Below, piece by piece: positions 1-31,764 of a stretch of 31,764 nt of DNA. How positions within the stretch are numbered: position 1 is the first letter of the stretch; each line of letters starts with the position of its first letter. The position numbers and the translations under genes were made by a program. A model generated the notes under the pieces. It was not told the DNA's origin. It saw only the letters and a program-made list of their open reading frames with translations, and did not search any database. The stretch lies in the IMG/VR virus record IMGVR_UViG_3300030329_001866, positions 1-31,764 of that record; one strand, 5' to 3'. The DNA comes from a virus.

Positions 1-154
1 TGCGATTCCAGAGGACGCGATCGCTACCGCCGCAGCTCTGCTGACAATGCTCGCGTCTGGCCTCCTCGCCAACCTCAGAAGCATCATCAGCGAGGCCAAC
101 GGCAACGGTGATGAGAACAATCACGATAAGAAACCCAAACCCAAGAAGGAGTAA
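1..154 (+). CDS. partial small membrane protein (3' end only)
   Basis: An open frame enters from the left edge (first full codon at base 2) and stops at 152-154. The visible 50 residues contain a hydrophobic stretch (about residues 6-25, rich in Ala and Leu) followed by a strongly charged Asn/Asp/Lys-rich tail ending in a Lys-Pro run. One hydrophobic segment followed by a charged cytoplasmic-type tail is compatible with a holin or other small membrane protein, but the N-terminus is missing. It is followed after 3 bases by another small membrane protein, so the two are probably co-translated. The frame is clear; the function is inference. Confidence 0.5.
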   Translation, partial: AIPEDAIATAAALLTMLASGLLANLRSIISEANGNGDENNHDKKPKPKKE

Positions 155-157
155 TCC

Positions 158-358
158 ATGGCAATCGTCAAGTCGCTGTTCAGCAGCAAGAAGTTCGTAG
201 CGATGATCACCGGGGTCGTCGCGACCCTCACGGCCAAGATCGGCTGGGATGTCTCGACCGAAACGATCAACCAGGTGATCGCCCTTGTGGGGACCTACAT
301 CCTCGGCCAGGGGGTCGCGGACCACGGCAAGCACCGCCCGGCTGAAGCTAAGAAGTGA
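158..358 (+). CDS. small two-helix membrane protein, holin-like
   Basis: This 66-aa protein has two hydrophobic segments, about residues 13-29 and 37-54, separated by a short polar turn containing a WDVSTET-type sequence. It ends in a charged His/Lys tail. Small phage proteins with this layout (a Lys/Ser-rich start, two hydrophobic segments, a GQGVADHGK-like end) are common near structural or lysis genes and are often annotated as holins. If it is a holin it would form lesions in the inner membrane. The ATG lies 3 bases after the previous stop, and its own stop overlaps the GTG of the next gene by 4 bases, which suggests translational coupling. Membrane location is well supported; holin activity is inferred from size and context. 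Confidence 0.6.
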   Translation: MAIVKSLFSSKKFVAMITGVVATLTAKIGWDVSTETINQVIALVGTYILGQGVADHGKHRPAEAKK

Positions 359-2049
359 TCCGTCTCGCCCTGCCTCTGATAGCCCTGTCGGCAGGATGCT
401 GGCATAAGCCCCTTGAGATCGACATCGATGATCGCAAGGTTCGGGTCGCTCGCGTCAAGACATCGGAGGCGGAGTTCTATTGGCACAAGGATGTCGAGCG
501 GAGGGCGGAGGTGTTTACACTCTCTCTCCGAGGGGCGAACCTGCTGGAGAACTTGACCCCCACGGTCGCGACATCCACCACCAGGGAATACCTGAGCTTT
601 CACCGCATCGGGCATATCTGCGTTCGGACCATCGCCAGGGCCAGAAGCGGCGAGACCTGTGCGGACTTCTGGGTCTATGTGACCTACGGGCACACTGGAG
701 ATCCTCGGCCTGTCTACCATCGCGAGCCCCTCACGGTGGTCGCGTCGGGTGGGTACCAGATCACCCTTGACGCCCCACCGCCCAACTCACCGATAGCGCA
801 TGGGCAGGGTCTCCCAATCCGGCACTTTCGGTTCGACTGTTCGACGGGCAAGCCGGCAAAGACGCAGATCTTCTCCGACCTCCGGGCGGTGGATCGGGGG
901 ACTCTGCCTCCGTTTGTCGGGGAAGCACCAGGCACTCCCTGGTGGGTCAAGGATCCTGACGTGGCCTGTGCCTCGATCGCGATGCGCGAGAGCTGCGTAT
1001 ATGCGCCCTTCGAGCAGAGCTACTACGTCCCGGCCTTCCCAGGCATGACCGGCGGCCAGCAGCAGTTCGGGGTCTTCCAGGTGCTTCCCGAGATCAACTC
1101 CAACGGCTACCGGCTCGGATCCTGGCGATCCCAGCTCTACCAGGAGGGCTGCCGTCCAGCGCACTTCCTGCACCCTGACGGGTCGCGGGTGACCGAGGAT
1201 GACTACCCGCTCACGGTCCTCACCTCCAGTGGCTGGATTCACGAGCGGAGCGATGGCAAGTACTGGATCCAGCACACCCATCCATCCTCGCCATGGAAGG
1301 ACAAGGGGGCTTGCGACCCGACCAGCGGGCGAGCGTGGACGTTCTGGGATTCCCAGCACTGGAGCCTGAACGCCATGTGTCAGGTCTACCACGTCTACCA
1401 GGACCCAGGGCTGCGGCTCCTGCTGGGCGATCTGGCGGAAGGGTGGCTGTGGGCGAACCCGGTCACCGACAAGGGCACGACCCACCACCATGTGGCAAGC
1501 TCTGCCAGGGCTCGCGGGAGGGTCCTAGAATCCGGCTGTGCGCTTGCCCAGGTTCTCAAGGGGGATATCAGGTCTAGGATCATCAGGCGCTTAGAGGGCA
1601 TTCTGAGCATCCAGATGGCCGAATTCCGGCGGTGCCTGGACGCCAGCGAGCCCCCGATCGTTTACCGGTCCACTGGGGCCTCGGTCTGGGAACACGGCCT
1701 GTGGGTCAAGGGGCTGCTGGCTGCGTCTTTGACCCTGACCACCAGGAAGGCCGAGATCCACGCGATGGGCGCTTACATCGGGCGCTGGGTGCTGGACGGC
1801 TTCAAGCGATACTCAGGCCGGTGGTATGTGCCTTACAGAATTCAGGCGAACGGCTCCTACAGCTCGACCCCCTCAAAAAAGCTGTCGCTGTGGTGTTTGC
1901 CAGCCGTCGAATTACTAAATCGCTTCGAGCGCCCGAACCTGAGCCGGCAGCACCAGGTCAAGATCGATCAGATCCTCTCGGAGTTTTGGGCTGACCCCCC
2001 GATGAATGGCGGCTACGGCGACCAGATGAAGTGGAGATTGCTGCGATGA
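355..2049 (+). CDS. predicted phage-encoded lipoprotein of unknown function, possible alpha-toroid fold
   Basis: The 564-aa product starts at GTG 355, overlapping the preceding stop (GTGA). Residues 1-15 form a short hydrophobic signal ending in a lipobox (LSAGC), so it should be exported and lipid-anchored through Cys15. About a dozen further Cys residues spread along the chain fit a disulfide-bonded extracytoplasmic protein. The second half is rich in Trp and in helical stretches around a WDSQHWSLNAM-type motif and a VWEHGLWVKGLL-type motif. This is reminiscent of alpha/alpha-toroid polysaccharide lyases and glycosidases, but I recognise no family and no catalytic set. Its place between holin-like and small lipoprotein genes hints at lysis, superinfection exclusion or surface modification. 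The coding call is strong; function is open. Confidence 0.7.
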   Translation: MIRLALPLIALSAGCWHKPLEIDIDDRKVRVARVKTSEAEFYWHKDVERRAEVFTLSLRGANLLENLTPTVATSTTREYLSFHRIGHICVRTIARARSGETCADFWVYVTYGHTGDPRPVYHREPLTVVASGGYQITLDAPPPNSPIAHGQGLPIRHFRFDCSTGKPAKTQIFSDLRAVDRGTLPPFVGEAPGTPWWVKDPDVACASIAMRESCVYAPFEQSYYVPAFPGMTGGQQQFGVFQVLPEINSNGYRLGSWRSQLYQEGCRPAHFLHPDGSRVTEDDYPLTVLTSSGWIHERSDGKYWIQHTHPSSPWKDKGACDPTSGRAWTFWDSQHWSLNAMCQVYHVYQDPGLRLLLGDLAEGWLWANPVTDKGTTHHHVASSARARGRVLESGCALAQVLKGDIRSRIIRRLEGILSIQMAEFRRCLDASEPPIVYRSTGASVWEHGLWVKGLLAASLTLTTRKAEIHAMGAYIGRWVLDGFKRYSGRWYVPYRIQANGSYSSTPSKKLSLWCLPAVELLNRFERPNLSRQHQVKIDQILSEFWADPPMNGGYGDQMKWRLLR

Positions 2050-2321
2050 TGTATCCGTTCGAGTTTCGCTACCCCACGATCAACCTCTGGGTGGCGCTGT
2101 TGTGCCTGCCGCTCCTGATGGCTTGTGGGAGCCTGATGGATGCCCTGGAGGTGATCAAGGACCCCGAGGTGCAGGAGGCCCTGGTGCAGACCGCGACCGG
2201 GGCTGCGAGCGGGAACTTGCTGGGTGCGCTGTATGGGGCGGGAGCTTTGGTCGCGGCGATTGCGGGGCATAAGGCTGTCAAGAAGATCCAGAAATCCAAA
2301 CAAGCCCCGGCCAGCCCCTAG
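2046..2321 (+). CDS. small lipoprotein with C-terminal hydrophobic segment
   Basis: The frame can start at ATG 2046 (overlapping the upstream stop as ATGA) or ATG 2049. An in-frame ATG at 2031 also exists but lies deeper inside the preceding gene. The 91-aa product has an N-terminal hydrophobic signal with a LLMAC lipobox near residue 24-28. A short acidic helix follows, then a Gly/Ala/Leu-rich hydrophobic stretch (GALYGAGALVAAIAG) and a Lys-rich tail. Lipobox plus C-terminal membrane segment is the layout of a unimolecular spanin. The connecting part is only about 35 residues, which looks too short to bridge the periplasm, so the spanin idea is weak. It ends just before a terminator and is the last gene of its operon. 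Confidence 0.6.
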   Translation: MMYPFEFRYPTINLWVALLCLPLLMACGSLMDALEVIKDPEVQEALVQTATGAASGNLLGALYGAGALVAAIAGHKAVKKIQKSKQAPASP

Positions 2322-2369
2322 CTGCCGGGCCTAGTCGGGCGTCGGTCCTCTCGCAAGGGAGGTGGCGAG

Positions 2370-2389
2370 GCCGGCGTCCGGCGTTTTTT
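2370..2389 (+). terminator. intrinsic terminator after lipoprotein cassette
   Basis: A 5-bp GC stem (GCCGG, CGT loop, CCGGC) is followed after one base by six T residues. It lies 49 bases after the stop of the small lipoprotein gene and before the head operon, where a transcription stop is expected. The stem is short but fully GC and the T-run is clean. Confidence 0.65.
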
Positions 2390-2411
2390 CTCGCGGGAAT
2401 ATCTGAACCGC

Positions 2412-2438
2412 TTGCCAACCTCTGAGCGCGTGTAAACT
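2412..2438 (+). promoter_or_regulatory. weak candidate promoter for head operon
   Basis: TTGCCA (2412-2417) and TAAACT (2433-2438) are separated by 15 bases, shorter than the ideal 17. The position just downstream of a terminator and upstream of the first head gene is right for a late promoter. If used, transcription would begin within a few bases of the GTG at 2448. Sequence support alone is weak, and the phage could use its own promoter class. Confidence 0.25.
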
Positions 2439-2447
2439 CTGTCTCGC

Positions 2448-2792
2448 GTGAGTGACCACGATCCCTTTGATCTCGACAAGCAGGAACAGCGCGAGGACTT
2501 TCGTCGCGTTGCGTCCCGGCTCTTGGCTGAGACCGAAGACTCGGACTTCGTGTGGCTCATGTCAGGTCCGCGTGGCCGTCGCATCGTGCGTCGGCTGCTC
2601 GATCGGGCAGGGATCTACCGCACATCGTTTCACCCGAATGCCATGGAGATGTCCAAGCAGGAAGGCTCGAAGCAGATGGGCTACTGGCTCCTGGCTCAGA
2701 TCGATCGACTCTGCTCGGCGGAATATGTTCAGATGATGCAGGAGCACAAAGATGCAAGAAGAGCCAGCAACCGAAGCAACAACCAACACTGA
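2448..2792 (+). CDS. Bbp19-like phage structural/head protein
   Basis: The 114-aa product resembles the Bbp19 family of small proteins found between portal and scaffold genes in BPP-1-like phages. Recognisable parts are an REDFRRVA-type N-terminal helix, the WLMSGPRGRRIVRRLL segment, the SFHPNAMEMS segment, and the later ARG/LYS-flanked LLAQI helix. The start is GTG 2448: the frame has a stop at 2433-2435, so no upstream start is possible. No Shine-Dalgarno-like purine run precedes it. Its last 41 bases overlap the scaffold gene in another frame, suggesting coupled expression. The exact virion role of the family is not well defined; family assignment is by motif recognition. Confidence 0.75.
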   Translation: MSDHDPFDLDKQEQREDFRRVASRLLAETEDSDFVWLMSGPRGRRIVRRLLDRAGIYRTSFHPNAMEMSKQEGSKQMGYWLLAQIDRLCSAEYVQMMQEHKDARRASNRSNNQH

Positions 2793-3360
2793 GGAGCAGG
2801 CGACACAGGAATCGGGGGACTCGTTGTTGTCCGAATCCACACAGCAGACGCAGCAGGAGGAAACCAGTGAGCCGGAAGGCGCACCGGAGACCTACGATTT
2901 CAAGAGCCCTGAAGGCTTGCCCGAAGGGGCTGAGATCGACAAGCAGATTCTCGACACCTATTCAGAGGCCGCACGAGAACTGAACCTGCCGCAGGATCAA
3001 GCGCAGAAGATGCTCGACAAGGTAATGCCCAAGCTACATGAGCGTGGCCTTGAAGAGCAGGAACGACAGCGGAACGAGTGGGCCAAGGAGTCCAAGGCCG
3101 ACCCCGAATTCGGGGGAGACAATCTCGATGAGAACTTGGGCATCGCCAAGAAGGCGATCGAACAGTTCGGTTCCGAAGGTTTGCGCGATCTGCTGGACAG
3201 CTCGACCGGTCTCGGCAATCACCCTGAGTTGATCAGGTTCATGGTTGGGGTTGGGAAGGCACTCAGTGAAGACCGCTTTGTGGGCAGTAGTCAGGGTCAA
3301 TCGGTCGATCCCAATGATGACGCCGCCCAAGCAAGAAGGCTCTACCCGAGCAGCAAGTAA
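2752..3360 (+). CDS. head scaffolding / capsid assembly protein
   Basis: The 202-aa protein is highly charged and low in aromatic residues. A Glu/Thr/Gln-rich disordered start (residues 1-45) leads into helical, coiled-coil-like stretches (about 60-120) and a polar C-terminal tail. This composition, and the position immediately before the major capsid gene, are typical of podovirus scaffolding proteins, which template procapsid assembly and then leave the head. A YDFKSPEGLPEG-like segment near residue 47 is common in such phage assembly proteins. It overlaps the preceding gene by 41 bases. I am confident of the role from composition and order, less so of the exact family. Confidence 0.8.
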   Translation: MQEEPATEATTNTEEQATQESGDSLLSESTQQTQQEETSEPEGAPETYDFKSPEGLPEGAEIDKQILDTYSEAARELNLPQDQAQKMLDKVMPKLHERGLEEQERQRNEWAKESKADPEFGGDNLDENLGIAKKAIEQFGSEGLRDLLDSSTGLGNHPELIRFMVGVGKALSEDRFVGSSQGQSVDPNDDAAQARRLYPSSK

Positions 3361-3373
3361 AAGGTAATCTATC

Positions 3374-4423
3374 ATGGCAAATCTGACTCTATTGGACTGG
3401 GCAAAGCGCACCGATCCAGACGGCACCGCACCTATCATCGCGAACCTGCTGTCCCAAACGAACGCGATCCTTCAGGACGCTACCTATGTGCAGGGCAACC
3501 TGCCAACCGGCCACCGGGTGACCATCTCAACTGGTCTCCCCACGGTCTACTACCGCGCTCTGAATGAGGGCATCCCGACCAGCAAGGCAACCACCGCCCA
3601 GGTGGATGAGTCCTGCGCGATCTTGGAAGCTCGCTCTGAGGTCGATATCGACCTGGCGATGCTGAACGGCAACTCTGCCGAGTTCCGCATGGGCGAAGCC
3701 CGCATGTTCATCGAAGCGATGAACCAGAAGATGGCGACCGGGATGTTCTACGGCAACCCAGCCACCGACCCGAAGGAGTTCCTCGGCCTCGCACCGCGCT
3801 ACTCCAGCACGACCGCCGGCAACTCGCAGAACTTGCTTCTGGCGGGTGGGGCTACGGCGCTCAATCAGACCTCGGTCTGGCTTGTCTGCTGGTCGGATCA
3901 GACCGTATTCTGTCCCTTCCCCAAGGGCAGCAACGCTGGCCTGCTCCAAGAGGATCTGGGTCGCCAGACCTCCTTCGACGCGCCGGCTCACTCCTCTGGT
4001 GCAACCGGCACGCGCATGGAAGTCATGGCCGAGAGGTTCCAGTGGAAGAGCGGCCTCGTGGTCAAGGACTGGCGCTACGCGGTGCGGATCGCGAACGTCG
4101 GCACCACCGATGGTGATACCAACTCGGCTTCAGACCTGGGTGGCACGATGTCTCCGACAGCGGCGACTTTCGATGACATCCTTCATCTGATGACGAAGGC
4201 TGTCGCTCGCATCCCCAACACGTCGATGGGTCGGCCCGTCTTCTACATGAACCGCACGGTCTTCACTGCGCTGATGCGTTCCGCTCTGGAGAAGAGCACC
4301 TCTGCTCTCTCCATCTCTGATGCAGTCACCCAGTTCGGCACGAACCAATCGATGCTGTCATTCCTGGGTATTCCGATCCGTCAGTGTGACGCGATCAAAA
4401 ACACCGAAGCTGTAGTCAGCTAA
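3374..4423 (+). CDS. major capsid protein
   Basis: The 349-aa product resembles the Bbp17/Gp7-like podovirus major capsid group, expected to adopt the HK97 fold and form the icosahedral shell. Diagnostic stretches near the N-terminus are TLLDWAKRTDPDG, the LLSQTNAILQD helix and GNLPTGHRVTISTGLPTVYYR; further on are KATTAQVDESCAILE and FYGNPATDPKEFLGLAPRY. Length is normal for the family. A good AAGG ribosome site at 3361-3364 sits nine bases before the ATG, stronger than those of its neighbours, as expected for the most abundant virion protein. It lies directly between scaffold and cement-like genes. Confidence 0.9.
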   Translation: MANLTLLDWAKRTDPDGTAPIIANLLSQTNAILQDATYVQGNLPTGHRVTISTGLPTVYYRALNEGIPTSKATTAQVDESCAILEARSEVDIDLAMLNGNSAEFRMGEARMFIEAMNQKMATGMFYGNPATDPKEFLGLAPRYSSTTAGNSQNLLLAGGATALNQTSVWLVCWSDQTVFCPFPKGSNAGLLQEDLGRQTSFDAPAHSSGATGTRMEVMAERFQWKSGLVVKDWRYAVRIANVGTTDGDTNSASDLGGTMSPTAATFDDILHLMTKAVARIPNTSMGRPVFYMNRTVFTALMRSALEKSTSALSISDAVTQFGTNQSMLSFLGIPIRQCDAIKNTEAVVS

Positions 4424-4441
4424 CCTAGGGAGGACACTGAA

Positions 4442-5293
4442 ATGTATATTGACAAGAACTTGATCTTGGCGACCTCTGAGGCTCCGCCTGATGCAGGCGC
4501 AGTCGCATCCCTTGGCGCTGATTCTGTAGCTCTTGGTATCGACCTGGCCCATGATCACACTAGCTGTGGCATTGGCATCAGCGAACTGTCTTCTAGCGAG
4601 ATGGAGCTGGAGATTCAGATCGATACTAGCTTTGGCATCGCGGCAAACCTCACCTGTGACTTTCAGTTAGTTTCGCTGCCGATCATGTCGGGTCTGGCTA
4701 ATGCGACTACTGAGGGCAAGCACACAAATGTTGTGACCGGGACGGTGGCTTATGCTGATGACCTTGTGGACATCTCAAGCCACGGTCTGCCTCTTGGCAC
4801 GCCGTGTTATTTCTCCGCTGGTAGCGGTGGATCAGGTCTTGCGACCAACACGATCTACTACACCACGGAGCATTCCGACGATGGCAACTCGTTCAAGCTC
4901 GCGACTACGTTTGCTAACGCAGTAGCGGGGACGGCTATCAACCACGGCAGTGCCGACTTCACGGGTTCGACTCTTGAGTTCATCCCCTACATCCATGCGT
5001 CTACGGGGCCGATCTCTGGAGCGTTCTTGAATGCTGGTAACCGCTTCACGGCAAGGTGCCAGCCCTTCTCGATGGGACCGTCGCCGGCAAGCGTTATCCC
5101 AAACGCAACATCGCAGACATCACTGACTCCTTATGGTGTCTCTGGTGGTGGCTTGGCACCTACGCCGGGTCGTTACCTTGCGCTCCGCTACGACGGTACC
5201 ACTCTGGGGACTGACGGAAGGATTAGCGCCCACCTGGCAATCAACACGCAGGAAGGTCAGAAGTACTTCCCAACTGCTTCTGTCATCGCCTAA
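4442..5293 (+). CDS. Bbp16-like capsid cement protein with inserted HGL module
   Basis: The 283-aa product begins like Bbp16-family capsid cement proteins (short MxxD start, GIDLAHD, then an LEIQIDTSF strand) and follows the major capsid gene with a strong AGGGAGGA ribosome site. It should decorate or stabilise the head. Unlike the usual compact family, its middle (about residues 98-180) carries a module with a SSHGLPLGTP turn, a TIYYTT strand and a NSFKLATT strand. The same pattern recurs in the tail nozzle protein encoded at 8815-12987. The last third (AFLNAGNRFTARCQPF onward) returns to the cement-like pattern. The next gene but one element downstream looks like a paralogue without the insert. 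Confidence 0.7.
   Translation: MYIDKNLILATSEAPPDAGAVASLGADSVALGIDLAHDHTSCGIGISELSSSEMELEIQIDTSFGIAANLTCDFQLVSLPIMSGLANATTEGKHTNVVTGTVAYADDLVDISSHGLPLGTPCYFSAGSGGSGLATNTIYYTTEHSDDGNSFKLATTFANAVAGTAINHGSADFTGSTLEFIPYIHASTGPISGAFLNAGNRFTARCQPFSMGPSPASVIPNATSQTSLTPYGVSGGGLAPTPGRYLALRYDGTTLGTDGRISAHLAINTQEGQKYFPTASVIA
4715..5005 (+). repeat. HGL module inserted in cement protein
   Basis: This segment encodes the pattern beta strand, HGL-x-x-G-x-P/D, strand, YY strand, then N/D-x-F-x-L-A. It matches the modules in the 1390-aa nozzle protein at protein level. No long DNA identity is evident, so the copies look old rather than freshly duplicated. Boundaries are approximate. Confidence 0.5.
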
Positions 5294-5300
5294 ACCAAAA

Positions 5301-5322
5301 GCGGCCAGCTCCGGCTGGCCGC
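5301..5322 (+). other. perfect 9-bp hairpin with UCCG loop, no T-run
   Basis: GCGGCCAGC and GCTGGCCGC pair perfectly around a TCCG loop, a member of the stable UNCG tetraloop class. It lies in the 53-base gap between two cement-protein genes. It is followed by GCTATTCC rather than T residues, and then by an AAGGAGG ribosome site at 5333-5339. It therefore looks like an mRNA stability or processing element, or a weak pause site, rather than an intrinsic terminator. Confidence 0.65.
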
Positions 5323-5346
5323 GCTATTCCTCAAGGAGGATGAAAC

Positions 5347-5922
5347 ATGATTTATGACTCTGGCACTGAGGTGTCTCTGTCGGTCCCATCGGCTGGCGAT
5401 CCGTTTGCCTACTCTACTGGTATCGACCTTGCACCTAACGATGGTGACCCAGCTCTCTTTGGGACTGGCGAGCGCCTCTACATGCAGTTCGAGGTGACCA
5501 CGGCCTTTGTTGCGAGCAACGCTGGTGTTGTGAACTTCGGGGTCGCGATTGATGACAACGCCACACTCACGGCAACTTCTCACATCCTGGCTCTGACTGG
5601 CGGGTCGATCACCAACACCGACTTCTGCGGCTTTGTTGCTGCTGATTTGACGGTTGGTAGGTTGGTTCACTTGGCGATCCCGGCGTGGGAAGACATCTTG
5701 CAAGCCATGGCCCATACGACTGAGTGGCCGGTTCGGAAGAACGCTGGAGATCTTACTGCCTTCCGTGGTATGCGCTACATGGGGCCGGTCATGTCGATCC
5801 CCAACAGCACGGTCTCTAACGGCGGGTTCTCGGCGGGCGCGATCAAGGCTCGGATCATCAAGGATCCATCCGGCACTGCTGTCTTGTCGAACGTCTACGG
5901 TTCAAGGATGACGGTGGCCTAA
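5347..5922 (+). CDS. second Bbp16-like cement/decoration protein
   Basis: The 191-aa product starts MIYDSGTEVSLS. It contains a GIDLAPNDGDPALFGTGE segment, a MQFEVTTAF strand and a VNFGVAIDDNATLT strand, matching the general plan of Bbp16-type capsid cement proteins. Its N-terminal half aligns by eye with that of the preceding gene (GIDLA followed by the Q-x-D/T-T-x-F strand), suggesting tandem paralogues, this one lacking the inserted HGL module. A near-ideal AAGGAGG ribosome site lies seven bases before the ATG. A role on the head surface is inferred from this similarity and from its place between capsid and tail genes. Confidence 0.65.
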   Translation: MIYDSGTEVSLSVPSAGDPFAYSTGIDLAPNDGDPALFGTGERLYMQFEVTTAFVASNAGVVNFGVAIDDNATLTATSHILALTGGSITNTDFCGFVAADLTVGRLVHLAIPAWEDILQAMAHTTEWPVRKNAGDLTAFRGMRYMGPVMSIPNSTVSNGGFSAGAIKARIIKDPSGTAVLSNVYGSRMTVA

Positions 5923-6123
5923 ATGGTAAGAGTGAGAGCTACCCAGGATTGCTTCGTGGACAACAGGCTGCGAAGTCGTGGTGACGAGTTTGAATACACC
6001 GGAGAGCCGGCAGACATCTTGGTTCCCCTGGAAGACGAGGAACCTGTAGAGGTTCCTCAGACTCCGGCGAAGAAGAAGGCTAAGAAGAAGGCCAAGAAGA
6101 AGGCCAGTAAGAAGGGTGACTGA
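5923..6123 (+). CDS. small head-module protein with Lys-rich tail
   Basis: The ATG directly follows the previous stop (TAAATG), so expression is coupled. The 66-aa product begins with a short beta-type domain (VRVRATQDCFVDN, then a GDEFEYTGEPADILVPLEDEE stretch), a pattern seen in small phage proteins encoded near capsid genes. The last third is an Ala-Lys repeat with at least 15 Lys residues in about 20 positions, histone-tail-like, which would bind DNA or other polyanions. Function is unknown; a role in the head, perhaps contacting DNA, is inference. A strong terminator follows immediately. Confidence 0.65.
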   Translation: MVRVRATQDCFVDNRLRSRGDEFEYTGEPADILVPLEDEEPVEVPQTPAKKKAKKKAKKKASKKGD

Positions 6124-6128
6124 GGACA

Positions 6129-6171
6129 GACCGGTCACTGGTGCGCCGCAGCAGTGGCCGGTCGTTTTCTT
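6129..6171 (+). terminator. strong intrinsic terminator between head and tail modules
   Basis: A 12-bp stem with a single G-T wobble joins 6129-6140 (GACCGGTCACTG) to 6152-6163 (CAGTGGCCGGTC) around an 11-base loop. GTTTTCTT follows. It begins five bases after the stop of the Lys-tailed protein. It would reduce transcription from the highly expressed head genes into the tail genes. Confidence 0.85.
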
Positions 6172-6187
6172 GCGGCGATGATGATTC

Positions 6188-8818
6188 ATGCTGAAGCACG
6201 CAGCGGACCTATCTGACTCTCACGAGTACTTCATCGTCTGGACGGGCGAGGCGAACGCCCGACCCTGGGGGACAAAGACCGAAGGGTTTTCTCTCTTCCC
6301 CGAATATCAGAACATCGCGGACGGGGTGGACTTCACCTCGATCACTATCGGATCTGGTGACCACCTAGCTGGTACTACCGAGACATTCGCGGTTGCCCCT
6401 ACGGGCCTGACCGTCAACGAGTGGGCGAACGCGACCCTGCGCCTGGGGACTACAACAGATCCGGTGAAGGGTTACGGGACAATCGTCTCGAACACCAGCT
6501 CGACTATCACGGTGACCTGGACGATCTCGCCAGGTACTGGTGATATCGCGGATCCCGCTGGCTATCTGGTCCGAGACAATGTTCCTGGTAGCAGCTACCC
6601 GCAGGTCAGGGTGCTTACCCCATTCCAGCCGGTGGTGGATAGCGCGACCGACACTAACGTCGCCTACCCGACTCCGTCAGCAACTACAACCACCCGGTCC
6701 CTCACGCTTCCGGCTCCATTTAGCGGTGCAACCGGTGCGACTTCGCATGAAGACATCGGGGTGTTCCTAGACTTCTCGTTCAACGAAGGGATCGATGGGT
6801 ATGGAATTAGCGAGGCAAAAGACTCAAAGGGAGACACCGCTCACAACATCACTCACCTGAACTCCGCTGGAACAGAGTTCACGTTCGCGAACGCAATTCC
6901 AACCGGGGCGGCTGCGGATGATATTCTGAACGGGGGCTACGTCATTATTGACTGGCTTGATGATCAAGTCTCTCCGAATGTGATGAAGCGTAGCTGGGCA
7001 CCGATTACCGACAGCGAAGACACTAAGTTCATGGTCGGAGCTGGGACTTGGCTTGGGGACACTGTTGATGCGTCTGGTCTTCTTGAAGGCAGCGATACCG
7101 ATAGAGGTACTAGGGTCAAGCATTACACGGCCTGGATCCCGCACTACAACGACAGCCCTCACGCCTACCTGCCCGGTGAGGGATACACCTACCCGCTCAA
7201 CGACATGATGCCCTACGGCCAGTCAGCGATCGGGGCTGCGGTCCACAACCGTCCACGCCAAATCACCGGCAGCGCCTACGGCGACCGGTTTGGCGCGATG
7301 CTGATCGCGGCATCCAGGCTGTCGGCAGCTATTGGGCGGCGTGTAAACGTCGTGAACCTGGCGATCGATTCGACCTCGATTGGCCCTGGTAACACCAGCA
7401 AGATCGAGGCGACAGGCTTCGCCTCTAGCGGCTCTCCTTTGATCTCTCATGGCTTCAGAGGCAAAGTAGGCTGGTGGGACGTTGGGGCCGACCAGGGCCT
7501 TACGCCGTATCTACAGACCTCTCACTACCAGCGCCTGGACAAGCTCCTGCGGACGGTTCTCCCGAACGCCCTCAAGGCTGAGTCTTCCACCAAGACCCTG
7601 CGGTGCCTGGGGATCTCATTCATCCAGGGCGAGAGCGATGCCCTGTCGGCCAGTGGCAGGCAGCACTACGGCCAGTCGGTCAACATGGTGGTCACCGCGA
7701 TACGGAACCTGATCAACGCCCTGGGCTACAACCCTTACGCCAATGGCGCTGAGATCCCGGTCGTACATCCGCTGATCCCCACCTCGCCGTTTGGAACCGA
7801 GGCAGGCGACGGGTCAACCAGCGCCGCCTATTACTACGGCGAAGCCTTCACCTTTGATGCTGACACATCGGGTCTGGTGAATAGCGCGATCAAGGAACAT
7901 ACCTCCGCTGACCAGTTTGCCGCCACCGTCACGGTGGACGATTTGCCTCGCCTAGCAACAGATGGCGGGCACTTCAATGGAGTGGGTGAGGCCGAGCTGG
8001 GATCACGCATCGCGGATGAGATGGGCCAGCTAGTGGACTACGCGCTCGGGCATGGCTCTACAGCTCTGACCAGCACCCAGACCAAGCTGGTCGATATTTG
8101 CAACCTGGCTCTGTCGAGCATTGGTGAGACGGGATCGATCACCAGCCTGGATGATGGCAGTGAGCAAGCTGCGCTGTGCAAGAAGTTCCTTCCCGAAGCT
8201 CGGGATGGCTTGTTGCAGATGCGGCAGTGGGGCTTCGCAGTGCGAAGGGTCGTCCTGACAAAGATCAACAAGCCGGACGCCTTCCTCTACCAGCACTACG
8301 AAAACTGCTATGTGATGCCGCCCGAGGCGCTCAACGCATTCGCGGTCCTGCCACCTGTAGAGGATCCAACCACCATCGACACGGCGACCGTTCTGGGGGC
8401 AACCTACTCCGCGACCTTTGTGACGAACCGAGGATCTTACTCCTCGGTGGCAGACTCAGATATCTCGATCAAGTCGAGCGTCGAGCTGGATCCGGTACCC
8501 TTCGCGGTCGAGCAGTCTCCGCATGGTCACCGCTACATCTTCAGCAACCAAAACAATGCAACCCTGCGATACGTCGCTCGCGTTGTTGATGCAGAGCAGT
8601 ATTCGCCGCACTTCTCGTCGGCGCTGGCTTACTACTTAGGCTCAATGCTTTCGGGCGCTATCATCAAGGGCGACCAGGGAGAAGCGGTGTCTGCTCGTCT
8701 ACTGCAAAAGACAGCGGGCCTTGTCCGAATGGCATCATCTAGCGATGCGATCCAGCAGCGACCGATCGATGACCTTCGTCCGTTTGGTTTCATACCGGAT
8801 CACCTCGCGAGCCGATGA
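6188..8818 (+). CDS. SGNH/sialate-esterase-like domain fused to tail tubular protein A (T7 gp11-like)
   Basis: One uninterrupted 876-aa frame holds two parts. Residues about 630-876 match tail tubular protein A, the portal-tail adaptor: TKLVDICNLALSSIGE, a SLDDGSEQAALCKKFLPEA segment, then LQMRQWGFAVRR. That unit is usually about 200 aa and stands alone. Residues 1-625 resemble an SGNH hydrolase of the carbohydrate/sialate O-acetylesterase type, with QGESDA at 480-485 (block III) and DGGHFN at 592-597 (Asp592, His595; block V). The expected nucleophile block near the N-terminus reads GEANA at 20-24, with Ala22 where Ser is usual. A GQS at 344-346 may or may not substitute. About 300 residues separate block I from block II, suggesting an inserted beta domain. 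A tail-borne polysaccharide-modifying or receptor-binding role is likely. The stop overlaps the next start (ATGA). Confidence 0.75.
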   Translation: MLKHAADLSDSHEYFIVWTGEANARPWGTKTEGFSLFPEYQNIADGVDFTSITIGSGDHLAGTTETFAVAPTGLTVNEWANATLRLGTTTDPVKGYGTIVSNTSSTITVTWTISPGTGDIADPAGYLVRDNVPGSSYPQVRVLTPFQPVVDSATDTNVAYPTPSATTTTRSLTLPAPFSGATGATSHEDIGVFLDFSFNEGIDGYGISEAKDSKGDTAHNITHLNSAGTEFTFANAIPTGAAADDILNGGYVIIDWLDDQVSPNVMKRSWAPITDSEDTKFMVGAGTWLGDTVDASGLLEGSDTDRGTRVKHYTAWIPHYNDSPHAYLPGEGYTYPLNDMMPYGQSAIGAAVHNRPRQITGSAYGDRFGAMLIAASRLSAAIGRRVNVVNLAIDSTSIGPGNTSKIEATGFASSGSPLISHGFRGKVGWWDVGADQGLTPYLQTSHYQRLDKLLRTVLPNALKAESSTKTLRCLGISFIQGESDALSASGRQHYGQSVNMVVTAIRNLINALGYNPYANGAEIPVVHPLIPTSPFGTEAGDGSTSAAYYYGEAFTFDADTSGLVNSAIKEHTSADQFAATVTVDDLPRLATDGGHFNGVGEAELGSRIADEMGQLVDYALGHGSTALTSTQTKLVDICNLALSSIGETGSITSLDDGSEQAALCKKFLPEARDGLLQMRQWGFAVRRVVLTKINKPDAFLYQHYENCYVMPPEALNAFAVLPPVEDPTTIDTATVLGATYSATFVTNRGSYSSVADSDISIKSSVELDPVPFAVEQSPHGHRYIFSNQNNATLRYVARVVDAEQYSPHFSSALAYYLGSMLSGAIIKGDQGEAVSARLLQKTAGLVRMASSSDAIQQRPIDDLRPFGFIPDHLASR

Positions 8819-11800
8819 GCAGACACACCAAGACCCTGACCCGATCCTTTGCCGGCGGTGAGATGTCGCCCGAGATGTTCGGTCGCATGGACGACGCGAA
8901 GTTCCAGGCCGGCGCGGCGACCCTGCTCAACATGATCCCGCGCCCTACGGGGTCAGCAGCTCGCAGGCCAGGGACGCAGCTAGTCAGAGAGATCCGCGAC
9001 AGCACCAAGACCGCGAAGCTGTTCCCGTTCGTGTTCAGCCCTACGCAGTCCTACGCAATCGAAGCGAGCAGGGCGACCGTGGATTCCCTGGAGGGTGGAT
9101 ACTTCCGGTTCCATTCAAACGGCGGGACGCTCCTCTACTCCGCGCCTGACAGGTGGATCGGTAAGCAGAGGGTCCACCCTTATCCGGCTCATCCTGTGAG
9201 CTGCACATCTGCAGCCCCGATGGTGGTCACTCTTGCCGATCACGGCTTGTCAAGCGGAGACGTGGTGAAGTTTGTCGGGGGGACGCCGCCGGGAGGCTTC
9301 AGCTTGCTTACTACATACTATGTGATCCTGGTGAGCAGCTCCCAATTCCAGCTCGCAGCGACTTCGGGAGGAGGGGGCATAACCTCTACCACCACCGGAT
9401 TCGAGCCTGTGTTGCACTGTTGGCCTAGATTCAAGGGGGCCAGCAACTTCAAGTCAGACAGCCACGGCTTCAAGACAGGTGACCCTGTCGTTCTGACGAT
9501 GTGGCCGGAGGATGCTGGTCCTCAAGTGGACTTCACCAAGACCACATTCCAGGTGTCAAGCGGGAACCCGAGCCTAGCAAAGTCGGGGTTCGGGCAGCAG
9601 GTACTGTTCAGCCCAGACGCAGGAGCGACACTTCCATCGGGGATCGAAGAAGGGCGGGTCTACTGGACAAAGTCTTACGAGGTTTTTCCTGATGTTGGCT
9701 GGACGATCAGCGAGTCTTTCGGTGGTCCCCAGCATACTATTGGGACAGGGTCTTCTGGCATTATCAGGATCGCTTCCATGCCACCGAGGACTGGTGGGGA
9801 AGGATCCTACATCGGGTGCAACGAGGTCTACTACGTTGTCCGTCAGAGCGCGAACCTGATCAAGCTGGCTTACTCTAAATCTGAAGCGGAGAAGGGCGAG
9901 TCGTTCACGTTCGATCTCAACGGAACTGGCGAGCGCCACATTCATCGTGTCTATGAGCCGGGTGAGAATGTCAGCTATGTAGATGGCGGCGTTCGGAACT
10001 ACGTCTGCCGGAAGAGCACCTGGAGGTCTCCGGTTGACAGTGAGTCGGTGCTGGTCACCGAGAAGACGCACGACCAGGACGGGGCGCGTGTCCCTGGTGA
10101 TCGGGCCTCCTTGTTCGAGGGGGACTACTGGCGGGAGCTTCCTGGCAGGTCCACCGGGTCGCTATTCCCTGTTGTCGCTACGACCGATGGTGGGCATCTC
10201 CTTCTCACTGCAACGGACCAGAACATTCAGACCAATCAAGCGGTCTCCTTTGTGAGGGGGCAGATCCCTACGCTGACCGCTGGCTCCGTCGCTCTCGATG
10301 ATCCCGTTTACTTTGCGAGAGATGTGAGCGCGAACACGTTCAAGATCGCGTTGACTGCCGGTGGAGCAGCCATCGCGGGCATAGACGCGGCGGGGACACA
10401 ACCTGGGAACCTGGCGATGCAAGCCTGCGTCACCTTCGACACCTCGACTCACAAGATCGGGTGGGTGGCTCACGGACTCAGTAACGGCGACACGGTGGTG
10501 TTCAGTCAGTCGGTGGAGAGGCCGAGCGGTTCTGTGATGCAAAGCCCTCTGGTCTTCGACACTACCTACTACGTCCGAGAAAAGGACACGAATGACTTCC
10601 GCGTGTCGGCAACGGCTTCTGGTCCTCTGATCGACCTGACAGCAACGACTGCTGGTGTGCGGGTGACTGCGTCGGGGGACACGATCTATGAGGTTCCTCA
10701 CGACTACAGCGCGGATGAGATCGACAAGATGTCAACCACGCAGAGCAACGACATTATGACGTTCGCGAGTGGTGACCATCCGGTGTCTGAGCTTCGCCGT
10801 CTCGCGACCACCAAGTGGGAACTCGCGGATGTCAAGTTCCAGGCCGGTGCGTCAGTACCTGGCACTCTCTATGAGTCTTCGATCGTCCCTGGGGAACAGG
10901 TCAGGATCACAGAGCTTGCGACGGACGGATCCTTTGGATCCTATTTTGTCGTTGGTGACAACAGCCACTTCCGGCACAGCTTCAGTCTTGGCGACCCTGT
11001 GTATGTGTCGGGTCTCGGAGACAATCCGGCGTATGCGCCCACAGGAGACGGCCCCCTTGCGGATGGGTTCTACGTCATTGCCCACCCAACTCAGGACGCG
11101 AATCAGCGAGCTGCTCGGAAGATCTTCCTGAGCAAGAGCGACACGAATGATCGCGTGACTCATGGCGGGGACCAGTCCACTTTGACGGTCAGCTCTACAT
11201 ATCCAAACGCTCGCATTCGCTACGGATCTCTGGGGGAGGACATCACTCAGACCTACGTGGTCACCGCGATCGACAGCAACAACGAGGAGTCTCTGCCTAC
11301 TGATTCCCTGACCGTCACCAACAACCTCCTGGTGTCGGGCGCGTCGAACACAATCGGGTGGGGAGCATCATCCTCTGCCGTCAGGTATCGGGTCTACAAG
11401 CAGCTCAGTGGTCTCTATGGCCTGATTGGCGAGACTGACGAACTCACCTTCAAGGATGACAACATCGGCCCAGACCTAGCGGTCTCCCCGCCTATAGATG
11501 ACCCAGCACTTCGGAAGGAGTCGCGAGTCACGTTCAATGCGACAAGCGATGTTGTTACCTGGACAGGTCACGGTCTCCCGGCCAAAACCCCGGTTGTGTT
11601 TTACGGCAGCGACCAGATGCCGTCTGTGGAAAACGGCAAGACCTACTATGTGATCAACCCCTCAGAGAATGGGTTCCAGATCACCGCCGACATCGACAGT
11701 GACAGCGCCCTGGATATCGTCGGGACAGACACAGGACTGCACCTGGCGGTCGCTGGCAACTTCCCATCAGCCACTACATATTTCGAGGGGCGCAGGATAT

Positions 11801-12987
11801 TTGGAGGCAGCAAGAACCTGCCCCAAGACATCTGGATGACGGCGAGCGGTACCGAGGCAGATATGTCCTACTCGGTGCCGACAGTGGACAGCGACAGGAT
11901 CTACTTCCGCATTGCATCCCGTGAGGGGAGCGCGGTGCGACACCTCCTGCCGCTGTCGCAGTTGGTGCTGTTGAGCGACTCAACCGAGTACCGCCTGACG
12001 CCGGCAAACGACGATGTCCTGACCCCGTCATCGATCTCGGTCAGGCCGCAGAGCTTCGTGGGCGCGGGATACTCTCGGCCCTCCCTGGTCAACAACACGG
12101 TGGTGTTCTCTGCTGCTCGGGGCGGTCATGTGCGGGAGCTGGGCTACAACGCAGACGTGCTCGGATACCTGACGGGAGACCTGAGCGTTCGAGCTGCTCA
12201 CCTGTTTGACGGCTACACGATCAAGGATCAGACATACTCCAAGGCTCCCCTGCCCCTTGTCTGGTGCGTGTCCAGCTCGGGTAAGCTGCTCGGCCTGACA
12301 TACATCCCAGAGGAGCAGGTCGGAGCTTGGCACCAGCACACCACAACGGACGGCACCTTTGAGTCGGTTGCCTCGGTTCCAGAGGGTGACGAGGATGCTG
12401 TCTATGTCATCGTGAATCGGACGGTGGCTTCAGGAACAAAGCGATACGTCGAGAGACTTTCAGATGTCTATCGCGGCGGGACATCCAACATCAGCAACGC
12501 CAACTTCGTGGACTTCGGGATGACCTACAGCGGCGCGTCCACAACGACGGTGTCCGGCTTGGATCACCTGGAGGGCAAGACTGTCAGCTATCTGGCTGAC
12601 GGTGTAGCCGGCACAGGCACGGTCACGAGTGGCACACTAACACTGGCGAAGGCGGCATCGACCGTCCAGGTTGGCCTGGGATACACCTCTCGAATTCAGA
12701 CGCTACCGATGACCATGATGAACGTCGATGCGTTCGGGACAGGCCGAACCAAGAACGTCAACAAGGTGTGGGTCAGGATATTCGAGAGCGGGGCATTCAA
12801 GGCTGGCCCGTCAGCCAGCAACCTGCGGGCGTCTCTGTCTCCCAGTTCGGGGTCGCTCGCCACCGACCTGGTGCAGGTCGCTCTCCCGGCATCGTGGGAT
12901 GATGACGGTCAAATTGTGATTCAGCAGGAAGATCCCCTCCCGCTTACTGTTGTGGGGCTGACCATCGAAGTCGCCTCTGGAGGATAG
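8815..12987 (+). CDS. tail tubular protein B-like nozzle protein, expanded with HGL modules
   Basis: The 1390-aa product begins with the hallmark of podovirus nozzle/tail tubular B-type proteins: SFAGGEMSPEMFGRMD, FQAGAATLLNMIPRPTG and ARRPGTQL. It ends with the matching C-terminal region, including GGHVRELGYN, LTGDLSVRAAHLF, GKLLGLTYIPEEQVGAWHQH and TKRYVERLSD. T7 gp12 is about 790 aa; the excess here is mostly internal and made of repeated beta modules with an HGL-x-x-G-D turn and a YYV strand. A fibronectin-like segment (TYVVTAIDSNNEESLPT) precedes the last module. The protein should form the tail tube below the adaptor encoded just upstream. The internal modules may decorate the tail or bind host glycans (inference). 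Confidence 0.85.
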   Translation: MSRHTKTLTRSFAGGEMSPEMFGRMDDAKFQAGAATLLNMIPRPTGSAARRPGTQLVREIRDSTKTAKLFPFVFSPTQSYAIEASRATVDSLEGGYFRFHSNGGTLLYSAPDRWIGKQRVHPYPAHPVSCTSAAPMVVTLADHGLSSGDVVKFVGGTPPGGFSLLTTYYVILVSSSQFQLAATSGGGGITSTTTGFEPVLHCWPRFKGASNFKSDSHGFKTGDPVVLTMWPEDAGPQVDFTKTTFQVSSGNPSLAKSGFGQQVLFSPDAGATLPSGIEEGRVYWTKSYEVFPDVGWTISESFGGPQHTIGTGSSGIIRIASMPPRTGGEGSYIGCNEVYYVVRQSANLIKLAYSKSEAEKGESFTFDLNGTGERHIHRVYEPGENVSYVDGGVRNYVCRKSTWRSPVDSESVLVTEKTHDQDGARVPGDRASLFEGDYWRELPGRSTGSLFPVVATTDGGHLLLTATDQNIQTNQAVSFVRGQIPTLTAGSVALDDPVYFARDVSANTFKIALTAGGAAIAGIDAAGTQPGNLAMQACVTFDTSTHKIGWVAHGLSNGDTVVFSQSVERPSGSVMQSPLVFDTTYYVREKDTNDFRVSATASGPLIDLTATTAGVRVTASGDTIYEVPHDYSADEIDKMSTTQSNDIMTFASGDHPVSELRRLATTKWELADVKFQAGASVPGTLYESSIVPGEQVRITELATDGSFGSYFVVGDNSHFRHSFSLGDPVYVSGLGDNPAYAPTGDGPLADGFYVIAHPTQDANQRAARKIFLSKSDTNDRVTHGGDQSTLTVSSTYPNARIRYGSLGEDITQTYVVTAIDSNNEESLPTDSLTVTNNLLVSGASNTIGWGASSSAVRYRVYKQLSGLYGLIGETDELTFKDDNIGPDLAVSPPIDDPALRKESRVTFNATSDVVTWTGHGLPAKTPVVFYGSDQMPSVENGKTYYVINPSENGFQITADIDSDSALDIVGTDTGLHLAVAGNFPSATTYFEGRRIFGGSKNLPQDIWMTASGTEADMSYSVPTVDSDRIYFRIASREGSAVRHLLPLSQLVLLSDSTEYRLTPANDDVLTPSSISVRPQSFVGAGYSRPSLVNNTVVFSAARGGHVRELGYNADVLGYLTGDLSVRAAHLFDGYTIKDQTYSKAPLPLVWCVSSSGKLLGLTYIPEEQVGAWHQHTTTDGTFESVASVPEGDEDAVYVIVNRTVASGTKRYVERLSDVYRGGTSNISNANFVDFGMTYSGASTTTVSGLDHLEGKTVSYLADGVAGTGTVTSGTLTLAKAASTVQVGLGYTSRIQTLPMTMMNVDAFGTGRTKNVNKVWVRIFESGAFKAGPSASNLRASLSPSSGSLATDLVQVALPASWDDDGQIVIQQEDPLPLTVVGLTIEVASGG
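9180..11745 (+). repeat. array of HGL beta modules within nozzle protein
   Basis: At least three clear copies (turns HGLSSGDVV near 9240, HGLSNGDTVVF near 10470, HGLPAKTPVVF near 11570) share the plan strand, HGL turn, strand, YYV strand, and F-x-I/L/V-x-A strand. More divergent copies carry HGFKTGDPVV near 9465, NQAVSFVRG with VYFARDVSANTFKIA near 10240-10350, and FSLGDPVYVSG near 10985. Copies are unevenly spaced and interrupted by other sequence. Confidence 0.6.
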
Positions 12988-12989
12988 CT

Positions 12990-13670
12990 ATGACAGGATT
13001 CATGGGGACAGGTCCCCTTCTTGCCAGCACACACATGGGGAGCCTGCCGTCTGGAAACACAGGCAGCAGCGGATACTCCGGTCTCGCCAACGCCAACAGC
13101 CTCGCGATGGGTATGCAGGTCGCGGGAGTTTTGACCTCTGCGATCGGGGCGTTCTACTCGATCAAGAGTGCCCAGTACCAGGCGAAGTCTCAGGCCATGA
13201 ACCTGGAGTTCCAGGCCACCATGGCCGACATGAATGCGCGAGCTGCTGAGAATGACGCGCAGAACATACTGCGTGCAGGTCAGCAACAGGCCGGCCAGGT
13301 TGGCTTGCAATACCGACAGCTCAAGTCTGCGACCAGGGCGCGACGGGGAGGCGCGGGGATCCAGAGCGGCGTCGGTTCGGCGGCAGAGATTGATGCGTCG
13401 ATCGACTACGCCAAGGAGACCGACATCATCTCGATCAACATGAACACCGTCCGAGCTGCAAAGGGGAGGAGGATGCAGGGGGTCGGGATGCAAACCCAGG
13501 CCAGCATGGGTCGCCTGTCAGCTTCTAACATGCTGGCGTCGGCCAGGTCTATGAACCCTGGTCTCGCCGGGTTCACCAGTCTCCTCGGTGGCGCGACGGG
13601 TGTCGCGAGCACCTGGGCGCAGTCACGACGTGACGAACAGCGATACAGATATCAGCGGGGTCTCTCATAA
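12990..13670 (+). CDS. internal virion / DNA-ejection protein (T7 gp14-like)
   Basis: The 226-aa product has an N-terminal Gly/Ser-rich stretch, then a hydrophobic segment (AMGMQVAGVLTSAIGAFYSI). A long Ala/Gln-rich helix follows (QYQAKSQAMNLEFQA to AAENDAQNI). The RARRGGAGIQSGVGSAAEI motif comes next and is typical of small ejection proteins encoded after the tail tube genes. Such proteins leave the virion first and help build the conduit through the cell envelope. A short AGGA ribosome site precedes the ATG, and the stop overlaps the next ATG by one base (TAATG). The call is from gene order and the characteristic motif. Confidence 0.75.
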   Translation: MTGFMGTGPLLASTHMGSLPSGNTGSSGYSGLANANSLAMGMQVAGVLTSAIGAFYSIKSAQYQAKSQAMNLEFQATMADMNARAAENDAQNILRAGQQQAGQVGLQYRQLKSATRARRGGAGIQSGVGSAAEIDASIDYAKETDIISINMNTVRAAKGRRMQGVGMQTQASMGRLSASNMLASARSMNPGLAGFTSLLGGATGVASTWAQSRRDEQRYRYQRGLS

Positions 13671-16450
13671 TGCCACAAGTTCCACTTCCACGAGTAGGTC
13701 TCTCTGCCGGCCAGACCCCAGCCTATGGGGCTCCAGCGGTCACTCCGCAGAAGGACTTCTCTGGTCAGCAAATCCAAGAGACCGGCGCGGCGCTACAGAA
13801 GGCTGGGCATGTCGCAATGCAGATCGTGGAAATGGAGCGCAACGAGCAAGACCTCGCCTCGACCAAGAAGGCGTACGCCCGCTTCTCCGAGCGCGTCTCT
13901 CAGCTCGTGGATGGAGACTATCTCCTCAAGCAGGGCGAAGCTGCTGTAGGCGGCAGCAGCGGTGACGATGTCACTGAAGGCGTCAAGCTGTCGAAGACCC
14001 TGGACGAAGAGCTTCGGAAGTTCGCAGATGAGCTGCCGACAGAGGTCTCGAAGGGCATGTTCAGCGAGGCCGGCAACAAGCTGCTCACCTCTGCCAGGAT
14101 GCGTATAAACACTCACCAGTCGAAGCAGCGCAAGGTGTGGCTGGCCGGTGAGACAAGCGCAATGATGAAGTCGGCGGCCCAGGCTTCGATCGACGCCTAC
14201 ATGGCTGGTGAGGAGGATGACCTCATGGCTGATCTTATGGGGGCTACCCCTGGGAAGTCCGCCTGGAAGATGCAGCTTGACACCGCTGTCGATCAGGCCA
14301 GAGAGCTTGCAAGACTAAATGGCCTGGGACCAGAGGCGACGAACCAGGCGATCGAAGGGGTCAAAACGGGTGTCTACAGTGGCATTGTTACTGAATTGCT
14401 CGATGAAGAGCGGACATCAGACGCTAAGGAATTCCTGAAGGATCACGCGAAAGATATGGAGCAAGGCTCTGTTCGGGATCTGAGAAAGCTCGTCAGAACT
14501 GCCTCAGTAAGTGATGACGCTTTGAGGTTGGCGATGAGCCTCAAAGACACTCACGATGTCGATGGCGACAAGAGGCTCGACAGCACCGAGCTGAATGCGA
14601 TCGGGGACGAGCTAAATAAAAGATTCCTCGCGGGAGGCATTGACGCAAAGATGCGTAGCAATGTGCTCGGGTTTCTCAAGGAGGCACTTGGTAGGCACAA
14701 GGTGGAGGCGGCTGACGAGGCAGCTAAAATAAAAGGTGCGACTAAGTCGGCAGGAGAAGCCGGAGATTTTGTGGCGGTCTTCGGGGTTGGCCCAGAACAA
14801 AAGACAACCAGGGGCAATCTTGAAAAGACAGAACGCAACTTGCATGACAAGCTGGACTCGGGAGTCAAGACCGGTCGGATAACCGAGGACGAGGCCGATT
14901 TTGCAAAGACCATGTTTGGAGCTGTCCGCTGGGCTATTGGCAAATCCGTAAGCATGTCCGACGAGATCGCGGACGGGATGAAAGCGGGGAAGAGACCTGC
15001 CCATCGGCATACATCAGAGTGGCTAGGACAGGCAAGGTCTAGGGTGATACGGGAGGGGATGAAATATTCAAAAGATCCGGCAGAACAGAAAGCCTTCATC
15101 GATGCTGGGCTGGCTGCTGCGGAGAAAGCCTACGACCGTGCAGTAAAGGAAGAGGATCTACGGATATCTGAGATCCGTGATGAGATGGAGCAGTATGCAG
15201 AACTGAGCAGGGGCCGCATCACCAGCCCCGACGCAGCCCCGCGTGAGATGCAGTTGCGATGGATAGCTGCCGGGATCATGGACGATGCTCGTGACATATT
15301 CAAAGCGACCAACGAGCAATACAGCAACCCGGAGAAGGAGACCCTGTTCTATAGAGCGGTCGAAGAGGGCACGCTGAGATACATGCCCAATGCTCAATTC
15401 AGAAGTATGTTGGCCGGTCTTGGTAAAGATTTACAGGCAACCGCCAAAGAGATGCGGACGCTTGCTGTAGCCAACACACCGTTGCAGGGCGGTCCTGAAG
15501 CCCAGCTCCTAAGAGTAGCCCAGAAGCATCAATGGCTAACGGGTGAGGGAAGCAAGGGAGAAATAATCCCAGGCCAGAAAAACATAGTGAATAGCTTCTT
15601 GTGGGAGAAGAGCTGGTATCGGTCGTTCTTGGCAGAGTGGAATGAGCGAAAGAATGCTTTCCAAGAAAAGCTACCAAAAGGGGTGAAGATCTCTGATCAG
15701 GAGAGTCTTGATATCGGGATGAAAATGCTCATCGACTTTGGTGGTCACACGGCAATGGATCATTCAAAGGTCTATCCAAGAGCGGGGGCTGTCACAACAA
15801 GGGACTACAGGGGATGGAATGACGATCAGGAAATGCACGACTGGCATCTGAAAAGACTAACCGATGAGGAACGGGCGAAGCTCCTTGGTCACGAAGCAGA
15901 GGAGGAAGGTTCAAGAGGTCGGGTGGTGAAGATGTCTACAGGAGACTATGTTGCTGTCGGGCCACAGCTTCGTTTGCCAGAAGGAACACACCCAGAGGAT
16001 GCGGCCAAATGGAACTACCAAAGTCGAGCTGACGCTGTGCAGCTTCTTTACGCCGCGCAAAACAAGACATATTCCCAGCGGTTTACGGATTCCCCGATTC
16101 CAAGAGGCGTGTCTCTCGCTGACGTTCCACGAATTGAAGAGAAGGATCTCAGAAGGATCTTGCACCTTACAGATAAGAGAGAGGATCTACCTGACTGGGT
16201 GCGTAAGTCCTACCCAGATAGAAAGGGCAAGGAAATCATGCCTACCCAGAGCGAGCAAAAAGAACTCCTAGACCTGTTTATAAAATACAAGGTGGATCAC
16301 CTTGAGCTAAGTGTCGAAGAGCTATGGCAACGGCAAGAAGTTCTCGAAGAATCAAGGAAGGCAGGTAGAGATGAAGAAGAGGTGCAGCGCCGCGTCAAGA
16401 GGCGTGGATACTCTCCAGGCGGTATGGGCATAGGCCGAGGAGGATCTTAG
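13670..16450 (+). CDS. large internal virion protein (T7 gp15-like) with EF-hand-like loop
   Basis: The 926-aa, mainly helical, highly charged protein sits in the gp15 position between a gp14-like protein and a giant ejection protein. Its N-terminus (PQVPLPRVGLSAGQTP) and the following AYARFSERV helix recall podovirus internal core proteins. Residues 296-307 read DVDGDKRLDSTE, an exact fit to the 12-residue EF-hand calcium loop (Asp1, Asp3, Asp5, Leu8, Glu12). From about 14550 to the end, base composition turns visibly richer in A and in AGA/AGG/ATA codons than flanking genes, suggesting a recombinant segment. It probably forms part of the ejection conduit. The stop shares one base with the next GTG. 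Confidence 0.7.
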   Translation: MPQVPLPRVGLSAGQTPAYGAPAVTPQKDFSGQQIQETGAALQKAGHVAMQIVEMERNEQDLASTKKAYARFSERVSQLVDGDYLLKQGEAAVGGSSGDDVTEGVKLSKTLDEELRKFADELPTEVSKGMFSEAGNKLLTSARMRINTHQSKQRKVWLAGETSAMMKSAAQASIDAYMAGEEDDLMADLMGATPGKSAWKMQLDTAVDQARELARLNGLGPEATNQAIEGVKTGVYSGIVTELLDEERTSDAKEFLKDHAKDMEQGSVRDLRKLVRTASVSDDALRLAMSLKDTHDVDGDKRLDSTELNAIGDELNKRFLAGGIDAKMRSNVLGFLKEALGRHKVEAADEAAKIKGATKSAGEAGDFVAVFGVGPEQKTTRGNLEKTERNLHDKLDSGVKTGRITEDEADFAKTMFGAVRWAIGKSVSMSDEIADGMKAGKRPAHRHTSEWLGQARSRVIREGMKYSKDPAEQKAFIDAGLAAAEKAYDRAVKEEDLRISEIRDEMEQYAELSRGRITSPDAAPREMQLRWIAAGIMDDARDIFKATNEQYSNPEKETLFYRAVEEGTLRYMPNAQFRSMLAGLGKDLQATAKEMRTLAVANTPLQGGPEAQLLRVAQKHQWLTGEGSKGEIIPGQKNIVNSFLWEKSWYRSFLAEWNERKNAFQEKLPKGVKISDQESLDIGMKMLIDFGGHTAMDHSKVYPRAGAVTTRDYRGWNDDQEMHDWHLKRLTDEERAKLLGHEAEEEGSRGRVVKMSTGDYVAVGPQLRLPEGTHPEDAAKWNYQSRADAVQLLYAAQNKTYSQRFTDSPIPRGVSLADVPRIEEKDLRRILHLTDKREDLPDWVRKSYPDRKGKEIMPTQSEQKELLDLFIKYKVDHLELSVEELWQRQEVLEESRKAGRDEEEVQRRVKRRGYSPGGMGIGRGGS

Positions 16451-19400
16451 TGACCAACTTCTCTGATGACATCAACCTGAAGGCTCCTTCTAACAGTGAC
16501 CCGACACCGGGCGTCTTTGCTCCTCCTGATGAGGGATTGGTAGTTCAGGGAAAGGGGGTCCAAGGGAAGGGCGGTCAAAGACCTGGCCCATCTCAGCCTG
16601 ATGACCTTTTGACACCGAGACACCAGTGGGCGCGGGACAGGCACCAGGCGCAAATAAAGACACACAATCTCCACGCTGCTCAGAAGTTTGAAGACGCTCG
16701 GACCTACTCTCCGAGGTTTGACGCTCGGGTCGCAAGGATTGCAAAAGAGTCGGGAATCTCCATGGACCTTATTGAGTCTGGAGACAACGTCGAGTTCATG
16801 GAGATGATGCTGGACCGCCGGAAGTTCTCGGCGCTTCTTGACGCGAACTACGACGAGCGTCTGGCCCAGGTAATGCTCGACCCTAACTTCTTGAAGTTAG
16901 CGCATGACGATTACGAGAACCTATTTGGAATTTCAAAGACTGCTGCTCACTGGCGTGCTGGACGGCTCGGTCACGAGATGAGCCTGATCGGGTTCAGAAT
17001 GATGCGCGGCGAAGAATTAGAGGGAGACTATGCCCGCCTGAAAGAGATCCGAAAAATGATGGCCTCTCTGCCAAGGGATAGCAGCGGTGAGGGGTTGCTT
17101 GGTCTGTGGTATGGCGGTGTGCGGATGCTTGCCGGAACGGCTGAGATCATGGGGTCTGCCGCCCTAGCTGGTGTAACGGCTGGCTCTATCGCAACCCCTG
17201 CTGCTGGCGTTTGGGCTTCGGCTTTGACCATGGGCACAGGCACATCGATGGTTGAAGGTGGGGCTCAATACCTAGACCTGGTAGAGATGGGTGTTGATCC
17301 AGAGATAGCCTTTTCAGAGGCACTATCGACTGGAGCCATAAGCGGTGTGCTTGAAGCGGGTGGCTTTGGGTTTGGTGCTGGTGCTGTAATCGGCAAGGTG
17401 GCGACAGGGTTCACGGCCCGAAGAGCTGCCGCCCAGACCGGCAAGAGGTTGATACCCAACACCACGGCTTTCGGTGCCCTGGGGACGGCTGCTGGTGGCT
17501 GGGCTAGGGGCATGGCTGGTGAGCAGTTCGCTGAGTTATCGCAGACGATTGTCCAGCACTGGTCTACGCAAGAAGCTATTGAAAAATCGGCTGATCGAGA
17601 AGGTCTGGACCTGGAAGGTCAGGTGCCACTTGCAGAGCAGTTGGAGGAGACGTTCTGGGAGACATTCCGAGGAGCGTTCATTCTTAGTTCTTTCGCCCCT
17701 GCTATTCAGCTGACTAGTGATCTTGGAAGGGCTCGAAACGCAGGGATCCTGAGAGACCGGCTCACCAACATGGGCGGTAAAATAGAGAAGTCCAAAGTCC
17801 GCGAGCGTGAGCCCGATGCCCTTGTGGATTTCCTCGAACAGGCTTTGGAGGACACGGATCAGAAGACCCTGTTCTTTGATGTCGAGAAGTTCAAGGAGCA
17901 GATGGACGAGGCTGGTCTCACAGAAGAGCAGCTAGAGAATCGAGCACCAGAGATCGCGCAACGATTGAAGGACGCCGAGAAGACCGGCGAGCTGGAGATT
18001 CCGACAAGTGAGTTTGGCGCGAAGTTCTTTGCCGAAGGGTTTGGCAAGAACATGATTCCCCATGCCCGCACCGAAGCTGGTGGAATGTCATTTTCTGAAA
18101 TTCAGGAGATGCTCGGTGAGGATGTGGATGTAGCCGAGCTGGCCGAAGAAGGCGAGCGCCTTTTGGAGGAGGCAGAGATCGAGGTGAACTCTGTCGTCGA
18201 ACAGGTCGCGGAGATCAGGAAGCGGGTCTATGATCAGAGCATTGCTGCCGGGTTCGATCCTGAGAAGGCGAGGGTCATATCTCATACACAAGGCAACATC
18301 CTGACCGCGTTGGCCGAGCGGGCCAACATGACACCGGCCCAGTTCGACAAGCTGTTCCCGGTGAAGATCCGCCTGAAGGATGAGGCTGCGCCGGCAGGGG
18401 AGGCGCTGGGTGCGCCTGTTGATCCAGAATACGAAGCAGCAGAACGTCGCCTACGCGAAGCATCGTTTGCCTACACCAAAGAAAAGAATAGGTCTAGGCC
18501 CGTATCTTCCAAGCAAACTCCGAAGGGCGAGGCGAAAAGAGCGGAGCACGCAGAGCGTCTCAAGACACTGCTAGAAGAACGCGAGGCGGCGCGTGCGGAT
18601 CTGGAGACGCAGTTCCCAGACTATAAGGAGCGCCGGGTGACGGCCCGTGATGCATTCCACAGAGAGACGATGGCTCGGCAAGCGCAAGAGGAAGCTGCGT
18701 TCTGGGAGGGTTGGAAGGAGCAACAAGCCGCCAAGCCCGAGATGGCTCAGGTTCGTCGCAAACTACAGTCAGGTCTCCGAGGCTTGGGACTCAGGATGGA
18801 GCGATCCGAGGGCGGCTCGAATTACTACAGCGGCACGCTACCAAACGGGGAGCGCATCACTGTTCGCGTAAGTGATCACGAAGTTCCGATGACCCCGGCT
18901 CGTGAAGCTGCACGCGAAGAGGGCCGATTCACCTGGGCCGAAGATGGTGGTCAGCAGTTCATTATCTCCCCAGAGAGCACAGCGGAAGAGGTTGCTTCCT
19001 TCATCGATCAACTCACCCAGCAACAGCTCGACCAACTCAACTTCGAGCAGCCCGCCGACCTTGAGTTCAACGAAGCCGACTTCCGTCCCGAGGTTGTGAG
19101 CTGGGCCAAGGATCGCTTCGGTGATCGTGTAGCCCCGAACGGCAAGCCTGCGTGGCAGAACTTCGTCGCCTGGTTCGGTGACTCACAGGTGGTGGATGAG
19201 AAGGGTGCGCCCCAAACTCTGTACCGAGGTTTGAGATTCCCACCAGAGGGTGGGGTTATGGAGACCCGTGAGGGTCGGGCAACGCTTTCTCTAACCGATA
19301 ACCCTGACGTTGCGAACGTCTACAGCAAGACAAAAACAAATTTCTTGCGGCCTGCTGAGTCTAGGCCGGGATCGATGATGGTCGCAGCCCATGTGAAAAT

Positions 19401-22400
19401 GGAAAAACCTCTGGACCTTAGCAGGGGCTCTCAGACATCGCGACTTATGAAAGGTCGAGACGTACTGACCGACTACAGAATTTCGATGGTCGAAGTCTTT
19501 GACGCAGTGACAGAGGGGTCCTTAGACCTCTCAGATAACGCCCACATCGGCATGATCATTGACTCCATGGATGATATGAGTGGCATGGAGTTTACCGGCC
19601 AGGGCGAGACGGATTGGGGGTTAGCCAAGACATCTGATGGCTATGACATAGACTCATGGGTTCAGCTACAAGACACCATCCAAGAGTTATTTGAAGATGG
19701 TGAGTTTGAAGAAATAGCGGAGATCCTTGCCGAGGTGACTGTTGATCAGTTCTTCCTGGCTGATACGGAATCGTTTATTGACGCCATCGTTGATGGATTT
19801 GGGTGGGACGGGGTAATCATCAACGACCTCTTTTCGGGGGGTGCTCCGTACTACGAAGGGTCAAAAGAGTTGGGTCTGGCACCAGATGATGAACCCACTG
19901 CGAAGGTGTGGCGACCCATCGACCAGCGACAAATCAAGTCCATAACCAACATAGGAACCTATGATCCAGAATCTCAAAGTATGTTGAAGCAGCCAGCTCT
20001 CGACCAAGTGTCGGAGCCAGATTCCAAGCCGCCGAAGGGCGACCTAAAGCCTGGGGGTAAGAATCTAAAGGATGGCAACGCGCTTGGCTTCTGGCCGAGG
20101 CTGCGTGTCAAGGCACCCACCCGGCGCAAACTCCCGAAGAAGGGAGCGATTCTCACCGGCACCAACAACAAGAACGCACAGCGTCAGATAGACGCTATTG
20201 ACAGCCTGCTAGAGAATCATCCTAACGCGCACGAGAGCGCGTCTGCGTGGGCAAATATGTTGGCTGAAGCATTCGGTTCTCAGGAGGTTCCGGTCCCTCC
20301 GTATGCCTTCATCCGCGATCTTGTCGAGGATCGAATGAAAGAGAAGCTCGACACCCTAAGTGAGGGCCAACTGGAAGATGCAGACCGCGGGTTTGAGAAT
20401 GCGCGTGAGTTCCGCCGCGCCTACATCGCTGGTGAAATCGATGTGGCTACTACCGGCAAGCTGTTTCTTTGGTCGTTCCTGTCGCGTGGTGTCAGTCCTT
20501 ACACACAAGAGTCGCTGTTCATTGACTCCTTCGACGGAGCTGCTACGTGGATCGATAAAGCTGCTCGCGGCGAGTTTACCGAGGCGGACTTCGACGCTTA
20601 CACAGAGTGGGCGAAGAGCGTTTCTCCAAAGGGTAGTGGTCAACCGGGAGCAAGTTCGACGCACAACCTGAATGCGTTTGGAAGATCGTTCCTGTTCAAG
20701 ATGGGGCAAAGGCGACCCGATGGTCGAACGCATTTGCAGTATCTGCACGACATGATGGCCGACCCAGACATGACCGGGCAACAGATCCGCCGCGAGTTTC
20801 AGACGTTCGGTGAGGGCGTTGGGATCGACAACAAGGTTGTGTCGTTCACGTTGCTGGTCGCTGGATTCGATGATGTTATGGTGCTTGACCGCGTCCAGGT
20901 TCGGCAACTATGGGATGATGGCCGGTTCAATGGATACAATCTTTACGACGGGATCAATGAGACCCGTGTCGTGAAGGGCAAAGAGAAGCGAGTCAAAATC
21001 ACGGGTTCGTCGCTGACCGAGCTAACAATGGGTGCTCGCGGCATCCTGATCTACGAGGCCATTGAGCGGGCGATCTCGGCTAAGGTCGAAGGGATTTATG
21101 CCGAGCTTGGCCGTCCCCAGGATGCGAGCATCGGTCGATATCATTGGGAATCATGGGTCGCGGACAGTCAGCAGGAAGCTAGTCATGGCACCCTTGAAGC
21201 GGTCCTAAAGGATGCCAAAGGACAGGATCACGCTATTGCTCAGGTCACCGCCAAGGAAGGCGAATACGGTGCCTACGAATACGGTGCCCTATATGGCCGT
21301 GACAAGGACGGAACACCCTACTTCCTTTACGAGGTTCCAGACGGTACACTTCACCGGTTCACTGTTCCTCAATTCCGAGCCTTCCTCGGGACGATAAAGA
21401 AGCCAGGCACCGGGGTGGTGCCGAAGGGCTTCAAGGTCCGACAGGCTGGCAATCAACCTTGGTATTTTAGCGATGGCATCAACAGAGAAAGACTCGAAGA
21501 AGTCGCCCACGAATTTGACGAAGGGCGACGAACTCCTGATGCGTCTCTTAGGGAGGAAGGCACCACGGATGCCCGTGGTGTTGGAGCCGAACGAGGACCA
21601 GCCCTCGACCAACCAGCCACCGCCCCCCTCCAGTTCTTCTCAGCCCTAGCTCGGGGAATCGCCGGTCACGACACCAAGGTTGCCACCGCTTCTGGCTGGA
21701 AGCAGGCGCTCAAGAGTCTCCTCAAGAAGGGCGAGGTCAAGAAGGACGAAATCTTCTGGACCGGCCTGGAGGAATGGCTTGACCTGCAAGAGGGCAAGAT
21801 CACCGAGGAACAGATCGCGGAGTATCTGGAAGGGAGCGGGGTGAAGGTCGAGGGGGGAGCGCCGCTGTTCGCGCCAGGTGAGTCACGCGGTCAGTATGTC
21901 CCCAGCAGCATGGACATCCTCCTCTCCAAGGATGCTGATGTCAGCACCGTCCTGCATGAATTGAACCACCACTACGTCCACTCCATGCTGAGTGTCGCGA
22001 ACATGCAGGACGCCCCGAAGGAGATCCTCGAAGATGTTGACACCATGATGCGATGGTGGAAGGTCGCGGGCGACACAGCGGAAGAAAGGCTCGCGAATTG
22101 GAATGCGATGAGCTTCGCGGAGCAAGCTCCGCACCATGAAGCCCTCGCCTACAATTACGAGCTGTGGTTGTTTACTGGCACAGCCCCGACTGTGGGGATT
22201 CGGAAGCTCTTCGAGAGGATTCGGACCTTTATGATCGGCGTTTACACGTCGCTGGTCGAGGCACAACGCAAGCTATCCGGTGCATACAGATCTCGATTCG
22301 GTCGCGATCTCCCCAGCATGAACCCCGAGATCCGAGATCTCTTCGAGCGAATGGTCGCGGGTGAGCAGGGGGCGAGGAACGCGGAGGCTGTGAGGTCGAT

Positions 22401-25400
22401 GGCCCCGATCTTCGAGAGCCTGGAGTCTTGGAAGGAGTTCGGCGGCACCGAGTCAACGTGGAAGGAATACCAGGAGCGGATCCGCGAGTGGCGTCAGAAG
22501 CTCCAGACGGACCTGAGCGTTGACAGTGCGCGAGCGATGGGCTGGCAGAAGAATGCCGAGGGCCGCGTTCTCAGGGAGATCGTCGCGGAGAACAAGGAGA
22601 AGCGCAAAGCGACAGAGAAGGAGATCACGGCAGAGGTCGAGCGGGAGCCCATCTATCAAGTGCTGGCTCTGTTCAAGAAAGACAAGACCGGCCTGGACCG
22701 AGACTCTGTCCTCGCGATGCTCGGTGATCTCGACGAGGACGCCATCGCAGACATCAAGAAGAAGCTGGGCCGAAACCTCAGAGCACGCAAGAAGCTGAAG
22801 GGTGGGCAGGTGGAGATCCAGGGACTCATGCCCGACTTCGTCGCGGAGTTCTTCGGATTCGAGACAGGCGAAGAGTTGGTCCGAACCTTGATCGCAGCTC
22901 GACCTATCAAGGAAGAGATCGACATCCGAACCACCGCTCTGATGGAAGCCAGGTATGGAAATCTGAACAGCGAGGAGGCTATCCAGCACAGGATCGAGCA
23001 GGCGATACACAACGAAGCGAGGGCGAGATTTGTTGCAGCCGAGCTGAAGTTCTTGGAGGGGTCAACCAGACCTGCGCGACTCAAGGTGGGAGCAGCTCGC
23101 GAAGCTGCCAGGAAGATCCTGGCCGGCACGCGGATCGGAGACATCGACCCGCGCAAGTATGCACAGCTTGAAGCTCGGGCTGCTCGCGCAGCCAAGCAGG
23201 CGATGAAGGCTGTCAAGCCGCGCAAGGCGCACACCACCAAGGAAGGCGTCGAGAGAAAAGAGATCGAGGGGCGAGACCCGGATCCGCAGGCCGCGATCAC
23301 CGCGAAGGAGCAAGAACTTCTATACGGTCAGCTCACCAAGCTCGCCCTGGAGGTGAAGGATGAGGTCAGCAAAGCACAGGACACGAAGAAGTTCACGCGG
23401 TCAGACAGCGATCTCCGCAAGACTCGCGATGTCAACATCGTGCATGTGGCGCGTGCGGTTCTTGCTCAGTATGGGCTGCTTCCGCCTGGGGCCGCTGGTC
23501 GCACAGCCGACTTCATCGGCAGGCTGCGTGAATACAGCCCCGAGATGTTCGCGGTGTATGAGGAGCAGCTCGCAAAGGCGCAGGTCGCCGGGGAGACTGC
23601 CGGCTACGACTACCGCAACATGACCCTCGATGAGTTTCGTGCGATGACCAGCATGGTCAACACGCTGTGGTTCCGCAGTAAGCGCGACAAAGAGATCGAG
23701 TCGGAGGGCAAGAGAGAGAAGCTCGCGGAGATCGTCGCCACCCTCGCTGACATCCTCGAAGGTAGGCGGCGTGAAAAGATCCCAGGCCAGGAGAGCGGCC
23801 TGGGTGACAAGCACAGGGTTAGAGTCAGCGTGCTTCAGAGCGCCGCCAGCCTGGTCAAGCTGGAACACTACCTGCGATACCTGGACGGCGGCAAGCAGGG
23901 AGAGTTTACACACTACCTCTACAACGAGGTGAAGGAAGCGATCAACAACTACCGGGCAGACGCATCGATCTACACGAAGAAGTTCGTGGAGATGCTTGAG
24001 GATCTCCGGAAGGATGGCTTGCTCGATGACCAAGCGATTCCATCGCACGAGCTTGGCTATGTATTTGGCGGGCCGGAGTCTGATGTGGGTGGACTGACCG
24101 AACTGATCGGAGCCTTGCTGCACATGGGCAACGCTGGCAACAAGTCGAAGTTCCTGGTCGGCGGTCGCGGAGACGGCAAGTCGTGGGCGTTCGTCAACGA
24201 AGACGGAGACATTGACTACACCAAGTGGAATGCGTTCATCGAAAGAATGATCAACGAGGGTAGGCTAAATAAGAAGCACTTTGACTTTGTGCAGAATGTT
24301 TGGAACCTCATGGAGGAGATCAAACCGAAGCTCCAGGCCGCGCACATCAAGCTCATGGGCCACACCTTCAAGGAGGTCCAAGCTGAAGCGTTCGAGATAA
24401 CCTTCAAGGACGGCACGACTGTAACCTATCGAGGTGGCTACGTCCCGGCGACACCTGACACCCAGGTGATGCGCGAGGTCGGCACCAGGACTCCTGTCGA
24501 GACAACGCTAGAAACATTAGAGGAGGGGTTCAAGAGTGCGCTGCCCAAGGTTCCTGACGGCATGACCAAGGAGCGGGCTGACGAATACCGCGAGAACCCT
24601 CTGTCGATGCATCTCGACATGATCCTCGCGCACATCGACAAGTCCCTGCGATACGCGCATGTCCAGCCAGCGGCGAAGGACATGGAGAGGATCATCACGA
24701 ATGAGCGGTTCAAGAAGGCGATGCACGCGGTCGATCCAGATGCTATCGACCAGCTCTTCCTGCCATTCCTAGATCGGGCGGTCACGCAATCGCTCTACAA
24801 GGAGGGGCACCCCCTGACCCAGATGTTCTTCAAACACTTCCGCCGCATCGCGGGTGTGAAGATCATGGCGGGCAACGTGGTGAACACTCTGCAACAGTTC
24901 ACCGGCTTGATCAACGCCACGCTGTATGTGAAGCCTCACCATGTGAGGAATGGCCTGTGGCAGATGCTCACGAATCGTCGAGAGCTGATGGACCTGATCA
25001 CCTCAAAGTCCAAGTTCATGGATGACAGGCTTAGGAATCAGATGTTCGAGCTGTCTGATGAGATGCGTGAGATCGTCCTCCACAAGCGTGGCCTGAAGGG
25101 CAAGGGGAAGGCGCTGCAACGCAAGGGTCTTCGCTGGGGCTACATCTTGCAATCCACCGCCCAGAACATGGTGGACATCTCGGTGTGGAAGGGGGCGTTC
25201 GAGCAGGTCATGGAGGCCCCGCAGCAGGGCGAGAGCATGGCCGAACAGGAAGCTCGTGCAGTAATCGAGGCCGACCAAGCGGTGCGCCTATCGCAGGGCT
25301 CCTTCTCTCCCGAGGATGTCGCCGGCTATGAGAAGGGCACAGCAGCCGGTCGAGCTTGGACTCAGTTCACCAGCTACTTCAACACTGTGCTCAACCAGGT

Positions 25401-25947
25401 GGTGTTCGCCCAGGAGGGAGACAAAATCAAGACCGCGCTGATCGCCTTCTCCGCACCGATGATCGTGGCGCAGGCTATCGCCATGACCTTGTGGGGACAG
25501 TGGGACGACGAAGATGATGACGGCCATGTGGACACCGCTTGGGATCTGCTTGGTGGATCACAGTGGCGCGGAGCCTTCGCGATGTTTCCAGCCTTTGGGC
25601 CAGCGGCGGTCCAAGCCATCGATGCGCTATTCGAGGGGCGACAGTTCGGAGGCGACCGGGTCGCGGCACCACCAGCAACTGCGGCGCTCACCCGGTCGGT
25701 GCTCGGCACAGCCTACGCCCTCAACAGGGCCTGGGAAGGGGACAAAGATCTCAAGAGTTCGGACGTGCGCGACGTGATGAGCTTGATCATCATCAGCTTC
25801 CCATACGGTGGCGCTGCGCTGGCACCGCTTGGCAAGTCGATTGGCTACGGCACGCAGATGGGCTTGGGGGAGGTCGAGCCGACCGGGCCATTCGACATGC
25901 TCCGAGGCTTTGCATCCGGCAGAGCCAGCGAGGGAACCAGGCAGTAG
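16450..25947 (+). CDS. giant polyvalent internal virion protein with ART-, HhH-GPD- and zincin-like domains
   Basis: The 3165-aa product starts at GTG 16450 behind a GAGGAGG site and is the last ejection gene, in the position of T7 gp16. Visible parts are: Gly/Ala-rich hydrophobic stretches (about 224-345), suited to membrane passage; a large-polyvalent-protein type region (about 455-640); and an ADP-ribosyltransferase-like domain (about 885-1180, FVAWFGDS at 905, YRG at 925-927, QIKSI at 1161). Next come a possible HhH-GPD glycosylase-like domain (about 1335-1570, GVG 1456-1458, Lys1462, VLDRVQVR with Asp1480), a polyvalent linker (about 1725-1810), and a zincin-like domain (HELNH 1836-1840, Glu1897). 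The rest is long charged helices, a hydrophobic segment near 2995-3013 and an acidic DDEDDDGH patch. I saw no lysozyme motif. It is probably delivered into the host cell with the DNA, where its enzyme-like domains could act on host defences or DNA. Confidence 0.75.
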   Translation: MTNFSDDINLKAPSNSDPTPGVFAPPDEGLVVQGKGVQGKGGQRPGPSQPDDLLTPRHQWARDRHQAQIKTHNLHAAQKFEDARTYSPRFDARVARIAKESGISMDLIESGDNVEFMEMMLDRRKFSALLDANYDERLAQVMLDPNFLKLAHDDYENLFGISKTAAHWRAGRLGHEMSLIGFRMMRGEELEGDYARLKEIRKMMASLPRDSSGEGLLGLWYGGVRMLAGTAEIMGSAALAGVTAGSIATPAAGVWASALTMGTGTSMVEGGAQYLDLVEMGVDPEIAFSEALSTGAISGVLEAGGFGFGAGAVIGKVATGFTARRAAAQTGKRLIPNTTAFGALGTAAGGWARGMAGEQFAELSQTIVQHWSTQEAIEKSADREGLDLEGQVPLAEQLEETFWETFRGAFILSSFAPAIQLTSDLGRARNAGILRDRLTNMGGKIEKSKVREREPDALVDFLEQALEDTDQKTLFFDVEKFKEQMDEAGLTEEQLENRAPEIAQRLKDAEKTGELEIPTSEFGAKFFAEGFGKNMIPHARTEAGGMSFSEIQEMLGEDVDVAELAEEGERLLEEAEIEVNSVVEQVAEIRKRVYDQSIAAGFDPEKARVISHTQGNILTALAERANMTPAQFDKLFPVKIRLKDEAAPAGEALGAPVDPEYEAAERRLREASFAYTKEKNRSRPVSSKQTPKGEAKRAEHAERLKTLLEEREAARADLETQFPDYKERRVTARDAFHRETMARQAQEEAAFWEGWKEQQAAKPEMAQVRRKLQSGLRGLGLRMERSEGGSNYYSGTLPNGERITVRVSDHEVPMTPAREAAREEGRFTWAEDGGQQFIISPESTAEEVASFIDQLTQQQLDQLNFEQPADLEFNEADFRPEVVSWAKDRFGDRVAPNGKPAWQNFVAWFGDSQVVDEKGAPQTLYRGLRFPPEGGVMETREGRATLSLTDNPDVANVYSKTKTNFLRPAESRPGSMMVAAHVKMEKPLDLSRGSQTSRLMKGRDVLTDYRISMVEVFDAVTEGSLDLSDNAHIGMIIDSMDDMSGMEFTGQGETDWGLAKTSDGYDIDSWVQLQDTIQELFEDGEFEEIAEILAEVTVDQFFLADTESFIDAIVDGFGWDGVIINDLFSGGAPYYEGSKELGLAPDDEPTAKVWRPIDQRQIKSITNIGTYDPESQSMLKQPALDQVSEPDSKPPKGDLKPGGKNLKDGNALGFWPRLRVKAPTRRKLPKKGAILTGTNNKNAQRQIDAIDSLLENHPNAHESASAWANMLAEAFGSQEVPVPPYAFIRDLVEDRMKEKLDTLSEGQLEDADRGFENAREFRRAYIAGEIDVATTGKLFLWSFLSRGVSPYTQESLFIDSFDGAATWIDKAARGEFTEADFDAYTEWAKSVSPKGSGQPGASSTHNLNAFGRSFLFKMGQRRPDGRTHLQYLHDMMADPDMTGQQIRREFQTFGEGVGIDNKVVSFTLLVAGFDDVMVLDRVQVRQLWDDGRFNGYNLYDGINETRVVKGKEKRVKITGSSLTELTMGARGILIYEAIERAISAKVEGIYAELGRPQDASIGRYHWESWVADSQQEASHGTLEAVLKDAKGQDHAIAQVTAKEGEYGAYEYGALYGRDKDGTPYFLYEVPDGTLHRFTVPQFRAFLGTIKKPGTGVVPKGFKVRQAGNQPWYFSDGINRERLEEVAHEFDEGRRTPDASLREEGTTDARGVGAERGPALDQPATAPLQFFSALARGIAGHDTKVATASGWKQALKSLLKKGEVKKDEIFWTGLEEWLDLQEGKITEEQIAEYLEGSGVKVEGGAPLFAPGESRGQYVPSSMDILLSKDADVSTVLHELNHHYVHSMLSVANMQDAPKEILEDVDTMMRWWKVAGDTAEERLANWNAMSFAEQAPHHEALAYNYELWLFTGTAPTVGIRKLFERIRTFMIGVYTSLVEAQRKLSGAYRSRFGRDLPSMNPEIRDLFERMVAGEQGARNAEAVRSMAPIFESLESWKEFGGTESTWKEYQERIREWRQKLQTDLSVDSARAMGWQKNAEGRVLREIVAENKEKRKATEKEITAEVEREPIYQVLALFKKDKTGLDRDSVLAMLGDLDEDAIADIKKKLGRNLRARKKLKGGQVEIQGLMPDFVAEFFGFETGEELVRTLIAARPIKEEIDIRTTALMEARYGNLNSEEAIQHRIEQAIHNEARARFVAAELKFLEGSTRPARLKVGAAREAARKILAGTRIGDIDPRKYAQLEARAARAAKQAMKAVKPRKAHTTKEGVERKEIEGRDPDPQAAITAKEQELLYGQLTKLALEVKDEVSKAQDTKKFTRSDSDLRKTRDVNIVHVARAVLAQYGLLPPGAAGRTADFIGRLREYSPEMFAVYEEQLAKAQVAGETAGYDYRNMTLDEFRAMTSMVNTLWFRSKRDKEIESEGKREKLAEIVATLADILEGRRREKIPGQESGLGDKHRVRVSVLQSAASLVKLEHYLRYLDGGKQGEFTHYLYNEVKEAINNYRADASIYTKKFVEMLEDLRKDGLLDDQAIPSHELGYVFGGPESDVGGLTELIGALLHMGNAGNKSKFLVGGRGDGKSWAFVNEDGDIDYTKWNAFIERMINEGRLNKKHFDFVQNVWNLMEEIKPKLQAAHIKLMGHTFKEVQAEAFEITFKDGTTVTYRGGYVPATPDTQVMREVGTRTPVETTLETLEEGFKSALPKVPDGMTKERADEYRENPLSMHLDMILAHIDKSLRYAHVQPAAKDMERIITNERFKKAMHAVDPDAIDQLFLPFLDRAVTQSLYKEGHPLTQMFFKHFRRIAGVKIMAGNVVNTLQQFTGLINATLYVKPHHVRNGLWQMLTNRRELMDLITSKSKFMDDRLRNQMFELSDEMREIVLHKRGLKGKGKALQRKGLRWGYILQSTAQNMVDISVWKGAFEQVMEAPQQGESMAEQEARAVIEADQAVRLSQGSFSPEDVAGYEKGTAAGRAWTQFTSYFNTVLNQVVFAQEGDKIKTALIAFSAPMIVAQAIAMTLWGQWDDEDDDGHVDTAWDLLGGSQWRGAFAMFPAFGPAAVQAIDALFEGRQFGGDRVAAPPATAALTRSVLGTAYALNRAWEGDKDLKSSDVRDVMSLIIISFPYGGAALAPLGKSIGYGTQMGLGEVEPTGPFDMLRGFASGRASEGTRQ

Positions 25948-25949
25948 CC

Positions 25950-26180
25950 ATGGAAGAGGACTTCCCCAGGTTCTACGCGAAGCGGCTGCTGGTCGTGTCG
26001 CGTGACCTGGAATACCTGGCGAGGGAGATGCGCGACGATCTGATTGGAAGCAAGGAGCTGACTGGGCTGTGGCTCTTGTCTGGATCCTGCCGCCGGCTGG
26101 CCCAGCTCTTCGACCCAGAAATTGTCTCACCTGGACCTATTCCTGATGACTGGGGACTGGCGAATGAGGATTGGCGGTGA
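25950..26180 (+). CDS. small hypothetical protein
   Basis: The 76-aa product starts at ATG 25950, two bases after the giant gene's stop, so it is probably in the same transcript. The longer in-frame reading that begins inside the giant gene is overlap and not needed. It is acidic and helical (FYAKRLLVVSRDLEYLAREMRDDL, then ELTGLWLLSGSCRRLAQLF) with a Trp-rich end. There is no signal peptide and no motif that I recognise. Spacing and codon use support a real gene; function is unknown. Confidence 0.55.
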   Translation: MEEDFPRFYAKRLLVVSRDLEYLAREMRDDLIGSKELTGLWLLSGSCRRLAQLFDPEIVSPGPIPDDWGLANEDWR

Positions 26181-26189
26181 TACAACCGA

Positions 26190-26212
26190 GGCCGCGCTGT
26201 CGGCCCTTGTTT
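26190..26212 (+). terminator. candidate weak terminator at end of structural operon
   Basis: GGCCG and CGGCC pair around a six-base loop (26190-26205), followed by CTTGTTT. It lies ten bases after the stop of the small hypothetical gene. A transcription stop is expected here, but the stem is short and the T-tract is interrupted. Confidence 0.45.
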
Positions 26213-26236
26213 CGACTGACCACACGAAATCGCCTA

Positions 26237-26252
26237 GAGATCTTCGGATCTC
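26237..26252 (+). other. UUCG-capped 6-bp hairpin
   Basis: GAGATC-TTCG-GATCTC forms a perfect stem with the very stable TTCG tetraloop. It is followed by a C-tract rather than a T-tract, so it is not a standard terminator. It lies in the 150-base non-coding gap between the structural operon and the small HTH gene and could stabilise an RNA 3' or 5' end. Confidence 0.5.
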
Positions 26253-26294
26253 ATTCCCCCCCCTCCTAGCGTGGCCGGCAGCGCGTTTTTCATA

Positions 26295-26336
26295 ATGCCA
26301 AAGCCAAAGCCAAAGCCCCGGCCTAAGCCGTATTGA
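26295..26336 (+). CDS. possible 13-residue Pro-Lys leader peptide
   Basis: A tiny frame from ATG 26295 encodes an alternating Pro-Lys peptide (MPKPKPKPRPKPY). Its TGA overlaps the TTG start of the next gene as TTGA. It is built on a short tandem AAAGCC repeat. The overlap would allow re-initiation or coupling, and consecutive prolines with lysines can slow ribosomes. No ribosome site is visible before the ATG, so expression is uncertain. Confidence 0.25.
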   Translation: MPKPKPKPRPKPY

Positions 26337-26689
26337 AGGTTGTCTTCAAGGGCGTGAGGAGAGATCTTGCCGAGCTGTGCAGAGAGCACGGGATCGATCG
26401 GCAAACGGTGCTGTATCGCCTGAACAAGGGCATGTCGATCGAGGCAGCCCTGACACCCCCGCGCCCCTACCCGAAAGTGTCGCGGCCTCGGAGGATCGTG
26501 AAGATCAAGGAGATCAAGGAGCTGCACCCGAGGCCAGGTACTGAACGCTATAACCGGCTGGTCCGAGATGGCATCGAGGTGCTCATCGACTGCCGAGCTG
26601 TGATCGAGGCGCTGGACCCGACGCCTCGGCGCAAGCGCATCCTCAGTGAGATTCGCCGATGGCTGCGGGCTGCCGGCTGGATCTACTAG
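26333..26689 (+). CDS. small HTH-domain protein
   Basis: The 118-aa product must start at TTG 26333, because the frame has a stop at 26324-26326 and the first residues (KVVFKGVRRDLAELC) belong to the domain. Residues 8-40 match the short helix-turn-helix unit common in phage DNA-binding and homing-endonuclease-associated proteins: LAELCREHGIDRQTVLYRL, then a GMSIEAALTPP-like end. A basic linker and a second helical region ending RRWLRAAGWIY follow. No nuclease motif is visible, so it is probably a small regulator or DNA-binding accessory protein. Its 3' end overlaps, convergently, the end of the - strand regulator by 47 bases. Confidence 0.6.
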   Translation: MKVVFKGVRRDLAELCREHGIDRQTVLYRLNKGMSIEAALTPPRPYPKVSRPRRIVKIKEIKELHPRPGTERYNRLVRDGIEVLIDCRAVIEALDPTPRRKRILSEIRRWLRAAGWIY

Positions 26690-26885
26690 CCGCAGCCAGG
26701 ACTCGATCAACATCCACGCCCAGCACGGCGGCCAGGGCGGTGGCCTGGGCGTGCATCGGGAAGGACACGCCTCGGGTCCACCGCCAGATGGAGGTCCTGC
26801 CAATCTTGGCCGCCTCGGCGGTGTTTCGCAGGCCATTTCCCTTGGAGAGAATTAGCTGTTCCAGCGTTTCCTTCCTGTTTCTCAT
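26643..26885 (-). CDS. XRE/Cro-type transcriptional regulator
   Basis: This is the only convincing - strand gene in the window. From the ATG at 26885-26883 it encodes 80 aa (MRNRKETLEQLILSKGNGL start). A helix-turn-helix spans about residues 19-38 (NTAEAAKIGRTSIWRWTRG), and a VLGVDVDRVLA helix follows. An ATG three codons upstream (26894) is an alternative start; an even longer reading adds sequence unlike the family. It diverges from the early operon beginning at 27012, leaving about 120 bp that should contain both promoters and its operators. That layout fits a Cro/CI-like early-gene regulator. Lysogeny cannot be concluded, since no integrase is in view. Confidence 0.7.
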   Translation of the reverse strand: MRNRKETLEQLILSKGNGLRNTAEAAKIGRTSIWRWTRGVSFPMHAQATALAAVLGVDVDRVLAAASRSSRQPAAIGESH

Positions 26886-26948
26886 GGCACACATCCTACC
26901 TGCTGGGCGGGCTGTAGCCAACCCCATCACTTTTTTTGATGAGGGGCT

Positions 26949-26978
26949 TGTGTTCCAGGTGGCACCGGGGTAACGTTC
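26949..26978 (+). promoter_or_regulatory. 30-bp element A, candidate early promoter/operator
   Basis: This segment, starting TGTGTTCCA and ending TAACGTTC, matches 21 of 30 positions in element B at 30558-30587. It contains an imperfect dyad TTCCA-GG-TGGCA (26953-26964). TTGTGT (26948-26953) and TAACGT (26971-26976) are spaced by exactly 17 bases and could serve as -35 and -10. It starts 63 bases before the ATG at 27012, inside the divergent regulator/early-gene gap. A shared promoter or operator is the likeliest reading. Confidence 0.5.
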
Positions 26979-26983
26979 TGGCA

Positions 26984-26997
26984 TCGCGATCTCGCGA
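26984..26997 (+). promoter_or_regulatory. TCGCGA-TC-TCGCGA palindromic site
   Basis: Two TCGCGA palindromes separated by TC give a 14-bp near-symmetrical site between element A and the start of the 27012 gene. Its place in the divergent control region makes it a possible operator for the XRE-type regulator. It could also simply reflect GC-rich sequence. Confidence 0.3.
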
Positions 26998-27011
26998 CAA
27001 AAGGAAAAACG

Positions 27012-27743
27012 ATGTCAAACGAAAACACGAACCCGACCTTCACCGTCTTCGCCAAGGGCGAAGAGATCACCTTCACAAGTGCGTTCCCCACGTTGGCGAA
27101 AGCCTACTGGGCGCTGGACGCAAACCCCGATCGCTCTGAGTTCGCGAACGACCTGCTGGTCCGCGCTCGCGCTCGATCGATCTCTCCGAAGCAGATCGCC
27201 TGGCTGCACAAGCTCGCGACAGACTCCAGTCTGCCTCGCGACCGCCGCTTCCTGGTCGAGGGCTTGAACCTCTCGAAGATCATCGAGATCTTCGACGCCG
27301 CTTTCGCCAACGAGAAGAAGTATCCCAAGATAGTGCTCGCGGAGGCGTTCGATGATGACCGCGTAGAGGTCACCTGCAAGATCGTCCGCTGCGGCACACG
27401 GTCGAAGTACAAGGGCGCGGCGAACGTCAAGACCGCCAACGACGAGTGGGCTGGTCGCATCAACCGCGACGGCAGCGTGACTCGCGGAGGCTCCTCGGCC
27501 TTCGCTGAGATCGAGGCGGTGCTACGTGACCTCGCGAAGGATCCCCTCCAGGTTCTCGCGCAGAACGGCATCGCCACATCGCAGTGCTGCTACTGCGCCA
27601 AGGCCCTGAACGACGCCCGCTCCCGCGAGGTCGGCTATGGCCCGACCTGCGCCAAGAACCACGGCCTGCCATGGGGCAGCCGCGAGAAGACCGACGCCGC
27701 TAGTGACGCGGCCAAGACCATCACCATTACACAGGAGAACTGA
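27012..27743 (+). CDS. DUF6011-type zinc-finger early protein
   Basis: The 243-aa product is the first gene of the early operon, with AAGG in an A-rich leader before the ATG. The C-terminal part (about residues 190-222) has CCYCAKAL, then VGYGPTCAKNHG: Cys192 or 193, Cys195, Cys213 and possibly His217 as zinc ligands. This is the DUF6011 pattern found in phage and mobile-element proteins. The N-terminal 80 residues are helical and basic (DLLVRARARSISPKQIAWLHKLA), a stretch often seen with this finger. The middle (VEVTCKIVRCGTRSKYKGAANV) is beta-rich. A nucleic-acid-binding early role is inferred; no enzymatic motif is seen. Confidence 0.7.
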   Translation: MSNENTNPTFTVFAKGEEITFTSAFPTLAKAYWALDANPDRSEFANDLLVRARARSISPKQIAWLHKLATDSSLPRDRRFLVEGLNLSKIIEIFDAAFANEKKYPKIVLAEAFDDDRVEVTCKIVRCGTRSKYKGAANVKTANDEWAGRINRDGSVTRGGSSAFAEIEAVLRDLAKDPLQVLAQNGIATSQCCYCAKALNDARSREVGYGPTCAKNHGLPWGSREKTDAASDAAKTITITQEN

Positions 27744-27744
27744 G

Positions 27745-27948
27745 ATGAGCCGGCACCCCTACTACGCGAAGTACGATTACAGCGACGACGGCTATAATGA
27801 CGAGGAGGAGGAAGGTTACGAGTCCGGCGTCGGTCTCTGGATCCTCCAAAAGGCCCTCGAACTACAGAACGCCCGCAACGAGCTGGCGAGGAAGCAGCGC
27901 GATGATCAAGATTCCACAACCACCGACACACCGTTGTCCGACGTGTAG
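27745..27948 (+). CDS. small acidic hypothetical protein
   Basis: The 67-aa product starts at ATG 27745, one base after the previous stop, with an AGGAGA ribosome site about eight bases upstream. The N-terminal 30 residues are rich in Tyr, Asp and Glu (YDYSDDGYNDEEEEGY), followed by one helix (LWILQKALELQNARNELARK) and a Thr/Asp tail. The very acidic start could mimic DNA, but nothing specific supports that. Its last 47 bases overlap the next gene. Confidence 0.55.
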   Translation: MSRHPYYAKYDYSDDGYNDEEEEGYESGVGLWILQKALELQNARNELARKQRDDQDSTTTDTPLSDV

Positions 27949-28135
27949 ACACATGCGATCTCACCAACCAAACATTCCTTGCTTGGGTTGCCAGCAGAAC
28001 CCCCCGATGTTCCGGGGAGGCCAGGGCCGCTCAAGCAAATCCATCGAGGGCACTGGAGAGTTCCTCGTTGGACTCATCAACGCAGTCATCTTGTCGATTA
28101 TCCTTTTCGGACTTCTGCTGGTGTGCTGCACCTGA
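27902..28135 (+). CDS. small zinc-ribbon membrane protein
   Basis: I chose ATG 27902 rather than 27953. It has a GAGGAAG ribosome site (27888-27894) seven bases upstream, and it restores a paired zinc ribbon, CPTC at residues 12-15 and CLGC at about 26-29. The 77-aa product then has a polar linker and one C-terminal transmembrane helix (about 54-75, LINAVILSIILFGLLLV) ending CCT. It would place a small zinc ribbon on the inner face of the membrane. It overlaps the preceding acidic gene by 47 bases. I recognise no family. Confidence 0.6.
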   Translation: MIKIPQPPTHRCPTCRHMRSHQPNIPCLGCQQNPPMFRGGQGRSSKSIEGTGEFLVGLINAVILSIILFGLLLVCCT

Positions 28136-28163
28136 CAATCACTCTCCAACAAAAGGAAAAACC

Positions 28164-28949
28164 ATGTTCGATCTATCAACTATCAAGCGCAGCACGCAGC
28201 TGCCTCCCCGCGTCGTGGTCTACGGCGTACCTGGTATCGGCAAGACCACCCTGGCTGCCGACATGCCCAACCCCGTGTTCCTCCCGGTGGAGGACGGCCT
28301 CGGCCAGCTCGATGTCGAGGCATTCCCTCGACCCTCGACCTATGACGAGGTCATCGGTGCGGTCACGTCCTTGATCCAGCAGGATCACAACTACGGCACC
28401 CTGGTGCTGGACTCGCTCGACAAGCTGGAGCCCCTGATCTGGGACCACGTATGCGACACGGTCCCCAGCGACAAGGGTGGCAAGGTCGAGCGGATCGAGG
28501 CGTTCGGCTACGGCAAGGGCTACACTCACGCTCTCACCGAGTGGCGTAGGTTGCTGCGTGGTCTCGACATCCTTCGCGAGCAGAAGGGTATGTCAATCTG
28601 CCTCATCGCACACAGCGCGGTGGTTCGATTCGAGAGCCCCGAGGCTGACCCCTACGAGAGATACCAACTCCGGCTGCACAAGCACGCCGACGCTGCTGTG
28701 TGCGAGTGGGCGGATGCGGTGCTCTTCGCCAACTACAAGGTGACCGTCATCGACGGCGGTGGCAACACGGACAAGAAGCGCGGCGTGGGCAAGGGTGAGC
28801 GGCTAATCCACACCAACGAGCGGCCAGCCTTCAAGGCGAAGAACCGCTACGCTCTACCTGACACTCTACCCCTTTTGTGGAGCGAGATCGCTCCGCTACT
28901 CCAACCCAAAACCAAGGCCAAGCGCAAGGCGAAGGCCGCAGCCAAATAG
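28164..28949 (+). CDS. Sak4-like RecA-fold ATPase (phage recombination)
   Basis: The 261-aa product carries Walker A at residues 21-29 (GVPGIGKTT) and Walker B around Asp83 (TLVLDSLDKLE). A LIAHS strand follows that fits the RecA/Sak4-type ATPases annotated in phages as nucleotide-binding proteins. It ends in a basic KTKAKRKAKAAAK tail. Sak4-type proteins promote single-strand annealing or strand exchange, usually with a DUF669/SSB-like partner, which is exactly the next gene. The start at ATG 28164 has the same 14-base A-rich AAGG leader as the 27012 gene. An upstream in-frame extension overlaps the membrane protein and is rejected. Confidence 0.85.
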   Translation: MFDLSTIKRSTQLPPRVVVYGVPGIGKTTLAADMPNPVFLPVEDGLGQLDVEAFPRPSTYDEVIGAVTSLIQQDHNYGTLVLDSLDKLEPLIWDHVCDTVPSDKGGKVERIEAFGYGKGYTHALTEWRRLLRGLDILREQKGMSICLIAHSAVVRFESPEADPYERYQLRLHKHADAAVCEWADAVLFANYKVTVIDGGGNTDKKRGVGKGERLIHTNERPAFKAKNRYALPDTLPLLWSEIAPLLQPKTKAKRKAKAAAK

Positions 28950-28957
28950 GAAAGAAC

Positions 28958-29449
28958 ATGGCGCATATCAATTTCAACGCGAGCGAAGTACCACCCGAAG
29001 TCGGGGCCTATGAACCCATGCACGCGGGGTGGTATCACTCCACGATCGTGGGCGCGGAGATGACCTACGGAAAGTCTGTCGACGCGGGCCTGATGCTGAA
29101 GCTCCAGGTCGAGATCAACGGTAACGAGCACCCGCAATACGCCAATCGCCGGGTCTTCACCTACCTCTGCATCAACCACAAGAATGATCTCACGAAGAAC
29201 ATCGCGAATCGAAACCTGTCGTCGATTTGTCACGCGATCAAGCAGCTCGAACTCGATGACACCGACCAACTCCTCGGCGAGGAGGTCATGGTGCGGCTGA
29301 AGGTTCGCGCAGCGCACGACGGCTACGAGGCCAGCAACGATGTCGGTGGCTTCGCGCCGAACGGCTCGCAGAAAACTGAGGAGGCTCCCTCGCCATCTCA
29401 GTCATCAACAGATAACCAGTCAGGCGCAGCGAGGGGTGCCTGGAAATAG
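28958..29449 (+). CDS. DUF669 family protein, probable ssDNA-binding partner
   Basis: The 163-aa product matches the DUF669 plan. MAHINFNASEVPPEV opens it, then HAGWYHSTIVGAEM, a LMLKLQVEI strand followed by ANRRVFTYLCI, NLSSICHAIKQLEL, and the VRLKVR/GYEASNDVGGF strands. The tail is Ser/Gln/Pro-rich. DUF669 proteins are regularly encoded next to Sak4-like ATPases and are thought to bind single-stranded DNA with an OB-like fold. The acidic C-terminus typical of SSB is not obvious. The ATG at 28958 has an AGGAAAG site and follows the ATPase stop by eight bases. A strong terminator lies about 75 bases downstream. Confidence 0.85.
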   Translation: MAHINFNASEVPPEVGAYEPMHAGWYHSTIVGAEMTYGKSVDAGLMLKLQVEINGNEHPQYANRRVFTYLCINHKNDLTKNIANRNLSSICHAIKQLELDDTDQLLGEEVMVRLKVRAAHDGYEASNDVGGFAPNGSQKTEEAPSPSQSSTDNQSGAARGAWK

Positions 29450-29524
29450 ACACTCGGATGTCACAGGTAGTATAGATGCCGGGGCTTTGACTGCGAGTGA
29501 TTAGCCTCGACCTCTGGCATCCAT

Positions 29525-29572
29525 GGCCGCCGATCGGTTTTTCGTATTTTTCCCGATCGGCGGCCTTTTTTT
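29525..29572 (+). terminator. strong intrinsic terminator or attenuator before nuclease gene
   Basis: A perfect 13-bp stem (29525-29537 with 29553-29565, GGCCGCCGATCGG) encloses a T-rich 15-base loop and is followed by seven T residues. It ends the Sak4-DUF669 transcript, yet the nuclease ATG begins only 17 bases later. The gap holds three CCCATA-type repeats and no room for a normal promoter. It may act as an attenuator controlling the downstream nuclease and helicase. Confidence 0.9.
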
Positions 29573-29589
29573 ACCCATACCCCATACCC

Positions 29590-30519
29590 ATGACACGCGA
29601 CACCCGACCGGAAATAGCTGACCTGGTCTACGAATCCTACGAGCGAGACGCTGACGACTGGCGGCGCGACCATCTTGGCGCGAGCTTGCTTGGTCACCGC
29701 TGCGAGCGATACCTGTGGCTGTCCTTTCGGTGGGCTCTGGATCCCAAGCACCCTGGCAAGCGGCTCAAGCTCTTCGGGCGCGGGCACCAGGAGGAGATCC
29801 AGGTGGTCCGAGACCTGCGCCGAGCCGGCTTCAAGATCCGCGCCTTCGACGCTGACGGCAAGCAATACCTTGTCGATAACGGCCCGCATCTAGGAGGCTC
29901 GGTGGACGGGCTGATCCAAGGTCTACCTGACGACCCGCATGAGACTCACATCTTGGAGATTAAGACCGCGAACCGGAAGAACTTCGACCGGGTCCGCGAC
30001 AAGGGTGTGAAGTCCTCACAGCCCCGTCACGCCGCTCAGATGCAGCTCTACATGCTGGGCCTGGGAATCAAGAAAGCCCTCTACGTGGCAATCTGCAAGG
30101 ATACAGACGACATCTACGCGGAGAGGGTGACCTTCGATGAGAAGAAGGCCCTCGCTCTGCGAGACAAGGGGGTGCGGATCGTGGAGGCCGACGAGCCGCC
30201 GGCTAGGCTCGACCCAGACTTCCCGCCCTGCGTGCTGACCAGCAAGGATGGCACCAGGTACCCCTGCGACTTCTACGAGCTGTGCCATGGCACGGCCATG
30301 CCCGAGAGGAACTGCCGGACCTGTGTGCATTCGACCACGAGCAGCGTCGAGACCTCCTGGTCATGCGCGGCGACCGGGTCAGAGCTGAGTCCTGCCGACC
30401 AGCGCACGGGCTGCGGCAGCCAGATGTCGATCCCTCCGATCGTGAACGCGGAGGTGGTGAGCGTCGAAGATTCGATCACCTACCAGTTCGATGACGGCAC
30501 GCAAGTGACGGAGGAGTAG
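29590..30519 (+). CDS. Cas4/RecB-like PD-(D/E)XK nuclease, possible Fe-S protein
   Basis: The 309-aa product has the core PD-(D/E)XK residues in order: Asp106 in GGSVDG, Glu123 and Lys125 in LEIKTA, then Gln150 and Tyr154 in QMQLYML. Cys38 lies in an N-terminal GHRCERYLW motif. C-terminal Cys226, Cys232, Cys242 and Cys245 (YPCDFYELC, NCRTC) give the one-early-plus-several-late arrangement of Cas4/AddB-type iron-sulfur nucleases. It probably resects DNA for the recombination module. ATG 29590 is chosen because the longer reading from GTG 29497 would translate the terminator hairpin. No ribosome site precedes the ATG, so translation may need an upstream leader. The downstream helicase suggests a nuclease-helicase pairing. 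Confidence 0.8.
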   Translation: MTRDTRPEIADLVYESYERDADDWRRDHLGASLLGHRCERYLWLSFRWALDPKHPGKRLKLFGRGHQEEIQVVRDLRRAGFKIRAFDADGKQYLVDNGPHLGGSVDGLIQGLPDDPHETHILEIKTANRKNFDRVRDKGVKSSQPRHAAQMQLYMLGLGIKKALYVAICKDTDDIYAERVTFDEKKALALRDKGVRIVEADEPPARLDPDFPPCVLTSKDGTRYPCDFYELCHGTAMPERNCRTCVHSTTSSVETSWSCAATGSELSPADQRTGCGSQMSIPPIVNAEVVSVEDSITYQFDDGTQVTEE

Positions 30520-30557
30520 GGGCTTGGGTGTGGGCAAATCTTTTTTCCTATACCCCC

Positions 30558-30587
30558 TGTGTTCCACCTGGAAACCTGATACCCTTC
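30558..30587 (+). promoter_or_regulatory. 30-bp element B, candidate promoter/operator for helicase
   Basis: This segment, starting TGTGTTCCA, matches 21 of 30 positions of element A at 26949-26978. It contains a perfect dyad, TTCCA-CC-TGGAA (30562-30573). It begins 59 bases before the helicase ATG, nearly the same distance as element A before its gene. The T-tract at 30541-30546 just upstream has no convincing stem. Confidence 0.5.
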
Positions 30588-30616
30588 CCTCTCACCCCAC
30601 CCCAAAAGAAAACACG

Positions 30617-31764
30617 ATGAAGCTACGAGACTATCAGAGGGCCGCGATCGACGGCATCTACACCTGGTTCGAGGGCAGCGCCGGCAACCCCCTGGTTGTC
30701 GTGCCGACCGGTGGCGGCAAGTCCGTGATCGCTGCCGAGCTGATCCGCGAGATCTGCGAGCAGTGGCCTACCGAGCGGATCATGGTCGTGACCCACGTCA
30801 AGGAGCTGATCGCTCAGAACCACGCGGCTCTGCTGCGCGGCTGGCCTGAAGCTCCAGCCGGCATCTACTCCGCTGGCCTCAAGCGGCGCGACACCCGCTC
30901 GCGGGTCCTGTTCGCTGGCGTGCAGAGCGTCTACCGCCGCACCGAGGAGTTGGGGCACTTCGACATCGTGATCATCGATGAGGCCCACCTGATCCCACCC
31001 AAGGGCTGGGGCATGTATCAGCAGCTGCTCGCTGGCCTCAAGGCGATCAACCCCAAGGTGAAGCTTATCGGCCTGACCGCCACCCCATACCGCACCGACA
31101 CCGGCAAGCTGGACGACGGCGACAACCGCCTGTTCCACGGTGTCGCCTACGAGTGCAGCATCCCCGAGATGATCGCGGACGGCTACCTGTCGCCCGTGAC
31201 CAACCAGGGCGTGAGGGCTGAGATCGACACCAGCGCGGTCAAGCTGCGCGGTGGCGAGTTCCGCGCCGACGAGCTGGAGGAGGCCGCGACCGTGGACGGG
31301 CTGGTCGAGCAGTCCATCGACGAGCTGATCGCTCGCTCGGCTGGCCGCAAGGCTTGGCTGATCTTCGCCTGCGGTGTCGAGCACGCCAAGCAGATCTGCA
31401 CCGAGCTGGACCGTCGCGGGGTGATCAACACCGCCGTGTTCGGGGACACCCCGCCCGACGATCGCGACGATCGGATCGAGGCCTACAAGCGCGGCGACAT
31501 CACCTGCATGGTCAACGTCAACGTCCTGACCACGGGCTTCGACGCCCCGCACGTAGACCTCATCGCCCTGTGTCGCCCGACCCAGAGCCCTGGCCTCTAC
31601 GTGCAGATGGTCGGCAGAGGGCTGCGGATCGCAGACGGCAAGACCGATTGCTTGGTGTTGGACTTCGGTGCCAACGTGCAGCGGCACGGCCCCCTCGATC
31701 AGGTGCGCCCCAAGCAGCCCGGTGAGGGCGGCGGCGAGGCACCCATGAAGAAGTGCCCCAAGTG
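30617..31764 (+). CDS. DEAH-box superfamily 2 helicase (3' end cut by window)
   Basis: The frame starts at ATG 30617 and stays open to the window end (382 residues seen). Superfamily 2 motifs appear in order: the Q-type start LRDYQRAAI; Walker A PTGGGKS at 30-36; DEAH at 121-124; LTATPYR near 154; the TTGFDAPHVD region; and motif VI QMVGRGLR at 330-337. This is the UvrB/RecG-like DExH group common in phages, an ATP-driven nucleic-acid translocase. The last residues (MKKCPK) look like the start of a C-terminal zinc ribbon, which is cut off. A degenerate form of the A-rich leader precedes the ATG. Replication or recombination use is inferred from the adjacent nuclease and Sak4 genes. Confidence 0.9.
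   Translation, partial: MKLRDYQRAAIDGIYTWFEGSAGNPLVVVPTGGGKSVIAAELIREICEQWPTERIMVVTHVKELIAQNHAALLRGWPEAPAGIYSAGLKRRDTRSRVLFAGVQSVYRRTEELGHFDIVIIDEAHLIPPKGWGMYQQLLAGLKAINPKVKLIGLTATPYRTDTGKLDDGDNRLFHGVAYECSIPEMIADGYLSPVTNQGVRAEIDTSAVKLRGGEFRADELEEAATVDGLVEQSIDELIARSAGRKAWLIFACGVEHAKQICTELDRRGVINTAVFGDTPPDDRDDRIEAYKRGDITCMVNVNVLTTGFDAPHVDLIALCRPTQSPGLYVQMVGRGLRIADGKTDCLVLDFGANVQRHGPLDQVRPKQPGEGGGEAPMKKCPK

Follow-up and report, generated by a model that had tools for sequence, protein, structure and literature searches.

The stretch of viral DNA analysed here (the window, 31,764 nucleotides) contains a single gene of 3165 aa (16450-25947, + strand), whose product we propose to be an ejection (internal virion) protein, the largest one in a BPP-1-like podovirus, and a scaffold that would hold exchangeable enzyme cargo. 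The cargo in this case is an ART-type domain together with an OGG-like glycosylase/lyase-type domain and its companion, and we lean, with modest confidence, towards the reading that the protein is a delivery scaffold with an active base-excising cargo. The LPD22, hydrophobic and MID regions, along with the C-terminal helical region and its hydrophobic tail, would serve packaging in the capsid and passage through the envelope with the DNA, as gene order and family suggest. The zincin just past the slot would cut the chain and free the cargo before or after entry, and the delivered glycosylase would excise a base ahead of any phage gene expression. Host defences encounter ejected proteins before any other phage product, and an enzyme that removes bases from DNA may be among the earliest to reach the cell interior. 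A conserved ejected DNA glycosylase would add base excision to the pre-packaged activities of ADP-ribosylation, proteolysis and transcription. The features of the protein and of its immediate neighbours are collected in Table 1.

Table 1. Features of the 3165-aa protein, its start and the two preceding genes, in window coordinates
Feature	Residues	Position (strand)	Basis
gp14-like internal virion protein gene		12990..13670 (+)	phrog_418, E 9e-14; homologues precede the giant gene in relatives
gp15-position gene	926 aa	13670..16450 (+)	Position; matches neighbours in DC33 and ctQRb9; order conserved
Shine-Dalgarno sequence and start		16437..16452 (+)	GAGGAGG at 16437-16443, GTG at 16450 on the upstream gene's TAG stop; direct sequence reading
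LPD22, large polyvalent protein associated domain	77-169	16678..16956 (+)	PF18834, E 2.9e-8, 34.3 bits, cut-off 28.6
Gly/Ala/Ser-rich hydrophobic region	215-430	17092..17739 (+)	KD windows to 1.44; relatives alike in place and composition
MID scaffold region	439-640	17764..18369 (+)	Profile built without the window; position conserved in Bbp10-type relatives
Cargo slot between MID and zincin		18370..21888 (+)	184-2055 aa in 29 relatives, CV 0.39
ART-PolyVal-like domain	903-1183	19156..19998 (+)	51.9 bits with a profile made from relatives, the window excluded
OGG-like HhH-GPD domain	1225-1545	20122..21084 (+)	Alignment; PDB 3fhf/3knt; AF2 model; Z 15.8 to 3n0u
Catalytic-type residues	K1462, D1480	20833-20835, 20887-20889 (+)	Both in 75/75 sequences
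Companion domain	1545-1690	21082..21519 (+)	Always adjoins the glycosylase; first helices complete the Ogg fold
Zincin-like metallopeptidase domain	1814-1960	21889..22329 (+)	H1836, E1837, H1840 at 21955-21969; E1897 at 22138-22140
C-terminal scaffold, mostly helical	1962-2982	22333..25395 (+)	phrog_9880; BPP-1 Bbp10 and others; alignment; model
Two C-terminal hydrophobic segments	2996-3014, 3109-3127	25435..25830 (+)	KD 1.90, 1.70

An earlier note on this DNA had proposed three enzyme-like regions in the chain, and one of these, the glycosylase-like region, gives a confident fold match. Residues 1225-1700 could be aligned to 24 relatives with 42-78% identity, and the AF2 model of the module (pLDDT 87.4, pTM 0.86) reached a Z of 15.8 in VIA against Thermotoga Ogg (3n0u), with 206 of 208 residues superposed at an rmsd of 3.0 and about 15% identity. 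Four Ogg structures of the OGG2 type scored 15.0-15.8 over about 205 residues, the next entries stood at 10.2, and Endonuclease III, OGG1, MagIII, MutY and a queuine-salvage enzyme followed at Z of about 7-10. Foldseek likewise returned Ogg structures as its top three matches (prob 1.00), and MjaOgg ranked first (E 0.049) when the sequence profile of the module was compared with the PDB. K1462 aligns with the MjaOgg position occupied by Lys in 3fhf and by Gln in the DNA complex 3knt, and both K1462 and D1480, spaced 18 residues apart, are invariant in all 75 distinct sequences. The modelled fold and this Lys/Asp pair strongly favour assignment as a DNA glycosylase, and base excision by a Lys/Asp mechanism is predicted. 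Only three of 25 module members matched PF22175 (Ogg-HhH), weakly (best E 0.0026), and a direct profile search of the window's copy gave no match; hence we term the domain OGG-like rather than a member of PF22175. As in the OGG2-type enzymes (Thermotoga 3n0u, M. jannaschii 3fhf/3knt), the whole domain superposes and the Lys and Asp lie at matching positions; in contrast to them, it is embedded in a giant protein of the virion block and carries additional helices at its N terminus as well as a companion domain past the Ogg2 end. The fold alignment extends to model residue 355, within the companion, which is present in all glycosylase carriers and covaries with the OGG domain in identity (Spearman 0.85). 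Since the chain runs on beyond the Ogg2 end into an extension with invariant Q, E and H residues, the substrate is not readable from the fold, and the base recognised may differ from 8-oxoG.

A two-pattern scan of IMG/VR recovered 269 confirmed relatives of the module, from which the best 80 were kept. By tblastn (E 0.1) the module was absent from 50,697 GenBank phage records and from 72,556 plasmids, and a pattern scan of 84,980 GTDB genomes yielded two confirmed matches. Two uncharacterised proteins of uncultured phages in BFVD also match it. The 269 matches in IMG/VR against none in the GenBank phage records suggest a common activity that is hidden in deposited phage genomes. Full-length carriers fall into 34 clusters, and those without the Bbp10 scaffold have as neighbours a phrog_6651 internal virion protein, a phrog_4287 DNA ejection protein, virion structural proteins (phrog_684, phrog_3287), or terminase and portal genes. 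This repeated placement beside virion and ejection genes in unrelated proteins is the best support for delivery. It is possible, though we would put it somewhat short of even, that several unrelated uncultivated phage lineages deliver a mobile OGG-like module with the virion and excise bases in the first minutes of infection; if so, incoming phages would have in base excision a weapon or counter-defence that had so far gone unrecognised. Other domains were also seen in carriers: a 2175-aa carrier (L104) has an FtsK alpha domain (residues 977-1063, PF17854, 6e-19), one has an inorganic pyrophosphatase and another a ddrB-ParB domain.

The purpose of the base excision admits two readings. An early effector acting on DNA, for example by attack on host or defence-modified DNA, is slightly favoured over genome repair, since effectors (GNAT, PBECR-RNase and ART) occupy the slot in relatives and hosts commonly encode their own 8-oxoG repair. 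Taken by itself, an anti-host or anti-defence role is tentative. Virion-packaged repair, by which the glycosylase would remove 8-oxoguanine-like oxidised bases during entry from the phage's own genome, damaged outside cells, appears somewhat less likely to us: all the closest folds are 8-oxoguanine glycosylases and the module is frequent among environmental viral contigs, but 8-oxoG matters chiefly at replication, so that pre-loading is not obviously needed, and the Ogg2 C-terminal end is not retained. Phage repair glycosylases do exist, such as T4 endonuclease V (cited in PMC7824862), yet the remaining cargos of the slot are non-repair enzymes. A conserved DNA glycosylase among ejected proteins would also mirror the recently found defence glycosylases of bacteria. 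Like Brig1 (PMC11078745), the window enzyme would be a DNA glycosylase in phage-host conflict; Brig1, however, is bacterial and attacks phage DNA, whereas the window enzyme is phage-encoded and probably delivered.

The fold itself raises the question of whether the HhH domain could instead be a base-modifying transferase of the hypermodification type, related to gp46/PUGT, or a DNA-binding remnant for threading DNA. Some phages put HhH-GPD-like folds to such uses, and PUGT (8z2n) is among the fold matches, though far more weakly than Ogg (Z 4.3 against 15.8). Fifty carrier records contain no convincing match to QueC, a marker of the 7-deazaguanine pathway, the single sub-threshold match covering 23 positions, and a Lys and an Asp held invariant in 75 sequences at an 18-residue spacing would be unexpected in a pure DNA-binding remnant. 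We consider both of these improbable and retain the reading of a base-excising glycosylase.

The chain in which the module is embedded belongs to phrog_9880 (Bbp10-type; profile match E 1.8e-261), and its C-terminal part matches 39 GenBank phage records at about 20-35% identity, BPP-1 Bbp10 included. The LPD22 near the N terminus was the sole match in a Pfam search of the protein. Profiles of the individual segments were built from relatives without the window and were then scored on the window and its relatives; for the length statistics, the window was added in new versions of the NTERM, MID, ZIN and CT profiles, so that the following values, from 29 distinct complete relatives with the window among them, are not independent of it. 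The N-terminal part up to and including MID measures 652 aa (CV 0.07) and the part comprising the zincin through CT2 1136 aa (CV 0.05), while the slot separating them varies between 184 aa in Bbp10 and 2055 aa in a Nostoc phage (CV 0.39). Relatives have a tail of 161-196 aa with a hydrophobic segment. The membrane-type segments earlier ascribed to the protein are borne out in part: the clearer hydrophobic ones are the two near the C terminus, whereas the N-terminal stretch (226-318) is Gly/Ala-rich and of moderate hydrophobicity (KD 1.26-1.44). Pairwise identities of the scaffold parts correlate poorly with one another (ZIN-CT 0.30, CT-MID 0.03), suggesting that the giant protein is mosaic throughout, beyond the slot; for this reason we refrain from proposing that cargo was exchanged on a scaffold with a stable tree.

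Across relatives the slot contains ART, GNAT acetyltransferase, PBECR5 RNase, DUF7178 or the glycosylase module, and in the window it contains the ART-PolyVal-like domain, the OGG-like HhH-GPD domain and the small companion. Inspecting this slot in Bbp10-type proteins offers a simple search rule for further injected enzymes. The order ART, glycosylase, zincin had been put forward as perhaps undescribed: we found no description of a DNA glycosylase in polyvalent proteins, but the order, with the companion after the glycosylase, recurs in ten other contigs, all uncultivated and some near-identical (L011/L062, L042, L043, L046, L047, L048, L052, L055, L081 and L085), and is reversed in another (L024/L105), where the glycosylase precedes the ART domain. 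DUF7178 (PF23802; residues 1006-1191 in L004, also in L129-L153) occupies the same place in further Bbp10-type proteins, and none of the loci compared had it alongside the glycosylase. An invariant Lys/Asp pair at a spacing of 18, as in HhH-GPD enzymes, gives it an HhH-like look, but hhalign gave a probability of 0.4% and the PDB search no glycosylase, so that neither confirmed the relation. The longest slot, in a 4017-aa protein of Nostoc phage Nsp-JY18 (L124, 2836-9000), has no Pfam match at E 0.01. Another relative, Limnohabitans phage DC33 (PQ492659.1, L117), bears a taxonomy line of Inoviridae, yet by gene content it is a tailed podovirus of the BPP-1-like kind.

The ART-like region could be linked to its family by way of relatives. 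These match PF18760 (up to 8e-20); the window's copy gave no match in a direct search with PF18760, yet it matches the profile of the relatives that do. The window copy, used by itself as the query, retrieved no ART relatives, and the joint profile drew in ADP-ribosylating toxins from the PDB at E 0.01 and weaker. The catalytic residues of the ART-PolyVal family are given as H-Y-D (PMC5512222), and the corresponding residues in the window are R926, S947 and D1120. The first two positions vary in other members of the family too. We term the domain ART-PolyVal-like, probably a member of the family through its relatives, but with two of the three residues changed catalysis is doubtful, and so, judging by these residues, is ADP-ribosylation by this copy.

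In the zincin-like region, also singled out in the earlier note, the HExxH motif (H1836, E1837, H1840) and E1897 are invariant in 31 of 31 sequences, which supports the proposal. SprT-type zincins were among the top matches of the profile in the PDB (E about 0.1), and a second model (pLDDT about 70-90 in this segment) gave a weak fold match to zincin 4xm7 (Z 5.3, 98 residues, 19% identity). Neither match would suffice by itself, and the assignment is supported by the conservation of the motif. The position of the domain directly after the slot suggests that it probably processes the chain, an idea already proposed for polyvalent proteins (Iyer et al. 2017, PMC5512222).

The view of the protein as a large polyvalent protein, too, is supported: an LPD22 above threshold is combined in one polypeptide with three unrelated enzyme-like domains, ART-like, OGG-like and zincin, the last and the first with matches of their own. 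The polyvalent proteins described in PMC5512222 similarly join ART, a zincin MPTase and LPD domains in a single phage chain in a late virion gene setting, but the main text of that paper has no DNA glycosylase among the domains ('glycosylase' occurs 0 times). In the open-licence literature of PubMed Central we found no paper joining DNA glycosylase, phage and ejection protein, a scope that would not capture an account published in a subscription journal; 'polyvalent protein' together with 'DNA glycosylase' retrieved PMC7824862 alone, where T4 endonuclease V is mentioned in a different context. Polyvalent proteins with ART and MPTase are known, and no DNA glycosylase was found among their domains within the searchable papers. 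BPP-1 Bbp10 (phrog_9880) shares the gene position, N-terminal region, MID, zincin and C-terminal region with the window protein, but has 2052 aa, 184 aa between MID and zincin, and no ART or glycosylase that we could find. The N4-like virion RNA polymerases, as described in PMC5512222, are also giant virion proteins in which an enzyme is followed by a zincin and a C-terminal region; their cargo, however, is an RNA polymerase, and the likeness is one of described architecture only.

The gene setting bears on whether the protein reaches the cell at all. Ahead of the giant gene lie, in order, genes for a protease (phrog_458), the major capsid protein GP7 (PF20911, 2e-113), Bbp16, the tail adaptor, the nozzle, the gp14-like protein (phrog_418) and the gp15-position protein. 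This is the order of the virion block in BPP-1, and relatives likewise have the capsid protein, adaptor, nozzle, gp14, gp15 and giant genes in the same order. The giant gene closes the block after the gp14-like and gp15-position genes, as expected from its earlier description as the last internal virion gene, and by this order its placement in the gp16 position is right, though the PDB sequence search and the fold searches gave no link to T7 gp16. The C-terminal scaffold had no match at all in the PDB sequence search, and fold searches listed general helical arrangements with no clear match, as might be the case were the giant protein structural, an assembly factor or late-expressed and not delivered to the cell. 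We give this little credence in view of the position in the internal virion block, the gp14-like neighbour, the LPD22 and hydrophobic tail, and the recurrence of the module beside ejection or virion genes in unrelated phages.

The gene itself, noted before as one long frame, is well founded. Its GTG start has its G in common with the TAG stop of the preceding gene (a 1-base overlap) and AGGAGG six bases 5' of it, the longest ORF among 30 Markov resamples of the window had 415 codons as against 3165 aa, and GC by codon position shows a strong periodicity along the ORF. The source record is a single linear IMG/VR virus contig of 31.8 kb, for which bases 1-25000 of the window had no megablast match among GenBank phages. 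That the long ORF is a chimera of metagenomic assembly, conceivable for one such contig, is exceedingly improbable and already refuted by relatives, as the scaffold order is the same in proteins of 2052-4017 aa from isolate genomes and independent contigs.

Some neighbouring genes of the virion block are themselves enlarged. The nozzle gene (8815-12987) encodes 1390 aa, where BPP-1-like relatives have about 740, with an insert of roughly 510 aa near residues 107-621 that contains a tail-fibre-like match (phrog_9370). The tail-adaptor domain (phrog_394), free-standing in BPP-1, is fused in the window to about 630 N-terminal residues in an 876-aa protein (6188-8818), the N-terminal part of which has a SASA esterase match (PF03629, 6.9e-6). 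As no fibre gene was identified in the window 3' of the giant gene, receptor or depolymerase functions may have been relocated into the nozzle and adaptor. Further downstream (28068-30519) lies a recombination-type set consisting of an AAA_24 ATPase, a single-strand binding protein-like gene and a Cas4-type exonuclease.
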